64,000 nucleotides of DNA, taken from the NCBI RefSeq assembly GCF_003019675.1, contig NZ_CP028105.1, positions 1,318,282-1,382,281 of the forward strand, written 5' to 3'. Every line of letters begins with the position of its first letter. The stretch's first letter is position 1. The stretch is from Fusobacterium ulcerans (lineage in GTDB: Bacteria > Fusobacteriota > Fusobacteriia > Fusobacteriales > Fusobacteriaceae). This document shows, piece by piece, positions 1-64,000 of the stretch. The position numbers were made by a program, and so were the translations under genes. Under the pieces are notes generated by a model. It had not been told where the DNA came from and searched no databases. It saw only the letters and a list, made by a program, of their open reading frames with translations.

Positions 1-524
1 CCATCTGGTGTAAAAGCATATTTTGGTTCTTTTTCTCTTGCAAGATAATATTTGATATCCTCATCTCCGCTCTCTTCGTTAGTTCCAAATATTATTCTTA
101 CTCTTTTATTAAATTCTGGATGAGTATCTACTACCGCTTTCAAAGAATACAAAGCTGATATGATAGGAGCTTTATTATCAATAGCTCCTCTTGCTGTTAG
201 CTGATTATTCACTACACATCCTTCATATGGAGGTACACTCCAACTAGCTTCATCCCCTTCAGGAACTACGTCTATATGACCTAATATGGCAATGTATTCT
301 TCTCCCTCTCCATATTCTGCATAACCAATATAGTTATCCAGATTTTTTACTTTAAAACCAAGCCCTTGAGCAATTTCCAACACCTTGTTAAGTCCTTTTT
401 TTAGTTCCTCTCCATAAGGTGCATCTCCTGCTCTATCTGCTTTTACTGTTTTTATTCTTATAATTTCAATGATACTTTTCAATACTTCATCAAAATGTGT
501 ATCGATATATTTTTTTATATCCAT
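1..524 (-). CDS. M20-family dipeptidase (PepV/Sapep-like), C-terminal part beyond window
   Basis: Only the N-terminal ~174 residues are in the window; the gene runs leftwards off base 1. The start is the ATG complementary to 522-524, behind a CAGGAG ribosome binding site. The fragment has GHIDVVPEGDE (first zinc-ligand His and the following Asp), then RGAIDNKAPIISALYSLK with the bridging Asp, and FGTNEESGDED carrying the general-base and ligand glutamates. This is the metal site of M20 dipeptidases of the PepV/Sapep type, cytoplasmic zinc enzymes that cut dipeptides and short peptides. It is the last visible gene of a PTS/glycosylasparaginase operon, so it may process the peptide part of an imported glycopeptide (inference). 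Confidence 0.9.
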   Translation of the reverse strand, partial: MDIKKYIDTHFDEVLKSIIEIIRIKTVKADRAGDAPYGEELKKGLNKVLEIAQGLGFKVKNLDNYIGYAEYGEGEEYIAILGHIDVVPEGDEASWSVPPYEGCVVNNQLTARGAIDNKAPIISALYSLKAVVDTHPEFNKRVRIIFGTNEESGDEDIKYYLAREKEPKYAFTPD

Positions 525-544
525 AGTTTTCTCCTGTAATGGAA

Positions 545-850
545 TTAGTCAATTAAAGAAAGAGCAAGGTCTAAAACTTTATCCCCTTTCATCATACCAT
601 AATCCATAGTATTAATGATCTCTACTTTTTTTCCTACTGTTTCAGCTACTGCTGCTAATTCAGCTTTTTTATATTTTACTTGTGGTCCTAATAGAAATAC
701 ATCATAGTTACCAAGATTTTCTTGAAACTTTGCTATACTTAAAGCATTAATTTCAACTTCTATTCCTTTTTTTACAGCTGCTTCTTTCATTTTTTTAACC
801 ATAAGACTTGTTGACATTCCTGCATCACATAATAATAATATTTTTTTCAT
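545..850 (-). CDS. PTS lactose/cellobiose-family IIB component
   Basis: A 101-residue cytoplasmic phosphocarrier. The N-terminus MKKILLLCDAGMSTSLM is the typical start of lactose/cellobiose IIB proteins; Cys8 is the residue that takes phosphate from IIA and passes it to the sugar bound by IIC. Length is normal for the family. It lies 35 bp after the IIC gene and 20 bp before the M20 dipeptidase, all on the minus strand, so it is one operon. The exact sugar cannot be read from IIB, but the neighbouring glycosylasparaginase points to an N-acetylglucosamine-containing substrate rather than plain cellobiose. Confidence 0.93.
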   Translation of the reverse strand: MKKILLLCDAGMSTSLMVKKMKEAAVKKGIEVEINALSIAKFQENLGNYDVFLLGPQVKYKKAELAAVAETVGKKVEIINTMDYGMMKGDKVLDLALSLID

Positions 851-885
851 AGTTTTCCTCCTGAATATTTACTTTAAATTTTTAA

Positions 886-2199
886 TTATTTTCCTTCATT
901 TTCCATTTGTTCTAATCTTTCCATTTCATCTTCCTCTTTTTTACTTGCCTTATCTATTATTCTAAGGAATGGAAGATAAATCATTGCTCCAATGATAAGA
1001 TTTACTATTTGAATAAGTGCTCCTGAAATATCCCCTACTGTAATAAATCCACTGATTATTGCTGGTGTAGGCCATGGGAAAGCTATCCCTAAAGGTTTTG
1101 ATACAATTCCAAGATTCATTGTTATATATTGAGTAGTTACCATTACCATAGCTACCAGATTAAATGGTATAAGCATAATAGGGTTAAGGATTATTGGAAG
1201 TCCAAACAGGATTGGTTCATTGATATTGAATATTCCTGGAATAGTTCCAATAGCTCCAACACTTCTTATATGTTTACTTTTTGCAAAGATTAATATAGCT
1301 ATAAGCAGAGAAAGAGTAACTCCTGCTCCTCCCATCCATACCATGTCAAAGAACTGTTCAGTTATTACATGAGGAAGAGGCTGTCCAGCTTGTAATGCAG
1401 CTATATTTTCTACCTGATTTTCCAACCAGAAAGGTCTTACAAATCCATTTACCATTGAACCACTGTTTATTCCAACAGACCAAAGAATTGATATAGCAAA
1501 AACTGTAAATATAGAACCTATATATGAAGTTCCAAGAGATTTTAACGGCAAAGCCAGCATTTTATATACAAAGTCATGTATTGTTCCATAGTCTGTCTGC
1601 ATCATAAGAAGTCTTAGAAGAAGAGCTGCTCCAAGGATAACTGTTCCTGGAATAAGAGCCTCAAATGATTTTATAACTTCAGGTGGTACACCATCAGGCA
1701 TTTTTACAAGAATATTTCTATTAACGAAAAACTGAAATATTTTTACTGTTAATACTCCAATAACCATAGCCACAAACATTCCCTTACTTCCAAGCCAGTC
1801 AAATGTAATAACTGCTCCATGTTCAGTAGAATGTCCCAATGGAGTAAGTATCAAGAATGAAGCTAGAGACAGAAGTCCTACTGCAATACTGTCAAGTTCA
1901 AATTGTTTAGCAAGCTGCTGAGCTACTAAGAAAGCTACATACAGAGCTATAAGTGAAAATGTAGCACTTACAGGGATATCAAGAATATCCTTCCATCCTT
2001 CACCAAATAAACTAGTCATACCTCTTTGATATGCTGGTAGTGGAAAAGCTGAAATCATCAAAAATATAGATCCAATCATTAAAAGAGGCATCATCATTAT
2101 AAATGCTCTTCTTATTCCATTGATATATTTGTTCTGTGCTATCCATGCAGCTACAGGAACAAGTTTGTCTTCTAGTATCGTTATAACTTTGCTCATCAT
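886..2199 (-). CDS. PTS lactose/cellobiose-family IIC permease
   Basis: A 437-residue polytopic inner-membrane protein of the IIC lac/cellobiose (ChbC-like) family, the channel through which the sugar enters while being phosphorylated. Visible marks are the GVPPEVIKSFEALIPG loop (about residues 170-185) and the NEPILFGLP motif (about 327-335), whose Glu is the conserved active-site acid. In cellobiose/chitobiose permeases the WxxGIHG motif has a His; here it reads WSVGINSG (about 240-247), an Asn in that place, which may reflect a different substrate. Two ATGs are adjacent; the second (complement of 2194-2196) is better spaced from the AAAGGAG site. The hydrophilic tail is rich in Glu and Lys. 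Confidence 0.93.
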   Translation of the reverse strand: MMSKVITILEDKLVPVAAWIAQNKYINGIRRAFIMMMPLLMIGSIFLMISAFPLPAYQRGMTSLFGEGWKDILDIPVSATFSLIALYVAFLVAQQLAKQFELDSIAVGLLSLASFLILTPLGHSTEHGAVITFDWLGSKGMFVAMVIGVLTVKIFQFFVNRNILVKMPDGVPPEVIKSFEALIPGTVILGAALLLRLLMMQTDYGTIHDFVYKMLALPLKSLGTSYIGSIFTVFAISILWSVGINSGSMVNGFVRPFWLENQVENIAALQAGQPLPHVITEQFFDMVWMGGAGVTLSLLIAILIFAKSKHIRSVGAIGTIPGIFNINEPILFGLPIILNPIMLIPFNLVAMVMVTTQYITMNLGIVSKPLGIAFPWPTPAIISGFITVGDISGALIQIVNLIIGAMIYLPFLRIIDKASKKEEDEMERLEQMENEGK

Positions 2200-2208
2200 C
2201 GTCTCCTT

Positions 2209-3174
2209 TTATATTTCTTCCAGTGGTTTTTGTATATTTCTTTTGTAATTTTCCATATATTCCTTTGAAGCTATCTCTATTTTTACCTCATTGCTTCCTT
2301 CTATAGGATTTGCAAGATATACTTTAGGTTCATTATCTGGGTCTGCTGCGACAAATGAAAACTCTACATTTGTTCCAATTCCCCATTCTCCTTTATTATT
2401 CATAGCCACAACAGATATAGCTCCTGCATGCCCTCTTCTTTTTTTCAGCTGTTCAGCAAATTCTGTAACTGCTGATTGAGCAGCTTCTGTAGGGGACATT
2501 CCTCTTTTCATTCTTTGAACTGTTTCGTAAGAAAGACACCCTTTCATTATATCTTCTCCAAGTCCAGTAGCTGCTGCCCCACCAGCTTCATTATCTACAT
2601 AGAATCCTGAACCAGATACAGGAGAATCTCCTACTCTTCCTCTTTTTTTCATAAACAATCCGCTTGTAGAAGTAGCTGCTGCCATATCTTTTTCTGAATC
2701 TATACTTATCATGCATACTGTATCATGACCATCATAAGGGGAAAGATTTTTTTCAGTTATCTCTTTCATTCTCAATTCCCAAGTTTTTTTAGCTCTTTCA
2801 GTAAGCATATTCTGTCTTACAAAACCATTCTTATGAGCGTAAGCCTCTGCTCCCTCTCCCACAAGAAATATATTGAATCTGTCTGCACTAAGTTTTCTTG
2901 CTATACACACAGGATTTTTATAATCTTTTATTCCAGCTACTGCACCTATAGAAAGTGTCTTTCCATCCATAAAAGCAGCATCCAATTCAACTTCACATAC
3001 TTCATTTGGAAGTCCTCCATATCCTACTGATTTATAGAATGGATAATCTTCAACTTCCATTATTGCTCTTTCTACAGCATCTTGGCATTTTCCACCATTT
3101 TTTAATATATCAGCTCCTAGAGTTACACCTTCAACAGCCATTCTCCAAGTAGCTATCATAGCCCACTTCTTCAT
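2209..3174 (-). CDS. N4-(beta-N-acetylglucosaminyl)-L-asparaginase (glycosylasparaginase)
   Basis: A 321-residue Ntn-hydrolase of the asparaginase-2 family. It splits GlcNAc-beta-Asn into aspartate and the sugar part. The catalytic nucleophile is Thr152 in GHDTVCM, exposed by self-cleavage; HDT(I/V) distinguishes glycosylasparaginases from plain plant-type asparaginases. The following TSTSGLFMKKRGRVGDSPV and GLGEDIMKG segments form the substrate pocket and the aspartate-binding loop. No signal peptide is visible, so it should act in the cytoplasm on a substrate brought in by the PTS. It overlaps the IIA stop by one base and is followed after 9 bp by IIC, so production is tightly coupled to transport. 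Confidence 0.92.
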   Translation of the reverse strand: MKKWAMIATWRMAVEGVTLGADILKNGGKCQDAVERAIMEVEDYPFYKSVGYGGLPNEVCEVELDAAFMDGKTLSIGAVAGIKDYKNPVCIARKLSADRFNIFLVGEGAEAYAHKNGFVRQNMLTERAKKTWELRMKEITEKNLSPYDGHDTVCMISIDSEKDMAAATSTSGLFMKKRGRVGDSPVSGSGFYVDNEAGGAAATGLGEDIMKGCLSYETVQRMKRGMSPTEAAQSAVTEFAEQLKKRRGHAGAISVVAMNNKGEWGIGTNVEFSFVAADPDNEPKVYLANPIEGSNEVKIEIASKEYMENYKRNIQKPLEEI

Positions 3175-3500
3175 TATTTTTCCACTCCTACTCTTCTATA
3201 TAAGTCTATTAGCTCTTCTACTAATTCTCTAGCAAGAATTGAGTTCATAAGGTGGTCTTGAGCATGGACCATAAGAAGGTTCATAGCTATTCCATTCCCA
3301 TCTGCTTCATTACATATAAGTTCTGTCTGCATCCCATGAGCTACAAGTGATTTCTCTCTTGATTCTTTTAAAAGTTCCTCTGCTTTATCAAAATTTCCAG
3401 TTTTAGCTTCTCTAAGTGCTTCATAAGCCAAACTTCTTGCCTCACCAGCGTTACCTACTATTGTCATTGCTACTTCTTCTAAATCTAAATCCATGTTCAT
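3174..3500 (-). CDS. PTS lactose/cellobiose-family IIA component
   Basis: A 108-residue all-helical phosphotransfer protein and first gene of the operon. The phosphorylated histidine is His79 in MVHAQDHLM, with the conserved Asp82 that holds the metal at the trimer axis. It receives phosphate from HPr and hands it to IIB. The start is preceded by AAGGAGG (complement of about 3501-3507). Length and motif are ordinary for the family. The operon has no regulator of its own in the window, so control is probably through the dyad overlapping its promoter. Confidence 0.93.
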   Translation of the reverse strand: MNMDLDLEEVAMTIVGNAGEARSLAYEALREAKTGNFDKAEELLKESREKSLVAHGMQTELICNEADGNGIAMNLLMVHAQDHLMNSILARELVEELIDLYRRVGVEK

Positions 3501-3539
3501 TACCTCCTTAGATATTTTTGATTTTTTAAGGTTACACCT

Positions 3540-3580
3540 ATATTAGCACTAGTCAAATAAAATGTCAAAAATCACATTTT
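3540..3580 (-). promoter_or_regulatory. PTS operon promoter with overlapping dyad operator
   Basis: On the minus strand TTGACA (complement of 3563-3568) is followed after 17 bp by TAATAT (3540-3545), a near-consensus sigma-70 promoter about 40 bp upstream of the IIA gene. A perfect 7-bp inverted repeat, AAAATGT / ACATTTT with 8 bp between (3559-3580), lies over the -35 box, where a CRP/FNR-like or other repressor could act. The regulator is not identified. Confidence 0.65.
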
Positions 3581-3750
3581 TATGCCCGTATATCGTTTTT
3601 AAAGTTCTAATTTAATTATTATTCTTGAAATAAAATATAGTATATGGTATGATTTAGTAGATATGACGAAAATAAAATAATTGTATTTCGTTTAACTTTC
3701 AGAAAAAAAATATTCAAAAATATAAAAAAATTTTTAAAAAGGGGATTTTT

Positions 3751-4872
3751 ATGAGTTTTGATATACTTCAGAAAGATATTCAGGTAGAATTTTCCAAACA
3801 TCTCAATAGAAAAGAAAGAAACCTTATCAAATTTTTGTCAATAAAAGATAAAAATGTAACTCTTCCTTTTAAAGAATTTTTAAAATATCTAGATTTTGAA
3901 ACACAGGAAGAAGGAATAAAATTTCTTAATTTATTTATGAATAAATATATTATTCTTTCATCAAATAACTCTAAGTATCTTGCATATTTAAATATACTTC
4001 AATCTTTCTATATATCTGGTGATGATATAACATTGATATTTCCTGACGAAATAGCCAGTTCTTTTAAAAAAGGAACTAATTATGAAAAGCTTGGAGTCAA
4101 TAGAGTTCTTACATTCAGAGAAAAATTTTCATATCGTCTATACCAATATGTAAAAAGAGCTCCAGAAGACAGTGTATATATCCCTATGGAAATTTTAAGA
4201 AGTCTTCTTGAAATCAAAGAATCATATAAAAGATATTATGATATTGAAAAAAATCTCCTGATTCCAGTATTGAAAGATCTTGAAGATAATGGAGACCTTC
4301 CTCTTTTATACACTAAAAATAAAAGTGGAGATTACAAAAGTGCAAAAATTTTGGGAATTACTCTTGAAAAACAGATAGTAGAAAATAGTAATACTATTAT
4401 AATTAATGATATTATGACGAAAATAGGGAAAGAGGTTAAAAATTTTACTGAAATATACTCTATAATATTAAAAGCTCTAGCTGAACATGGAGAGGAATAT
4501 GTTAGGACTAATACAGAATATGCTCTAAAAAATTTCACTGGAAATTTTGACATTTTTCTAGAACAGCTTTTATTAAAAAATACTCCTGTAGAAAAAGCAT
4601 ATCTTACAGTTAAAAAGAAATTCAAAACATTATTTGAACTTCATATGGAAGTAATGAAGGTAGCACAGAAAGAAAGCCAGTATCCTTCTAATTTAAAATT
4701 TCTTATCAAAATATATTCTTTGAAAGATGGAGAATCTACTGTATGTGATGGAAAAGATATTTCAATGAAAATATCATATAACAAAAATGATTTTTCATAT
4801 ATAGAAGTGTTCAGACAAAAAATAAAAGAAGAAAATCCAAATGGAGAAAAATATAAAAAGGAAGCTGATTAG
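3751..4872 (+). CDS. Rep_3-type plasmid replication initiator protein on the chromosome
   Basis: A 373-residue protein with the winged-helix layout of Rep_3 (RepB/RepE-like) initiators: a first domain ending in FREKFSYRLYQYVK (about residues 124-137), then EILRSLLEIKESYKRYYDIEKNLL, matching the Rep segment in which the second winged helix contacts iterons. Such proteins bind direct repeats and open a plasmid origin. The start has a GGGG ribosome binding site seven bases upstream. None of the 18-bp repeats found near 42 kb lies next to it, and no iteron array is visible in its upstream region. It may be a leftover of an integrated plasmid or a second, older chromosomal Rep gene. It lies alone, divergent from the PTS operon. 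Confidence 0.8.
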   Translation: MSFDILQKDIQVEFSKHLNRKERNLIKFLSIKDKNVTLPFKEFLKYLDFETQEEGIKFLNLFMNKYIILSSNNSKYLAYLNILQSFYISGDDITLIFPDEIASSFKKGTNYEKLGVNRVLTFREKFSYRLYQYVKRAPEDSVYIPMEILRSLLEIKESYKRYYDIEKNLLIPVLKDLEDNGDLPLLYTKNKSGDYKSAKILGITLEKQIVENSNTIIINDIMTKIGKEVKNFTEIYSIILKALAEHGEEYVRTNTEYALKNFTGNFDIFLEQLLLKNTPVEKAYLTVKKKFKTLFELHMEVMKVAQKESQYPSNLKFLIKIYSLKDGESTVCDGKDISMKISYNKNDFSYIEVFRQKIKEENPNGEKYKKEAD

Positions 4873-4889
4873 AGCTTCCTTTTTTTTTA
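4858..4889 (+). terminator. Intrinsic terminator of the Rep_3 gene
   Basis: The arms AAGGAAGCT (4858-4866) and AGCTTCCTT (4873-4881) form a 9-bp stem with a 6-base loop, followed by a long T run. The stop codon (4870-4872) is in the loop, so the gene ends inside its own terminator. Confidence 0.9.
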
Positions 4890-4921
4890 TTTATAGTATT
4901 TTTAATTTGTAAAATATCAAA

Positions 4922-5013
4922 TTAATAAGCTACTTCATATAATCCTAAGATATCTTCTAAAACTACATCTTTTGGATTTCCTCCAATACATGTATCTGTA
5001 AGGATATCTTTAG
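4922..5013 (-). pseudogene. Remnant of an iron-containing alcohol dehydrogenase (C-terminal end only)
   Basis: The minus-strand frame ending in TAA at 4922-4924 encodes a C-terminal stretch containing DTCIGGNPKDVVLEDILGLY followed by EVAY. That closely follows the end of FucO-type Fe-dependent alcohol dehydrogenases (D.CTGGNPR....EDI..LY). Only about 29 codons remain; the upstream part is missing and the abi gene stops exactly at the edge (5014). This looks like a gene whose body was replaced by the abi unit. Identity rests on the short motif alone. Confidence 0.55.
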
Positions 5014-5943
5014 TTAACTATGGTTTTCAATATTTTTATTATCAATTTTTAAATAACTCTCCCAATCTTCTGGAAATCCTATACAACTTATATCAATAAC
5101 TTCTAAAAATTCATTAAAAGTGTTCTTTATATCTTTTAAAATTTTATTATTCCATTCTTCTTTATCTCTAATTAATATTCTCATTACTAAAACATAATCA
5201 AAAATTTTATAAGTAGTTATTGGAAATTCTTTAGTTTTAGCTGGTGTTGAAACCACTTTATAATTATAAAGTCTCATATCATGTGCCAACATATTTCTAA
5301 ATCTTCTCATTGCTTCAATCCAATTTCCAAACTGTATTTTGCTGTACCCATATTCTTTTGCAATTTTTTTCTGAACACTATTATCAAGCAATACATAAAA
5401 ATTTTCTAAATTTCCTAAAGTAAACAATTCTATTGCAACCCATATAGGATAATAGCCTTGATAATTTAATTTATGATGCTGAATAAAAGGCAATTCTTCA
5501 TTATCTCTAATATTTTTATTAATAAAGGAAATAAATTTTGAATGTTTATCCTTATCCTTAAAATCTCTGCTAAACATGTAAGAAATATTTCCTTCTGAGT
5601 AACTGTGTGCAAAATTATATGAAATGGAAGTTTTTAAATCTCTTTCAATAATTTCCATTCCATATAAAAATATATTTCTAATTCTCATATCAAATTTTAT
5701 AATTTTATAAATATAATCAAAAGTTAATTCTTTGGGATAACAGTCATTTGCTAAATCTTTAAAGTCATGTAAATATCCTGTAAAATGGTAATAGTTAATT
5801 CTTTTTAAAACTTCTTTAGCAAAATTCTCGTTTTCTATAACTAGATTTCTATTCTTTAATTTATTAATTTGTTCATCAAATGTTGTTGGAGGCTTTAATT
5901 GTGAACTAATAAATTTAATAAACTTATCATTTTCAATATTCAT
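5014..5943 (-). CDS. Abi_2 family (AbiD/AbiF-like) abortive infection protein with HEPN motif
   Basis: I place the start at the ATG complementary to 5941-5943, behind AAGGAG, giving 309 residues; a longer in-frame ORF reaching 5985 would run into the structured RNA upstream. The protein has the Abi_2 pattern: PPTTFDEQINKLKNRNL near the N-terminus, YYHFTGYLHDFKD (51-63), RIRNIFLYGMEIIERDLK (88-104), and near the C-terminus RFRNMLAHDMRLYN. Arg216 and His221 of RNMLAH fit the R-x4-6-H signature of HEPN ribonucleases. Such proteins stop phage growth by halting the infected cell. A short RNA with its own promoter and terminator lies directly upstream, as known for AbiF loci. It appears to have landed on the end of an alcohol dehydrogenase gene. 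Confidence 0.85.
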   Translation of the reverse strand: MNIENDKFIKFISSQLKPPTTFDEQINKLKNRNLVIENENFAKEVLKRINYYHFTGYLHDFKDLANDCYPKELTFDYIYKIIKFDMRIRNIFLYGMEIIERDLKTSISYNFAHSYSEGNISYMFSRDFKDKDKHSKFISFINKNIRDNEELPFIQHHKLNYQGYYPIWVAIELFTLGNLENFYVLLDNSVQKKIAKEYGYSKIQFGNWIEAMRRFRNMLAHDMRLYNYKVVSTPAKTKEFPITTYKIFDYVLVMRILIRDKEEWNNKILKDIKNTFNEFLEVIDISCIGFPEDWESYLKIDNKNIENHS

Positions 5944-5957
5944 GTATGACTCCTTAT

Positions 5958-6027
5958 AAAAAAAATCGACCCTTGCATGGGCCACATAACAAAAATAAAG
6001 TTAGAGGTGTGCAAAGGTCTGTATCAT
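5958..6027 (-). ncRNA. Short structured RNA upstream of the abi gene (abiF-RNA-like)
   Basis: On the minus strand the promoter at 6034-6062 would start a ~70-nt RNA near 6027. It folds through GACCUUUGCA (complement of 6010-6019) with UGCAAGGGUC (5968-5977): ten pairs with one G-U, an inner AAC/GUU pairing, then a run of eight U (5958-5965). The U run precedes the abi ribosome binding site. A terminator-ended RNA right before an AbiF-type gene matches the arrangement reported for the abiF RNA motif; I did not compare with the published covariance model. Confidence 0.6.
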
Positions 6028-6033
6028 ACTAAA

Positions 6034-6062
6034 ATAATATCATATTAGTAAAAGAAAGTCAA
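6034..6062 (-). promoter_or_regulatory. Promoter of the abi RNA / abi gene
   Basis: TTGACT (complement of 6057-6062), exactly 17 bp, TATTAT (complement of 6034-6039). It is the only good promoter in the 5944-6274 gap on this strand and would start transcription at the 5' end of the structured RNA. Confidence 0.65.
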
Positions 6063-6139
6063 TAATATAGATATTCATTTATTCCTAGTTCTCTGTAAAA
6101 TTTATCATTTGTTGTATGAATATATGGCCTCTTAGTAAT
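6059..6139 (-). pseudogene. Possible decayed gene end
   Basis: A minus-strand frame ends in TGA at 6059-6061 and is open for 26 codons, encoding RPYIHTTNDKFYRELGINEY and a few more residues. Composition looks protein-like (perhaps the tail of an acetyltransferase), but there is no start and an in-frame stop lies just upstream. If real it is another remnant at the edge of the abi unit. The remainder of the 6140-6274 gap shows nothing I recognise. Confidence 0.25.
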
Positions 6140-6274
6140 TTATACTACATAATCTTCTCCTCTATACTTTTAATAAAAATTCCACTTTTTTAAAAATTTA
6201 ATTAAATTTTACCAGTTTTATTTCTGTTGTTTTCTTTCAGCTTTAGCTATATAATATTCTAAAGAGGTGAGCCT

Positions 6275-6751
6275 ATGATATTGAGAAAATATAATCCTGA
6301 TGATTGTATTAAATTATTAAAACTCTTCTATGATACAGTTAGGAATGTAAATAAAAAAGACTATAATGATGAGCAGCTTTCTGTATGGGCTCCTGATAAC
6401 TATATAGAAGAAAAATATGCCCTCTGGCAAAAGTCTCTTTCTGAAAATTTTACTATTGTTGCTGAAATCAATGGAGAGATTGTAGGTTTTGGAGATATAG
6501 AAAAAACTGGCTATCTCAATAGGTTATTTATTCACAAGGATTATCAGAATATGGGAATTGCATCAGCTATAGTTAAGGAACTTGAAAAATATGCAGAGAA
6601 AATATGTATATGCACAATAATAACAGAGGCTTCAATCACAGCTAAACCCTTCTTTGAAAGGCTGGGATATACATTGGTAAAAAAACAGCAGGTAGAGAGA
6701 ATAGGAATTTCTCTTACTAACTATGTTATGGAAAAAAATATATCGAGATAA
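6275..6751 (+). CDS. GNAT family N-acetyltransferase
   Basis: A 158-residue single-domain GNAT. The acetyl-CoA binding motif is seen in RLFIHKDYQNMGIASAIVKE (Q-x-x-G-I-A pyrophosphate loop), followed by a C-terminal strand and helix AKPFFERLGYTLVKKQQVER, typical of the PhnO/RimI/YafP-like branch. It transfers acetyl from acetyl-CoA to an amine; the substrate cannot be told. The start follows GAGGTGAG. It is the first of three GNAT genes within 1.7 kb, but 118 bp separate it from the next, so it is probably its own unit. Confidence 0.9.
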   Translation: MILRKYNPDDCIKLLKLFYDTVRNVNKKDYNDEQLSVWAPDNYIEEKYALWQKSLSENFTIVAEINGEIVGFGDIEKTGYLNRLFIHKDYQNMGIASAIVKELEKYAEKICICTIITEASITAKPFFERLGYTLVKKQQVERIGISLTNYVMEKNISR

Positions 6752-6818
6752 GGTTCATTTATAAAAAATCTAAATTCTAATATATTATTTCTATTTTAAA
6801 TTATATGACAAAATAATA

Positions 6819-6836
6819 TGTATATGGTCAATAATA
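6819..6836 (+). repeat. 18-bp origin-type element, + strand copy
   Basis: Exact match to TGTATATNNWYAATAATA (variable bases GGTC), between two GNAT genes and about 35 kb from the origin cluster. Confidence 0.75.
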
Positions 6837-6869
6837 ATTTTGCTGGCAGGTACCAGATAAGGAGCTGAA

Positions 6870-7391
6870 ATGATTAGAAAAGCTAAAAAAACTGATATAG
6901 AAATTATTTCGAAAATCTATATAGACAGTCGTAGAAAAACATATAAAAATATTCTTCCAGATGATTATCTCAATTCTCTAACTTATGCACAAGCAGAGAA
7001 AAAATGGGAAGAGTATTTAGAAAATGATAATAATGTTATTTTTCTTCATTTAGATGACAAAGGAACTATTACATCTCTTGCAGCAAGTAAACCTTACAGA
7101 CATCTCAAAAAATGTCTCTATTTAGATTCACTTCATGTGTCTCCTGAATTTCAAAGTAAGGGAATAGGAAAATCTCTTATCTTAAAAACTGCTGAATTTG
7201 CTTTGGAAAATGGCTATGACACTATGACTATCTCTATTCTTAGAGGAAATGACAAAGCTGAAAAAATTTATCAATATTTAGGAGCTGTATATCTTAATGA
7301 TTTTATCAATTATTTTGACAATACTTCAGCTATGTCTACAGTATTTATATGGAAAGATTTACCCAAATTAATAAGCAAGCATAGTAAATAG
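6870..7391 (+). CDS. GNAT family N-acetyltransferase
   Basis: A 173-residue GNAT. Residues LDSLHVSPEFQSKGIGKSLI form strand beta4 and the acetyl-CoA loop (Q-S-K-G-I-G), followed by a long helix and GNDKAEKIYQYLGAVY, the usual C-terminal signature of RimI-like enzymes. Substrate unknown. The start follows AAGGAG. It faces the third GNAT gene tail to tail across a shared terminator. It is not closely similar to the preceding GNAT, so the pair is unlikely to be a recent duplication. Confidence 0.9.
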   Translation: MIRKAKKTDIEIISKIYIDSRRKTYKNILPDDYLNSLTYAQAEKKWEEYLENDNNVIFLHLDDKGTITSLAASKPYRHLKKCLYLDSLHVSPEFQSKGIGKSLILKTAEFALENGYDTMTISILRGNDKAEKIYQYLGAVYLNDFINYFDNTSAMSTVFIWKDLPKLISKHSK

Positions 7392-7402
7392 TATATAAAA
7401 AG

Positions 7403-7446
7403 AAGCTGATATGAGATAAATTTTTATTACTCTATATCAGCTTTTT
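7403..7446. terminator. Bidirectional terminator between convergent GNAT genes
   Basis: AAGCTGATAT (7403-7412) pairs with ATATCAGCTT (7434-7443). An A run lies before the left arm and a T run after the right arm, so it can stop transcription from both sides. Confidence 0.85.
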
Positions 7447-7451
7447 ATTTA

Positions 7452-7907
7452 TTAGATTCTCATTTCCATTATGATTTCTCCATCTTCATCCATTTCTCCT
7501 GTCTCTTTAAATCCACAGGCTGAGTACAGCTTCATAGCCAATATATTTTCTGGTTCAAAAGATAGATTTATTTTTCTGATTTTTTCTTTTCTAAAAAAAT
7601 CAATTATCTCTTTCATAGCTTTTTTTCCATAACCTCTTTTTTGATAGTTTCTATCTATCATAAAACGACATATCCAATACTCATCTTTATCTTTTTCCAT
7701 ATTAAGCATAACAAAACCTATAAGCATCTCTTCTGCATATATTCCAAATAACTTAACTGTTTCCCTGTAGATATATGCCTGTGCTATGGAATAGATATTT
7801 GAAGCAACAAAAGCACTCTGTTCCTCATTAACTTCCAACTTAATACATTCATCATAATTATCTTCATTGATTTCTCTTAAAGTAATTACTTGATTTGATT
7901 CACTCAT
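7452..7907 (-). CDS. GNAT N-acetyltransferase, spermidine/spermine acetyltransferase-like
   Basis: A 151-residue GNAT with the layout of BltD/PaiA-type polyamine acetyltransferases: ITLREINEDNYDECIKLEV near the start, a bulky middle VMLNMEKDKDEYWICRFMI, the acetyl-CoA loop DRNYQKRGYGKKAM, and the ending SFEPENILAMKLYSACGFKETGE. These enzymes acetylate spermidine or spermine to lower polyamine levels. The polyamine link is attractive because a polyamine operon lies at 57-59 kb, but assignment beyond GNAT is only moderate. A GGAGG site lies just upstream. Confidence 0.85.
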   Translation of the reverse strand: MSESNQVITLREINEDNYDECIKLEVNEEQSAFVASNIYSIAQAYIYRETVKLFGIYAEEMLIGFVMLNMEKDKDEYWICRFMIDRNYQKRGYGKKAMKEIIDFFRKEKIRKINLSFEPENILAMKLYSACGFKETGEMDEDGEIIMEMRI

Positions 7908-8164
7908 TTAATTCCTCCTGATTTAATCTAATTTTCTCCAAAAATATATATGATTTTCTATCTATTTTTTTTATTTTCATAATAATTCCCCCTTTTTCTT
8001 ACAACTTTTATCTTATTAAATTGTAGCAGATCAATCAAATATTTACAATTTTTTATATATTATCTAAAATTTTTATTTATATTATTAATCCTCTTTCATT
8101 CTATTTTTTTTATACAATTATCTTAAAAAAAAGTTTTTCTTACAAACTTTAAAAAAAATTTATC

Positions 8165-8193
8165 TTGACTTTACTACATTTTTAAATTATAAA
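8165..8193 (+). promoter_or_regulatory. Promoter of the nhaC operon
   Basis: TTGACT (8165-8170), 17 bp, TATAAA (8188-8193), 64 bp before the first ATG. An ACTACATT word occurs in the spacer (from 8173) and again just downstream of the start point, a possible operator pair. The rest of the 7908-8256 gap is A/T-rich with no other recognisable feature. Confidence 0.6.
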
Positions 8194-8256
8194 TATAGTA
8201 ACTACTACATTGGCTAAATTTAATAACTTTTATCTAAAATCAAGGAGGGCAAAATT

Positions 8257-9804
8257 ATGGAGTACGGAATTTTATCTGTCATCCCACCGCTGGTAGCTAT
8301 TATACTGGCATTGGTGACAAAGCAAACAGTTTTTTCACTTTTTTTAGGTCTGTGGATCGGTACTACAATCATCTCTGATTGGAACCCAATAATTGGATTT
8401 CCAAAAATGATTTCTGATTTTTTTATTCCGCTGATTGGGAACAGCTGGAATGCAGGAATGATAATGCTTATTGTTTCTTGTGGGGGATTTGTATATCTTA
8501 TAAAAGTTTCTGGTGCAGCTAAAGCATTTGGGGATTATGCTTCTAAGAGAGTAAAAACAAGAAAAGGTGCTCAGCTTACAGCTTATTTTGCAGCATTTGC
8601 TTTTATTTTTACAGAGCCAACTCTTACACTTGGAGCTATCATGAGACCAATTACTGAAAGACTTAGAATATCAAGAGTAAAGCTTGCATACATATGTGAC
8701 GTTATGGGGTGTCCATTTGCAACACTTTCTCCAATTACAAGCTACAGTACTTATGCTATTGGATTAATAGCTACTCAGTTTGCTATGCTGGGGATAACTG
8801 ATAATCCTTGGACTACATATCTGAAATCTATACCATACAATTTCTATGCTATGTTTGGTATGCTTGCTTTGTTCTTTGTTATCATATTTAATCTGGATAT
8901 AGGACCTATGTATAAAGCTGAAAAGAGAGCTATTGAAACTGGAGAGCTTATAGGAGAAACAGATAACCCAATGGGAAAATATGATCTTGATGAAGAGACT
9001 TTATTTAAAGATTCAAATATAACACTGGCTAGTTTTGTTATTCCACTTCTTGCATTATTTGCTACATTGATAGCTATGATACTATGGACTGGAAAAGCTG
9101 GTGAAAATGGTATAGGAGGGGCTTTTGTTAATTCAAATATATCTCTTTCTATCACTACTGGGTTCTTAGTTGCTTCGATAGCTGCTGGAATAATGGGTGC
9201 AAAATCTAAAATATTTAAATATGGTGACATTGTTCCTATGTTCTGTAAAGGAGTTGCTTTAAACTCTGACATTCCAATTATTTTAGTATTAGCATGGTCT
9301 ATTGGTTCATTGACAGGGGTTATGGATCTTAAAGGTTATTTAATAAATATAGTTGCACACTACAATATAGCTGCTGGTCTTATGCCTGCATTCCTGTTTG
9401 TAGTTGGAGCTTTCGTTGGATTCTCTACTGGAAGTTCTTGGGGTGTATGGGCTATAATTATGCCGATATCTCTTCCAATAGCTCACACATTTGGAGTACC
9501 AATGGAACTTATGATAGGGGCTTCTTTGAGCGGGGGAGTATTTGGAGATCACTGTTCTCCTATATCAGATACTACTATACTTGCATCTACAGCAGCTGGT
9601 TCTGACCATGTAGAGCATGTAAAAACACAGCTTCCTTACAGTATGACTGTTGGAATATCTTCAATCATAGGTTTCCTAGTAGGAGGACTTATCTCTCCAA
9701 TACTTGGACTTATAGTTACAGCAATATCAATAGTAACAGCTCTCTTCATATTCTCTAAGATAGCTGAAAAAAGAAATGGTAAAATTTTAGGAGGAGTACA
9801 ATGA
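8257..9804 (+). CDS. NhaC-family Na+/H+ antiporter
   Basis: A 515-residue polytopic membrane protein of the NhaC family. Marks are the early VIPPLVAIILALVTKQTVFS segment, FTEPTLTLGAIMRPITERLRI, and the C-terminal FSTGSSWGVWAIIMPISLPI plus GGVFGDHCSPISDTTILAST, strongly conserved in this family. NhaC proteins exchange sodium for protons, but many operon-borne members carry organic substrates such as amines or dicarboxylates. Its gene overlaps the following amidohydrolase gene by 4 bp, so here it may import that enzyme's substrate or export a product (inference). The start follows AAGGAGGG. Confidence 0.88.
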   Translation: MEYGILSVIPPLVAIILALVTKQTVFSLFLGLWIGTTIISDWNPIIGFPKMISDFFIPLIGNSWNAGMIMLIVSCGGFVYLIKVSGAAKAFGDYASKRVKTRKGAQLTAYFAAFAFIFTEPTLTLGAIMRPITERLRISRVKLAYICDVMGCPFATLSPITSYSTYAIGLIATQFAMLGITDNPWTTYLKSIPYNFYAMFGMLALFFVIIFNLDIGPMYKAEKRAIETGELIGETDNPMGKYDLDEETLFKDSNITLASFVIPLLALFATLIAMILWTGKAGENGIGGAFVNSNISLSITTGFLVASIAAGIMGAKSKIFKYGDIVPMFCKGVALNSDIPIILVLAWSIGSLTGVMDLKGYLINIVAHYNIAAGLMPAFLFVVGAFVGFSTGSSWGVWAIIMPISLPIAHTFGVPMELMIGASLSGGVFGDHCSPISDTTILASTAAGSDHVEHVKTQLPYSMTVGISSIIGFLVGGLISPILGLIVTAISIVTALFIFSKIAEKRNGKILGGVQ

Positions 9805-11471
9805 TGAATAAATCGAAAATATATTTTCCAGACTATATCTTCTATAATGGAAATGTTCATACAGTAGATGCAGAAGATAATATTTATGAAGCTGCTGCTG
9901 TATCAGGAAATAAAATAGCTGCTGTTGGAAGTAATGATGAAATAATGGCTATGAAAACTGACAAAACTGTATTGATAGATTTAAATGGAAGAAGTCTTAT
10001 CCCAGGGATTAATGATGCTCACAATCATGCATGGGAAACTGGTTTAATGCTTGAGGGAATAGTACTTTTCGGTATCGACAGCATGAAAATGCTTCAGGAA
10101 AAAATCATAGAAAGAATAAATGAAGTTCCAGAAGGGACATGGATACAAGGAGGAAGCTGGATAGAATCTCAATTTGAAGAAAATAGAGCTCCAAATCGTT
10201 ATGATTTAGATGCTGCCTCTCCTCATAATGCAGTTGTATTAGAAAGAATATTTGGTGCATGTTCTGTAAATTCCAAAGCACTGGAACTGGCTGGTATAAA
10301 TAAAGACACTCTGGATCCTCCAAAAGGACATATAGAAAAAGATGAAAATGGAGAGCCTACTGGTGTTCTTCATGGAAATGCTGTTCTTTTAGTAAGAAAA
10401 GTTATGCCTGGACCTTTTGGAAGTGACGATTTTGGAGCAGGAGAAGGGGAACCTTCTATTCCAGTATTAGAAAAATCTATATCTCTTGCAATAAACGAAT
10501 ACAATAAATATGGAATTACAAGTATAACAGAACCAGGAGTAAGTTCTGGTGTATGCAAAGCCTATCATGATTTATTAAAGAAAAATGAACTTAGATGCAG
10601 AATAAATCTTATGCCTAACTGGCATGGTTTCACGTTGCAGCAAAATGAAAAAGAGCTGGATCAACTTCTTAATGATTACGATTTCTCATCTGGTTACGGA
10701 AATGACTGGATACGTTACTCTTCATTAAAAATGGCAATAGATGGAGGGCTTACATCTATGACAGCTCTAAAATCTTGGAATTACAAAGGGGAGGATTCAT
10801 TGAGAGAATTTCCATTGAGATTGGATATCACTAAACTTGATGAATATATAAAGTCAGCTCATGATTCTGGATGGGATATAGGTATTCATGTAATGGGAGA
10901 CGTTGCTATAGATAAAGCTGTAGATGCTATCTACAAAGCTGTTAAAGCTAACCCTAGAAAACATCAGCACTCTATAATTCATGCTTATTACCCAAGTGAA
11001 GAAACTCTTAAAAAAATGAGTGAAGTAGGAATAATGGTAGCTGCTCAGGCAAGTTTCATATATGTAGAAGCAGATGGCTATGATTCTCTGCTCCCTAGGG
11101 ATAAGCAAACAAGTTTTACTCCATTAAAAACTTACAAGGATAATGGAATTGTAGTTTCTCTTACTACTGATATGCCTTGTTCAAATTTGAATCCATTTAT
11201 AAATATGTATGCAGCTGTAACTAGAAAAGGTTCTAGAGGTTATTCTCTTGGAGATGAAGAAAAAATAAATAAAACTGAAGCTTTGAGAATGATGACATAT
11301 AATGGTGCTGTACTAAATGGAGAAGAGAATTTCAAAGGAAGTATAGAGGCTGATAAACTGGCAGATCTCGTTATTATTGACAGAAATCTTTCTCAGGTGC
11401 CAGATGAAGAGATAAAAAATATCAAAGTTGATTTCACTATGCTTGATGGAAAAATCATCTATCAAAGATAG
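9801..11471 (+). CDS. YtcJ-like metal-dependent amidohydrolase
   Basis: A 556-residue amidohydrolase-superfamily protein. The N-terminal strands lead to SLIPGINDAHNHAWETG, whose His74 and His76 are first-shell metal ligands; later IHVMGDVAIDKAVD holds a third ligand and SLTTDMPCSNLNPF the catalytic Asp. This layout, including the family-specific GTWIQGGSW insert, is that of YtcJ-type enzymes (LAF3/NfdA relatives), which act on amides or carbamates; the physiological substrate is unknown. Translationally coupled to nhaC, with ATG overlapping its stop and AGGAGG six bases upstream. Length is typical. Confidence 0.88.
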   Translation: MMNKSKIYFPDYIFYNGNVHTVDAEDNIYEAAAVSGNKIAAVGSNDEIMAMKTDKTVLIDLNGRSLIPGINDAHNHAWETGLMLEGIVLFGIDSMKMLQEKIIERINEVPEGTWIQGGSWIESQFEENRAPNRYDLDAASPHNAVVLERIFGACSVNSKALELAGINKDTLDPPKGHIEKDENGEPTGVLHGNAVLLVRKVMPGPFGSDDFGAGEGEPSIPVLEKSISLAINEYNKYGITSITEPGVSSGVCKAYHDLLKKNELRCRINLMPNWHGFTLQQNEKELDQLLNDYDFSSGYGNDWIRYSSLKMAIDGGLTSMTALKSWNYKGEDSLREFPLRLDITKLDEYIKSAHDSGWDIGIHVMGDVAIDKAVDAIYKAVKANPRKHQHSIIHAYYPSEETLKKMSEVGIMVAAQASFIYVEADGYDSLLPRDKQTSFTPLKTYKDNGIVVSLTTDMPCSNLNPFINMYAAVTRKGSRGYSLGDEEKINKTEALRMMTYNGAVLNGEENFKGSIEADKLADLVIIDRNLSQVPDEEIKNIKVDFTMLDGKIIYQR

Positions 11472-11492
11472 GGAAGTCGAGGAAGTGAATAG

Positions 11493-12335
11493 ATGCTGTA
11501 TCTGATCATAGCAGTTTTATCAAATACCTTTATGACTTTTATTATAAGACTGTCAGAAAAGGAAAAAAGCAATCGTTTTAATGTAAATACTTTTAACTAT
11601 CTTTTTGGAGGTATATTGGCATATTTTGTTATTAGAAAGGAAAGTATATTCTCATTTGATGGAGATTACAAATATACACTTTTCCTCGCAGTGATAAATG
11701 CCGTTTTATACATTACCTGTCTTTATCTTATGCAGGTAAATATGAAGAAAAATGGAGCTCCTCTCACTACTACATACAACAGACTGGGGCTCCTTATCCC
11801 TATCCTTGTATCTGTCATACTGTTTAAGGAATATCCTAATCAAATGCAGATAATTGGATGTATTTTAGCTATCTTTTCTATCTATTACATCAACAAAAAA
11901 GATAAGAAAGATGAAAAAAGCAAGGTTTCTCCCTTACTTCTTATAGCTCTTTTTATGGCTGGAGGTATGGTAGACACTTTAGCAAAGATATATGGATATT
12001 ATGGAAATTCAAATCTGCAAGGGCATTTTATTTTCTATACTTTTGTTTTTTCCTTTATATTCAGCCTTATACTTAGCATCAAAAGCATTAAAAATCTGAG
12101 TAAAAAAGAAATACTTATTGGTTTCTTTATAGGTATTCCCAATCAGATTACTACTCTGGCTCAACTAAAAGCTGTAGCTGTGCTTCCTGCTTATCTGGTA
12201 TTTCCAGCATACAGTATTTCGGTTATACTTTTAGTCAATCTTGTGAATTTTCTTTTCTTTAAAGAAAAGCTCACAATGCGTCAGTATGTGGGAACAGGTA
12301 TCATCATTTCAGCTCTTATATGCATGAATGTCTAG
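11493..12335 (+). CDS. EamA/DMT-superfamily transporter
   Basis: A 280-residue protein with about ten hydrophobic segments in two five-helix halves, split near residue 145 by a lysine-rich loop (NKKDKKDEKSK). This is the drug/metabolite transporter plan. The first half ends with GAPLTTTYNRLGLLIPILVS and the second with FPAYSISVILLVNLVNFLFF, matching EamA motifs. The substrate is unknown. It follows the amidohydrolase by 21 bp in the same operon and so probably exports or imports a related metabolite. It starts behind GAGGAAG. Confidence 0.82.
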   Translation: MLYLIIAVLSNTFMTFIIRLSEKEKSNRFNVNTFNYLFGGILAYFVIRKESIFSFDGDYKYTLFLAVINAVLYITCLYLMQVNMKKNGAPLTTTYNRLGLLIPILVSVILFKEYPNQMQIIGCILAIFSIYYINKKDKKDEKSKVSPLLLIALFMAGGMVDTLAKIYGYYGNSNLQGHFIFYTFVFSFIFSLILSIKSIKNLSKKEILIGFFIGIPNQITTLAQLKAVAVLPAYLVFPAYSISVILLVNLVNFLFFKEKLTMRQYVGTGIIISALICMNV

Positions 12336-12401
12336 AAATATTCCTTGCTTTTATTATTAAATTATTTTATGATAAAAGAAAAGAAACGTGAGGTATGATT
12401 C

Positions 12402-13268
12402 ATGACTGGAATTGCAAAGCTGTACAGGAAAAACTATAATAACCTGACTAAAGCTGAAAAACAAATAGCAGAATATATCTGTGGTAACCCTAAAAAAGTT
12501 ATCATGATGACTTCCTTAGACCTTGGAAAAGAGCTCAATGTCAGTGATGCAACAGTGTTGAGATTTTCTAAGAAAATAGGATTTTCTAAATATAATGAAC
12601 TTAAAGAATATCTTGCAGAAGAATTGGAAGCAAGAAAAAGTGTCATTGATAAAATGCTAGATAACTGGAACAATGACAGAGAGGATAATAACAGTGTTAA
12701 GAAAATGATAAATGCTGATATTAAAAATATGCAGAAACTTTACATGGATTTAGATTTAGAAGAAATAGATAATGTAGTAAAGCTTATGCAGACATCAAAA
12801 AAAATATTTGTTATTGGGGTAGGAAGCAGCAGAGCTGTTGCTGAAATGCTTGGATGGCATTGCATGGTTTTAGGTCTGGAAGCTGTAACAATATCTGAAG
12901 GAGGATATGGATTATTTGAAAAAATAGCCCATGTGACAAAAGATGACTGTGTAATATTTTTCAGTGTTCCTAAATATCTGAAAGATGAAGTACAGATGAT
13001 GGAGCTTCTCCATACTAAAAAAGTTCCTTCAGTTGTTATTACAAATAATCTTTTCTCTAAAATTGCTTCTTATGCTTCTATATTTATCCCAGTTGAAACA
13101 GATAATACAAGTTTTTTTAATTCTTTTATACTTCATGCAGAGGTATGTAATGTTATTCTTCTAAAACTTTTTGAAGGAGACAGAAACAGATATTTTCAAT
13201 ATTTCAAACAAAATGAGAAGGATCAAAGCTTCCTTTACGAAGATGAGGAGCCTTCTTCTACATATTAA
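12402..13268 (+). CDS. RpiR-family transcriptional regulator (HTH + SIS)
   Basis: A 288-residue regulator. Residues 1-77 form the RpiR helix-turn-helix (LTKAEKQIAEYI ... VSDATVLRFSKKIGFSKYNE); residues about 120-245 form a SIS domain beginning KKIFVIGVGSSRAVAEML, which binds phosphosugars in relatives. As the last gene of the nhaC-amidohydrolase-EamA unit it is the likely local regulator, which hints that the inducer is a phosphorylated sugar or amino sugar derivative (inference). A 66-bp gap before it may hold a separate weak promoter. Confidence 0.88.
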   Translation: MTGIAKLYRKNYNNLTKAEKQIAEYICGNPKKVIMMTSLDLGKELNVSDATVLRFSKKIGFSKYNELKEYLAEELEARKSVIDKMLDNWNNDREDNNSVKKMINADIKNMQKLYMDLDLEEIDNVVKLMQTSKKIFVIGVGSSRAVAEMLGWHCMVLGLEAVTISEGGYGLFEKIAHVTKDDCVIFFSVPKYLKDEVQMMELLHTKKVPSVVITNNLFSKIASYASIFIPVETDNTSFFNSFILHAEVCNVILLKLFEGDRNRYFQYFKQNEKDQSFLYEDEEPSSTY

Positions 13269-13271
13269 AAC

Positions 13272-13330
13272 AAGAAGCTGTCTTATTAATCAGAACTATA
13301 ATCTGACTTTTTAGACAGCTTCTTCTTTTT
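13272..13330. terminator. Bidirectional terminator between rpiR and merR
   Basis: A 12-bp perfect stem, AAGAAGCTGTCT (13272-13283) with AGACAGCTTCTT (13313-13324), followed by CTTTTTG. It separates the two convergent operons. Confidence 0.88.
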
Positions 13331-13332
13331 GA

Positions 13333-14106
13333 TTATATTTCATTATCTATTAGAATCATAACTAAGTACCTTATCTTAGAATTTTCTTTAAACAGAGTGT
13401 ATTCCTCTTCAAAAAAGACAAAGATATTCTGAGAAATTAAAATATCTTTTAATTCAGCCCATTTTTGAACTCTCTCTATACTGTTGGATATATCCTCTTT
13501 CTTAAAAAGACTTTCACTCCACATACAAATATAGCTCCCTTTATTTAAAACAACAGATTTATTCTCCCTGTTTTTAAAAGAAATATATAAGTGGGATCCT
13601 TTTATTTCTTCTTGTAAATCATTTTTAAGAAATTTAAATCCAAAATACTTATATTCAAACTTAAGAGGAAATCTTTCAAAGATTTTCTCTTCTGGGGAAA
13701 TCTCTGTTCCTTTTATATCTTCAAACCCTTTTATAAAGGGGATGTCTAATTCTATATTCTTACCTGTTTTATGATTCATCAAGTGCTTTTCTAAAATTTT
13801 TTTCTGGTTTTTTAAACATACAATTTTATTTTGAACTTCAGAAATTATTTCTTTCAATATCTTTTCAAACTTATCCTCTTCTTTAGTAAAGATATATTCT
13901 TTTATCTGCTCCAGAGATATTCCCAGATTTCTTATATAGTTTATCAATTTTAAATTAAAAATCTGTTCTAAAGAATAATAATTATAGTTATTGCTTTTAT
14001 CTCTAAAAGCAGGAGTAACTAAGTTTTCATTGCTATAGTATCTCAATGTAGAAACTGGGATTTCTGTTATTTTTGAGACTTCATTTATTAAATAATATTC
14101 CTTCAT
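13333..14106 (-). CDS. MerR-family regulator with C-terminal ligand domain
   Basis: A 257-residue protein. Residues 1-70 form the MerR winged helix (INEVSKITEIPVSTLRYYSN ... LGISLEQIKEYI), about 75-115 a coiled coil, and the remainder a GyrI-like effector domain containing NKGSYICMWSE. It is the last gene of the efflux operon on the same strand, 26 bp after the PG0541-type gene, and is a diverged relative of the MerR at 20377. It may bind the drug-like substrates of the pump and regulate the operon, or another target. The first ATG follows a GGAGG site. Confidence 0.87.
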   Translation of the reverse strand: MKEYYLINEVSKITEIPVSTLRYYSNENLVTPAFRDKSNNYNYYSLEQIFNLKLINYIRNLGISLEQIKEYIFTKEEDKFEKILKEIISEVQNKIVCLKNQKKILEKHLMNHKTGKNIELDIPFIKGFEDIKGTEISPEEKIFERFPLKFEYKYFGFKFLKNDLQEEIKGSHLYISFKNRENKSVVLNKGSYICMWSESLFKKEDISNSIERVQKWAELKDILISQNIFVFFEEEYTLFKENSKIRYLVMILIDNEI

Positions 14107-14132
14107 TACTCCTCCTTTTCTTTAAAATATAT

Positions 14133-14522
14133 CTATTTTACTTTATGTTTTTCTTTTAATCTTGCTAAAAGTTCCCCATCAGGAATTATATCTTCATTAA
14201 GAAAATCTATAATTATTCTATCTACAGGAATCACTCCTGCTGTCATAACTACTCCATATGGAAGTGACATTCTGAACGTCTTCAAATTTTTCAGCATTTT
14301 ATCCAGATTTCTTTCTGGTACAGTAAGGATAAAGGTACAGTCTGTTCCTGGCCATGTAAGAGTATCTTTATGTTTCACTTTAGCATCCCATACACTTTCT
14401 ATTTTCTTTTGAATAGTGTAATAATAGAATTTTATTTCATCAAAAAATTCTTCCAACCTTCTTTTTTGTGATTCATTTATATTTACGAATATCATCTTGT
14501 AGTTGTAATGTCCATCAGTCAT
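14133..14522 (-). CDS. PG0541-family transporter-associated protein
   Basis: A 129-residue soluble protein found beside RND pumps in anaerobes and called the PG0541 family. It looks like a PII/CutA-type alpha-beta fold: an N-terminal strand (NYKMIFVNINESQ), a helix, a central TFILTVPERNLDKMLKNLK and a final strand-helix. Its role is unknown; fixed association with RND permeases suggests regulation of the pump or signalling of substrate load. It starts 16 bp after the RND stop codon and so belongs to the operon. Family assignment rests on context plus overall pattern. Confidence 0.72.
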   Translation of the reverse strand: MTDGHYNYKMIFVNINESQKRRLEEFFDEIKFYYYTIQKKIESVWDAKVKHKDTLTWPGTDCTFILTVPERNLDKMLKNLKTFRMSLPYGVVMTAGVIPVDRIIIDFLNEDIIPDGELLARLKEKHKVK

Positions 14523-14537
14523 TTCTTATCCTCCCCT

Positions 14538-17500
14538 CTACTTTCTTCCAGTTAACTTCTTAGGTAAAAGCATTTTAATTCTAATAATTGTTCTCTTGAT
14601 AAATCTCAAGACAGCATTATTCATGTCCTCGATCATTGTATATAGTATTGGAATTACAACCAATGTCAGAAGTGTTGAGAATGTAAGTCCAAACATAACT
14701 GTAATAGCCATACCTCTATATATTTCTGCTCCCTCTCCTATTCCCAATGATAATGGCAGCATTCCAAGTACTGTTGTCATAGTTGTCATAAGGATAGGTC
14801 TAAGCCTCGTTCTACAAGATTCTATTACTGCTTCCTGTCTCTCACTTCCTCTTTCTCTGGTCATTTTGATAAAGTCAATCAGTACAATGGCATTGTTTAC
14901 AACCACCCCTGCCAGAAGTATAACTCCTATCATAACCATAATATTTACAGCCTGATTTGTAAGAATAAGTCCCCATAATACTCCAATCAATGCAAGTGGT
15001 ATTGATCCTATAATTATCACTGGAAGCACAAAGTTCTCAAATTGGGATGCCAAAAGTGCATATATCAAGAAAATTGCTATTCCCAATGCAAGTCCCAACT
15101 GACTTACTGTATCCCCTAAACTTTCAGAATCTCCACTCCATCTATAACTGATGGACTTTGGAGGATTAGTTGAATTGTAAGCTTCCACAAGCTTATTTTG
15201 AATAGCATTTATTCCCACTCCTCCATCATTTGCAGAAACTGTTACACTGTATATTCTATCTGTTTTATTTATTTCTGATGATCCCTCTGCCATTACTATT
15301 TCTGCAACGTCAGATAATTTTATAAATTTTCCACTGCCTATTTTTATATTAATATTTTTTAAAGCATTAATATCATTTCTTTTATTCTTAGGGAGTCTTA
15401 CCATAACATCTATCTCTTCTATTCCAGTTTTAACAGTTACTGTATCTGATCTGTCTCCTCCCAATATTGAATAACTTAGTGTTTTAGCAATTACAGATGG
15501 GCTGATTCCGTAACTTTTAATTTTATCTCTGTCAAGTACTACTCTTGCCTCAACGTTTCCTGGATCCAATGTTGATTTTACGTCAACTGCTCCTGGATAT
15601 TTTTTGATTTCTTCAAGTACCTTTGCTCCAACTTCTTTAATCTCTTCGAGATTAGCTCCAACAATATCAAACTGAACATCTCTCTGCTGTGATCCCATTG
15701 CAAAATCTTCTGATAAATTTGTTCTTGTATCAGGGATTTTTTCAACAATTGGTCTCAACTTATTGATTATTTCAAATACAGAAGTTTTTCTTGTATCTTT
15801 TTTTCCTATGTCAACATTAATAGAAAAACTGTCCTTTTGAACAATAGTAAAATAGCTTTGAGTATTAGGTTCATTTTTAATTATCTCTTCTATTTCCTTA
15901 GCCATTGCTCCAGATTTTTCAATATCCAATCCTTTACCTAGTTCTGCAACTATTGAATATCTTCCTTGATCCTGCTTAGGCATAAATTCCATTTTTAAAA
16001 GTTTAGGAGTTGTCATTATTGTAAACATAAATATAACTAATGTTGTTCCTACTGTTTTCCATCTGTTTTTTACAGCCCAGTTTATTATTTTCAAATAGTT
16101 GCTTTTTACTGCTCCAAAAAATTTTCCTTCTTTTGTAATATCTGTTTTATTTGTAAGAAATCTGCTGGCAAGCATAGGTATCAAAGTAAGTGAAACTATT
16201 ATAGCTGCAAGGTTTGAAAATATAATGGAATAGGCCAGATCTCTATTTATTTCTCTTGCTATCCCTGGAATAAACAGTATAGGGATAAATACAACCATTG
16301 TTGTCAAAGCTGATGCTATAACTGACATAGTTACTTCTGTAGTTCCATTATCAGCAGCCTCCATTACTGGAGCTTTAAGTTCTGTCATATGTCTGTATAT
16401 ATTATCCACAACAACTACTGAGTTGTCTGTCAGCATTCCCACTCCTATTGATAATCCCATTAGAGATATCAAGTTCAAAGATGTTCCATTTAATGCAAGG
16501 AATGCAAATGTAAATATAACCGCTACTGGAAGAGCTGCTGATACCAATAGTGTTGCTCTTATATTTTTCAAGAACAAATATAATACTATTGTTGCAAGAA
16601 TAAGTCCTTGCACTGCTGTTCCACTAACATTTGAAATAGATTTATTAATATCTTCTGAAGTATCCAAAAGTATACTGTATTCAGTATTTGGAGGCATAAT
16701 AGGTTTTAATACTTCTAAAGCATCTAAAGCTTTATTGTTAAGATCTATTGTGCTTCCATCTGATGATTTTTCAACTACTACTGCTATTGATTCTTTTCCT
16801 GAAAGATATGATATATCCTCTGGATCTTCTGTAGTCAATACAACATTAGCTACATCTTTAAGCCTTAAAGTATTTCCATTACTATTTAAAATCATATCTT
16901 CAAAAGTATCTATATAGTTTAATTCTCCCATAAATCTAACAATTACATCTTTAGATCCTGTACTTATTGTTCCCAAAGGCAGATTTAAGCTCGATACTCT
17001 TATCATTTCATAAAGTTCTGTAGGAGAAAGATCATAAGCTGCAAGCTTGTCACTGTCTATTTGAATCTGCACCTGTTTATCAGGATTTCCATAAACATTT
17101 ACTTCTCCTATACCAGGCAAACTTTCAAATTTAGGTTTCAGATATTCCTCAACAAAACTACTTAACTCTGTCTTGTTAGGAGCACTCAGCATTATTACCA
17201 AAGTCAGATTTCCTGATCCTACTTCAACTTTCTTCGCTACAGGAGTGTCAGCATCACTAGGAAGATCATTTGTTATCTTTGATAATTCTCTTTGTATCTC
17301 TGTTACTTTATCATCTGCATCAATTCCATAGTCAAATTTTACTGATATTGTTGACTGACCATAAGTTGATGTTGATTCTATTTTATCTATTCCTTCAACG
17401 TTAGGAAGTATTTCCTCTATTTTTTTAGTAACCTGTGTCTCTACATCTTCTGCTACTGCCCCCTGCCATGTTGTTCTAACTGTAACAACTGGGATATTCA

Positions 17501-17618
17501 TATTTGGTAAAAGCTCTGATTTCATAGAAAACATTGCCATTAATCCAATGAACATAACAGATACCATAAGCATTGTTGTAGCAACTGGTCTACGTATTGA
17601 TAAACCTGCTAAAGTCAT
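14538..17618 (-). CDS. RND efflux transporter permease (AcrB/HAE1-like)
   Basis: A 1026-residue inner-membrane pump of normal length. It begins LAGLSIRRPVATTMLMVSVM, as RND permeases do, followed by a large periplasmic loop, helices 2-6, a second loop and helices 8-12. The proton-relay helix 4 reads GVGMLTDNSVVVVDNIYRHM: one Asp of the usual Asp-Asp pair is kept and the second is Asn, as in several HAE1/MdtC-like pumps. It moves drugs or other amphiphiles from the periplasm or membrane to TolC using the proton gradient. It lies between the adaptor and PG0541 genes in a five-gene operon. Confidence 0.93.
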   Translation of the reverse strand: MTLAGLSIRRPVATTMLMVSVMFIGLMAMFSMKSELLPNMNIPVVTVRTTWQGAVAEDVETQVTKKIEEILPNVEGIDKIESTSTYGQSTISVKFDYGIDADDKVTEIQRELSKITNDLPSDADTPVAKKVEVGSGNLTLVIMLSAPNKTELSSFVEEYLKPKFESLPGIGEVNVYGNPDKQVQIQIDSDKLAAYDLSPTELYEMIRVSSLNLPLGTISTGSKDVIVRFMGELNYIDTFEDMILNSNGNTLRLKDVANVVLTTEDPEDISYLSGKESIAVVVEKSSDGSTIDLNNKALDALEVLKPIMPPNTEYSILLDTSEDINKSISNVSGTAVQGLILATIVLYLFLKNIRATLLVSAALPVAVIFTFAFLALNGTSLNLISLMGLSIGVGMLTDNSVVVVDNIYRHMTELKAPVMEAADNGTTEVTMSVIASALTTMVVFIPILFIPGIAREINRDLAYSIIFSNLAAIIVSLTLIPMLASRFLTNKTDITKEGKFFGAVKSNYLKIINWAVKNRWKTVGTTLVIFMFTIMTTPKLLKMEFMPKQDQGRYSIVAELGKGLDIEKSGAMAKEIEEIIKNEPNTQSYFTIVQKDSFSINVDIGKKDTRKTSVFEIINKLRPIVEKIPDTRTNLSEDFAMGSQQRDVQFDIVGANLEEIKEVGAKVLEEIKKYPGAVDVKSTLDPGNVEARVVLDRDKIKSYGISPSVIAKTLSYSILGGDRSDTVTVKTGIEEIDVMVRLPKNKRNDINALKNINIKIGSGKFIKLSDVAEIVMAEGSSEINKTDRIYSVTVSANDGGVGINAIQNKLVEAYNSTNPPKSISYRWSGDSESLGDTVSQLGLALGIAIFLIYALLASQFENFVLPVIIIGSIPLALIGVLWGLILTNQAVNIMVMIGVILLAGVVVNNAIVLIDFIKMTRERGSERQEAVIESCRTRLRPILMTTMTTVLGMLPLSLGIGEGAEIYRGMAITVMFGLTFSTLLTLVVIPILYTMIEDMNNAVLRFIKRTIIRIKMLLPKKLTGRK

Positions 17619-17668
17619 TTATTTATTCACCTCATTATTTTCTTTTAACTCTTATTATTCTTCAATTA

Positions 17669-18739
17669 TTACTTTGCTTCTGTATTTTCCTCTACTTCAT
17701 TTCCTTCTTCTAATCCGAAGATACCTTTAACTACTATTCTGTCTCCTTCTTTTATATTGTCTGAAGAAATTTCAGTATATGGAAGATTTGTAGCTCCTGT
17801 TTTTACCTCTACTCTTTTTGCCACTCCATCTTCTGCTTTAAATACATAGCTTAGCAAGTTTCTTACAAATATTGCTTCATCTGAAACTGACAGTACATCA
17901 ATTTCTCCTACTGGAATAGTTACATATGAATACATTCCATCTTTTATAGCTCTATCAGGATTATCAACCGCTATTTTTATCATATATTTTTTAGTTGCTG
18001 AATCTGCAATTGGGTTTATTTCTAAGATTTTTCCAACAAATTTCTTACCTAATGCTCCTACTTCAACTTCCAGATCCTGTCCTACTTTTATTTGAGTAAG
18101 CCACTCTGCTGGGAATCCTACATAAGTTTCCATAGATTTATCATTTACCACTGTGAATATAATTTCACTTGATGATATTTCATTTCCTTCTTTTCCAAAA
18201 AGGTTTCCTACAATTCCATCTATTTCAGCTTTCCTGAATAATTTATCATAGTCGCTTTTTGCATTTTCATAAGATGCTTTAGCTGCTTCATAATTTCCTT
18301 TTGCACTTACATAAGTATTTTCATAACCTATATATTCAAGGTAAGATACTAACTCTTTCTCATAAAGGCTCTCAAATTTTTGATAGTTGTTCTTTGCAAT
18401 ATTAAGTGAAGACAGTGCTGATGTATAGTTAGCTTTTGCTGTGAAATAACTTGATTCTGTAGCAGCATCTGAAAGTTCCATTACAAGCTCGCCTTTTTTT
18501 ACTGTGTCTCCATTTCTTTTAAGTATTTTCTCTATCGTTCCACCTTTTTCAGTCTGATGATTAACCTTGTTTTTAGGTTCCAGTACAGCATCTGATTTAA
18601 ATACCTGATTCATTTTTCTCATTGTTGCAGGTTCTGTGATAACATATTTAACTTTTTTCTCTATCACTTCTTCTTGTTTTTTCCCACAACCTGTCATAAC
18701 TAATATTAAAAATAATATTAAATAACCTGCTTTTTTCAT
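17669..18739 (-). CDS. RND efflux periplasmic adaptor (lipoprotein)
   Basis: A 356-residue membrane-fusion protein. It starts with a lipoprotein signal (LFLILVMTGCGKK; lipidated Cys18). The lipoyl halves flank a helical hairpin: GGTIEKILKRNGDTVKKGEL, then the coiled coil (about residues 95-170), then AEIDGIVGNLFGKEGNEIS. Beta-barrel and membrane-proximal domains follow. It links the RND pump to TolC across the periplasm. The acidic C-terminal tail is EEGNEVEENTEAK. It lies 49 bp after tolC and 50 bp before the pump. Confidence 0.92.
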   Translation of the reverse strand: MKKAGYLILFLILVMTGCGKKQEEVIEKKVKYVITEPATMRKMNQVFKSDAVLEPKNKVNHQTEKGGTIEKILKRNGDTVKKGELVMELSDAATESSYFTAKANYTSALSSLNIAKNNYQKFESLYEKELVSYLEYIGYENTYVSAKGNYEAAKASYENAKSDYDKLFRKAEIDGIVGNLFGKEGNEISSSEIIFTVVNDKSMETYVGFPAEWLTQIKVGQDLEVEVGALGKKFVGKILEINPIADSATKKYMIKIAVDNPDRAIKDGMYSYVTIPVGEIDVLSVSDEAIFVRNLLSYVFKAEDGVAKRVEVKTGATNLPYTEISSDNIKEGDRIVVKGIFGLEEGNEVEENTEAK

Positions 18740-18788
18740 TCTTGTTCCTCCTAAAATCCCTGATGATTAATTTCAATATTTATATAAA

Positions 18789-20060
18789 CTAAATAAGCAA
18801 TGATCTATATTTTTCAAATGCATATAGATAATCTATTACTATTTGATTGTATGCTACTTTTGCCTCTCTTTCCTGTGATTCAGACAATAGATAATCTACT
18901 GCTGAAATTAATCCTGCATCGTATCTTTCCTGATCCATTCTGAAGTTCTCTATAGCTGCTTCCATTGCTCTCTCTTTAGAATCTCTCTCTTTTTCCATTC
19001 TGATTAATTCCAAATAAGCATCTGTTACACTTATATCAATACTATCTTTTGATATTTTCTCTCTCAACATTTCCTGTTCTTTTCCTATTGCTGCTACTTT
19101 ATAGCTGTCATAGTTCTTTCCAAATTCAAATACATTCCATGTTACCTGTACTCCGCCTCTCCATTCAGCTTCATCTATTGTTGGATTATATTTTGTTCTT
19201 TCTGATGTTCCATAACTTGCAAAAGCATTTACCTTAGGAAGCATATCTGCTCTTGACACCATTTTTGAAGCATCTGCTGCTTCTACATAGTTCTTAGCTA
19301 CTAAAGCATTTATACTCTCATTCATAGCTTGATCTAAATCTGCTTTGAAGTTTATATTTCTACTTAAATACATAGGAACATTAAAATCTACCACTGTTAC
19401 ATCTTCCTGTTTAGGTATTCCTGTTTTTATTTTAAGATTTTCTTTTTCAATAGTTATTCCATTTTTTGTTCCAATGATTTGTGACTCAACTTCTAAAAGT
19501 GAATATTCTGTTTTTAACAGATCTGTTTTTGTGATAAGTCTTAAATCCAACTGTGCTTTCTGTTTATTATATCTTGTTTGCAGTTCTCTTTTAGAAGATT
19601 CCAAAGCCTCTAAATCTTTCTCATATTTAACTATATTAGAATAATTTTGAATTGTACTCAATCTCACGTCTCTTCTTTCACCTAAATACAAAAGATTAGC
19701 TATACTTTTGTAAGCTTTAGCTCCTTTTATTCCACCAAGAACAGCTCCACCTTGGAATAATGGCTGTGATATAGATATAGTCTGAGTATATCCACCCTTT
19801 CTGTCTACCTGATTTTCCCATCCATGTTTATACATTTGACGTTCAGATTCACTTCTTGTATATGTTCCACTATATACCACACTTGGCAGTGCATCTTTAA
19901 ATGCAATTCCTACATTTAATTTTGCTACTTCAACATCCTTCTCAGAAATTTTAATTTCTTTACTATTCTCCAGTGACATCTGTATAGCTTGATCTAGAGT
20001 AATCTCTCTAGCAAATAGTGAACTACTTAATATTAAAAGTAATCCCAATATTTTTTTCAT
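18789..20060 (-). CDS. TolC-family outer membrane efflux protein
   Basis: I take the ATG complementary to 20058-20060, behind GGAGGTAAC, giving 423 residues with signal peptide MKKILGLLLILSSSLFA; a longer ORF to 20144 lacks a ribosome binding site. The mature protein shows the two internally similar OEP repeats of TolC, rich in long helices (KDLEALESSKRELQTRYNKQ; EKERDSKERAMEAAIENFRM) with the DERYDAGLIS-like turn RYDAGLISAVDYL. It forms the outer-membrane duct of the efflux system, supporting a diderm envelope. First gene of the operon; 240 bp upstream is the MerR-type promoter. Confidence 0.92.
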   Translation of the reverse strand: MKKILGLLLILSSSLFAREITLDQAIQMSLENSKEIKISEKDVEVAKLNVGIAFKDALPSVVYSGTYTRSESERQMYKHGWENQVDRKGGYTQTISISQPLFQGGAVLGGIKGAKAYKSIANLLYLGERRDVRLSTIQNYSNIVKYEKDLEALESSKRELQTRYNKQKAQLDLRLITKTDLLKTEYSLLEVESQIIGTKNGITIEKENLKIKTGIPKQEDVTVVDFNVPMYLSRNINFKADLDQAMNESINALVAKNYVEAADASKMVSRADMLPKVNAFASYGTSERTKYNPTIDEAEWRGGVQVTWNVFEFGKNYDSYKVAAIGKEQEMLREKISKDSIDISVTDAYLELIRMEKERDSKERAMEAAIENFRMDQERYDAGLISAVDYLLSESQEREAKVAYNQIVIDYLYAFEKYRSLLI

Positions 20061-20189
20061 TGTTACCTCCTGAATATTTTTATTCTCAATATAAAAAATT
20101 ATTAGAAAATTATTTTTAAAATTGTTATTATATAAGATATACAATTTTAAATTTTTTATTTTATATATACACTTATTTTTACAATTTCT

Positions 20190-20220
20190 ATTCTAAACTT
20201 TAAAGTAAGTTTAAAGTTGA
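20190..20220 (-). promoter_or_regulatory. Second MerR-type operator with weak promoter
   Basis: ACTTTAAA-GTAAG-TTTAAAGT (20197-20217) is a perfect 8-bp dyad with a 5-bp centre. On the minus strand it lies between TCAACT and TAGAAT, again 19 bp apart, a weaker copy of the promoter at 20300-20330. Confidence 0.65.
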
Positions 20221-20299
20221 AAATATTTAAATTATCTTAAAATTGTCATTATACATATTTTAGAGTCTAAAATATTTTTCTTTTTTATTCACAAGTCTT

Positions 20300-20330
20300 A
20301 TTATAAACTTTAAAGCTACTTTAAAGTCAA
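20300..20330 (-). promoter_or_regulatory. MerR-type promoter of the efflux operon
   Basis: On the minus strand TTGACT (complement of 20325-20330) and TATAAT (20300-20305) are 19 bp apart, the over-long spacer typical of MerR-activated promoters. The spacer holds the dyad ACTTTAAA-GCTAC-TTTAAAGT (20307-20327). It fires toward tolC and lies 50 bp before the divergent MerR gene, so that regulator probably controls both. The 20061-20376 gap holds only this and the second operator. Confidence 0.8.
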
Positions 20331-20376
20331 GATTTTTTAAAACTATTTTTTAATAAATATATTCGGAGGGTAACAG

Positions 20377-21165
20377 ATGGAAAAATATCTTTCTATTGGT
20401 GAAATTTCTAAAATTACAAAAGTCCCTACTTCAAAATTAAGATTTTATGATAAGGAAGGCTTACTTTCACCTCAACTAAAAAAAGAAAGCAGATACAGAT
20501 ATTATTCTAGTGAACAATTAATACTTATAAAAAAAATTGTTACACTTAGAGATTTAGGCTTTACAATAAAGGAAATTAAAGAGTTTTTAGGAAATGAAAA
20601 AAATAATGAAAAAGATATAGAGATGATAAAAAATGTTCTGAACAGAGTTCAGGAAGAGATAAAAAAACTAAAATCAATAGAGAAAGAATTACTGACAGAT
20701 TTAAATAAGAAACCAAGAAAAATTGGAATACCTTTTTTAGAAGAAGTTGAAGAAAAAAAAGGTGTTAGAATTCTCAAAGAAGTTAATATTTCAAAGGAAG
20801 AAAATTTGCTTAGTATGATTAAAAATGTAATAAAGCATGAGGAAAAAGGATATAAAATCCTCTCCCATACAATTAGAAAAAAGATAGAAGATTTACCTAA
20901 TGAAAACTCTTTAGAAAATGGGTATATAACTACTGATAATCCAGAACTTCATAATTCTATTATTTTAAAAAAAGGAAAGTATGCTTCTATTTTAGGTAAA
21001 GGAAGTTTTGAGAACAGTACTGTTTTAACTGAACTTTTTAATTGGATAAAAGAAAATAATTTGAAAATAATAGATGAATATGCTAATATATTTTTCAATC
21101 CTGAGGGAATAGGGGTTAAAAGTAAAAAAGATGTCCCTTACGAAATTAAAATATTAGTTGAATAA
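20377..21165 (+). CDS. MerR-family regulator of the adjacent efflux operon
   Basis: A 262-residue MerR protein: winged helix 1-70 (LSIGEISKITKVPTSKLRFY ... LGFTIKEIKEFLG), coiled coil about 75-110, C-terminal GyrI/BmrR-like ligand domain with KKGKYASILGKGSFENS. BmrR-type members bind hydrophobic cations and twist a 19-bp-spacer promoter into activity. It is divergent from tolC across a gap with two dyads, one in exactly such a promoter, which makes the pairing convincing. It starts behind GGAGGG. The related MerR at 13333 shares the same domain plan. Confidence 0.9.
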   Translation: MEKYLSIGEISKITKVPTSKLRFYDKEGLLSPQLKKESRYRYYSSEQLILIKKIVTLRDLGFTIKEIKEFLGNEKNNEKDIEMIKNVLNRVQEEIKKLKSIEKELLTDLNKKPRKIGIPFLEEVEEKKGVRILKEVNISKEENLLSMIKNVIKHEEKGYKILSHTIRKKIEDLPNENSLENGYITTDNPELHNSIILKKGKYASILGKGSFENSTVLTELFNWIKENNLKIIDEYANIFFNPEGIGVKSKKDVPYEIKILVE

Positions 21166-21368
21166 TCTCAGCAAAAATGAAACTAAATACTAAAGAAAAA
21201 ATATTATTTTAATAAACTCATTAATAGAGGTATTTTCAAATTTTATTTATCTTTTAAATTAGTTTCTTTTTTATTTATTATAAATAGTTTTAAAAAAATA
21301 ACGTCTCTGTTTCAGATAAAATTATATTATAAAATTTTTAGGATATTGCATTTTATAATTTTATTACA

Positions 21369-21386
21369 TGTATATAATCAATAATA
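21369..21386 (+). repeat. 18-bp origin-type element, + strand copy
   Basis: Exact match to TGTATATNNWYAATAATA (variable bases AATC, as in the first origin copy), alone in the 21166-21671 gap, which otherwise holds only A/T-rich DNA and two terminators. Confidence 0.75.
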
Positions 21387-21529
21387 AAACTATAGAAAGT
21401 GTGAAAAATAAGAGTATAAAAAATTTTTGCAAATCATAACTTTCTGTGATAAAAATTAATCTCTTATATAAAATACTTTTTCAGAAAAAATTTTATATCA
21501 ACTAATCTATAATTAAAAAGCATAGTATC

Positions 21530-21565
21530 AAAAAAGGTGTTAATACTGTTTTTACTATCAGCACC
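21530..21565 (-). terminator. Second hairpin downstream of rnfB
   Basis: On the minus strand GGTGCTGATAG pairs imperfectly with TATTAACACC and is followed by six T. It lies about 50 bp beyond the main rnf terminator as a tandem back-up, or may end a small RNA. Confidence 0.5.
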
Positions 21566-21616
21566 AAATATTTACAGCCATATTATACATCCCAAATTTT
21601 ATACAATTATATATTC

Positions 21617-21650
21617 ACAAAAAAAGACACTCAATTTTAATGAGTGTCTC
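21617..21650 (-). terminator. Terminator of the rnf operon
   Basis: AGACACTCA (21625-21633) pairs with TGAGTGTCT (21641-21649); on the minus strand seven T follow. It lies just after the rnfB stop. Confidence 0.88.
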
Positions 21651-21671
21651 TTATTATTGTTTATATAACAA

Positions 21672-22673
21672 TTAGTCTCTTCTTTCGATTACATTCATTT
21701 TGATAGCTTTTAATTTACATTTATCAAAACATAATCCACAACCTATGCATTTTTCTTGATCTATTTTATGTTTAGCTTTAAGTTCTCCCTCAACAGCACC
21801 TACTGGACAAACTTTAGCACATAGAGTACATCCAACACATTTTTCTTCTATAATTTCAGCTTTTTTAATTTCCTTTATTTCGCTTTTTATCGCATTTGTA
21901 GGACATTTAGCAGCACATAAACCACATTGGATACATTTCTCTGGATCTATTTTAGCAAGATTGTTTTCAACTGTAATAGCATCTACTGGACATGCTTTTT
22001 TACATAATCCACATCCTATACAAGCTGTAGAACAAGCTTTTCTAGCTGTAGCACCTTTTTCTTTAGAAGAACAAAGTACTGTAACTTTTTTATTTTGAGG
22101 AAGCATAGAGATAACTTTCTTAGGACATGCTTTTTGACATAGTCCACAAGATATACATTTATCTTCATCCACTTCAGCAATACCTTTATCATTTACTTTA
22201 ATTGCATTAACTGGACATACTCTTTCACAGTCCCCATGTCCTAAACATGAGTAAACACATGATTTATCTCCACCTGCATAAAGCATCATTGCAGCACAAG
22301 TTTGAAGTTCTCCATCAAACTCATATATTTTAGTAGTTCTTGTATTATCTCCTTGGCATAATACTTTAGCAACTATTTTTTCATCAGATACTTCTACTGT
22401 AGCTCCCATGATCTGCCCAATTCCTTCAGCTACACTAGCTCCTCCAGGGGCACATAGTGACATTCCTGCACCTTCATTTACAACTGCTGATGCATATCCA
22501 GCACATCCAGGAAATCCACATCCTCCACAGTTTGCACCAGGAAGAATACCCATTATTTGTTCTATTTTTGGGTCCACTTCAACTTCGAACTTCTTCGAAG
22601 CAAAGGCCAAGAACAACCCCATAGCAAGACCTGTTAGTCCTAAAACCAGTACAGGCATTATTACTGCGTTCAT
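21672..22673 (-). CDS. rnfB: Rnf complex subunit RnfB (multi-ferredoxin)
   Basis: I choose the ATG complementary to 22671-22673, five bases after GGAGG, giving 333 residues. An N-terminal membrane helix is followed by the CGGCGFPGCAGYA cluster motif (4Fe-4S, about residues 49-61) and then a run of ferredoxin-type CxxCxxCxxxCP motifs through to the C-terminus, six in all, the first somewhat degenerate (CLGHGDCERVCP). RnfB takes electrons from reduced ferredoxin and feeds them into the membrane complex that pumps Na+ or H+ while reducing NAD+. It is the last gene of rnfCDGEAB and gives this anaerobe an ion gradient. Confidence 0.95.
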   Translation of the reverse strand: MNAVIMPVLVLGLTGLAMGLFLAFASKKFEVEVDPKIEQIMGILPGANCGGCGFPGCAGYASAVVNEGAGMSLCAPGGASVAEGIGQIMGATVEVSDEKIVAKVLCQGDNTRTTKIYEFDGELQTCAAMMLYAGGDKSCVYSCLGHGDCERVCPVNAIKVNDKGIAEVDEDKCISCGLCQKACPKKVISMLPQNKKVTVLCSSKEKGATARKACSTACIGCGLCKKACPVDAITVENNLAKIDPEKCIQCGLCAAKCPTNAIKSEIKEIKKAEIIEEKCVGCTLCAKVCPVGAVEGELKAKHKIDQEKCIGCGLCFDKCKLKAIKMNVIERRD

Positions 22674-22690
22674 ATTAACCTCCAAAATAT

Positions 22691-23275
22691 TTATATTTGC
22701 ATTCCACTAAATCCCATAAACGCCATAGCAAGAAGTCCAGCTGATATAAATGCAATTGGTACTCCTTTAAATGGTGCTGGAATAGCTGAGTATTCTATTC
22801 TTTCTCTAATACCAGCAAGTAATACTAATGCTAGTGAGAATCCTACTGCAACAGAAAATCCATTTACTAATGTTTCAATAAAGTTAAATCCTTCTTGGAT
22901 ATTTATAATTGCTACCCCTAGTACCGCACAGTTAGTTGTGATAAGAGGAAGAAATACTCCAAGAGCTTTGTAAAGACTTGGTGAAGTCTTAGCAATAGCC
23001 ATTTCAACAAATTGAACTAGAGCTGCTATAATTAATATAAAAGCTATTGTTTGTAAATAGTCTAATCCAAATGGAGCAAGTAAAAAATGATATACAAGCC
23101 ATGTTATCCCTGAAGCTAGAGTTATTACGAAAGTTACTGCCATTCCCATTCCCAATGAAGCATCTATTTTTTTAGATACCCCCATGAAAGGACAACATCC
23201 CAAGAACTTAGCAAAGATAACGTTGTTTATAAATATAGAACCTACTATAATACTAAAAATACTTCCAAAAGTCAC
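22691..23275 (-). CDS. rnfA: Rnf complex subunit RnfA
   Basis: A 194-residue membrane protein with six hydrophobic helices. It starts at GTG (complement of 23273-23275) behind AAGGAGGG. FAKFLGCCPFMGVSKK near residue 23 and ITTNCAVLGVAI in the middle are the conserved half-helix motifs whose cysteines bind the iron centre shared with RnfE. RnfA and RnfE are inverted-topology relatives forming the membrane core of ferredoxin:NAD+ oxidoreductase. It lies 3 bp after rnfE and 17 bp before rnfB. Confidence 0.95.
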   Translation of the reverse strand: MTFGSIFSIIVGSIFINNVIFAKFLGCCPFMGVSKKIDASLGMGMAVTFVITLASGITWLVYHFLLAPFGLDYLQTIAFILIIAALVQFVEMAIAKTSPSLYKALGVFLPLITTNCAVLGVAIINIQEGFNFIETLVNGFSVAVGFSLALVLLAGIRERIEYSAIPAPFKGVPIAFISAGLLAMAFMGFSGMQI

Positions 23276-23278
23276 TTT

Positions 23279-23890
23279 CTATCCCTCCTTACTCTTTTTC
23301 ATCTTTAGATAATTAAGAGTTGCTATTATACATCCAATTGTAAGGAAAGCTCCAGGTGCAAGTATAAATATAAGTGCAGGAGTGAAGCTTGTAGGGGCAA
23401 AGTTGATACCGAATACAGATCCGTTACCAAGAGCCTCTCTGATAGCACCCAATACTGTAAGAGACAGAGTGAATCCAAGTCCTGTTCCTACTCCATCAAC
23501 TAGAGATGCCAGTACACCATTTTTTGATGCAAAACTTTCTGCTCTTCCCAATACTATACAGTTAACAACTATAAGAGGAATAAATAATCCCAATACTTTA
23601 TAAAGATCAGGAGTATATGCCTTCATAATCATTTCAACAATTGTAACCAATGAAGCTATGATCATGATAAATGCTGGAATTCTAACTTGATCTGGAATTA
23701 ATTTCTTAAATGCAGAGATTAAAACGTTTGAACAAGCAAGAACAGCTACAACAGCTAGTCCCATTGACATACCATTTATTGCTGAACTTGTAACTCCAAG
23801 TGTAGGACATAGTCCCAATAGAAGGATAAATACAGGGTTTCCTGTGAATATACCCTCAAAGAATATTTTTCCGTAGTTATTTTTCTCCAC
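23279..23890 (-). CDS. rnfE: Rnf complex subunit RnfE
   Basis: A 203-residue six-helix membrane subunit paralogous to RnfA. LLLGLCPTLGVTSSAINGMS (about residues 24-43) and LIVVNCIVLGRAESFASKNG (about 107-126) are the repeated cysteine-bearing half helices that hold the intramembrane iron cluster with RnfA. The ending LNYLKMKKSKEG is basic and cytoplasmic. It overlaps rnfG by one base, consistent with translational coupling inside the operon. Confidence 0.95.
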   Translation of the reverse strand: MEKNNYGKIFFEGIFTGNPVFILLLGLCPTLGVTSSAINGMSMGLAVVAVLACSNVLISAFKKLIPDQVRIPAFIMIIASLVTIVEMIMKAYTPDLYKVLGLFIPLIVVNCIVLGRAESFASKNGVLASLVDGVGTGLGFTLSLTVLGAIREALGNGSVFGINFAPTSFTPALIFILAPGAFLTIGCIIATLNYLKMKKSKEG

Positions 23891-24423
23891 TATTTTCTCA
23901 CCTCTTTGTCATACACTGTCAATGCTCTCATCATTCCAGTATAAACTGCTGTTGGAGATATAGTAGCACCAGCAAATGCATCTGTAGATTTATTGAAAGT
24001 ATATGATGAATCTCTTCCTATCCAGATAGCCTGCCATGCTTTATCCATAACTTTAGCTCCAAGTCCTGGAGTCTCTTGACTTCCTATTATATCCAATCCT
24101 GCAATTTTACCATCTTTATCAATTCCTAAAACAAAGTTGATATCAGCAGCATATCCACCTTGAGCAACAGATACAACATAACCTGTAAGCTCTCCAGCTG
24201 CATTATACCCTGGTATAAACTCTAACCCTTCAGCTTTTACTGACTCTTCAGGTTTAAATGTATCAGCAGAAGATAGAACATTCTTTCTTGCTAAGTTTAC
24301 AGCTGCAATTTCATTATTTTCTATTACAGTTTTAGTTAGATTATTTACTACAGCCAATATTCCAGCTGATACAGCAGCGATTATAAAAAGAACTGCTCCA
24401 TAATGTACAAATCTATTTTTCAT
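23890..24423 (-). CDS. rnfG: Rnf complex subunit RnfG (covalent FMN)
   Basis: A 177-residue subunit with one N-terminal transmembrane helix (YGAVLFIIAAVSAGILAVV) and an FMN-binding domain outside the membrane. DIIGSQETPGLGAKVMDKAW and FAGATISPTAV are the family signatures; the Thr of GAT is where flavin is attached through phosphate by ApbE. It relays electrons within the Rnf complex. It overlaps both neighbours: 11 bp with rnfD and 1 bp with rnfE. Confidence 0.95.
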   Translation of the reverse strand: MKNRFVHYGAVLFIIAAVSAGILAVVNNLTKTVIENNEIAAVNLARKNVLSSADTFKPEESVKAEGLEFIPGYNAAGELTGYVVSVAQGGYAADINFVLGIDKDGKIAGLDIIGSQETPGLGAKVMDKAWQAIWIGRDSSYTFNKSTDAFAGATISPTAVYTGMMRALTVYDKEVRK

Positions 24424-25357
24424 TAGACTTCACCTCACCAAATTTTTTAGGTGCAGTATATCTATTAATTAATGGAACAACTCCATTCATGATAAGGATA
24501 GAGTAAGCAACTCCCTCTGGATATCCACCTTTCATTCTAATTAAAGATATAAGTAGTCCTAATCCCAATGCAAATATTACTTTTCCTTTTGGTGTATATG
24601 GACTTGTTACCATATCTGTTGCCATATAAAAAGCTCCTAAAAACAATCCTCCTGAAAGGATTTGCATTACAGGATCTCCTCCCATTGCCCAAGTAAGAAC
24701 AAATACTGTACCTATTATTAAAGCAGGCATTTTCCAGTCTATCTGTCCTCTATAGATAAGATATATTCCTCCAATAAGAAGAGCTAAAGCTGAAGTTTCT
24801 CCTAAACATCCACCCATTCTACCTATAAAAGCCTGAGCATATTGGTTTCCACCTTCTATTAAAGCTCCATCTAGAGGAAGTCCTCTTTTCATAGCATCCA
24901 ATACTGTAGCTCCTGCTTTTCCATCTAGAGCAAAAGTAGTGATAGCCACTGGCCAAGACGCTTGAACAAATGCTCTACCTACTAATGCAGGGTTAAATAT
25001 ATTATGTCCAAGTCCTCCAAATACCATTTTACCAAGAGCGATAGAAACTATCGATCCTATAATTACATAAATAAGAGACATATTTACTGGTATAACGAAA
25101 GAAAATAATATACCTGTAAGAATAGCACTTCCGTCAAATACAGATATATCTTGCTTCATTATTTTTTGACAAACAAATTCTGTAACAATACATGATAATA
25201 CAGCAACTGAAGTAACTATAAATGCTCTTATTCCAAAAACATATACAGCAACTAAAAATGCTGGTATTAAAGATATTATTACATCATACATTACTTTTTC
25301 AACTGTTTCTGATGTTCTTATATGAGGTGATGGCCCCATCTTCAAAATATTAGTCAC
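24413..25357 (-). CDS. rnfD: Rnf complex subunit RnfD
   Basis: A 314-residue membrane subunit with about nine helices. The start LKMGPSPHIRTSETVEKVMY is the classical RnfD opening; the middle has GGLGHNIFNPALVGRAF and DGKAGATVLDAMKRG, whose Thr is the covalent FMN site, and the C-terminal part has MATDMVTSPYTPKGK. It is similar to NqrB and probably forms part of the ion path. It is 37 bp after rnfC. Confidence 0.95.
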   Translation of the reverse strand: MTNILKMGPSPHIRTSETVEKVMYDVIISLIPAFLVAVYVFGIRAFIVTSVAVLSCIVTEFVCQKIMKQDISVFDGSAILTGILFSFVIPVNMSLIYVIIGSIVSIALGKMVFGGLGHNIFNPALVGRAFVQASWPVAITTFALDGKAGATVLDAMKRGLPLDGALIEGGNQYAQAFIGRMGGCLGETSALALLIGGIYLIYRGQIDWKMPALIIGTVFVLTWAMGGDPVMQILSGGLFLGAFYMATDMVTSPYTPKGKVIFALGLGLLISLIRMKGGYPEGVAYSILIMNGVVPLINRYTAPKKFGEVKSNEK

Positions 25358-25394
25358 TTGTACCCTCCTAATAACTTAATAACTTTACTGTATG

Positions 25395-26705
25395 TTATTT
25401 TTTCATTGCTCTTAATTTTGACTTACCTATTTTAATAGCTTCTGTCAATGGTCTGTTAGCTGGACATATGTAAGCACATGATCCACATTCAATACAATCC
25501 ATCAGGTTGTATTTTCCAATTTCTTCCCATTGTTCAAAAGCAGCAAGTCTTGCAAACATAATAGGTTCAAGAAGCATTGGACATGCTCCTATACATTTTC
25601 CACATCCTATACAAGCTTTTGGTTTATAAGGATTTGTTTCCTCTTTTGTAAGAGCTAATAATCCAGAAGTTCCTTTGATTACTGGAGCTTCTTCTGAGAA
25701 TTGAGCCATTCCCATCATCGGTCCACCCATTACTAATTTATCCATTATATCTCTGTTTACTCCACATTGATCAAGGATATAAGAAAATGGTGTTCCAATA
25801 GCTATTTTTATATTTTTAGGATTTGCTATTGCTTTTCCTGAAACTGTAACAACTTTTTCAATTAGAGGAGTACCATTTACTAATCCTTCATAAATAGCAG
25901 CAGCTGTTCCTGTATTTTGAACTACTACTCCTACTGCTGATGGAAGCTTACCAGATGGAACCTCTCTATCTAAAACAGCTTTAATTAATTGTTTTTCTCC
26001 CCCTTGAGGATATTTTGTTTTTAGAGGAGCTATCTCTATTCCTGTACCTTCAGCAGCCTTTTTCATAGAAGCTATTGCTTCAGGCTTATTTTCTTCAATA
26101 CCTATAATAGCAGTTTCTACTCCTAAAACTTTTTTGATGATTTTGATACCTTCAATTATAGTTTCTGGATGCTCAAGCATAAGTCTATTGTCTGAGTTAA
26201 GATAAGGTTCGCACTCTGCACCATTTAATAGCAAAGTATCAATCTTTACATCAGCAGGTGGATTAAGTTTTACATGAGTAGGAAAACTTGCTCCTCCAAT
26301 ACCTACAATTCCTTTTTCTCTAATCATTGCCAATAAATCTTTCTTGTCAGCAGTTTCCCAATTTTCTATCTTAGTTAATTCTGCCCAAGTTTCTTCCCCA
26401 TCATTTTCAATCATGATAGTTTTGATTCTTCCCATTAATGGAAATACATGTTCTTCAATTTTTTTAACCGTACCACTCACTGGTGAGTGTATAGGAGATG
26501 TTAAAAATGCTTGAGAGTCAGCTATTTTCTGACCTTTAAGTACCTTATCTCCAATAGCTATAATTGGATCTAGTGGTGATCCTATATGTTGTAATAAAGA
26601 TATATACAACATTTTTGGTGCTGCTAGTTTTTCTACTGGCATATTTTCTGTCTGTAGTTTATTTTCAGGCGGATGCACTCCACCTCTGAAACCAAAAAAT
26701 CTCAT
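25395..26705 (-). CDS. rnfC: Rnf complex subunit RnfC (NADH/FMN side)
   Basis: A 436-residue peripheral subunit and first gene of the operon. It opens with FFGFRGGVHPPENKLQT; the glycine-rich GIVGIGGASFPTHVKL (about residues 110-125) and the LLLNGAECEPYLNSDNRLML segment form the NADH/FMN site related to NuoF. Near the C-terminus two 4Fe-4S motifs, CIGCGKCIGACPM and CIECGSCAYICPANRP, pass electrons. Compact length (no long C-terminal repeat as in proteobacterial RnfC) matches the clostridial/fusobacterial type. The ATG follows AAAGGAG. Confidence 0.95.
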   Translation of the reverse strand: MRFFGFRGGVHPPENKLQTENMPVEKLAAPKMLYISLLQHIGSPLDPIIAIGDKVLKGQKIADSQAFLTSPIHSPVSGTVKKIEEHVFPLMGRIKTIMIENDGEETWAELTKIENWETADKKDLLAMIREKGIVGIGGASFPTHVKLNPPADVKIDTLLLNGAECEPYLNSDNRLMLEHPETIIEGIKIIKKVLGVETAIIGIEENKPEAIASMKKAAEGTGIEIAPLKTKYPQGGEKQLIKAVLDREVPSGKLPSAVGVVVQNTGTAAAIYEGLVNGTPLIEKVVTVSGKAIANPKNIKIAIGTPFSYILDQCGVNRDIMDKLVMGGPMMGMAQFSEEAPVIKGTSGLLALTKEETNPYKPKACIGCGKCIGACPMLLEPIMFARLAAFEQWEEIGKYNLMDCIECGSCAYICPANRPLTEAIKIGKSKLRAMKK

Positions 26706-26741
26706 ACGAATCTCCTTTCATAAAGTTAATTTCTACTAATC

Positions 26742-26770
26742 AGTTTACCACATTTATATCTATTTAACAA
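26742..26770 (-). promoter_or_regulatory. Likely promoter of the rnf operon
   Basis: TTGTTA (complement of 26765-26770), 17 bp, TAAACT (26742-26747), 37 bp before the rnfC start. It is the best candidate in the short gap before pth; strength looks moderate. Confidence 0.5.
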
Positions 26771-26803
26771 TATCTTTTCGTTATTTTTTTCCATCGGAAG
26801 TCA

Positions 26804-27364
26804 TTACTTTTTGTTATATTTCTGCATTATTCTGCCTAATTCAACATCACGTACCAAATCTAAAGCACAATTAGATGCATTCTCTATCATTTTATCAACT
26901 GTTTCTTGTTCACTTTTATCAAACTGACCAAGCACAAAATCTATGGTGTCATCTTTACTCTTTCCTATACCACATTTAATACGCAAAAACTCATCACCTA
27001 GATGAGAAATAATAGATTTTATACCATTATGACCTCCTGAACTTCCCTTCTCTTTGACTCTCAATTTCCCAACTGGAAGATCCATATCATCATAGATCAC
27101 TATCATATCATTTTTAGCATCTATCTTATAAAAATTTATAACAGCAGCTATCGAATTTCCACTGAGGTTCATAAATGTTTGAGGTTTTAAAAATAAAACT
27201 TTTTCTCCATCTATATTTTTTTCACTTAGAAGTCCTTGAAATTTATCCTTTTCCCCTATTATATTTAAATCTTTTTGTAATTTATTGATAACTTCAAATC
27301 CTATATTATGTCTTGTCTTAGCATATTTATCTCCTGGATTGCCAAGGCCTACAATTAGTTTCAT
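26804..27364 (-). CDS. pth: Peptidyl-tRNA hydrolase
   Basis: A 186-residue enzyme that frees tRNA from peptidyl-tRNAs that drop off ribosomes. GLGNPGDKYAKTRHNIGFEV at the start carries the catalytic His20; FLKPQTFMNLSG and YDDMDLPVGK (with the conserved Asp) and GSSGGHNGIKS follow, all universal Pth motifs. Normal bacterial length. It stands alone between serine dehydratase and rnfC, with its own AAGGAAAAAGG ribosome binding region. Confidence 0.96.
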   Translation of the reverse strand: MKLIVGLGNPGDKYAKTRHNIGFEVINKLQKDLNIIGEKDKFQGLLSEKNIDGEKVLFLKPQTFMNLSGNSIAAVINFYKIDAKNDMIVIYDDMDLPVGKLRVKEKGSSGGHNGIKSIISHLGDEFLRIKCGIGKSKDDTIDFVLGQFDKSEQETVDKMIENASNCALDLVRDVELGRIMQKYNKK

Positions 27365-27428
27365 ACCTTTTTCCTTTCTTTTAAGCTTTTAAATTCTGTA
27401 TTTTTACTCCATATTCTATAAAAAGTTT

Positions 27429-27473
27429 AAGAGGCGGCTCAAAAAATTATATAATTCTTTGAGACTGCCTCTT
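27429..27473 (-). terminator. Hairpin after L-serine dehydratase
   Basis: Arms 27429-27443 and 27458-27473 pair (AAGAGGC with GCCTCTT at the base and CTCAAA with TTTGAG inside, with a small internal loop). The T run on the minus strand is interrupted, so termination may be partial and pth could be read from upstream. Confidence 0.7.
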
Positions 27474-27495
27474 GATATATTTTTATAAACTTATT

Positions 27496-28704
27496 TTAAC
27501 ACTCAGCATTAAATCTGAATTTTGCAAGTCCTCCTAATGATGTTTCCTTATACTCACTCTTCAAATCTTTTCCTGTCTCTCCCATAGTTATAACTACTTG
27601 ATCGAAAGAAATAGTATGTTTTCCATCGGTATAAAGGCTATATGCTGCTGAATCCAATGCTCTTGCAGAGGCTGCTGCATTTCTCTCTATACAAGGAATC
27701 TGTACATATCCACCTACTGGATCACAAGTAAGTCCCAAATGATGTTCCAATGCCATTTCTGAAGCATATTCTATCTGATCCAGTGATCCTCCTAAAAGAA
27801 AACATGCCATACCTGCTGCCATTGCACATGCTGTTCCTACTTCTGCCTGACATCCACCTTCAGCTCCTGATATAGTAGCATTTTCTTTTACTATATTTCC
27901 TATTAACCCAGCTATTGCCAATCCTTTAAGAAGTTCTTTTTCAGATATATCATACTCTTCTCTGAGTGCATATAAAAGTCCTGGAATGATTCCAGAAGCT
28001 CCACATGTTGGGGCAGTTACCACCCTTCCACCAGCTCCATTTTCTTCAGATACTGCCAATGTATAAGCAAATATTCTTCCTAGAAATCCTCCTCTTCCAT
28101 GATTATTTCTTGCCTTTCTATAAAATCCTTGAGCTCTTCTAGATAACTTTAAAGTTCCTGGAAGCACACCTGTTTTCTCTATTCCTCTTTCTACAGCTGT
28201 TGCCATTGCATCCCATATCTCTTTAAGAAAGATAAATATCTCTTCACCTTCATGCTCTACAACATATTCCCAATACTCTTTTTTTCCTTCTTCACACCAT
28301 TTTTTAATATCATCCATCTTTGAATATGGATAAATTTTTGAAGGTCCTCTTCTTTCTTGATCCAATTCCATAATAGTTCCTCCACCCACTGAGAAAACTA
28401 CCCATTCTTCTGTTACATTTCCATCATTGTCTAAAGCTTTAAATTTCATCCCATTAGTATGATAGTCATAAACTACCTCTGGCATCCATACAATTTTAGT
28501 TTCAGCTGGTTTTAAAGTTTCTGTTATTATCCAATCAGTAAGGTGTCCCTTTCCTGTTAGAGCCAGAGACCCATACAGTTCCACTACATATTTTTCTGTA
28601 TTAGGTGTTCTCTCTTTAAATTTTTTAGCTGCTCTTTCTGGCCCAATTGTATGTGAGCTTGAAGGCCCATTTCCTATCTTAAATAACTCTTTTAAGGAAT
28701 CCAT
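27496..28704 (-). CDS. L-serine ammonia-lyase (single-chain, iron-sulfur)
   Basis: A 402-residue one-chain L-serine dehydratase, turning serine into pyruvate and ammonia. The beta domain is first (KIGNGPSSSHTIGPERAAK), and the alpha domain holds the cluster cysteines in VTAPTCGASGIIPG and GGCQAEVGTACAMAAG plus the later GLTCDPVGGYVQIPC. These bind a 4Fe-4S cluster with one free iron site that activates serine, so the enzyme is oxygen sensitive. It is shorter than E. coli SdaA (about 454 residues). Serine is a common energy source for fusobacteria. It begins 18 bp after pheT's stop side and may be a separate unit. Confidence 0.95.
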   Translation of the reverse strand: MDSLKELFKIGNGPSSSHTIGPERAAKKFKERTPNTEKYVVELYGSLALTGKGHLTDWIITETLKPAETKIVWMPEVVYDYHTNGMKFKALDNDGNVTEEWVVFSVGGGTIMELDQERRGPSKIYPYSKMDDIKKWCEEGKKEYWEYVVEHEGEEIFIFLKEIWDAMATAVERGIEKTGVLPGTLKLSRRAQGFYRKARNNHGRGGFLGRIFAYTLAVSEENGAGGRVVTAPTCGASGIIPGLLYALREEYDISEKELLKGLAIAGLIGNIVKENATISGAEGGCQAEVGTACAMAAGMACFLLGGSLDQIEYASEMALEHHLGLTCDPVGGYVQIPCIERNAAASARALDSAAYSLYTDGKHTISFDQVVITMGETGKDLKSEYKETSLGGLAKFRFNAEC

Positions 28705-28722
28705 CTTAACCCTCCTAAATAT

Positions 28723-31110
28723 TTATTGTCTTATCTCTCCATTATAATTTTTAGAGATAGTGTTTAACACTTTTTCAATAACATTATTTATTTCTTTTTC
28801 AGTAAGAGTTTTTTTCTTGTCTCTAAGTATTATACTTATAGCTACTGATTTTTTATCTCCATCTATTTTTTCTCCTTCATATACATCAAATATATCTATT
28901 TTTTCAATTAAAGGAGAAACTTTTTTCAGATCATCTATCATATTTCCTACAAGTACAGTTTTATCAAGTACGATGGCTAAATCTCTAGTTACTTCTGGAT
29001 ATTTTACTACTCTTTCATACTTTACAGCATTTTTCATGTATTTTAATGCTCTAGTTAAATCTATGTCAGCAACATAAACTCTTTCTCTTTTTATATCCAT
29101 AGCTTCCTGAACATCTGGATGTATCTCACCAAAAGTTCCAATAATATCATTTCCTATTCTTATATCAGCACTTCTACCTGGATGGAATATATCTTTAGTA
29201 CTTCTTTCAAGTTTATATCTGCTGATTCCTGTATATTCAAGAAGTTTCTCTACATATCCTTTTATTGTATAGAAATTATATGATTCTGGTTTTGGATTCC
29301 ATAAAGTTCTTTCAGGCTTTCCTGCTATTGCTATACATATTCTCAAATCCTCTTTTGCTAGTTCTTCAGCTGGTGCAAATACTTTTGATACCTCATAAAA
29401 TCTTAAATTAAACTGATTTCTATTAAGATTATCTCTAATGTTTGCAAGAAGACTGTATATTAAAGTAGGCCTTACTATCGACATATCTTCGCTTAAAGGA
29501 TTGCTGATTTCAATTGCCTTTTCTTTTATATGAAGTATATCTAAAGCTTCCTTAGGAATAAATGTATAGTTTATAACTTCATGCAGCCCTATCTCTTTTA
29601 GTATCTCTTTTAAATTATCAGCAACTGATATTTTAACATCTTTCAATCCAGATCCAATATCTTCTACTGGCATTATCGCTTCTATATTTTCAAATCCATA
29701 CATTCTTATTACTTCTTCATATAGATCTTCTGGTCTAGTTAGGTCTTGTCTATAAGCAGGAGGTGTTACCACAAGAGTATCTTGAGACAAAGTTTTGATC
29801 CCAAGCCCTAAATTTGTAAATATTCTTCCCACTTGATCAAATTCTAATTTTTTTCCTATAAAATTATTAAGTTTATTAATATTTAAAGGGATTTCAAATT
29901 TTTGAGGTTTCTCTATATACTTATCTATTACTTCATCTAAAACTTCTCCAGAAGCAACTTCTGCCATTAAAGCAGCAGCTCTGTCTATAACCTCACTGAT
30001 ATTTTCAATATCAAGCCCTCTTTCATTTCTATATCCAGAATCAGTTACAATTCCAAGTCTTTTAGCTGATTTTCTAATATTTTCAGGAGTAAAATATGCC
30101 ACTTCCAAGAATATATTTTTAGTTTCTTGTTCAATTTGAGTAGCTTGTCCCCCGATAATACCAGCAATAGCTATCGGTTTCACTTCGTCAGCTATTACAA
30201 GTTCTCCATTATTAAGCTCTCTCTCTACTCCATCCAATGTAGTAATTCTTTCTCCAGTTTCTGCTGCTCTTATTACTACAGTTTGGTTTTCTAATTTATC
30301 CAAATCAAAAGCATGCATAGGTTGATTATACTCAAACATTACAAAATTTGTAACGTCAACAATATTATTGATAGGCTTTAATCCCATTGCTCTTATTCTC
30401 TTTTTAAGCCATTCAGGTGATTCTGAAATAGTTACATTTTTTATAACTCTTCCCATGTATCTTTTACATCTCTCTTTATCTTCTACTCTTACTTTTGCAT
30501 AGTTATTAGTTGATTCTATAACTTCATTCAAAGCATAAGAGGGATATTTCACTTTTCTTCCATAATAAGCAGCTACTTCTCTAGCTATTCCTATGTGAGA
30601 AAGACAATCTGGTCTGTTTGGAGTTATTTCAAGCTCAAATATAACATCATCCATTCCTGCGTATTTTCTATATTCTTCACCTATTGGAGCATCTTCAGGA
30701 AGGATTATTATTCCATCTTTATCTTCTCCTATTCCTAACTCAACTTGTGAACAAAGCATACCACAAGATTCAACATCTCTTATTTTACTTTTTTTGATTT
30801 TAAAGTCTCCAGGAAGCACAGCTCCAATTTTAGCTACTACTACCTTATCTCCTAATTTATGATTTGGTGCTCCACAAATTATTTGTAGTTTTTCTTCTTC
30901 TCCAATATCAACTTTTAAAAGAGTAAGTTTATCTGAATTTGGATGTTTTCCATATTCAATTATCTGCCCTATAACTACATTGTTAAGGTCCTTACCTTGA
31001 ACATCTATAGCTTCTACTTCCTGCCCAATCATAGTCAGTGCATTTTCCAGTTGATTTATATCTTCTTTTATGTCTACATACTGTTTCAACCAGTCTAAAG
31101 AAATTAACAT
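28723..31110 (-). CDS. pheT: Phenylalanine-tRNA ligase beta subunit
   Basis: A 795-residue subunit of normal length. Domain order visible: N-terminal tRNA-binding OB fold (about residues 40-150), the B3/B4 editing domain (AIAGIIGGQATQIEQETKNI at about 316-335), B5 DNA-binding-like domain, catalytic-like core, and a C-terminal anticodon-binding FDX-ACB domain (YPEVTRDLAIVLDKTVLVGN). It works as an alpha2-beta2 tetramer with PheS to charge tRNA-Phe and hydrolyse Tyr-tRNA-Phe. It starts 14 bp after pheS, behind GGAGGG. Confidence 0.96.
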   Translation of the reverse strand: MLISLDWLKQYVDIKEDINQLENALTMIGQEVEAIDVQGKDLNNVVIGQIIEYGKHPNSDKLTLLKVDIGEEEKLQIICGAPNHKLGDKVVVAKIGAVLPGDFKIKKSKIRDVESCGMLCSQVELGIGEDKDGIIILPEDAPIGEEYRKYAGMDDVIFELEITPNRPDCLSHIGIAREVAAYYGRKVKYPSYALNEVIESTNNYAKVRVEDKERCKRYMGRVIKNVTISESPEWLKKRIRAMGLKPINNIVDVTNFVMFEYNQPMHAFDLDKLENQTVVIRAAETGERITTLDGVERELNNGELVIADEVKPIAIAGIIGGQATQIEQETKNIFLEVAYFTPENIRKSAKRLGIVTDSGYRNERGLDIENISEVIDRAAALMAEVASGEVLDEVIDKYIEKPQKFEIPLNINKLNNFIGKKLEFDQVGRIFTNLGLGIKTLSQDTLVVTPPAYRQDLTRPEDLYEEVIRMYGFENIEAIMPVEDIGSGLKDVKISVADNLKEILKEIGLHEVINYTFIPKEALDILHIKEKAIEISNPLSEDMSIVRPTLIYSLLANIRDNLNRNQFNLRFYEVSKVFAPAEELAKEDLRICIAIAGKPERTLWNPKPESYNFYTIKGYVEKLLEYTGISRYKLERSTKDIFHPGRSADIRIGNDIIGTFGEIHPDVQEAMDIKRERVYVADIDLTRALKYMKNAVKYERVVKYPEVTRDLAIVLDKTVLVGNMIDDLKKVSPLIEKIDIFDVYEGEKIDGDKKSVAISIILRDKKKTLTEKEINNVIEKVLNTISKNYNGEIRQ

Positions 31111-31124
31111 TGTTCCCTCCAGAA

Positions 31125-32141
31125 TTATTTAAATTGTTTTAAAAATCTTATATCATTTTCAAAAAATGCTCTAAGATCATCTATTCCATGTCTCAGCATA
31201 GTTACCCTTTCTATCCCAACTCCAAAAGCAAATCCACTTACTTCATTAGGATCATAACCTACTGCTTTCAATACCTCTGGGTCTACCATTCCGCATCCCA
31301 TTATTTCCAACCATCCACTATCTTTACATACTCTGCATCCTTTACCCTTACATACAGCGCATTGTACATCCATTTCAGCACTTGGCTCTGTAAATGGAAA
31401 GAAGTGAGGTCTGAATCTTACTTCTGTTTCACCAAAGACTTTTTTAACAAAATGAGTCAATATTCCTTTAAGATTAGCAAAAGAAATATTTTCACCTATC
31501 ATCAATCCTTCCATTTGGTGGAACATTGGTGTATGAGATACATCATAGTCAGGTCTATAAACTTTTCCAGGACATATCATTCTGAAAGGTGGTTTGTGTT
31601 CAAGCATATATCTTACTTGTACTGGCGATGTCTGTGTTCTCAATACTACATTATCAGAAATATAAAAAGTATCTGTTATGTCTCTTGATGGATGTGTTTC
31701 TGGAATATTTAAAGCATCAAAGTTATATTCAACTTTTTCTATTTCTGGTCCATCAGCAACATCAAATCCCATTTCAATAAATATATCTTTCATAAAATTC
31801 ATTGTTTCTGTGATAGGATGAGTTGTTCCTAATTCAACCTCTTCTCCTGGAAGAGTAATATCAAGAATTTCCTGCTCTAGTCTTGCTCTTTTTTCTTTTT
31901 CTTTTAGTTGGTTATTTTTTTCATCTAGTATTTGGCTGATAAATTCTCTAGTTTCATTTACCAACTGACCAATAACAGATCTTTCTTCTGGAGAAAGAGT
32001 TTTCATTCCTTTAGAAATCTCTGTTAGTTCCCCTTTTTTTCCTAGCAGGCTGACTCTTATCTCTTCAAGTTCTTGTAAAGAAGCAGCGCTTTCTATGCTA
32101 GATTGTGCTTGTTCCTTTAATTGTGCTACCTTTTCCTTCAT
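31125..32141 (-). CDS. pheS: Phenylalanine-tRNA ligase alpha subunit
   Basis: A 338-residue class II synthetase subunit. An N-terminal coiled coil (about residues 1-90) binds tRNA; then HPITETMNFMKDIFIEMGFD, motif 2 around TQTSPVQVRYML and RPDYDVSHTPMFHQMEGLMI, and motif 3 GFAFGVGIERVTMLRHGIDD. A zinc-like cluster of cysteines (CAVCKGKGCRVCKDSGW) inserted before motif 3 is normal for this branch. First gene of the pheST pair, with AGGGAGG before the start. Confidence 0.96.
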   Translation of the reverse strand: MKEKVAQLKEQAQSSIESAASLQELEEIRVSLLGKKGELTEISKGMKTLSPEERSVIGQLVNETREFISQILDEKNNQLKEKEKRARLEQEILDITLPGEEVELGTTHPITETMNFMKDIFIEMGFDVADGPEIEKVEYNFDALNIPETHPSRDITDTFYISDNVVLRTQTSPVQVRYMLEHKPPFRMICPGKVYRPDYDVSHTPMFHQMEGLMIGENISFANLKGILTHFVKKVFGETEVRFRPHFFPFTEPSAEMDVQCAVCKGKGCRVCKDSGWLEIMGCGMVDPEVLKAVGYDPNEVSGFAFGVGIERVTMLRHGIDDLRAFFENDIRFLKQFK

Positions 32142-32190
32142 TTTTCCTCCCTATGTCAAAGGCTAAAAATCTTCTATATATCTAACTATT

Positions 32191-32649
32191 TTAAATTCTT
32201 TTTAGAAGAAAATCAATACTTTCTTTATTTATTTTTATTATTCCATAATCATTTCCCAGTACAGCCCCTGGATTAAATAGGGTTATACCTTTCTTCTTTT
32301 CAAGATATGGCCTATGAGTATGGCCAAATATAACCACATCACATCCCAATTCTCTTCCTCTTTTTTCTATTGTCTCATATTCAAGTTTTACCCTGTAATG
32401 ATGACCATGAGCTAGAAAGACTTTATGTCCCCCTAGCTCAAGAATCATCTCATCACTTCTTTGCATATCATAATAGTCGCAGTTTCCTTTAACTATATGA
32501 TAAATATTTTCTGGAAAAACATAAGAAAGTTCCTCTGCATCATCACTAAAATCTCCTGCACATATTACCATATCAGGCTTTTCTCTCTCATATACAGAAA
32601 TCAACTTTTCCAGTCTACCATGTGAATCTGATATAACCAATATTTTCAT
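32191..32649 (-). CDS. YfcE/MJ0936-type metallophosphodiesterase
   Basis: A 152-residue calcineurin-like phosphoesterase. Metal-binding motifs in order: ISDSHGRLEKL (D8, H10), CAGDFSDD, VKGNCDYYD, LAHGHHYRV and FGHTHRPYLEKK. These match YfcE-type phosphodiesterases, small cytoplasmic manganese enzymes; the natural substrate is uncertain. It follows the USP-like gene by 20 bp and precedes pheS by 49 bp on the same strand, likely one transcript. Confidence 0.92.
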   Translation of the reverse strand: MKILVISDSHGRLEKLISVYEREKPDMVICAGDFSDDAEELSYVFPENIYHIVKGNCDYYDMQRSDEMILELGGHKVFLAHGHHYRVKLEYETIEKRGRELGCDVVIFGHTHRPYLEKKKGITLFNPGAVLGNDYGIIKINKESIDFLLKRI

Positions 32650-32669
32650 GATTTATTCCTATCTAAAAA

Positions 32670-33440
32670 CTATCCTATAAATATAGGTGTTTTACTTTTT
32701 TCTAATAATTTTATACCATTTTTACCAATTATTTTTTCAAAGAAATAACTTCTGCTCAAATTTCCCATTACAAAGAAATCACACTCATTTATTTTTTCAA
32801 GAACTTCATCATAATCTGCTGTATTCAGTACTTCATGTTTTATAGTTTTTTCTTTTCCTTCAAGATAACCTATAAGATGATTTTCTTCAATTTCTTTATT
32901 GATTACAAATGAAATAAACTCTTTAACTTCTGGGAAAAGATTAGTAAACTGGTAACAACTTCTGTTAATTTTTACTCCATCATCATTGGCAATAATTACT
33001 TTATCCATTCCCTTTAAAGGCTTTTCCCCTACAAATATTATAGATTTATAATTTCCTTTTAAAATACTTACTATTCTCTCAGTAATAGCTTCATTTTTTC
33101 CAATAAGAAGAGTATCACAACTTTTCATTCTATCAGTAACTATCTCAGGAACAAGTCCAATATCTACTTCAAGTTCTGTTTTAATTCCCTTTGATTTAAG
33201 AATTTTTTCAATATCTTCTATCTCCTGTTTTTCCATGTCAGCCCAACCTTGCATAATAAAAGGTGATCTTCCACTCATCATCATTCCATCAGTAGAAGCA
33301 GCTATTATTTTGTCTCTAGACATATCTTTAATGTAAAGAGGCATGATTTTAAAGCCTAAACTGTTTTGTAAATAAACTGCACTTTCAATAAGATTATCTC
33401 TTTCCATTTCATTTCCAAATAATAGTAAAGCTTTTCTCAT
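32670..33440 (-). CDS. Uncharacterised two-domain, USP-like protein
   Basis: I choose the ATG complementary to 33438-33440 after a GGGTGG site; 256 residues. No motif gives a clear function. The pattern is two alpha/beta halves reminiscent of tandem universal stress proteins: KALLLFGNEMERDNLIESAV with a long helix, then KSCDTLLIGKNEAITERIVS and SIIFVGEKP; second half KVIIANDDGVKINRSCYQFT ending CDFFVMGNLSRSYFFEKIIG and KTPIFIG. The G-N-L-S-R-S segment resembles the USP nucleotide-binding G-x-(S/T) loop. It lies immediately downstream of gyrA (24 bp). Function unknown. Confidence 0.7.
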   Translation of the reverse strand: MRKALLLFGNEMERDNLIESAVYLQNSLGFKIMPLYIKDMSRDKIIAASTDGMMMSGRSPFIMQGWADMEKQEIEDIEKILKSKGIKTELEVDIGLVPEIVTDRMKSCDTLLIGKNEAITERIVSILKGNYKSIIFVGEKPLKGMDKVIIANDDGVKINRSCYQFTNLFPEVKEFISFVINKEIEENHLIGYLEGKEKTIKHEVLNTADYDEVLEKINECDFFVMGNLSRSYFFEKIIGKNGIKLLEKSKTPIFIG

Positions 33441-33464
33441 ATATACCACCCCATTTTTAAAATA

Positions 33465-35969
33465 TTAGTCTTCCTTTGTTTCAACTATTTCCACTTCTTC
33501 TATGTTAGTTTCATCTTCAATAGAATTAAGCTCTGATATTTCTTCTTCTTCTTCAGATTTTACTCTAGTTATTGATACTACTTTTTCAGCTCCATCAACT
33601 TTCATTATGATTACTCCCTGAGTAGCTCTTCCATAAAGCGCAATGGTATCAAGAGGCATTCTTATAACTATACCTGATGATGTAATAGCCATTAACTCTT
33701 CACCTTCAGTTACTGGAAGCACTGATACAACTGCTCCTGTTTTAGCATTACATCTTATATTTATTACTCCCTTACCTGATCTTGCTTGTAATGGATATTC
33801 ATCTATTCTTGTTCTCTTTCCATATCCATTTTCTGTTACTGTAAGAATACTTCCTTCTTCATCTTTAATTAAAAGTGCTGATACAATTGAGTCTCCTGGT
33901 CTTAAAGTTATTGATTTAACTCCCATAGTATCTCTTCCTGTAGGTCTTACATTATCGCTATTGAATCTAATAGAATATCCTTGTTTTGTAGCAATAAATA
34001 CCTGCTCCTGATCAATCTTCTCTATTAGTCCTACATATATTATATCATCTTCTTCTTTTAATTTGATAGCTTTTAATCCAGAATTATTAATATTTTTAAA
34101 TTCATCTAGATTAGTCTTCTTAATTAGTCCTTCTTTAGTAACAAATACAACTTCATTTTCTTTAGAGAAATCTCTTGTTTTAATGACAGCTCTTATCTTT
34201 TCATCTTCTCTTGTTCTGATAATATTGCTCATAAGTTTTCCTCTTGACTGTTTAGAAGTCTCTGGAATCTCATAAACTTTTATATTAAATACTCTTCCTT
34301 GATTTGTAAATATCATAAGGGTATCTAAATTAGAAGCTGATTCTATACTTTCAACAAAGTCATCTTCTATGGTATTTTGGCTTGCTACCCCTTTTCCTCC
34401 CCTTTTTTGAGCTTTATATTTACTTACTTCCATTCTCTTTACATATCCTTTATTAGTAAGAGTAAGTATTACATTTTCGTCTTTTATAAGATCTTCTGGG
34501 AGTATTTCCATTCTCTCATTTTCAATAAGAGTTCTTCTGTTATCATTATATTTTTCTTTTAGATAAAGAAGTTCTTCTTTAATTATTTCATATATCTTAG
34601 AATCATGAGAAAGTATCTCTCTCAATTCTGCTATATATTTTTCAATTTCTTCATATTCAGCATCAATTTTTCCTCTTTCCAAACCTGTAAGTCTTTGTAG
34701 TTTCATATCTAGTATAGCTCTGGCTTGAACATCTGAGAAAGCATATTTTTCTATTAAAAGTTCTCTTGCCTGATTTCCATCTGATGATCCTCTGATGATT
34801 TCAATTATTCTGTCAATATTATCAAGAGCTATTCTATAACCTTGTAATATATGTGCTCTTTTTTCAGCTTTATCCAAATCAAATTTAGTTCTTCTAGTTA
34901 CTACTTCAAATCTATGTTTTATATATTCATGAAGTATTTCTTTTAGGTTAAGTACTCTTGGTGCATTATTTACAAGAGCCAGCATAATTATACCAAATGT
35001 ATTTTGAAGTTCTGTATATTTATATAATTTATTTAGTATAAGCTCTGGTTCTTCGCCTTTTTTGACTTCTATAACCACTCTGATTCCATGTCTGTCAGAT
35101 TCATCTCTCAAATCTGTTATTCCAGTTACTCTTTTATCTTTTACAAGATCAGCTATTCTTTCTATAAGAGTAGATTTATTCAACTGATATGGAATTTCTT
35201 TGATTATAATAGAAGCTTTTCCATTTTTCTGTTCTTCTATCTCTACTTTACCTCTTACTCTTACCTTACCTCTTCCTGTCATATAGGCATCTCTGATACC
35301 CTTTTGACCATCGATTATACCTCCAGTTGGAAAATCTGGCCCTTTTATATACTCCATTAAATCTAAAGGTGTAAGTTCAGGATTATCTATAAGAGCAAGT
35401 ATTCCATCTATAAGTTCCCCAAGATTATGTGGAGGAATATTGGTAGCCATTCCTACCGCAATTCCTGTTGCACCATTAAGAAGTAAATTTGGCAGTTTTG
35501 CCGGAAGAACTGTTGGCTCATCTAATGAATCATCAAAGTTTTTTCTAAAATCAATAGTATTCTTATCAATATCATCTATAAGCTCATTACTGATTTTTGC
35601 CATTCTTGCTTCTGTATATCTCATAGCTGCTGCGGAATCTCCATCTATTGATCCAAAGTTTCCGTGACCATCTACAAGTAAATATCTGTAGTTAAAATCT
35701 TGAGCCATTCTTACCATTGTTCCATATACTGCTGAGTCTCCATGTGGATGGTACTTACCTAGAACTTCTCCAACGATTCTAGCAGATTTTTTATATGCTT
35801 TATCATAGGTCATTCCAAGTTCACTCATAGCAAAAAGTATTCTTCTATGAACTGGTTTCATTCCATCTCTTACATCTGGAAGTGCTCTGCTGACAATTAC
35901 ACTCATGGAATAGTCGAGATATGATTCTTTCATCTCATCTTCTATATATCTATTATTAACATTTGACAT
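33465..35969 (-). CDS. gyrA: DNA gyrase subunit A
   Basis: An 834-residue type II topoisomerase subunit that cuts and rejoins DNA. The winged-helix region holds [19 protein letters not shown] and the catalytic Tyr118 in [11 protein letters not shown]. The six-bladed C-terminal wrapping domain is present, including the GyrA-box-like [13 protein letters not shown] (about residues 530-542), and the tail is strongly acidic ([16 protein letters not shown]). Ser79 and Gly83, the quinolone-pocket positions, are the usual Fusobacterium residues. It follows gyrB by 112 bp containing one 18-bp repeat. Confidence 0.97.
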
Positions 35970-36057
35970 TATTAATCCTCCTAAAATTTCTCAACTTCTA
36001 AAGCAGAATATATATATTCAATCTTTGATTCTAAAAATTTTTTATATATTAATATTT

Positions 36058-36075
36058 TATTATTATTCATATACA
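36058..36075 (-). repeat. 18-bp origin-type element, - strand copy, gyrB-gyrA gap
   Basis: Exact match to TGTATATNNWYAATAATA on the minus strand (variable bases GAAT, as at 40216 and 42402), between the gyrB stop and gyrA. Confidence 0.75.
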
Positions 36076-36081
36076 TATTAA

Positions 36082-37989
36082 TTAGATATCAAGATTTTTT
36101 ACATATACTGCATTCTCTTCTATAAACTCTCTTCTAGGATCTACTTTATCTCCCATCAATTTATCAAACAACATATCTGCTGCTCTTGCATCGTCTATAG
36201 TCACCTGTAGAAGTGTTCTTGTATCAGGGTTCATAGTTGTATCCCAAAGCTGTTCAGGATTCATCTCTCCCAGCCCTTTATATCTTTGCAGAGTATATTT
36301 TCTGTCATCCCCTTCAAAAACATCTGTTATCTCTTTAAGTTCTTTATCTGTATAAGCATATCTTATTTGCTTACCTGTAGTTATCTTATATAGAGGCGGC
36401 TGTGCAATATATACATTCCCGTTATAAATAAGATCTACCATAAATCTATAAATGAAAGTAAGAAGCAGTGTTCTAATGTGAGCTCCATCTACATCGGCAT
36501 CTGTCATAAGTATTATCTTCCCATATCTAAGTTTTTCTATATTGAAACTGTCTCCAATACTTGTACCAAAAGCTGTTATCATAGCCCTTACTTCATTATT
36601 CTCAAGTGATTTATGAAGTCCTGCTTTTTCCACATTAAGTATTTTACCTCTCAAAGGCAGTATAGCTTGATGTGATCTATCTCTTCCTTGCTTTGCTGAT
36701 CCTCCTGCTGAATCTCCCTCAACTATATAAATTTCACATTCATCAGGATTTTTAGATGAACAGTCAGCAAGTTTACCAGGAAGTGATCCAACTTCAAGAA
36801 CTGATTTTCTAAGTACTAATTCTCTAGCTTTTTGAGCTGCTTCTCTGGCTTTTTTAGAATTAAGTATTTTTTCTATTATTATTTTAGTATCATTAGGATT
36901 ATCTTCCAGAACTATTTTCAGATTAGTTCCTACCAAAGTTGATACTATACCTGTAACCTCAGAATTTCCAAGCTTTGTTTTAGTCTGTCCTTCAAATTGA
37001 GGCTGAGGAACTTTTACAGATACAATTGCTGTAACTCCCTCTCTGATATCATTTCCTTGAAGTTTTCCATCTTTTTCCTTCAGATATCCCTGAGCCTTTC
37101 CTACATCATTTATTACTCTTGTCAAAGCAGTTCTAAATCCACTTACATGAGTTCCTCCCTCATGAGTATTGATGTTATTTACAAATGAGTATATAACCTC
37201 TGCTTGATTCACTGTATAGAGAAAAGCTATATCCACAGTTACATTATCTACTTCTCCTGACATATATATTGGTTCTGGTATAAGCTTTTCAGTTTCCTCT
37301 GTTATCTCTTTAAGGAAATCTACTATACCCCCCTCAAATTTAAATTCCTCTTTTTTATATGGCTCTTTTCTGCTGTCACTAAGGTGTATTTCTAAACCTT
37401 TATTCAAATAAGCTAACTCTTTTAATCTATTCTTTAAAGTATTGTAATCATAAATAAGAGTTTCAAATATCTCATGGTCTGCTTTAAATCTTACTGATGT
37501 TCCATGGTCTGTTGTCACTCCAATCTCTTTTACATCCTCTTCAGGTATTCCTCTGTTATATTTTTGATACCAAATTTTTCCATCTGTTTTTACAGTTACA
37601 TCTGTCCATTCTGAAAGAGCATTTACTACTGATACCCCTACTCCATGAAGTCCTCCTGATACTTTGTAGTTGTCATTTTCAAATTTTCCTCCTGCATGCA
37701 ATACAGTAAGTACTATTTCTAGAGCCGATTTATTGTATTTTGGATGTATGCCAACTGGTATTCCTCTTCCATTATCAATTACTTCTATAATGTTATCTGG
37801 AAGTATGTTTACTATAATTTTATCACAATATCCTGCAAGAGCTTCGTCTACAGCATTGTCCACTATTTCCCATACAAGATGGTGAAGTCCTCTTTCAGAA
37901 GTGGTCCCTATATACATTCCAGGCCTTTTTCTTACAGCCTCCAGTCCTTCAAGGACCGTAATATTTTCCGCTTGATAATTATTACTCAT
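36082..37989 (-). CDS. gyrB: DNA gyrase subunit B
   Basis: A 635-residue ATPase subunit of gyrase. The GHKL site is seen in [19 protein letters not shown] (Mg-binding Asn), [15 protein letters not shown] and [20 protein letters not shown]; the TOPRIM domain shows [20 protein letters not shown] and [18 protein letters not shown]; the tail [15 protein letters not shown] contacts DNA and GyrA. Length is typical for the form without the enterobacterial insert. It overlaps the 3' end of remB by 8 bp, part of the recF-to-gyrA origin cluster. Confidence 0.97.
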
Positions 37990-38251
37990 TACTATTACTA
38001 CCTCCGCTTATTCTAATATACTCGTTTCCTCGGCTCATCAAAGTTGATAGTGCATATGAAGTAAAATATATTTTACTATCAGTTATCACTGCACTTTTTT
38101 CAGCTTCTGGAGCTAAATTTATTATTTTTTTTATTTTTATTTCATTATTATAAAATTCAAAGTTATTACTGCTTTTTAAATGTATATAGTCAATAATAAT
38201 TACTATATCCTTTGCCGATAATACTAATTCATTTTCTAAATAAATATACAT
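37982..38251 (-). CDS. RemB/YaaB-type DUF370 protein
   Basis: An 89-residue protein opening [20 protein letters not shown], the same start pattern as B. subtilis YaaB (RemB), a DUF370 protein encoded between recF and gyrB. The C-terminal [19 protein letters not shown] matches the YYSPLSSSTL-type segment. RemA relatives form DNA-binding rings that control matrix and osmolyte genes; the role of RemB is poorly known. Position between recF/dciA and gyrB is conserved with Firmicutes, strengthening the call. One 18-bp repeat is embedded in its coding sequence. Confidence 0.75.
38181..38198 (+). repeat. 18-bp origin-type element inside remB
   Basis: Exact match to TGTATATNNWYAATAATA (variable bases AGTC) within the remB coding region, on the strand opposite to the gene. 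Confidence 0.75.
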
Positions 38252-38254
38252 GTT

Positions 38255-38797
38255 TCATCCTCTGCCTTTTTTATCTTGGCATATTTTACACATATCTTTT
38301 GGACTTTTGAAATACGCTCCACATTCTGGACATTTTTTATACCCTGCCTTTAATAAACGCTGCTCTTTTTTTTCAGCAGATTTTTTCAAATACTCTATTT
38401 TTTGAAATATATTCATTTCATTTAAATCTATATCTAAATATTTATCTTCAGAAACTTCCTCTTCTGATAAATTATTATTGGCTGTATACACATCATTATA
38501 TATCTCTTCTTCTTTTATTTTAGAGATGCGAAATGACATATTATTTATTATATTGGCATTTAATATTTCATTAACTTTATCTATATATTTTTTCTTGTTC
38601 ATTTCCATAAAATGAAGCACTGATGAACTTTCCACAACAATATAGAGCATGTTCTCTTTTATGTAAAGAACCTGGCTTTTTTCTGAAAGTTTTCCTGTTA
38701 TATCTTTCCACTGAGCTTTAAGAATGCCTTCTTTTAGCTTTCTACTTTTCTCAATTGCCCTTTCTATCATTCTCCCTATATTCTCTATCTCTATCAT
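38255..38797 (-). CDS. DciA-like DUF721 protein with C-terminal zinc ribbon
   Basis: I choose the ATG complementary to 38795-38797 (GGTGA site); 180 residues, overlapping the end of recF by 47 bp. The N-terminal 90 residues fit DUF721/DciA: GRMIERAIEKSRKLKEGILK, AQWKDITGKLSEKSQVLYIK, MLYIVVESSSVLHFMEMNKK. DciA loads or activates the replicative helicase DnaB in bacteria lacking DnaC/DnaI. The C-terminus adds KKCPECGAYFKSPKDMCKIC, two CxxC pairs typical of a zinc ribbon, after an acidic linker. Placement next to recF near the origin fits a replication role. Confidence 0.75.
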   Translation of the reverse strand: MIEIENIGRMIERAIEKSRKLKEGILKAQWKDITGKLSEKSQVLYIKENMLYIVVESSSVLHFMEMNKKKYIDKVNEILNANIINNMSFRISKIKEEEIYNDVYTANNNLSEEEVSEDKYLDIDLNEMNIFQKIEYLKKSAEKKEQRLLKAGYKKCPECGAYFKSPKDMCKICQDKKGRG

Positions 38798-39887
38798 AGC
38801 TAATTTCACCTTTTTCCACATAGAAATCCTTAGTATCTATTCCAAGTCCTCCTGTTGAACTTATAAAGACCTGTATATTTCTTTTTTCCAGATAGTTCAA
38901 TATACTATCCTTTCTATTAGAATCAAAATAGGAAGATATATCATCAATTATAAGAATTGGGCTCTCTTTTTTCTCTCTTAACACCATATCTATTTCTGAA
39001 AGTTTCAAAGAAAAAATAATTGATTTTTTTTCCCCTTGAGATGCTGTTGATTTAGCTTCATAAGAATTTAAAAAAAATAAAAAATCATCTTTTTGAGGTC
39101 CAGAAAGTGAAAAACCATATCTTAATTCTTGTCCTAATTTTTCTTCTATTCTTTTTCTAAGAGCATCTTCTATCTCTTTTAAAGTCATTTTTTTTACATT
39201 TCCAAGATGACATTGATATTGAAGACTCAACTCTTTTTTATCATCAAAAAGTTTTCTGTAGTTCAGATTAAGTATAATGGATATTTTTTTTACATACTCC
39301 ATTCTTTTTTCTATAACCTTAGCTCCATACTTCACAAATTCATCTTGATAGATAGCGAATTCAGGTTCTTTATGTTTTTTCTCTTTAAGATATTTATTTC
39401 TTATTTTTAATATCTTATTAAAATTTTTTAATTCCTGAAAATATTCACTACTAGTTTGAGCTATCTCACCATCAAAAAAATTCCTTCTGACAGAAGGAGA
39501 ACCTGTTATCAGTACTATGTCTTCAGGAATATATGTTACTACATTGAGTTTTCCATAAAATTCATCATATTGGACCTTTTTCCCATTATAGCTATATTCT
39601 TTTTTATCTTCATTATTGAATTTTACAGTAAGAGTCTTTTCTCCTATATTATCTTTGTAAACTACATAAACCCCTGTCCGTTTATAGCCATATTTCATCA
39701 TTTCACTACTTTTATTAGTTCTAAAGCTTTTACCTGTAGAATTGAAATACAATGCTTCCAGGAGACTCGTCTTTCCTTGACCATTTTTTCCATAGAAAAG
39801 ATTTAGTTTAGGAAAAAATTTTACATTTCCATCTTGAAGATTTCTAAAATTCACATAATTTATTTCTAGTATTTCCAACCCTTTCAC
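38751..39887 (-). CDS. recF: DNA replication/repair protein RecF
   Basis: An SMC-like ATPase for gap repair. Walker A is FYGKNGQGKTSLLEALYF (about residues 32-48), the signature motif LSGPQKDDFLFFL (about 263-275) and Walker B SPILIIDDISSYFD (about 315-328), in the normal order. The frame opens with GTG at 39885-39887, 378 residues; a TTG four codons later (39873-39875) would place the first strand better relative to other RecF proteins and has GAGGTG upstream, so the exact start is uncertain. It follows yaaA and precedes dciA, as in the dnaA-dnaN-yaaA-recF order of Firmicutes. Confidence 0.94.
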   Translation of the reverse strand: MKGLEILEINYVNFRNLQDGNVKFFPKLNLFYGKNGQGKTSLLEALYFNSTGKSFRTNKSSEMMKYGYKRTGVYVVYKDNIGEKTLTVKFNNEDKKEYSYNGKKVQYDEFYGKLNVVTYIPEDIVLITGSPSVRRNFFDGEIAQTSSEYFQELKNFNKILKIRNKYLKEKKHKEPEFAIYQDEFVKYGAKVIEKRMEYVKKISIILNLNYRKLFDDKKELSLQYQCHLGNVKKMTLKEIEDALRKRIEEKLGQELRYGFSLSGPQKDDFLFFLNSYEAKSTASQGEKKSIIFSLKLSEIDMVLREKKESPILIIDDISSYFDSNRKDSILNYLEKRNIQVFISSTGGLGIDTKDFYVEKGEISYDRDREYRENDRKGN

Positions 39888-39911
39888 CTCAGGCCAATCA
39901 ATATCTCATAA

Positions 39912-40118
39912 TTATTTCACTATGAAAACCTTTCCCTCAGCTTCAACTTTATCACCTGGGTAAAGTTTTTTACCTCTTCTTATCTCTAATTCTCCATTAA
40001 CTTTTACATTTCCTTCAGTTATAAAAAATTTAGCATCTACTCCAGTATCACATACCCCAGTCCATTTTAAAAATTGATCCAGTTTTATAAATTCAGTAGA
40101 TATTTTTACTTCTTCCAT
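39912..40118 (-). CDS. yaaA: S4-domain RNA-binding protein YaaA (RlbA)
   Basis: A 68-residue single S4 domain: IKLDQFLKWTGVCDTGVDAK, FITEGNVKVNGELEIRRGKK, LYPGDKVEAEGKVFIVK. This is the small YaaA/RlbA protein encoded between dnaN and recF in many Gram-positive genomes, associated with ribosome assembly. Here it sits between the Rep-like initiator and recF, which marks the place where dnaA-dnaN are expected. It begins 22 bp after an A/T-rich stretch with GGGGGAAA as ribosome site. Confidence 0.9.
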   Translation of the reverse strand: MEEVKISTEFIKLDQFLKWTGVCDTGVDAKFFITEGNVKVNGELEIRRGKKLYPGDKVEAEGKVFIVK

Positions 40119-40215
40119 TTTTCCCCCTTAAAAAAATTATACTCAAGCAATACGATGCCACTATATATAATACCATATTTTTTGAGATTTTAATAGTTTT
40201 AATATTTCATAAATA

Positions 40216-40233
40216 TGTATATGAATAATAATA
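40216..40233 (+). repeat. 18-bp origin-type element downstream of the Rep-like gene
   Basis: Exact match to TGTATATNNWYAATAATA (variable bases GAAT), in the gap between the Rep-like gene's terminator and yaaA. Confidence 0.8.
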
Positions 40234-40250
40234 AAAATGAATATTTTAAT

Positions 40251-40300
40251 AAAAAAACTGATCAGAATATTTATTTGATATATTTCTGATCAGTTTTTTT
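40251..40300 (-). terminator. Terminator of the Rep-like initiator gene
   Basis: ACTGATCAGAA (40257-40267) pairs with TTCTGATCAGT (40284-40294), extended by A and T runs on both sides. It begins three bases after the stop codon and separates the initiator from yaaA-recF. Confidence 0.88.
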
Positions 40301-40302
40301 AA

Positions 40303-42093
40303 TTATTCATCTTTTATTACTCTTTCAATGTATCTTTTTATGGTATTTAAATATATATTCTTAGATTTTGATTTCATAGTAAGAAGAAAATTAACATCTA
40401 TCCCTTCTTCTTGTGAACATATCTTCAACGCCTTTTCCTCTATCTTCAATTTTTCAAATTCATCATAACTATTATATTCAGCCATTAAATCCTTTGGTAT
40501 GTCAGTATCAGTTATTATATCTTTTATACTGCTTATAACAGGTTTTTTAACACTTCTTCTAGCTTGATTAATTTTTTTCTTACTTTTCAACCCTTTTTCT
40601 TTTACTATATTATTGAAAAGAGTGAGATTTTGTTTATTACTGCTATTCTCATCAGCAGAAATATTTTTTAGTATTCCATTAATATATTGTACAAGAGTTG
40701 TTTTTATATTGCCATTAAGATTTTTATACAGTATAGACAGAACTTCTTTTGCTGTTGCTTCTCCCTCTTCTCTGCATATTTTCTTTATTTTATTATCAGT
40801 TCTTCTGTCCCATGCCCTTTGCACATAGATATTCCTTTTAGCTTTCTGTACCTTTTCCATTACATCTCCTGGAAACTCTATAGCTGGCTCTTTATGCTTA
40901 GTTTCTGGTCTAGGAGTTTTTTCAATTGAACCATACTCAACCACTTCAGCCTCTTCTATGTCTAAATTATTTTTAGCTGCAAGGGATGCTGGTCTTTTTC
41001 TTCCCATATCCTTACCAGTTTTATTTTCAAGAAATGAAGACACATGACATTCTCCATCTTTTTCTTTATTAAAAATATAATCAATATAGTAATTATCCTC
41101 TTCTTTTATATAATCTGAATTGTATTTTATAATATATCCCATTTCTACAAGAACATCAAAAGCTTTTTCAATTCTCTTCAATACTTGTTTAACTCTACAT
41201 AAAATATATTGTTTTGTTTCACCATTTTTATTTATTCTTTCAGTAACTTGCTCTGTTTTCAGAGGAATTATTGCTGCAAGAGTTCTAAGATTAATTCTTC
41301 CATCCATACTTTCATATCTTATTTTACTTATATATTTATATATTCTCCCTGCAATAGGGTCCTTTGTCAATATTTCAAGAAGTGATTTAGAATTATACTT
41401 TATATATCTTTTATCTTTTATCTTTTGCCTTATATTTTTATTCAAGGTAACTCTATAATATATTTTTTTTCCTTTTTTAAGCTTTTGATATGTAAGGAGT
41501 TTAAACTCTTCATCTTCAAATTTATATTTTCCAAGCTTTGTATGATTTGAAACTATAAACTGATACTCTGTATTTTTTAAATTTTTTAAAGCTTGCTCCA
41601 CTTTTGAGTAGTAAGTTCTGTTCATTTTATTTCCAAGAAAACTTACTATAAAATCTGAAATTTCAAATTCTATATACTCATCTGAATCTTCTATCTCTTT
41701 TTTTATTTCATACATCGAAATAAGATATGTATATATTTTTTCCTCAAATGTTGAAGGTTGAAAAACTTTATCAGCATTATCTTTTGCTACAAGAGTACAA
41801 TACATTGTAACTCCTAGATCTTCGAATGAATATTGAAAATTTACCCTTTTATTTTGTTTTTGTGGAGTAAAAAAAGGAAATACAATCATTTCAACAGGAA
41901 TATTAATAATATTCTCTTTAAGATTTAAAAAATTTCCTGTTTCTTTGATAACCACTTCTCTTACTTCTATATCAGGAACAGTATTAAGTTTTATTTCAAC
42001 ATTCCTTATATCTTCTACTAGTGATCCACTTTGTGATATTTTGAAACTATCTAAAATTTCAAAATCATTATCTATAGAGTCATCTTTTTTCAT
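40303..42093 (-). CDS. Rep-like (plasmid-type) replication initiator at the chromosomal origin locus
   Basis: A 596-residue protein occupying the place of dnaA(-dnaN) between the rpmH gap and yaaA-recF-gyrB-gyrA. It has no Walker A loop, so it is not DnaA. Residues about 110-330 look like plasmid Rep winged-helix domains: FEEKIYTYLISMYEIKKEIE, YSKVEQALKNLKNTEYQFIV, VTLNKNIRQKIKDKRYIKYN, SLLEILTKDPIAGRIYKYIS, and KQVLKRIEKAFDVLVEMGYI. A basic linker (about 365-410) leads to a C-terminal helical region with RAWDRRTDNKIKKICREEGE. It begins behind GAGGAG. The adjacent seven 18-bp repeats are its probable binding sites (inference). Assignment as Rep family is by pattern and context; DnaA may exist elsewhere in the genome. 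Confidence 0.75.
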   Translation of the reverse strand: MKKDDSIDNDFEILDSFKISQSGSLVEDIRNVEIKLNTVPDIEVREVVIKETGNFLNLKENIINIPVEMIVFPFFTPQKQNKRVNFQYSFEDLGVTMYCTLVAKDNADKVFQPSTFEEKIYTYLISMYEIKKEIEDSDEYIEFEISDFIVSFLGNKMNRTYYSKVEQALKNLKNTEYQFIVSNHTKLGKYKFEDEEFKLLTYQKLKKGKKIYYRVTLNKNIRQKIKDKRYIKYNSKSLLEILTKDPIAGRIYKYISKIRYESMDGRINLRTLAAIIPLKTEQVTERINKNGETKQYILCRVKQVLKRIEKAFDVLVEMGYIIKYNSDYIKEEDNYYIDYIFNKEKDGECHVSSFLENKTGKDMGRKRPASLAAKNNLDIEEAEVVEYGSIEKTPRPETKHKEPAIEFPGDVMEKVQKAKRNIYVQRAWDRRTDNKIKKICREEGEATAKEVLSILYKNLNGNIKTTLVQYINGILKNISADENSSNKQNLTLFNNIVKEKGLKSKKKINQARRSVKKPVISSIKDIITDTDIPKDLMAEYNSYDEFEKLKIEEKALKICSQEEGIDVNFLLTMKSKSKNIYLNTIKRYIERVIKDE

Positions 42094-42149
42094 AAATTAA
42101 TCTCTCCTCTAAATCGTAAGTAAATATATAAGGTATACTCCAAATAAAA

Positions 42150-42819
42150 TGTATATAATCAATAATATAACATTTTTTATGTATATCCACAATAATATTT
42201 TTTATATCATAAGTATATTAAATTTGTATAAAGACAAGCTCTTGATTTTTAAGGATTTCTAACATACACTCTAAGTAGGAAGATTTTTTTTAATTATTCA
42301 TAACTTCTTAAAAATCAAGGTTTTTATCTTTTGTATATACTCAATAATAAACAACGGAATTTTATTTTAACATAAAATTCAAATAAAATAAAGATTAAAA
42401 ATGTATATGAATAATAATATTTTTTTAAATTCATTGAAAATACTGGTTTACCTCATGTGTATATTGATAATAATATTTTTTGATATTTTTATTCCCAGCT
42501 TTTTTGAGGAGTCTTAGACTTTTTATTTTTTTCAGTCATTGAATTTACTGGAATACTTAATGTGTATATCAATAAAAATAAAATACATATCTTTTTTGAA
42601 TATGTTCTCAATGATATCAATGGTTTTTTGATAATGAATTTTTTATATTGGTCATTACATTAAACAAAAAAACAAAAAAACAAAATAACAACTAATATAT
42701 TTTTTGATGTTGGTCTCTTTATTTTTTTATTTAAAAAAATTGAAGAAATATCAGCTTAAAATTTAGCTGTAGCTATCTAAAATAACCACTTTTCATTTAT
42801 ATGTATATAAGTAATAATA
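42150..42819 (+). repeat. Iteron-like array: seven copies of an 18-bp element
   Basis: Copies start at 42150, 42180, 42332, 42402, 42458, 42563 and 42802, all on the + strand. Six match TGTATATNNWY AATAATA exactly except that the W position is G in the last; the 42563 copy has one mismatch in the right half (AAAAATA). Variable blocks are AATC, CCAC, ACTC, GAAT, TGAT, CAAT, AAGT. The base before the right half is a pyrimidine in all. Spacings are 30, 152, 70, 56, 105 and 239 bp, so it is not a tight tandem array. Likely initiator-binding sites. Confidence 0.82.
42241..42319. repeat. 13-bp inverted repeat in the origin region
   Basis: CTTGATTTTTAAG (42241-42253) and its exact complement CTTAAAAATCAAG (42307-42319), 53 bp apart, between the second and third 18-bp repeats. 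It could be a second protein site or a cruciform-forming element. Confidence 0.7.
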
Positions 42820-42881
42820 ATAAAATTCAATTTTTTTTTGAAAAAATTCTTTAGAAATTTATTAAATTTTCTAATAATTAC

Positions 42882-42910
42882 TTGACAAAACAAGAATTTT
42901 CCTTTAAAAT
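42882..42910 (+). promoter_or_regulatory. Strong promoter of rpmH
   Basis: TTGACA (42882-42887), exactly 17 bp, TAAAAT (42905-42910), 38 bp before rpmH. A fully consensus -35 fits the high expression of a ribosomal protein. Confidence 0.85.
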
Positions 42911-42948
42911 TACTATCTGAAATATAGAATTTTTTTGGAGGTGAAAAA

Positions 42949-43083
42949 ATGAAAAGAACATTCCAACCTAATCAAGCTAAAAGAAAGAAAGATCACGGGT
43001 TCAGAGCTAGAATGGCTACTAAAAACGGAAGAAAAGTTTTAAAAAGAAGAAGAGCTAGAGGAAGACAAGTATTATCAGCATAG
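42949..43083 (+). CDS. rpmH: 50S ribosomal protein L34
   Basis: A 44-residue basic ribosomal protein beginning [20 protein letters not shown] and ending GRQVLSA, nearly identical in pattern to all bacterial L34. It starts 5 bases after GGAGGTG. It is the first gene on the right side of the origin gap and is followed by its own terminator, so it can be expressed well above rnpA. Confidence 0.97.
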
Positions 43084-43112
43084 AACCCGGTGTTTTAAAC
43101 CACCGGGTTTTT
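43084..43112 (+). terminator. Terminator after rpmH
   Basis: AACCCGGTG (43084-43092) pairs with CACCGGGTT (43101-43109), followed by T. The unusually G/C-rich stem begins right after the rpmH stop; rnpA needs read-through or its own promoter. Confidence 0.9.
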
Positions 43113-43168
43113 ACAAGAGATAGTTATCGTGAAATATATAATTCAAAATTATCGGGAGTTTTAATACT

Positions 43169-43519
43169 ATGAATAATTTAAAAAAAGACAGAGAGTTTCA
43201 AATAATCTACAATTCTGGAAGAAAAAGTTTTGGTTATTACTCTCTTATTTTTTTTAAAAAGAATGAAGAAAATTTGAAGAGATGCGGTTTCGTTGTAAGT
43301 AAAAAAACTGGAAATGCGGTTTGTCGGAATAGGCTTAAAAGATTATTTAGGGAGTATTATCGTAAATTTGAAAATCAGCTCAAGGACGGATATGATATCA
43401 TTTTCGTAGCCAAGAGGACAGCTGGAGAGAAAGTGAAAACTCTCAAGTATCAGGATATGGAAAAAGATCTCATGAAAGTTATGAAGAGCAGCAAGCTTTT
43501 TAAAAGTCAGGAAAGTTAA
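43169..43519 (+). CDS. rnpA: Ribonuclease P protein component
   Basis: A 116-residue basic protein partnering the RNase P RNA for tRNA 5' maturation. [20 protein letters not shown] near the start, the RNR motif in [20 protein letters not shown] (about residues 47-66) and [11 protein letters not shown] are the family marks. It lies 86 bp after rpmH and ends two bases before yidD. The classical rpmH-rnpA-yidD-yidC-jag-mnmE-mnmG order supports the call. GGGAG lies 12 bases before the ATG. Confidence 0.96.
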
Positions 43520-43521
43520 AT

Positions 43522-43767
43522 ATGAAAAAAATTATACTTTGTATGATAAGATTCTACCAAAAGTATATATCAATATTTTTAGGAAAAAACTGTAGGTTTA
43601 TTCCTACATGTTCAGCCTATACATATGAGGCTGTTGAGAAATTCGGTGTTGTAAAAGGTGTATATCTGGGAATTAAAAGGATTATAAAATGTCACCCATT
43701 TAACCCAGGAGGGTTTGACCCTGTACCTGAAAAGAAAGAAAAGAAAAAATTTCGGGAGGATAAATGA
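43522..43767 (+). CDS. yidD: Membrane protein insertion efficiency factor YidD
   Basis: An 81-residue small membrane-associated protein. The core [40 protein letters not shown] and [17 protein letters not shown] are diagnostic. YidD helps YidC-dependent insertion of membrane proteins. Its gene overlaps yidC by 4 bp (ATGA type), so the two are translated together. Confidence 0.96.
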
Positions 43768-44390
43768 AATATATTAGTGGTATTTATGGATTATTAAAGG
43801 GAGTCATAGAAGCTATGCTGGTTTTTATGCATCATCTTACAGGAAATTTTGGACTTGCTATTATCGGAGTAACTATTTTAATGAAAATAATACTTCTTCC
43901 ATTAACTTTAAAACAAGATAAATCTATGAAGAGTATGAAGAAATTACAACCTGAATTGGATAAATTAAAAGAAAAGTATAAAGGCGATCCTAAAATGCTT
44001 AATCAGAAAACAATGGAACTTTATCAACAACACAAAGTTAATCCTGCTGGGGGATGTCTTCCTCTATTGGTTCAATTACCAATATTATGGGCGTTGTTTG
44101 GAGTATTAAGAGGTGGAATTGTACCTCAAGATTCAACATTCTTATGGATGGAACTTGTTAAACCAGATCCTTTTTATATCCTTCCAGTATTAAACGGGGT
44201 TGTATCATTTGTACAGCAGAAAGTGATGGGATCATCAGATAATCCTCAAATGAAAAATATGATGTATATGTTCCCTATCATGATGGTATTTATTTCTTAT
44301 AAAATGCCAGCTGGATTACAAATTTATTGGTTAACATCAAGTTTGGCAGGAGTTATTCAGCAGTATCTGATTATGAAAAGAGGGGAGTAA
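43764..44390 (+). CDS. yidC: Membrane protein insertase YidC (short, Gram-positive type)
   Basis: A 208-residue insertase with about five helices. It carries [20 protein letters not shown] with the conserved helix-loop ([20 protein letters not shown]), the charged coil [20 protein letters not shown], and [20 protein letters not shown]. The large periplasmic domain of proteobacterial YidC is missing, as in Firmicutes, though the efflux genes here indicate an outer membrane. There is also no lipoprotein signal peptide. It works with YidD and the Sec channel. Confidence 0.95.
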
Positions 44391-44394
44391 TTTT

Positions 44395-45144
44395 ATGAGT
44401 AATGTTATAGAAATCAAAGCCATGAATAAGGAACAAGCTATAACTAGAGCTTTAAAAATATTAGAGGCGTCACCAGAACATGTAGTAAGAGTAAAAGAAA
44501 AGCAGAAAAGCCTATCTTTTCTAGGATTATTTAATAGAGAAGGTATTTATGAAATAGAAATTGATAAAGAATTAAAAAAAGAAACGATAAAACCTGAACC
44601 TAAAAAAGAGGTTAAAGAAGAAATAAAAGAACATAAGAAAAAAGAGACTAAAGAAGTTAAAGAAAAACAGCATAAAGAAATAGTAAAAGAAAAATTGGAA
44701 GAAGCAGTAGATGCAAGCGATCTTGTAGAAGCTAAAGCAAAAGAGCTTCTTGAGTATATAGGGCTTAACCTTCGTGTAGATGTAAATAAAGTCCATGACA
44801 GAACTTATCTTGTTAATCTCTATGGAGAAGATAATGGGATAATAATAGGAAAAAAAGGAAAGACTTTAAATAGTTTTGAATACCTATTGAACTCTCTATT
44901 GAAAGAGTACAGAATAGAGGTGGATGTAGAAGGATTTAAAGAAAAAAGAAATCAGACTTTAAGAGAATTAGGTAAGAAAATGGCTGAAAAAGCATTAAAA
45001 ACTAATAAAGCTGTAAGACTTAATCCAATGCCTCCTAGAGAAAGAAAAGTAATACATGAAGTTGTAAACAAATATCCAGAACTGGATACATTCAGTGAAG
45101 GTAGAGACCCTAAGAGATATATAGTTATCAAGAGGAAAAAATAG
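44395..45144 (+). CDS. jag: RNA-binding protein Jag/KhpB (EloR)
   Basis: A 249-residue three-part protein: Jag-N domain (IEIKAMNKEQAITRALKILE ... KSLSFLGLFNREG), a long Lys/Glu linker (about residues 60-100), then a KH domain with GEDNGIIIGKKGKTLNSFEY and a C-terminal R3H domain (LNPMPPRERKVIHEVVNKYP). KhpB binds many RNAs with KhpA and influences cell elongation and division. It starts 4 bp after yidC. The linker is highly repetitive KE/KK sequence, common in this family. Confidence 0.94.
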   Translation: MSNVIEIKAMNKEQAITRALKILEASPEHVVRVKEKQKSLSFLGLFNREGIYEIEIDKELKKETIKPEPKKEVKEEIKEHKKKETKEVKEKQHKEIVKEKLEEAVDASDLVEAKAKELLEYIGLNLRVDVNKVHDRTYLVNLYGEDNGIIIGKKGKTLNSFEYLLNSLLKEYRIEVDVEGFKEKRNQTLRELGKKMAEKALKTNKAVRLNPMPPRERKVIHEVVNKYPELDTFSEGRDPKRYIVIKRKK

Positions 45145-45153
45145 GGAGGAACC

Positions 45154-46524
45154 ATGCTTTTCGATACAATAGCAGCTATTTCCACTCCACGTGGTGAAGG
45201 TGGTATAGGAATAGTTAGAATCTCAGGAAATAATGCTTTAGAAATACTTGGAAAAATATTTAAACCAAAATCTAAAAAAAATATTGAAGAGTTGAAAAAT
45301 TTTAGTATAAATTATGGACATCTTTATGATGGAAAAAATTTAGTGGATGAAGTCCTTGTTTCAATAATGAAGGCACCAAATACATATACAAAAGAAGATA
45401 TAGTAGAAATAAACTGCCATGGAGGTTTTGTAATCACTGAAAAAGTACTGGAAACAGTATTAAAAAATGGTGCAAGAATTTCAGAAAGTGGAGAATTTAC
45501 TAGAAGAGCTTTTTTAAATGGAAGACTGGATCTGACACAGGCAGAAGCAGTAATGGATATAATTCATGGAAAAACAGAAAAATCTGTATCTCTCTCATTG
45601 GATCAATTGAGAGGAGATTTAAAAGAGCAGATAGGACACTTAAAAAAACTTGTGTTGGATGTTGCTGCTCATATAAATGTGGTACTTGATTATCCAGAAG
45701 AAGGAATAGATGATCCTCTTCCAGAAAATCTTGTAGGTAATTTAAGAGAGGTAATGGATACTACAGATATTCTTATCAGATCATATGATAAGGGAAAAAT
45801 GATAAAAGAAGGTATAAAAACTGCAATAGTTGGAAAACCTAATGTTGGTAAATCAAGCATACTTAACTCTGTATTGAAAGAGGAGAGGGCAATAGTAACT
45901 CATGTAGCTGGAACTACAAGGGATGTAATAGAAGAAGTGGTAAATCTGAAAGGAATACCTCTTGTATTGGTAGATACTGCTGGTATCAGAAAAACAGATG
46001 ACCTTGTGGAAAATATCGGAGTGGAAAAATCTAAACAACTTATTGAAAGTGCAGATCTAATACTATTTGTAGTAGATGGTTCAAGAGCTTTAGATGAGGA
46101 AGATATGAGAATACATGAAGCTATAAAAGCTGAAAAAGTTATAGGGATACTGAACAAGATAGATATAAGAGAAGATATAGATCTTTCACCTTTGACTAAG
46201 ATAAATAAATGGCTGGAAATATCAGCTATAAAAAATCAAGGGATAGATGAGATGGAAGAAGAGATATATAACCATATCATTGAAGAAAATGTAGAAGACA
46301 GTTCTCAAAAGATAACAATAACAAATATAAGACATAAATCTGCTCTGGAAAAAACAAAGCAATCTATTGAAAATATATTTGAAACTATAGAGAACGGACT
46401 TCCTATGGATCTAATGGCAGTTGATATCAAAGGAGCTTTGGATTCACTATCTGAAGTAACAGGAGAGATATCGAGTGAAGATCTGCTGGATCACATATTC
46501 AGTAATTTCTGTGTAGGGAAATAA
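45154..46524 (+). CDS. mnmE: tRNA modification GTPase MnmE
   Basis: A 456-residue GTPase that with MnmG makes cmnm5U at tRNA wobble position 34. The N-terminal formyl-THF-binding domain has [20 protein letters not shown] and [10 protein letters not shown]; the G domain holds [25 protein letters not shown] and NKID; the C-terminus ends in CVGK, with the catalytic Cys of the C(I/V)GK motif. It is 9 bp after jag and 70 bp before mnmG, with a hairpin in that gap. Confidence 0.97.
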
Positions 46525-46529
46525 TAAAT

Positions 46530-46560
46530 GAGAGTGGCTTAAAATTAGTCACTCTCTTCT
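46530..46560 (+). terminator. Hairpin between mnmE and mnmG
   Basis: GAGAGTGGCT (46530-46539) pairs with AGTCACTCTC (46547-46556), one G-T pair, followed by TTCTTACTTTT. The weak T tract suggests partial termination. Confidence 0.65.
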
Positions 46561-46594
46561 TACTTTTAATACCTAAAATTCGGAGGAAACAAAA

Positions 46595-48445
46595 ATGGAA
46601 ATGAAACAATATGAAGTGATAGTAGTAGGAGGAGGACATGGGGGAGTAGAAGCAAGTCTAGCAGCAGCAAGACTTGGAAAGAAAACAGCTATGTTTACTC
46701 TATATCTTGATACTATTGCTATGATGTCATGCAACCCTTCAATAGGAGGACCAGGAAAAAGCAATCTTGTTGCTGAAATGGACATACTTGGTGGAGAGAT
46801 GGGAAGACATACTGATAAGTTTAATCTTCAGCTAAAACATTTAAATGAAAGCAAAGGACCAGCTGCAAGGATAACAAGAGGACAGGCTGATAAATATCTC
46901 TATAGAACAGAGATGAGAAAACTTCTTGAACATACAGACAATCTTGAAATAATTCAGGACTGTGTAGATGAAATTATAGTTGAAGATGGAAAAGTAAAAG
47001 GGATAATAACAAGACTTGGAATAAAATATTATGCTCAATGTGTAGTTCTTGCTACTGGTACATTCTTAAAAGGAAAAATAGTAATAGGGGATGTAGCTTA
47101 TTCTGCTGGAAGACAGGGAGAAAACTCTGCTGAAAAACTTTCTGACAGTTTGAGAGAGCATGGAATAACTATTGAGAGATATCAGACTGCAACACCTCCA
47201 AGACTTGATAAAAGAAGCATAGATTTTAGTAAAATGAAGGAACTGAAAGGGGAAGAATACCCAAGATATTTCTCTATATTCACTGATAAAGAGAGAAATA
47301 ATGTAATTCCGACATGGCTTACTTATACAACTGAAAAGACTATTGAAGTAGCAAAAGAGATGTTACAATATTCACCAATAGTAAGCGGAATAATAAAAAC
47401 TCATGGACCTAGACATTGTCCATCATTAGACAGAAAAGTAATAAATTTTCCAGATAAATCTAATCATCAGATATTTTTAGAGCTAGAATCAGCAGAATCA
47501 GAGGAAGTATATGTAAATGGACTTACCACTGCAATGCCTCCATTTGCTCAAGAAGCTATGATGAGAACTATAGCAGGACTGGAAAATGCAAGAGTAATGA
47601 GATATGGTTATGCTGTAGAATATGACTATGCTCCAGCAGCTCAGCTTTATCCAAGTTTGGAGAGTAAAAAAGTAGAAGGACTTTACTTTGCTGGACAGAT
47701 AAATGGAACTTCTGGTTATGAAGAAGCTGCATGTCAAGGGTTTATAGCTGGGGTAAATGCTGCCAGAAAGGCAGATGGAAAGGAACCAGTTATTATAGAC
47801 AGAAGTGAAGGATACATAGGAGTCCTTATAGATGACATTATTCATAAGAAGACACCAGAGCCTTATAGAGTCCTTCCATCAAGATCTGAATATAGATTAA
47901 CCCTAAGGTTTGACAATGCCTTTATGAGGCTTTTTACAAAGGCTAAGGAGATAGGAATACTGTCTTCGGAAAAACTTGATTACTTAGAAAATTCTATAAA
48001 AATAGTAAATGATGAAATAGCAAGATTGAAAGAGATAAGTGTTCCAATGGTACAGGCTAATGCACTTCTTGAAAAGCTTGGTTCAGATCAGAAATTAACA
48101 AAAGGTGTAAAAATAGGAGATCTTTTAAAGATAAAAGAGGTTACTTATGACAGCTTAAAAGATATAACAGAGATAAGTGATTATCCTGGGTTTATAAAAA
48201 ACCAAATAGAAACAATGATAAAATATGAGATATTTATTCAAAGAGAAAATGAACAGATTGAAAAGTTCAAAAGATTGGAAGAGGTAAGAATACCTGCTGA
48301 TTTTGATTTCTCTGAAGTAAAAGGAATATCTAATATAGCTAGATGCGGACTGGAAGAGATAAAACCACTTTCAATAGGAGAGGCATCTAGAATAAGTGGA
48401 GTTACAGGAAATGATATAGCTCTTTTAGTGGGATATTTAAAATAA
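46595..48445 (+). CDS. mnmG: tRNA uridine-5-carboxymethylaminomethyl modification enzyme MnmG
   Basis: A 616-residue FAD enzyme. VIVVGGGHGGVEASLAAARL is the dinucleotide-binding start; MMSCNPSIGGPGKSNLVAEM, CVVLATGTFLKGKIVIG and AGQINGTSGYEEAACQGFIA are the GidA signatures, and the C-terminal helical domain binds MnmE and tRNA. The start is eight bases after GGAGG; a second Met follows two codons later. It is the last gene of the conserved rpmH-to-mnmG block. Confidence 0.97.
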   Translation: MEMKQYEVIVVGGGHGGVEASLAAARLGKKTAMFTLYLDTIAMMSCNPSIGGPGKSNLVAEMDILGGEMGRHTDKFNLQLKHLNESKGPAARITRGQADKYLYRTEMRKLLEHTDNLEIIQDCVDEIIVEDGKVKGIITRLGIKYYAQCVVLATGTFLKGKIVIGDVAYSAGRQGENSAEKLSDSLREHGITIERYQTATPPRLDKRSIDFSKMKELKGEEYPRYFSIFTDKERNNVIPTWLTYTTEKTIEVAKEMLQYSPIVSGIIKTHGPRHCPSLDRKVINFPDKSNHQIFLELESAESEEVYVNGLTTAMPPFAQEAMMRTIAGLENARVMRYGYAVEYDYAPAAQLYPSLESKKVEGLYFAGQINGTSGYEEAACQGFIAGVNAARKADGKEPVIIDRSEGYIGVLIDDIIHKKTPEPYRVLPSRSEYRLTLRFDNAFMRLFTKAKEIGILSSEKLDYLENSIKIVNDEIARLKEISVPMVQANALLEKLGSDQKLTKGVKIGDLLKIKEVTYDSLKDITEISDYPGFIKNQIETMIKYEIFIQRENEQIEKFKRLEEVRIPADFDFSEVKGISNIARCGLEEIKPLSIGEASRISGVTGNDIALLVGYLK

Positions 48446-48457
48446 AAATAAATATTT

Positions 48458-48475
48458 TATTATTATGTATATACA
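48458..48475 (-). repeat. 18-bp origin-type element after mnmG
   Basis: Exact match to TGTATATNNWYAATAATA on the minus strand (variable bases ACAT), 12 bp after mnmG. The + strand reads an overlapping one-mismatch copy at 48466-48483, making this site nearly two-sided. Confidence 0.75.
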
Positions 48476-48517
48476 TATTAATAAAAAATTCTCTGTTACT
48501 TTAATGGAGGTGGAAAA

Positions 48518-48559
48518 ATGAAGCTTTGCATTGTTTTTTCTGGAGTAGTTTTAAAATAG
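48518..48559 (+). CDS. Possible leader peptide of the Vat-like gene
   Basis: A 13-codon ORF, MKLCIVFSGVVLK, with a strong GGAGGTGG site, ends 24 bp before the acetyltransferase ATG. Its last codons lie in one arm of a hairpin (TTTTAAAAT 48549-48557 with ATTTTAAAA 48565-48573) whose 3' foot is the AGGAG of the next gene. This is the layout of translational attenuators of antibiotic-resistance genes, where a drug-stalled ribosome frees the downstream site. No direct proof; the stem is A/T only. Confidence 0.45.
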   Translation: MKLCIVFSGVVLK

Positions 48560-48583
48560 ATCAAATTTTAAAAGGAGATTACT

Positions 48584-49219
48584 ATGACTATTCCAGATAT
48601 AAATAAAATATATCCTAGAACAAATGATAAACAGATAATATATTTAAAAAATGTAATTACAAATTCTAATATTCAAATTGGAGATTATACAATTTATAAC
48701 GATTTTTATAATGATCCAACTGAGTTTCAAAAAAATAATGTGTTGTATCATTATCCAATAAATCAAGATAAACTTATTATTGGAAAATTCTGTTCCATTG
48801 CTTGTGGAGCTAAATTCTTAATGAACTGTGGTAATCATACACTGAACTCCTTATCTACTTATACTTTTCCATTATTTGGAGAGGAATGGGGATATAAAAT
48901 GAATGTAAAAGATTCATGGGATAACAAAGGAAATATCACAATTGGAAATGATGTATGGATTGGCTATGAGGCTGTGATATTATCAGGAGTAACTATAGGA
49001 GATGGAGCTATTATAGGAACAAGATCAGTTGTAACTAAAGATGTTCCACCTTATACAATTGTTGGAGGAGCTCCAGCTAGAGTAATTAAGAAACGATTTT
49101 CAGATGATGTTATAGAGAAATTACTTAAAATAAAATGGTGGAATTGGCCAGTGGAGAAAATTGCTGGAAGCTTGGAGTATATACAGACTGGGAATCTATC
49201 TGAATTAGAAAAAGTATAA
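48584..49219 (+). CDS. Vat/CatB-like xenobiotic acetyltransferase (hexapeptide repeat)
   Basis: A 211-residue left-handed beta-helix enzyme. [40 protein letters not shown] (catalytic His), [11 protein letters not shown], and [20 protein letters not shown] with the closing [12 protein letters not shown] are the pattern of the Vat (streptogramin A) and CatB (chloramphenicol) acetyltransferases. It transfers acetyl from acetyl-CoA to a hydroxyl of a drug or drug-like compound; actual resistance is not proven by sequence. It has AAAGGAG before the start, a possible leader peptide upstream and a terminator after. Confidence 0.87.
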
Positions 49220-49247
49220 TAAGAATAGAGCATTTTAAATTATAGGG

Positions 49248-49292
49248 AGAGTGGCTAATCAAGTAAAAAGAGTTTTTAGCCACTCTTTTTTT
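49248..49292 (+). terminator. Terminator after the Vat-like gene
   Basis: AGAGTGGCTAA (49248-49258) pairs with TTAGCCACTCT (49276-49286), followed by seven T. The stem resembles the hairpin after mnmE. Confidence 0.9.
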
Positions 49293-49314
49293 AGAGAATG
49301 AGGGAGAATAAACT

Positions 49315-49821
49315 ATGATTATATTGATTGGAGGAAGTTCACATACTGGAAAAACACTCATGGCACAAAAATTATTAGAAAAATATAAATTTCCCTATCT
49401 TTCTATTGATCATTTGAAAATGGGATTGATAAGAAGTGGAAAAACTAATCTTACTCCTGAGAATGATGAGGAACTGACTGATTATCTTTGGCCCATTGTC
49501 AGAGAAATGATAAAGACAGCAGTTGAAAATAGACAAAATCTTATAGTAGAAGGATGTTATATACCATTTGACTGGAAGAAAGATTTTGAAGATAAATATT
49601 TGGAACATATGAGATACTTTTGTCTTATTATGGCAGAGAAATATATTCAAAAAAATTTTTCTAAGATTAAAGGATATGCAAATATTATTGAAAAAAGAGT
49701 TGATGATTCAGCTTGCACAAAGGAAATGATGATAGAAGAAAATATTAAAAATTTTGAAATGTGTCAGAAATATGATTGTGACTATATATTAATAGATGAT
49801 GAATATGTGATAGAAATCTAA
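49315..49821 (+). CDS. Small P-loop kinase-like protein
   Basis: A 168-residue ATP-binding protein with Walker A in LIGGSSHTGKTLMAQKLLEK (about residues 4-23), then YLSIDHLKMGLIRSG with an acidic substrate-side motif, and NLIVEGCYIPFDW at about 82-94. This is the fold of adenylate-kinase/2-phosphoglycerate-kinase-like small kinases, often annotated as AAA or zeta-toxin-like NTPases. The substrate is unknown. It starts behind GGGAG and is alone between two terminators. Confidence 0.75.
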   Translation: MIILIGGSSHTGKTLMAQKLLEKYKFPYLSIDHLKMGLIRSGKTNLTPENDEELTDYLWPIVREMIKTAVENRQNLIVEGCYIPFDWKKDFEDKYLEHMRYFCLIMAEKYIQKNFSKIKGYANIIEKRVDDSACTKEMMIEENIKNFEMCQKYDCDYILIDDEYVIEI

Positions 49822-49837
49822 TTGACAGAGAGTAAGA

Positions 49838-49877
49838 AAACAGCCATCAAAGTTAATTTGACAGCTGTTTATTTTTT
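49838..49877. terminator. Bidirectional terminator between convergent genes
   Basis: AAACAGC (49838-49844) with GCTGTTT (49864-49870), and TCAAA with TTTGA inside; a T run follows on the + strand and an A run precedes the left arm. Confidence 0.8.
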
Positions 49878-49879
49878 TG

Positions 49880-51376
49880 TTATTTTTTTGTAACTGGTGC
49901 AAGATAGTGTGTTCCCTCTGGGTGGAAAACAAATCCTTCCACATTTTTCTGCATTCCTGTAATTTCATCAGGATAAACAAGTGCAAACATAGGAAGATCT
50001 TCCTGAACTATATCCTGAATCTCTTTATAATATTTGATTCTTTCTTCAGGAACTGTACTTTCTCTTGCTTTATCAAGAAGTTCGTCAACTTTTGGGTTTT
50101 TATAGAAAGTTCTGTTTCCAGCTCCACCTAAGTTTTTAGAGTGGAATAAAGCATACATAGCTGAGTCAGAGTCAGCACTAGAAGACCATCCAAGTATAAA
50201 CATATCATGTTCTCCTTTGGCAACTCTATCTAAGTAAGAACCCCATTCAAGAACTTCAATTTGTACATCTATACCGATTTGTTTAAGTTGATCTTGAAGG
50301 ATAACTGCTGTATCTTTTCTTACACTTTTATCATTTGTCCATATTCTAGCTTTAAACCCATTAGGATATCCAGCTTTAGCAAGCAATTCTTTTGCTTTAG
50401 CTATATTTTGAGTATAAAGCTTAGCATCTTTGTTGTACCCAAATACATTAGGTGATACAGGTGAATTAGCTTTTTTAGCAGCTTTTAAGAAAACAGCATC
50501 AATGATACTATCAACATCAGTTGCATAAGCTATAGCTTGTCTAACTTCTTTTTTATCAAAAGGAGGTCTCTGAGTATTAAAACCAAGATATGTCATACTC
50601 ATAGCAGAATTCTGATCAACTTTTAGTTTTGGGTTATTTTTTACCATATCCATATCAATAGGATCTATATCATAGGCTATATCAGCTTCCTGAGTTTCAA
50701 GAGCTATTGTTCTGTTTGTTCCCTCTGGAATAACTCTGAATATCAATGAATCTACCCCTGGTTTCCCTTTGTAATAATTAGGGTTAGCTTTTAAAACTAT
50801 TCTGTCTCCAGAAGTCCAAGATACAAACATGAATGGCCCAGTTCCTACTGGATGTTGTCCATAGTCACTTCCACCAGCTTTTACAGCTTTTTCACTCATT
50901 ATACCAGCACCTACATGGGCTAAGTAGTTAACAAGAGGTCCATAAGGGACTTTAGTTGTTATTTTAACTGTATTTTCATCAATAGCTTCTATTTTATCAA
51001 GGTCACCAAAATATGCCATTAAAGAAGGAGCTTCTGTAGCCTGTTTTAAACTGAATACTACATCTCCAACTGTAAGAGGATCTCCATTATGGAATTTAAC
51101 CCCTTTTCTTATTTTTAATACAAGAGTAAGAGGGTCTACCTGTTCCCAGCTTTCAGCCAATCCAGGTACTAAATTCATGTCTTTATCCTTTTCAATAAGT
51201 CTGTCATAGATATTTATATTTACTCTATGAGTAGGAATATCATTTGAAACCTGAGGGTTTAGACTTTTTGCATCTGAGTTTTGTGCAACTACAAGTTTTG
51301 TTTCTTTTGCTTGAAGAGTAAAGCTTGATAATGTGAGGACTGTTATTGTGAGCAGAGTAAGTAGTTTTTTATTCAT
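49880..51376 (-). CDS. ABC transporter substrate-binding protein (peptide/nickel/glutathione type)
   Basis: A 498-residue extracellular solute-binding protein, family 5. The signal peptide is MNKKLLTLLTITVLTLSSFT LQA without a lipobox, so the mature protein is probably free in the periplasm. The family segments are present: GLAESWEQVDPLTLVLKIRK, GVKFHNGDPLTVGDVVFSLK, HPVGTGPFMFVSWTSGDRIV, and VRQAIAYATDVDSIIDAVFL. It delivers peptides, glutathione or a similar ligand to an inner-membrane ABC transporter. No permease or ATPase genes are adjacent, so it is an orphan in this window. Confidence 0.93.
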   Translation of the reverse strand: MNKKLLTLLTITVLTLSSFTLQAKETKLVVAQNSDAKSLNPQVSNDIPTHRVNINIYDRLIEKDKDMNLVPGLAESWEQVDPLTLVLKIRKGVKFHNGDPLTVGDVVFSLKQATEAPSLMAYFGDLDKIEAIDENTVKITTKVPYGPLVNYLAHVGAGIMSEKAVKAGGSDYGQHPVGTGPFMFVSWTSGDRIVLKANPNYYKGKPGVDSLIFRVIPEGTNRTIALETQEADIAYDIDPIDMDMVKNNPKLKVDQNSAMSMTYLGFNTQRPPFDKKEVRQAIAYATDVDSIIDAVFLKAAKKANSPVSPNVFGYNKDAKLYTQNIAKAKELLAKAGYPNGFKARIWTNDKSVRKDTAVILQDQLKQIGIDVQIEVLEWGSYLDRVAKGEHDMFILGWSSSADSDSAMYALFHSKNLGGAGNRTFYKNPKVDELLDKARESTVPEERIKYYKEIQDIVQEDLPMFALVYPDEITGMQKNVEGFVFHPEGTHYLAPVTKK

Positions 51377-51437
51377 TGGTTGTTCCCCCTTTATTATTTT
51401 GTTAATTACATTTTTTGAAAAAATATTTTCTTTTTAA

Positions 51438-51467
51438 ATTATAATGAAACAATAATTTTTATTGTTT
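51438..51467 (-). promoter_or_regulatory. Probable promoter/operator of the solute-binding protein gene
   Basis: A perfect 9-bp dyad, AAACAATAA / TTATTGTTT with 3 bp between (51447-51467), lies directly upstream of TATAAT on the minus strand (complement of 51438-51443), about 62 bp before the gene. It would overlap the -10 to -35 spacer. The rest of the 51377-51689 gap is A/T-rich with one 18-bp repeat. Confidence 0.5.
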
Positions 51468-51558
51468 GATTATATTATGTTTTTTTACATTTGTAAAGGA
51501 AAAAAATAAATATATATGCTTAGTTTGGAAGATAATGAAAATTAATAAAAAGATAACT

Positions 51559-51576
51559 TATTATTGAACATATACA
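51559..51576 (-). repeat. 18-bp origin-type element upstream of mfd
   Basis: Exact match to TGTATATNNWYAATAATA on the minus strand (variable bases GTTC). Confidence 0.75.
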
Positions 51577-51689
51577 TATGATAAAGGAGTATTTTTTAAA
51601 ATATTGAAAGAGAAATATTTTTTCGCTATGAAAAGTTGAAAATACAGAGTAAAATATATACATGAAAAAATAAACTTACGGAGTGAGTC

Positions 51690-54641
51690 ATGATAACAGA
51701 ATATAGAGGAAGGATACCTTTCCTGCTCAAAGACATAAAAGGAAACATAGTATATCTATGCTCATCCAACAAGAACATTGAGGATTATTATAATACCCTC
51801 AGTGATTTTTATGATGGAAAAATTTTAAAAATTGAAAGCAGTTATGAAAATGAGGAATTTGAAAAACTTAATTATGACCTTCTTAAACTTTTAAAATCTA
51901 AAAATAAATTTGCTATACTCATATCTTTAGAAGCATTTCTCAGAGACTATGCACTAGAGGGAGATAAACTTTCTTTTAAAAAAGGGAAGGAGATGAGCAT
52001 AGCTAAAATACAGGAAGATCTTGTAAGAAATAAATATGATAAAGTATATATGATTGAAAAAAGAATGCAGTACAGTGTAAGAGGGGATATTTTAGATATC
52101 TTTTCAAGTGATGGAGACTATCCTGTAAGAATTGAATTTTTTGGAGATGAGATAGAGAGAATAGCATATTTTGATCTTGAAAGCCAAAAGAGTATAGAAA
52201 TACTTGATAGTATCAATGTGTATATAAACAATAATAAGAATGGAAAAATATCTTTTTTTGATTTGGTTAAAAACAGCAAAACAAAAGGTTTAAAGATATA
52301 TTTTGAAAATAATGAATTGTTGAGATATAAATTAGAAGAAAATATAATTAGAGAGAGAGAAGAAGAAGAAAAGTTTCGAGGAAGATTTAATGAACTTCTG
52401 GAAACAGGTGAGGAAGTAGAGATAAAAAGATTCTCAGAGGAAGAGATAAAGAAATTTGAGGACTATGATTATATAAAAAAATTGAGTCAGAAAGAAAATA
52501 TACTTCTGATGTCAGAAGAGGAAAAGAGATATAAAGAAATATTTGAAAATTATAATATTGAGATAGAGAGATATCCTCACTATGAAGGATATAGAGAAAA
52601 AGACAGACTGATTCTCACTGACAGAGAGCTAAAAGGAATCAAGGTAAAAAGAGAAGCAAAGGAAAAGGTAAATTTAAAATATAAAGATGTATCTCAAATC
52701 AGAGAAAATGACTTTATAATTCATGAAAATTATGGAGTAGGTATCTATCAAGGGATAGAAACTATGAATGGACAGGATTATTTAAAGATAAAGTATGCTG
52801 ATGAAGATAAGCTTTTTGTACCAGTTGAAGGCATAAATAAAATTGAAAAGTATGTATCTACTCCTGGAGTAATTCCTGATATATATCAATTAGGGAGAAG
52901 AGGGTTTAAAAGAAAAAGACAGAAGCTGGAAGAGGAAATGGTAGCTTTTGCTAAAGAAATCATTGAGATACAGGCAAAGAGAGCTTTTGAAAAGGGATAT
53001 GCTTTTTCTCATGATACAGTGTGGCAGGAGGAATTTGAAGAAAGTTTTCCATATAAAGAGACAGCTTCACAATTAAAAGCTATAGAAGATGTCAAAAGAG
53101 ATATGGAATCAGATAGAATAATGGATAGGGTAGTCTGTGGAGATGTGGGATATGGTAAGACAGAGATAGCTTTGAGAGCAGCTTTTAAAGCGTCCATAGA
53201 TGGGAAACAGGTAGTTGTTATGGTGCCTACCACAGTACTTGCACAACAGCATTATGAGAGATTTACAGAAAGATTCAAAAACTATCCTGTAAGTATTGAA
53301 ATATTGAGCAGATTAAAAAGTGAAAAAGAGCAGAAAGAGGTACTTAAAAAAATATCAGCAGGAACTATTGATATAGTAATAGGTACTCACAGAATACTTT
53401 CATCAGATGTAAAATTTAAAGATTTAGGTCTTGTGGTAATAGACGAAGAACAGAAATTTGGTGTAAAAGCTAAGGAACAGCTGAAAAAACTGAAAAATAA
53501 AATAGATATGATAACCCTTACAGCGACACCTATTCCAAGAACATTGAACCTTTCATTGTTGGGAATAAGAGATCTTTCTGTAATAGATACACCTCCAGAA
53601 GGAAGAAAGCCTATTGAGACAATGTTTATAGATAAAGATGATAAAAAACTAAAAGAGATAATCATGAGTGAAATAGCCAGAGAAGGTCAGGTTTTCTATA
53701 TATTCAATTCTGTGAAAAATATAGAAAAGAAGACTCATGAGCTTAGAAAACTTCTTCCAAATTATCTGAAACTGGACTATATTCATGGACAGATGCTTCC
53801 AAAAGAGATAAAAAACAAGATAAAAGATTTTGAAAATGGGGATATAGATATGCTCATATCCACTACTATAATTGAAAATGGTATAGATATAGAAAATGCA
53901 AATACTATGATAATAGATGGAGTGGAAAAACTGGGATTGTCACAGATATATCAGCTGAGAGGGCGTATAGGAAGAGGAAGGAGAAAGGGATACTGCTATC
54001 TTCTTACTAAAGAGCATCAGACAAAGAAAGCTAAAGAAAGAGAAGAATCTATTAAAAATCTGGGAGATTCAGGTGGAGGATTCCAGCTATCTCTTGAAGA
54101 TATGAGAATAAGGGGAGCTGGAGAGATACTTGGAGACAAGCAGCATGGAGCTCTTGAGACTTTCGGATATAACTTGTATATAAAAATGCTGAATGAAGAG
54201 ATACAGCGTATCAAAGGAAATGCTCCAGAAGAAGAGGTAGAGATGGAGATAAAAATAGATATGCCAGCATTTATTCCTGATGAATATATAGAAAAAGATG
54301 AAAAGATAGTGATTTACAGAAGAGCAGCTGAATTAAAAACTCAAGAGGAATTAAAAGAACTTGAGTCTGAAGTAAGGGATAGATTTGGAAATCCTCCAAG
54401 AGAGGTAGTAAATCTTTTCTACTATATAGGAGTTAAGATTAAAGCTAGAGAGCTGGGAATTTCTGTAATAAGACAGGAAAAAAATGGGTTCTTTGTAAGA
54501 TTTTTAAGTGAAAAAGTAAATATAGAAAAAATATCTCAAATGATGACAATGGGAAATCTAAAATATCTCAATAGAGAGGAAGGGGTATTCTATAGAGGGA
54601 ATATCAATAGATTTTTTAATGAGTATGAGGGAGTGATGTAA
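51690..54641 (+). CDS. mfd: Transcription-repair coupling factor Mfd
   Basis: A 983-residue SF2 translocase that removes RNA polymerase stalled at DNA damage and recruits UvrA. An N-terminal UvrB-like part (KRMQYSVRGDILDIFSSDGD) precedes the RNA-polymerase-interaction domain (VSQIRENDFIIHENYGVGIY, about residues 333-352), then the helicase motifs CGDVGYGKTEIALRAAFKA, DEEQKFGV and QLRGRIGRGRRKGYCYLLT, and a C-terminal TRCF domain. About 150 residues shorter than E. coli Mfd; the missing part lies at the N-terminal UvrA-contact region. GGAGTGAG precedes the start. Confidence 0.95.
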   Translation: MITEYRGRIPFLLKDIKGNIVYLCSSNKNIEDYYNTLSDFYDGKILKIESSYENEEFEKLNYDLLKLLKSKNKFAILISLEAFLRDYALEGDKLSFKKGKEMSIAKIQEDLVRNKYDKVYMIEKRMQYSVRGDILDIFSSDGDYPVRIEFFGDEIERIAYFDLESQKSIEILDSINVYINNNKNGKISFFDLVKNSKTKGLKIYFENNELLRYKLEENIIREREEEEKFRGRFNELLETGEEVEIKRFSEEEIKKFEDYDYIKKLSQKENILLMSEEEKRYKEIFENYNIEIERYPHYEGYREKDRLILTDRELKGIKVKREAKEKVNLKYKDVSQIRENDFIIHENYGVGIYQGIETMNGQDYLKIKYADEDKLFVPVEGINKIEKYVSTPGVIPDIYQLGRRGFKRKRQKLEEEMVAFAKEIIEIQAKRAFEKGYAFSHDTVWQEEFEESFPYKETASQLKAIEDVKRDMESDRIMDRVVCGDVGYGKTEIALRAAFKASIDGKQVVVMVPTTVLAQQHYERFTERFKNYPVSIEILSRLKSEKEQKEVLKKISAGTIDIVIGTHRILSSDVKFKDLGLVVIDEEQKFGVKAKEQLKKLKNKIDMITLTATPIPRTLNLSLLGIRDLSVIDTPPEGRKPIETMFIDKDDKKLKEIIMSEIAREGQVFYIFNSVKNIEKKTHELRKLLPNYLKLDYIHGQMLPKEIKNKIKDFENGDIDMLISTTIIENGIDIENANTMIIDGVEKLGLSQIYQLRGRIGRGRRKGYCYLLTKEHQTKKAKEREESIKNLGDSGGGFQLSLEDMRIRGAGEILGDKQHGALETFGYNLYIKMLNEEIQRIKGNAPEEEVEMEIKIDMPAFIPDEYIEKDEKIVIYRRAAELKTQEELKELESEVRDRFGNPPREVVNLFYYIGVKIKARELGISVIRQEKNGFFVRFLSEKVNIEKISQMMTMGNLKYLNREEGVFYRGNINRFFNEYEGVM
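52219..52236 (+). repeat. 18-bp origin-type element inside mfd
   Basis: Exact match to TGTATATNNWYAATAATA (variable bases AAAC) within the coding sequence for VYINNNK of Mfd, same strand as the gene. Confidence 0.75.
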
Positions 54642-54643
54642 CA

Positions 54644-55402
54644 GTGAAAGAATTTGACAGACTTGTGGAAATAATAAAGAGATTGAGAGGAGAAGGGGGA
54701 TGTCCATGGGACAGAGAACAAACCCTTGAAACTCTTAAACCCTGCCTTATGGAAGAAACTTGTGAGGTATTAGAAGCTATGGACGAAGGGGGAGAAGAGC
54801 TGAAAGGGGAACTTGGAGACCTTTTGATGAATGTGGTATTTCAGGCTGATATATGTGAAGATGAAGGAAAATTTTCAATAGAAGATGTAGCCAGAGGGAT
54901 AAATGAAAAAATGATAAGAAGACACCCTCATGTATTTAAAGAGAAGGATAATTCATTAACTTCAGATGAAGTACTGGTAAACTGGGAAGAAATAAAGAAA
55001 ACAGAGAAGATCCATGAAAAAAGAGAATCAGCATTAGATGGTGTTCCTATATATCTTCCACCACTTGCTAAAGCTGAAAAAATACAGAAAAAAGCTGCTA
55101 AAGTAGGATTTGACTGGGACAATATTGAAGATGTAATGGCTAAAGTAGAAGAGGAGCTGGGAGAGCTGAAGCAGGCTATCAGCAATAATGATCAAGAAAA
55201 TATGAAAGAGGAACTTGGAGATCTTCTTTTTTCCATTGTAAATCTTTCAAGATTTTTGAATGTAAATTCAACTGATGCTTTGGAGAAGACAATAAAAAAA
55301 TTTGATACAAGATTTAGGTATGTAGAAAAGAACTGCGATTTAACAACTTCTTCACTAGATACAATGGAAAAATTTTGGAATGAAGCAAAAAATAAGCATT
55401 GA
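54644..55402 (+). CDS. mazG: Nucleoside triphosphate pyrophosphohydrolase MazG
   Basis: A 252-residue tandem MazG protein. It starts at GTG two bases after the mfd stop. The first domain holds GGCPWDREQTLETLKPCLME and EETCEVLEAMDEGGEELKGE with the E-x-x-E / E-x-x-D metal site; the second has EEELGELKQAISNNDQENMK and EELGDLLFSIVNLSRFL. MazG hydrolyses NTPs to NMP and PPi, cleaning damaged nucleotides and lowering ppGpp in E. coli. Full family length. Cotranscribed with mfd. Confidence 0.94.
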   Translation: MKEFDRLVEIIKRLRGEGGCPWDREQTLETLKPCLMEETCEVLEAMDEGGEELKGELGDLLMNVVFQADICEDEGKFSIEDVARGINEKMIRRHPHVFKEKDNSLTSDEVLVNWEEIKKTEKIHEKRESALDGVPIYLPPLAKAEKIQKKAAKVGFDWDNIEDVMAKVEEELGELKQAISNNDQENMKEELGDLLFSIVNLSRFLNVNSTDALEKTIKKFDTRFRYVEKNCDLTTSSLDTMEKFWNEAKNKH

Positions 55403-55459
55403 CATATGAAAAAAATATAGTATATATAAATAATAAGATAGGAGGTTTGAACATAACGT

Positions 55460-55750
55460 ATGAGATTGGACAAGTTTTTAAAAGTAAGCAGAATAATTAA
55501 GAGAAGACCTATCGCTAAAATAGTTGTAGATGGTGGAAAAGCTAAGCTAGATGGTAAAGTAGCAAAGGCTGGAACAGAGGTAAAAGTAGGACAAATTCTT
55601 GAGTTGGAATATTTTAATAAATATTTTAAATTTGAGATATTAGAGGTGCCTGCTGGAAATGTAGCTAAAGAAAAGACTTCTGAGCTTATAAAAGTATTGG
55701 ACAGCAGAGGTATAAAGATAGATCTAGACAGTGAGGAGGATATTTTCTAG
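55460..55750 (+). CDS. rqcP: S4-domain ribosome quality control protein RqcP
   Basis: A 96-residue S4 protein: MRLDKFLKVSRIIKRRPIAK, VVDGGKAKLDGKVAKAGTEV, KVGQILELEYFNKYFKFEIL. This is the RqcP/YabO pattern, a partner of RqcH that adds alanine tails to stalled chains on 50S subunits. It stands next to mazG, as yabO does in Bacillus (mfd-...-mazG-yabO), which strengthens the name. GGAGG lies 13 bases upstream of the ATG. Its stop overlaps the ispE GTG start. Confidence 0.9.
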   Translation: MRLDKFLKVSRIIKRRPIAKIVVDGGKAKLDGKVAKAGTEVKVGQILELEYFNKYFKFEILEVPAGNVAKEKTSELIKVLDSRGIKIDLDSEEDIF

Positions 55751-56610
55751 TGAAATTTTCTTTGAATTCCAATGGAAAAATAAATATAGGTTTAAATGTA
55801 ACTGGCAGATGTGAGAATGGATATCATCTTCTGGATATGGTAATGGTACCTATCAGTCTGAGTGATACTATGACTGGAGAGATAACAGATGCTAAAGGGA
55901 CATTGACTATAGAGACTAATAAGAAAGATATACCAACAGGAAAAGAAAATATCCTGTATAAGATATATGATAAATTTTATGATGAAAGTGCCTTAGAAAG
56001 AAAAAAAGTATATGTGTATCTTGAAAAAAGAATACCACATCAAGCTGGGCTTGGGGGAGGAAGTTCCAATGGAGCATTCCTGCTTAAACTTTTAAATAGC
56101 TTTCATGATAATCATTTCTCTATGGAAAAAATGATAGAGATAGGAAAAAGTGTAGGAGCAGACATACCATTTTTTCTGATAAATAAATCTGCAAGAGTTA
56201 CAGGTATAGGAGAAAATATTGAAATAATAGAAAATAATCTGGACAGTGCATTGATAATTATAAAGCCAGATTTTGGAGTTTCTACTGGAAAAGCATATAA
56301 GAATATGTATATGCTCAATAATAAAAGAGATGCTGATATAGATAAAATAGTTCTGGGACTAAAGGAAAACAGCCTATCTACAGTGGAAAACAGTATAGAA
56401 AATCATCTTGAGCAAGGACTTTTGCTTGAAGATGAAAACATAATAGATTTCAGAAAAAGATTAGCAGCTTTAAATAATATGAAATTCTTTATGTCAGGAA
56501 GCGGAAGTGCATATTATACTTTTGCTGATAAAAATGAAAAAGAGAATATATATAAAATATTAAAAGAGCATTTTAAAAACTGTGAAGTACATCTTTGCGG
56601 TTCTTTATAG
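55750..56610 (+). CDS. ispE: 4-diphosphocytidyl-2-C-methyl-D-erythritol kinase
   Basis: A 286-residue GHMP kinase of the MEP isoprenoid pathway. It starts with GTG overlapping the rqcP stop. KINIGLNVTGRCENGYHLLD is the substrate-binding start, IPHQAGLGGGSSNGAFLLKL the ATP phosphate loop (about residues 93-112), and MKFFMSGSGSAYYTFADK the third GHMP motif. The enzyme phosphorylates CDP-ME at the 2-OH. One 18-bp repeat lies inside. It is translationally coupled to its neighbour; spoVG follows 32 bp later. Confidence 0.95.
   Translation: MKFSLNSNGKINIGLNVTGRCENGYHLLDMVMVPISLSDTMTGEITDAKGTLTIETNKKDIPTGKENILYKIYDKFYDESALERKKVYVYLEKRIPHQAGLGGGSSNGAFLLKLLNSFHDNHFSMEKMIEIGKSVGADIPFFLINKSARVTGIGENIEIIENNLDSALIIIKPDFGVSTGKAYKNMYMLNNKRDADIDKIVLGLKENSLSTVENSIENHLEQGLLLEDENIIDFRKRLAALNNMKFFMSGSGSAYYTFADKNEKENIYKILKEHFKNCEVHLCGSL
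56306..56323 (+). repeat. 18-bp origin-type element inside ispE
   Basis: Exact match to TGTATATNNWYAATAATA (variable bases GCTC) within the codons for MYMLNNK of IspE. Confidence 0.75.
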
Positions 56611-56642
56611 ATGATACTAAAATAAGGGAAGGTGCATTAATT

Positions 56643-56936
56643 ATGAAAATCACAGATGTTAGACTAAGGGCAGTAAAGAATGAGAATGAGTTAAAGTTGA
56701 AGGCTTATGCTGATGTAACATTTGATGAGTGCTTTGTTATCCATGGTCTAAAAATAATCGATGGTCAAAAGGGGATGTTTGTGGCTATGCCATCAAGAAA
56801 AATGCCTGATGGGGAATACAAAGATATAGCTCATCCAATCACTCCTGAATTAAGAAAAGAGATAACTGACTCAGTTATAGCTAGATACAATGAAATGGAT
56901 CTAGAAGAAGAAGCTGTAGAAGCAGTGGAAGAATAG
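56643..56936 (+). CDS. spoVG: SpoVG-family regulator
   Basis: I take the ATG at 56643, behind AAGGGAAGG, giving 97 residues; a longer frame from 56595 would overlap ispE and lacks a ribosome site. MKITDVRLRAVKNENELKLK, AYADVTFDECFVIHGLKIID and GMFVAMPSRKMPDGEYKDIA are the SpoVG signature. SpoVG binds DNA and RNA and affects septation, virulence or polysaccharide genes in several bacteria; this organism need not sporulate. The tail is acidic (MDLEEEAVEAVEE). Followed by a terminator, ending the mfd operon. Confidence 0.94.
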   Translation: MKITDVRLRAVKNENELKLKAYADVTFDECFVIHGLKIIDGQKGMFVAMPSRKMPDGEYKDIAHPITPELRKEITDSVIARYNEMDLEEEAVEAVEE

Positions 56937-56960
56937 TTAAACTAAATAATCTGGGGATAA

Positions 56961-57000
56961 ACAGCCTGAAACCTTAAGTGGTTTCAGGTTGTTTTTTTTG
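56961..57000 (+). terminator. Terminator after spoVG
   Basis: CCTGAAACC (56965-56973) with GGTTTCAGG (56980-56988), extended outward by ACAG/TTGT pairs, then a run of eight T. Confidence 0.93.
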
Positions 57001-57047
57001 TACAGTTATGCTAATATATGAAAAATGAATTAAGGAGGGGAAAGTCT

Positions 57048-57377
57048 ATGTTAATTAAATTTGATGAAATGGAAATAACTATGTTGGAAAAGTTTTATGG
57101 GGGAGAAAAAAGTGTAGAAGCTCGTATGTTTGTAGATGAAAGAAATCGTATTATGTACAGCAAACTTGAGCCTGGAGCATCTATTGGATATCATAAACAT
57201 GAAAATGGAAGTGAAATGATATATATTTTACAAGGAAAAGGAAAAGCTTTATATGATGACAGAGAAGAGGAACTTTATGCAGGAGGTTGTCATTATTGCC
57301 CAAAAGGGCATTCTCACAGTGTTATAAATAATAGCGATGAAGATTTGATTTTCTTTGCAGTGGTGCCGCAGCAATAA
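57048..57377 (+). CDS. Cupin-domain protein
   Basis: A 109-residue single cupin. I take the ATG at 57048, behind AAGGAGGGG. The metal motifs are seen as IGYHKHENGSEMIYILQGKG (G-x5-H-x-H-x-E/G pattern) and YCPKGHSHSVINN (second motif His). The barrel fold fits small metal-binding cupins such as mannose-6-phosphate isomerase-like or oxalate-type proteins; the ligand and reaction are unknown. It is its own unit between two terminators. Confidence 0.85.
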   Translation: MLIKFDEMEITMLEKFYGGEKSVEARMFVDERNRIMYSKLEPGASIGYHKHENGSEMIYILQGKGKALYDDREEELYAGGCHYCPKGHSHSVINNSDEDLIFFAVVPQQ

Positions 57378-57391
57378 TTTAGGTATGAAAA

Positions 57392-57415
57392 AGAGCAGCT
57401 ATAATCAGCTGCTCT
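57392..57415. terminator. Bidirectional terminator between cupin and speD
   Basis: AGAGCAGCT (57392-57400) with AGCTGCTCT (57407-57415); minus-strand T run follows on the speD side. Confidence 0.88.
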
Positions 57416-57421
57416 AATATT

Positions 57422-57796
57422 TTATTCTTTAAAAATTTCTTTTAACGAGCCTCTGAGCATCTTCTTTAGATCAAATCTTTCTGCTTTTAACTTCATTTCC
57501 AAAAGAGTGAAAGCTGCTAAAGGATCTAGCATATCTCCACAGGTAAATAAATCAACAGCAGCATATTTATATTCTGGCCATGTATGAATAGTTAAGTGAG
57601 ATTCCTCAATAACAATTACCCCGCTGACACCCCATGGGTTAAATGTGTGAAATACACTTTTTACTATTGTAGCTTTGGCGGCTTCAGCAGCTTCTATCAT
57701 ATATTTTTCAATTAATAATGTATTTTTTAATGTCTCAACATCACAGTCATAATATTCGACTAAGAGATGTTTTCCTAATTGGTTTAATTTAAACAT
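57422..57796 (-). CDS. speD: S-adenosylmethionine decarboxylase proenzyme
   Basis: A 124-residue class 1B (bacterial/archaeal) AdoMet[22 protein letters not shown] holds the self-cleavage site: Ser66 after Glu65, which becomes the pyruvoyl cofactor; His71 and Cys86 (DLFTCGD) are the processing and proton-donor residues. Decarboxylated SAM is the aminopropyl donor for polyamines. It follows bpsA by 14 bp on the same strand, giving donor and aminopropyltransferase in one operon. Length is normal. Confidence 0.95.
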
Positions 57797-57810
57797 AATT
57801 CTCCTTAATT

Positions 57811-58983
57811 TTAAATAGTTATATTTTTTCTTTGAAGTAAATCAAATATTTTATTATTACATTTGCAACATCCTGTATTTTTTAGAATTTCAATATTTTT
57901 TATTTTTTCAGAATTACCTATCTTTGTTATTTTCCCACATTTTTTACATTTATAAAAACGTATTGTTTTTGTAAATTCTCCAGTATACAAAAGGTTTTTG
58001 TAAGTACTCTTTATTAATGGCTTTGTTATATCAGTAGTTTTAAGTACTATCATCTGTCCTGTATTTCCAATGATGCTAGCTCCTTCATAAGTGTTGAATT
58101 TGAGAGTTACAGTTGAAATAGCAAGACCCATAGTTAGAAAATTTTTCTGCATATTTAATTGATAAATTGAAGATTTATGTGCAAAAGAAAAATAAATATT
58201 TAAGTCACTATGACTTTTTAAAGTCTCTATTCCCCTTGAAAGGAAAAGATTCATTCCTTCTAATGTATAGGGAGGATCTGTAAAAAAGCAGTCAAATCTA
58301 TTTTTAAATTTATTAGACAGTGAATTTCTTAAATCTGCATATTCACACTTGATAGGAAGAGATTCTTTCATTGCTATATCATTTATGTATTCAATAATTC
58401 TTTTATCAATATCAATTACAATAATCTTAGTATTTTGATAAAAAGTGTGTGGGAAAAGTTTTTTTAATAAAAAACCTAATGCGATACTGACTAAATCATC
58501 ATCTCCTAGACATAAAATGTTTTTTCCAATGAGATCATAATTTTTAAGGCACAGCATAGCTCTTTTCAAAGAAGTATCTACACTGGATTTAGATTGATCT
58601 AAAGTGACATCTGCCTGAGGTCGACATTGAAAGATATTATGAATTTCTTCTTTTATTTCAGTAATTTCTTTATACTCTTCTTGAGTATTTGTAAGTAATT
58701 TGATATAAAGTTCTTTATTTATATTTTTAAATCCTAACTCCTTTTCTACAAAGAATATTCCATTGGAAGTCAGTCTTGTTCCTCTATCTTGAATAACCAA
58801 TTTTTCTTTGATAAATTCTTTTTTTATAGCAGCAGTAATAGGAAGAGGCAAGAAATTTCTTCTTGCTAATTCCTTAGTAGATATACCTTCAACAAGATAT
58901 ATTGTTATTAATATATTTTCTATGATTTTACTGCCTTCTTCTAAATTTATATTTTTTTTAATTTTTTCTATACAATTAAGCAT
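57811..58983 (-). CDS. bpsA: N4-bis(aminopropyl)spermidine synthase (branched polyamine synthase)
   Basis: A 390-residue protein of the DUF43/BpsA family. An N-terminal winged-helix part (about residues 20-80) is followed by a Rossmann fold with [24 protein letters not shown] (160-163) is the family's catalytic motif, and [10 protein letters not shown] (about 231-240) the second. BpsA adds two aminopropyl groups from decarboxylated SAM to spermidine, making branched tetra- and pentaamines, best known from thermophiles. The adjoining speD supplies the donor. The C-terminus has [10 protein letters not shown] and CCKCNNKIF, two CxxC pairs that look like a zinc ribbon. The start is behind GGAGG. 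Confidence 0.85.
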
Positions 58984-59030
58984 TGTTTATTATCCTCCAT
59001 TTTTAATTGAACTAAAAAAGAAAGATGGAT

Positions 59031-59076
59031 AAAATAAAAAAAGGTTATAATAACACTAAAGTCACTATAACCTTTT
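59031..59076 (-). terminator. Terminator hairpin in the bpsA-speD leader (possible attenuator)
   Basis: On the minus strand AAAAGGTTATA and TATAACCTTTT (59066-59076 and 59039-59049) form an 11-bp stem with a 16-base loop, followed by TTTATTTT. It lies about 48 bp before the bpsA start and downstream of the promoter at 59375, so it must be read through for bpsA expression. Confidence 0.7.
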
Positions 59077-59176
59077 ATAACTTAAATTAAATGGCGAATA
59101 TAATGGACACTAAGTTTAATAAATCAATTTTAAAATATATTAAAAATTTTAAAATTATTATTCCCTAAGTATCTAA

Positions 59177-59368
59177 TTAATTTATAATAAAGTTCGGTTT
59201 AATGATATCCATGTTTCTTAACTATTTTTAAAAAGACAACACAAAAAATCCTCCCTGCTAACTAGGAACGGAAGCTTTTTAAAAAACAACTTTTTATTTA
59301 GTTGATTGAGTTAGAAACATTTAAGGACATCAAATCCTCCCCTTTTTTTTAATTTATATTAACAATAT
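59177..59368 (-). ncRNA. Structured leader RNA upstream of bpsA-speD
   Basis: The minus-strand transcript from the promoter at 59375-59403 contains a long-range stem: complement of 59204-59222 with that of 59310-59331 (GATATCC/GGACATC plus ATGTTTC/GAAACAT with a bulged base and a 4-base side loop). Two near-identical purine words, GGGGAGGATTT and GGGAGGATTT (complement of 59332-59342 and 59243-59252 regions), look like Shine-Dalgarno sites. A stem of CTTCC with GGGAG can hide the second. The 58984-59480 gap has no long gene. Function is inferred only. Confidence 0.4.
59298..59330 (-). CDS. Possible leader peptide of the polyamine operon
   Basis: A 10-codon ORF, MSLNVSNSIN, with GGGGAGG five bases upstream of the ATG. 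Its start lies in the long-range stem of the leader RNA, so translation would open that structure. Very short ORFs before polyamine genes can act as sensors of polyamines or amino acids; here only position and ribosome site support it. Confidence 0.35.
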   Translation of the reverse strand: MSLNVSNSIN

Positions 59369-59374
59369 TATTTA

Positions 59375-59403
59375 ATAATAACATATTAAGATAATTATTT
59401 CAA
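59375..59403 (-). promoter_or_regulatory. Promoter of the bpsA-speD leader
   Basis: TTGAAA (complement of 59398-59403), exactly 17 bp, TATTAT (complement of 59375-59380). It gives a leader of about 385 nt before bpsA. Confidence 0.55.
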
Positions 59404-59436
59404 GATGGTCTCTCAATAGTATTATTTTATTATGCA

Positions 59437-59473
59437 AAAACAGCTGAAGTCATTTTAAGACCTCAACTGTTTT
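59437..59473 (-). terminator. Terminator of the DUF4132 gene
   Basis: AAAACAG (59437-59443) with CTGTTTT (59467-59473) plus inner TGA/TCA pairs; on the minus strand five T follow. It lies just after the stop codon. Confidence 0.82.
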
Positions 59474-59480
59474 GTTAGTT

Positions 59481-62400
59481 TTATTCTGTTATTTTGTCAA
59501 GCAATCCTATAATACTGCTTACAAATCTCTGTGAAAGAGAAGATACATCTAATATCATATTATCTTTTATATCATCAAGAGGTTCTCCATCTTCTGGCAG
59601 ACGGCAGAAAGCAACTTCTTTTATACTTATTTGTTCTTCAAAATCCTGCCCCATATACATATCATCAACATTAATGTGGACATAAATATTAAGAAATTTA
59701 TCAACAATATGGTAGCAGAAGAAAGAACCACCATCAAGAACTTCTCCACGAATAAATTCATATTTTTTTGCAGCTGAATTCATTTTGCCAACAGAGATAT
59801 ATTTATCAGAGTAACGGATTATTTTCTTTCCAGTGATATCTTTTTCAGCAAGCTCAATCACAGAAATATCCAATTGTTCTATTGGTTGAATTATCTCATA
59901 ATCATCCAGCTGAGTTTTCCAAGAAGAAGTAAGTTCCTCTCCCAGATCTGCTGGATGTGCAAGAGTAATTTGAGCATTTTCAGGAAGAGTGAATTCTTCT
60001 TCATCAACTGTATTGAAAGTGCCATCTTCCATATATCTGAATGATTGTATTATTTTATTATTTTCATATACACCCCAAATAAGTCCAATAGCAAACTGGT
60101 GCATTATAGGATTTTCTACAAATAGGGTATTCCAGCTTTTACTGCTCCAGTAACGTCCATTCATAAGAACTTTTTTCAATCTGCTAGATTGAGTTTGTAC
60201 TACTGCTTTTATTTGTTTTTTAAGTTCAGAAAATTCTTTTTTAGCTGTTTCAGCTTTTACAGGGTCATCTTCACTAGTTGGTTTAGGAAGAGATTTAACA
60301 AATTTTTCCTTTCCATTATCATAGATTGAAAGTACAAAATCAGGTGTTAAACTAAGTGTAAAAGTATGAACTCCAAAATCAAGAACCTTTTTACCAGCTT
60401 TATCAAATCCAAGAGAAGGAATAATTCGATCTGAAAGTACATCTTCTGGAAGATCAAGTATCTTAGCAGCTGTAGAAAAAGCCATCTTAGCAGCTTTTTT
60501 TACCTGGTTGTTAGGAAACTTTCCAGATATGCTGTCCACCATCATAAGAGCTACACTTCCACCATTTAATGCAGCAACAGATACAGCAAATGCTGCAAGA
60601 GCTCCACGAGAAGCCTCTGCCCATTTGAGAAGCTGTTTATTTAACTGAAGTATCTGTGTATCAGAAGCAAAAACACAATAAGGAAGTAAAATCATTTTAA
60701 GTTTTGTATCAGCTCCATTATTTAACCAGGTATTATATACTCCTTCCAGAGTTTTTTGAATATCTTGCACATTTAGTATCTCTGCAACTTTATCAGCTGC
60801 TTTTACACGATATGGTGCAGCCAGAGACATATATTCAACAAGGATAAACTCCATTATTACAGCAGGAGCTGTTCCACTCATATCAGCAAAACGTACTCCA
60901 GAAAGGATACCTTCTGGTAACCATGAAATAACTTTAGTATTGGCTGTATCAAAGTTTTCTGTACAAAATTTTATTGCTGATTCATTTGTAAAAGAAAATC
61001 CATCATGGAAAAGATGTTCATTATTCCAGAACTTCATAATACGATTTATTATTTGGAGTGTTTCACCTTTTGCCTTAGTTTTGACAGATTCAAGTAGATT
61101 TTCAGTTTCTTCTTTATGTCTTGTAATTATCTCTTCAGCTTTTTTCTTAATAACTTTTGACTTATGATTAATCATTTCTACAAGTAGAGAATAATCAGGA
61201 ATATCACTTTTATCAAATAAAAGTTCCATAAGTCTTGTTTGATAAGTTGTTTCATCACTTGAACATTTTTCAAGTTTTTTCCATTCATCAAGGAGTTCCA
61301 GAGCTTCATTTTCATGACCTTTTATGATTTCCACAGCATCAGCCATGTTGATATTTTCTCCATTCCAGCTTTCATCTCCAGCCATACAATAGATAGCAAG
61401 TATCTTTTTAAATGGAAATCCATATTTTATTAAAACTTCAGCACTGTCTATTGGAGATTTAGCAAGCCATTTCTCTCTTCCATCAATGAAATAGTTATAT
61501 ATTCTTATTTCATTTGAGTGATAAGTGTCTTTTTCAGCAAGCTCCATATAGATATCCAAGAGTTTTCTTGCAGTTGAGCTGTGAGTATACATAGAGGCAA
61601 CAGCAGTATAAAAATGTTCTACCATATGCAGATTGCCATTTACATATTGTTTTAATACCTCTTCTTTAGAAATATTTCCTTTTAAATATTCTAAAACATT
61701 AGTATTTTTATTTTTAAATCCATATTCCATATATCTAATTATATCAGCATTTATTTCTTCTTCTTTTAACTTCTCTTCCTTATCATTGTTTTTTATCATA
61801 ACAGCAAGGAGGAAAAGAGCTTTGACAGAGTTAAGTTTATCAGATAATCTAGAGTAAACTTTCATAAATTCTTCTCTATTTTCTTGATATGCTTCTGTAA
61901 AATATTGAACAATTTTCTTTGTATCACTTTTGTACTCATTCATTACTTCAAGAATAAGGAGCAAAAGTGGATAAGATTCTGGAATATTTTTATCATCACA
62001 GAATTTTTTTAATTTTTTAAAATCTCTATGGAAACCAAATTTATATATATTTACTCTAGCCCCTTCATTTTCCACTATCAATTTAACAAGGAGAGCCTCT
62101 GCTTCTTTTGAAACAGGATAAATTTTAGATAAAATCATACATGTAGAGATATCAGCAAATTTTTCTGCATAATCTATTATAGGTTTAAGATATCTTTCGT
62201 ATTTTACTGGGTCTTTCTTGTAAAGAAGAGAACCAGTGATTAAAAGAGTAAAAAACATATGACTTTCATTTTTCTTTTCTATGAGAGTATCTATATTACT
62301 TTTAAAAAGATTGTCAGCAAATTTTGCAAAATCTTCATCAGTATAGTATTTCCATAATTTTTCAAGAATAGGCTCTATAGAATCAACAGAAAGATTTTTT

Positions 62401-62753
62401 TTGAATCTAATAATAGACTCTTCAATAATATTAGGAAGAGAGTAACCAATTTTTACTGCAATATCTATGTCATCAAACATATAGTAGTAATCGACTATAA
62501 CTCCTTCTCTTCTCCATTGTGAAATAACAAAAAGTATTCTTTTAGCAATAGATTCATTTTCTGTTCCTATCTCTTTAAGTAACACTAGAGGATATTTAGC
62601 AGACCAAGATGTTTGTCTTTTTTCAATAGTACTGTTAATGCCATTTATATATTCTTCAGCTTCTTTTACATATTCAACAGGAAGGGGTTTCCTAGAATAT
62701 GTATTTCCTTGTTTTGCAAGTTCCCAAATTTCCCACAATTCATTTTTAGTCAT
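59481..62753 (-). CDS. Large DUF4132-type protein of unknown function
   Basis: A 1090-residue, probably cytoplasmic protein with no signal peptide. The first ~800 residues are helical and repeat-like (HEAT-style; e.g. LVEMINHKSKVIKKKAEEII), consistent with a solenoid scaffold. The C-terminal ~250 residues carry VLMNGRYWSSKSWNTLFVEN, PIMHQFAIGLIWGVYENN, ENAQITLAHPADLGEEL and DDYEIIQPIEQLDIS, a pattern of DUF4132 (YehI/MolR-like) proteins with W-x(9)-P-x(8-10)-LIWG. Such proteins are often found with WGR domains, which I do not see here. Function unknown. It stands alone with its own terminator. Confidence 0.7.
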   Translation of the reverse strand: MTKNELWEIWELAKQGNTYSRKPLPVEYVKEAEEYINGINSTIEKRQTSWSAKYPLVLLKEIGTENESIAKRILFVISQWRREGVIVDYYYMFDDIDIAVKIGYSLPNIIEESIIRFKKNLSVDSIEPILEKLWKYYTDEDFAKFADNLFKSNIDTLIEKKNESHMFFTLLITGSLLYKKDPVKYERYLKPIIDYAEKFADISTCMILSKIYPVSKEAEALLVKLIVENEGARVNIYKFGFHRDFKKLKKFCDDKNIPESYPLLLLILEVMNEYKSDTKKIVQYFTEAYQENREEFMKVYSRLSDKLNSVKALFLLAVMIKNNDKEEKLKEEEINADIIRYMEYGFKNKNTNVLEYLKGNISKEEVLKQYVNGNLHMVEHFYTAVASMYTHSSTARKLLDIYMELAEKDTYHSNEIRIYNYFIDGREKWLAKSPIDSAEVLIKYGFPFKKILAIYCMAGDESWNGENINMADAVEIIKGHENEALELLDEWKKLEKCSSDETTYQTRLMELLFDKSDIPDYSLLVEMINHKSKVIKKKAEEIITRHKEETENLLESVKTKAKGETLQIINRIMKFWNNEHLFHDGFSFTNESAIKFCTENFDTANTKVISWLPEGILSGVRFADMSGTAPAVIMEFILVEYMSLAAPYRVKAADKVAEILNVQDIQKTLEGVYNTWLNNGADTKLKMILLPYCVFASDTQILQLNKQLLKWAEASRGALAAFAVSVAALNGGSVALMMVDSISGKFPNNQVKKAAKMAFSTAAKILDLPEDVLSDRIIPSLGFDKAGKKVLDFGVHTFTLSLTPDFVLSIYDNGKEKFVKSLPKPTSEDDPVKAETAKKEFSELKKQIKAVVQTQSSRLKKVLMNGRYWSSKSWNTLFVENPIMHQFAIGLIWGVYENNKIIQSFRYMEDGTFNTVDEEEFTLPENAQITLAHPADLGEELTSSWKTQLDDYEIIQPIEQLDISVIELAEKDITGKKIIRYSDKYISVGKMNSAAKKYEFIRGEVLDGGSFFCYHIVDKFLNIYVHINVDDMYMGQDFEEQISIKEVAFCRLPEDGEPLDDIKDNMILDVSSLSQRFVSSIIGLLDKITE

Positions 62754-62953
62754 AATCTTTCCTTTCTAAATTTATTTAAAGTATTACTCAAAATATATCA
62801 TCTTTATAGTTTAAAAACAAGAAAGAGAAGTTGAAACTTTGTAAATCATTAGTTGCAACTAAGGTAAAATCTATAAGAAGATAAAATATTTTAGTTTTTT
62901 TACAAGCTTTTTAAAAAGAGATATTCTTTTTTTATAATTTTTTAAAAATTTTA

Positions 62954-62982
62954 TTGACAAACAAAGCTAAATTTGATACTAT
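62954..62982 (+). promoter_or_regulatory. Promoter of tRNA-Gln
   Basis: TTGACA (62954-62959), 17 bp, TACTAT (62977-62982), about 12 bp before the mature tRNA 5' end. A second possible -10, TATACT at 62983, is too far. The 62754-62953 gap holds nothing else I recognise. Confidence 0.65.
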
Positions 62983-62993
62983 TATACTGTTGT

Positions 62994-63068
62994 TGGGCTG
63001 TCGCCAAGCGGTAAGGCAACGGACTTTGACTCCGTCATGCGCTGGTTCGAATCCAGCCAGCCCAGCCA
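62994..63068 (+). tRNA. tRNA-Gln (anticodon TTG)
   Basis: A full cloverleaf: acceptor TGGGCTG (62994-63000) with CAGCCCA (63058-63064), D arm with GGTAAGGC, anticodon stem ACGGA/TCCGT around CTTTGAC giving anticodon TTG for CAA/CAG, and T arm GCTGG-TTCGAAT-CCAGC. Discriminator G (63065) and the CCA end (63066-63068) are encoded. Confidence 0.97.
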
Positions 63069-63082
63069 CCAATAAGAAATTA

Positions 63083-63110
63083 AGCTGTCTTAGATAAGGC
63101 AGTTTTTTTA
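63083..63110 (+). terminator. Terminator after tRNA-Gln
   Basis: CTGTCTT (63085-63091) pairs with AAGGCAG (63096-63102, one G-T), flanked by A on the left and a run of T on the right. Confidence 0.85.
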
Positions 63111-63114
63111 TTTT

Positions 63115-63143
63115 TTGACAACAATTTTTTTCTGTAGTAAGAT
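63115..63143 (+). promoter_or_regulatory. Promoter of a small RNA or methyltransferase leader
   Basis: TTGACA (63115-63120), exactly 17 bp, TAAGAT (63138-63143), about 270 bp before the next gene. A consensus -35 in an otherwise gene-free stretch. Confidence 0.6.
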
Positions 63144-63148
63144 ATTCT

Positions 63149-63385
63149 TAGTGATATGAGAAAATATTCTATTTGAGGTGAGGTAGTCCAACATACTTGA
63201 TATTATACAATCAGTAATATGAGAATGTCGTGGAAATGAAGGGTAAATCATAATTGAACAAAATTTTTAAGCTGTTAATATCAGCTTTTTTGCGTTCATA
63301 TGATTTCAGCCATTTATTTCACACTGGGTATAATGATTTTCCAGCTGTGGGTAAAACCATAGCTTTTTTTATTCTCATATCACTA
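63149..63385 (+). ncRNA. Putative small RNA or long leader with two terminator hairpins
   Basis: Transcription from 63115-63143 would begin near TAGTGATATGAGAA (63149-63162). The exact complement, TTCTCATATCACTA, lies at 63372-63385 and could close the whole RNA. A related word, CAGTAATATGAGAA, occurs at 63212-63225. Inside are two terminator-like hairpins: AAGCTG (63269-63274) with CAGCTT (63282-63287) plus T run, and AGCTGTGG (63343-63350) with CCATAGCT (63357-63364) plus seven T. No ORF longer than a few codons is seen. It could be a stand-alone RNA or a regulated 5' leader. Confidence 0.45.
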
Positions 63386-63410
63386 GAATAATTCAAAAGG
63401 GAGACATATC

Positions 63411-64000
63411 ATGAATAAAAAAATAATGAAATACCTCAAAGGAATACATGTAGAATATACACCAAGCAGTAAAAAGTTTTGGGATGATGAGCATATATCT
63501 AAATTTATGTTGGAAGCTCATATTAATCCAGATATAGAAAATGCTTCAAGGAATCATAGATTTATAGAAAAATCAGTAGAATGGATAACTTCTTTGATAC
63601 CAGATATGAAGGGAAAGAAGATTCTTGATTTAGGATGCGGTCCTGGAATATATGCAGAAAAGTTTTATGAAAAAGGATTTGAAGTGACAGGAATAGATTT
63701 TTCAAAGAGATCAATAGAGTATGCTGTAAACTCAGCAGCAGAAAAAAATATGAAGATAGAATATAAATATATGAACTATTTGGAAATAGATTATGAGAAT
63801 GAATTTGATATGGCAGTTTTGATATACTGTGATTTTGGAGTACTTTCTCCAGAGGAAAGAAAAATTCTATTAGATAAAATATGCAAAGCTTTGAAATTTG
63901 GAGGAATACTAATTTTAGATGTATTTACAGAGGTCTTCTTTAGAGAGTTTGAAGAAAAAGTAGAGATAACATATGCAGATAGAGGATTTTGGAGTGAAAT
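63411..64000 (+). CDS. Class I SAM-dependent methyltransferase, C-terminal part beyond window
   Basis: An open frame of about 196 codons running off the right edge, starting at ATG 63411 behind AAAAGGGAG. The fragment shows motif I in KKILDLGCGPGIYAEKF (about residues 69-85), motif II in VTGIDFSKRSIEYA with the ribose-binding Asp, and motif III/post in DMAVLIYCDFGVL and LKFGGILILDVFTEVFF. This is a Methyltransf_25/11-type enzyme transferring methyl from SAM; the substrate is unknown. A long structured leader precedes it, so expression may be regulated by attenuation. Confidence 0.88.
   Translation, partial: MNKKIMKYLKGIHVEYTPSSKKFWDDEHISKFMLEAHINPDIENASRNHRFIEKSVEWITSLIPDMKGKKILDLGCGPGIYAEKFYEKGFEVTGIDFSKRSIEYAVNSAAEKNMKIEYKYMNYLEIDYENEFDMAVLIYCDFGVLSPEERKILLDKICKALKFGGILILDVFTEVFFREFEEKVEITYADRGFWSE

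What the first reader, a model, noticed from the sequence alone, without database searches (positions are those of the whole stretch)
40303..42093. A plasmid-type Rep initiator occupies the dnaA-dnaN position of the chromosome
Seen: order rpmH <gap> 596-aa gene - yaaA - recF - dciA - remB - gyrB - gyrA. Established: in many bacteria the same order has dnaA-dnaN between rpmH and yaaA. The 596-aa protein has no P-loop or DnaA box-binding signature and instead resembles winged-helix Rep proteins. The gap beside it has iteron-like repeats and only a single imperfect DnaA box. Inference: this chromosome may start replication, at least at this site, by a Rep/iteron system, perhaps an ancient plasmid takeover.
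Basis: partly seen in the sequence, partly recalled or inferred. Interest (0 to 1): 0.9.

Follow-up and report, generated by a model that had tools for sequence, protein, structure and literature searches.

The report
Plasmid-type initiator replaced chromosomal DnaA
In a whole family of bacteria, the Fusobacteriaceae, the gene that starts chromosome copying in nearly all other bacteria (dnaA) is missing, and a plasmid-type replication initiator with its own repeated binding sites sits in exactly its place, so these chromosomes are probably copied the way a plasmid is.

Summary
The 596-aa gene (40303-42093, -) is a tandem winged-helix Rep initiator: weak Pfam RPA hit, and predicted structures match RepE, RctB, pi and TrfA. 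It sits between rpmH and yaaA-recF-dciA, the slot that holds dnaA in sister families. DnaA domain IV is absent from all 61 Fusobacteriaceae genomes searched and present in 36 of 37 others. A Rep-family match occurs in 60 of the 61 (full-length in most). Outside the family it appears only on a Haliovirga plasmid (rep-parA-parB), beside a dnaA-bearing chromosome. The chromosome's only sampled GC-skew minimum lies in the rep-rpmH gap, which carries seven 18-bp direct repeats, TGTATATnnnnAATAATA, conserved across the family, and no exact DnaA box. Of twenty further exact copies in the genome, 15 lie within 100 kb of the gap (1.1 expected). Chromosomal Reps form one clade apart from the plasmid Reps, so one ancient plasmid-origin takeover is the best reading. 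Rep binding and initiation are unmeasured. I found no published statement of this; [quoted passage not shown] Correction: dnaN is not at this locus in the relatives either.

The parts
40303..42093 (-). rep: 596-aa tandem winged-helix replication initiator (residues ~60-350) with a C-terminal helical module (~409-596)
   Evidence: Pfam RPA 25.5 bits, 1.2e-5; pdb_via matches to RepE, RctB, RepA, pi, TrfA; single copy, conserved in the family; dN/dS 0.03-0.04
42094..42948 (.). rep-rpmH intergenic gap, the inferred replication origin
   Evidence: GC-skew sign change inside it; conserved iterons in it across the family; no exact DnaA box
42150..42167 (+). iteron 1 (near rep start; possible autoregulation)
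   Evidence: exact match; conserved as a pair with iteron 2 in the genus
42180..42197 (+). iteron 2 (30 bp from iteron 1)
   Evidence: exact match; conserved
42332..42349 (+). iteron 3
   Evidence: exact match; conserved
42402..42419 (+). iteron 4
   Evidence: exact match
42458..42475 (+). iteron 5
   Evidence: exact match; conserved
42563..42580 (+). iteron 6 (one mismatch), 105 bp after iteron 5
42802..42819 (+). iteron 7, next to the rpmH promoter region
   Evidence: exact match; kept in the nearest species
42653..42700 (+). A+C-rich stretch between iterons 6 and 7, candidate unwinding region (inference only)
   Evidence: read directly; core (CATTAAAC...AACAACTA) shared by the nearest species
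40216..40233 (+). outlying iteron between rep and yaaA
   Evidence: also present at this place in related species
38181..38198 (+). outlying iteron in remB
36058..36075 (-). outlying iteron between gyrB and gyrA
21369..21386 (+). outlying iteron, intergenic
6605..6836 (+). two outlying iterons (6605-6622, 6819-6836)
48458..48475 (-). outlying iteron after mnmG
51559..51576 (-). outlying iteron upstream of mfd
52219..52236 (+). outlying iteron inside mfd
56306..56323 (+). outlying iteron inside an ORF
42949..43083 (+). rpmH, flank of the origin (promoter-like TTGACA-17-TAAAAT at 42882-42910)
39912..40118 (-). yaaA (S4 domain, YaaA near RecF)
38751..39887 (-). recF
38255..38821 (-). dciA (replicative helicase loading partner)
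   Evidence: PF05258 2.4e-8

Best explanation
This is the replication origin of the main chromosome of a Fusobacteriaceae species, and its initiator is a plasmid-type Rep that replaced DnaA in the ancestor of the family. Rep (two winged-helix domains, like RepE and RctB) most likely binds the direct 18-bp repeats TGTATATnnnnAATAATA in the rep-rpmH gap, opens the AT-rich DNA there, and lets DnaB load with the help of DciA; forks then run both ways. Two repeats just upstream of the rep start probably let Rep repress its own gene. The extra repeats clustered around the origin probably titrate or pair Rep molecules and so limit initiation, as outlying iterons do on plasmids. Shown by computation: gene identity, missing dnaA, position, GC-skew minimum, repeats and their clustering, plasmid relatives, single clade. 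Inferred: binding, opening, helicase loading, autorepression, titration.
For: No DnaA domain IV in 61/61 family genomes, present in 36/37 others; Haliovirga DnaA finds only short ATPase or partial fragments in the family. Rep-family match in 60/61 family genomes, none in four of the five sister families, plasmid only in the fifth. dnaA lies directly before yaaA-recF in most sister-family loci read. Fold matches RepE, RctB, RepA, pi, TrfA; 12 of 20 relatives match RPA, two of them above the gathering score. The only sampled negative-to-positive skew change is at the gap, and skew flips at the gap in the other loci tested. Iterons present in 59/61 genomes against 0-3 matches for the reversed control and stand out as conserved blocks. 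Outlying iterons cluster near the origin, P about 2e-15 here and 4e-6 to 3e-12 or better in four congeners at +-100 kb (congeners are not independent). Tree: one chromosomal clade, 100/99. dN/dS 0.03-0.04.
Against: No experiment shows that replication starts here or that Rep binds the repeats. The window protein alone scores just under the RPA gathering score (25.5 against 27 bits). The structure models are of modest confidence (pLDDT 58 and 62), with Z 7-9, so the fold match rests on the consistency of the top rows. The main skew profile was sampled rather than continuous, and one sample was masked. Plasmid Reps lie on long branches and the root of the tree is the midpoint. Iterons in the gap are fewer or weaker in some genera. 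Outlying iterons are few outside the window's own genus.
Confidence: 0.88

Rival explanations
1. A highly diverged DnaA (here or elsewhere in the genome) still starts replication, and the gene at this locus is simply a poorly conserved DnaA, as an earlier F. nucleatum genome paper suggested.
For: [quoted passage not shown] the gene occupies the dnaA slot.
Against: No P-loop; no BLASTP similarity to Haliovirga DnaA; matches RPA and Rep folds; homologues are plasmid replication genes; domain IV absent from all 61 genomes while found in 36 of 37 others; no exact DnaA box in 24 gaps examined.
Confidence: 0.03
2. The rep gene and repeats are an integrated plasmid remnant; the chromosome really starts by another, unknown initiator at or near the same place.
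For: No functional data; plasmid homologues exist.
Against: Strong purifying selection, single copy in the same slot across the family, conserved iterons, GC-skew minimum exactly here, no other initiator of the DnaA type found.
Confidence: 0.05
3. The protein and the repeats form a segregation (centromere-like) or gene-regulation system rather than the initiator.
For: The genome has no ParB, chromosomal-type ParB is rare in the family, and the repeats form an origin-centred field like parS.
Against: The protein has an initiator fold and plasmid Rep relatives beside separate parA-parB genes; repeats are direct, non-palindromic and densest next to rep; dnaA is missing, so an initiator is needed.
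Confidence: 0.04

Closest known systems
RctB/ori2 of Vibrio cholerae chromosome 2 (and other chromids)
   Same: Tandem winged-helix initiator of plasmid type (structure match 5ubf, 5tbf), directly repeated sites beside the gene, control sites beyond the origin; large bidirectionally replicated chromosome (Vibrio side from general knowledge and PMC7858055).
   Different: Vibrio keeps DnaA for its main chromosome; here the main (and in this genome only) chromosome carries the Rep origin in the dnaA slot and dnaA is gone from the whole family.
RepE of plasmid F and related Rep_3/RPA/TrfA plasmid initiators with iterons
   Same: Fold over both winged-helix domains, weak RPA match, one-direction repeats next to the gene.
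   Different: Chromosomal; longer, with a C-terminal helical module shared with some Fusobacteriota plasmid initiators; repeats about 105 bp apart in some genera rather than closely packed.
Loss of dnaA in Cyanobacteria, insect symbionts and organelles (PMC7198777)
   Same: dnaA absent from complete genomes.
   Different: The dnaA-less cyanobacteria there replicate from multiple origins; here there is one clear skew minimum and an identified replacement initiator. That paper states no dnaA-less free-living species had been reported outside cyanobacteria.
Laboratory integrative suppression of dnaA mutants (PMC4287441)
   Same: A plasmid origin and initiator drive the chromosome when DnaA or oriC fails.
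   Different: Natural, ancient, exactly at the former dnaA locus, and fixed in a whole family.

Membership tests
Rep/iteron plasmid-type initiators (Rep_3/RPA/TrfA group) | Two tandem winged-helix DNA-binding domains of the RepE/pi/RctB kind | tested here: met
   pdb_via: RepE Z 7.8-9.2 over residues 113-345; RctB Z 8.8, RepE Z up to 8.0, pPS10 RepA Z 7.8, pi Z 7.0, TrfA Z 6.8; models of modest confidence
Rep/iteron plasmid-type initiators (Rep_3/RPA/TrfA group) | Match to the family profile above its curated score | tested here: inconclusive
   Window protein 25.5 bits against RPA cut-off 27; orthologues 32.1 and 27.1 bits
Rep/iteron plasmid-type initiators (Rep_3/RPA/TrfA group) | Several direct repeats in one orientation beside the gene | tested here: met
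   Seven at 42150-42819, conserved across the family
Rep/iteron plasmid-type initiators (Rep_3/RPA/TrfA group) | Homologues act as replication genes of plasmids | tested here: met
   By position and context only: rep-parA-parB on Haliovirga plasmid pHIC; first gene of pILYOP01 and pILYOP02
Rep/iteron plasmid-type initiators (Rep_3/RPA/TrfA group) | Rep binds the repeats and opens the origin | not testable with these tools
   Needs binding and unwinding assays
DnaA/oriC system | AAA+ ATPase P-loop | tested here: not met
   No P-loop; Haliovirga DnaA has one
DnaA/oriC system | Domain IV (PF08299) | tested here: not met
   No match in genome at E<=10; absent from 61 family genomes
DnaA/oriC system | Cluster of DnaA boxes beside the gene | tested here: not met
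   No exact TTATNCACA in the gap or in 23 related gaps; two in the Haliovirga dnaA gap
Chromid origin | Secondary replicon beside a DnaA-driven main chromosome | tested here: not met
   Genome is one 3.54-Mb contig, no dnaA; locus carries the primary rpmH-gyr gene order

The most novel reading that the evidence does not exclude
A single plasmid capture replaced not only DnaA but the whole origin-centred control layer of the chromosome: the Rep-bound iteron field around the origin serves as copy counter and also takes part in origin segregation in place of ParB/parS, which this genome lacks.
Probability: 0.15. Interest if true: 0.95.

Novelty: new variant of a known kind. Interest (0 to 1): 0.9.

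Why it matters
DnaA is usually taken as the near-universal bacterial initiator, and its loss was reported only in cyanobacteria, reduced symbionts and organelles (PMC7198777). Here an entire, culturable family that includes human-associated Fusobacterium appears to run its main chromosome on a captured plasmid initiator. This makes the question of whether and how a chromosome's initiator can be exchanged directly testable, offers a natural case of integrative suppression with many genomes to compare, raises the problem of how plasmid-type copy control is fitted to the cell cycle, and suggests that papers and pipelines that name 'dnaA' in Fusobacterium are mislabelling this gene.

Tried and rejected
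Hidden DnaA: tested with PF08299, PF00308 and Haliovirga DnaA; only DnaC-like loaders and short or partial fragments were found. Sequence search of solved structures gave only unrelated weak hits. Foldseek alone on the whole model gave nothing at E<=0.001, with RctB and pi among the weak rows; the VIA second look was needed. PHROGs and NCBIfam gave nothing useful for the protein; no phage relatives. parS in the window: five matches with three mismatches, none better. The chromosomal iteron motif upstream of plasmid reps: absent; they have their own repeats. Cetobacterium contig G009:C6 with a second rep copy looked like a natural minichromosome but is a fold-back copy of the origin region, most likely an assembly artefact. 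Literature: ten searches found no paper stating that Fusobacteriaceae lack dnaA; most subscription papers are not in the library.

Full report
What is there. The window is positions 1,318,282-1,382,281 of a single-contig genome of 3,537,675 bases. The 596-aa ORF at 40303-42093 (-) is real. On one side come yaaA, recF, dciA, remB, gyrB and gyrA; on the other, after a gap of about 855 bp, come rpmH, rnpA, yidD, yidC, jag, mnmE and mnmG. Named relatives with the same gene are Fusobacterium, Cetobacterium, Propionigenium and Ilyobacter, so the family is Fusobacteriaceae. One genome used here has the contig sizes published for Ilyobacter polytropus.

The protein. The window protein matches Pfam RPA (Replication initiator protein A) at 1.2e-5, 25.5 bits, just under the curated 27. 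Twelve of twenty relatives match RPA, the best at 1.1e-7, and two score above the cut-off; weak TrfA matches also occur. It has no P-loop and no similarity to a real DnaA. Two AlphaFold models, whole protein and residues 60-352, are of modest confidence (pLDDT 58 and 62). In the VIA second look at solved structures the leading rows are replication initiators: RepE of plasmid F over residues 113-345 (Z 7.8-9.2), then with the fragment RctB domains 2-3 (Z 8.8), RepE, RepA of pPS10, pi and TrfA. The C-terminal part is shared with plasmid initiators of another Fusobacteriota strain, one of which has a clear Rep_3 N-terminal half. Close relatives show dN/dS 0.03-0.04, so the gene is under strong purifying selection.

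DnaA is gone. DnaA domain IV is absent from the genome even at E<=10 and from all 61 genomes of the family, but present in 36 of 37 genomes of the other five families. The hits to the DnaA ATPase domain in this genome are repeated ~270-aa DnaC-like loaders. A true DnaA from Haliovirga finds only short ATPase or partial fragments in the family. Conversely a profile of this Rep finds 60 of 61 family genomes (some only as fragments at contig ends or as the C-terminal module, in incomplete assemblies), none in four of the sister families, and in the fifth only a plasmid. In nine of ten sister-family loci read, dnaA sits immediately before yaaA and (where the stretch reaches) recF, with no dnaN match between them. 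Two dnaN genes lie far away in this genome.

The origin. GC skew is negative to the left and positive to the right of about 42.5 kb. Twenty-kilobase samples around the whole chromosome are negative from 3.13 Mb round to 1.36 Mb (three of them near zero) and positive from 1.36 to 2.95 Mb (one sample was masked). Skew changes sign at the same gap in the other family loci tested (two have a left side near zero). The gap holds seven copies of TGTATATnnnnAATAATA in one orientation, one with a mismatch. Across the family 132 gap sites give the same core, with C favoured just before AATAATA. In an alignment of eight species of the genus these repeats stand out as conserved blocks in otherwise drifting DNA. 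In Cetobacterium several are about 105 bp apart. No exact DnaA box occurs in 24 gaps, while the Haliovirga dnaA gap has two. The pattern occurs in 59 of 61 family genomes, with the reversed control at 0-3 per genome.

An origin-centred field of sites. Of 26 exact copies in this genome, six are in the gap and 15 of the other 20 lie within 100 kb of it, 1.1 expected, P about 2e-15. Four congeners show the same tendency (P between 4e-6 and 3e-12 at +-100 kb, and 1.3e-11 and 6e-7 for two of them), though they share ancestry. Some of these sites lie inside genes, most between genes. Plasmids control copy number through extra iterons that titrate or pair initiators (general knowledge); titration is therefore my preferred reading, as inference. 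ParB is also missing from this genome, and strong chromosomal-type ParB is rare in the family but present in several sister genera, so a role in segregation cannot be excluded. Some sister genera with dnaA also lack ParB, so the two losses are not tightly linked.

Origin by takeover. Homologues at 32-43% identity are the first genes of two Ilyobacter replicons and of the Haliovirga plasmid pHIC, where rep is followed by parA and parB. In a maximum-likelihood tree all chromosomal Reps form one side of a branch (100/99) with plasmid Reps on the other; with midpoint rooting two plasmid-type lineages branch just outside. Plasmid Reps carry different repeats upstream, as expected of compatible replicons. 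The simplest history is one integration of a plasmid replicon at the dnaA locus in the family ancestor, with loss of dnaA.

What is known. PMC7198777 (2020) states that no dnaA-less free-living species had been reported outside cyanobacteria. A 2007 F. [quoted passage not shown] A 2024 F. vincentii paper (PMC11209733) rotated its chromosome to 'dnaA'. Ten searches of the open library found no statement of the replacement; papers behind subscription could hold one. The mechanism is of a known kind (Rep and iterons); its use on the main chromosome of a whole family in place of DnaA is the new variant.

Limits. Nothing here measures replication, binding or essentiality. Structure models are modest, the root of the Rep tree is uncertain, and the outlying-iteron field is clear only in the window's own genus.

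Noticed in passing
G000 genome (L001-L008): At least eight DnaC-like ~270-aa ATPase genes, some nearly identical, several next to DnaD-like ORFs: repeated phage-type replication modules.
   Followed up: partly
L009, L010: Two divergent dnaN-like genes, both far from the origin, one next to a sigma-factor gene.
   Followed up: no
L107 (NZ_CP084075.1): A 2.1-Mb Fusobacterium vincentii replicon carrying this rep gene is deposited as a plasmid (pSB055A); by size and homology it looks like the chromosome.
   Followed up: partly
L113, L114 (pZRK30-2, pZRK30-3): The C-terminal module of the Rep is shared with plasmid initiators, one with a clear Rep_3 N-terminal half, suggesting a mobile module of unknown role.
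   Followed up: partly
L115:6296: Several Cetobacterium genomes keep a single exact iteron about 13 kb from the origin gap on the rpmH side, possibly a dedicated control site.
   Followed up: partly
L118 (G009:C6): A 22-kb contig that is a fold-back palindrome of the origin region with a broken second rep copy; most likely an assembly artefact.
   Followed up: yes
L060: In one genus the gap carries two separate iteron clusters (positions 49-448 and 729-933 from the rep start).
   Followed up: no
window 8000-13000 and 57000-63000: GC skew locally departs from the replichore trend, suggesting small inversions or acquired segments.
   Followed up: no
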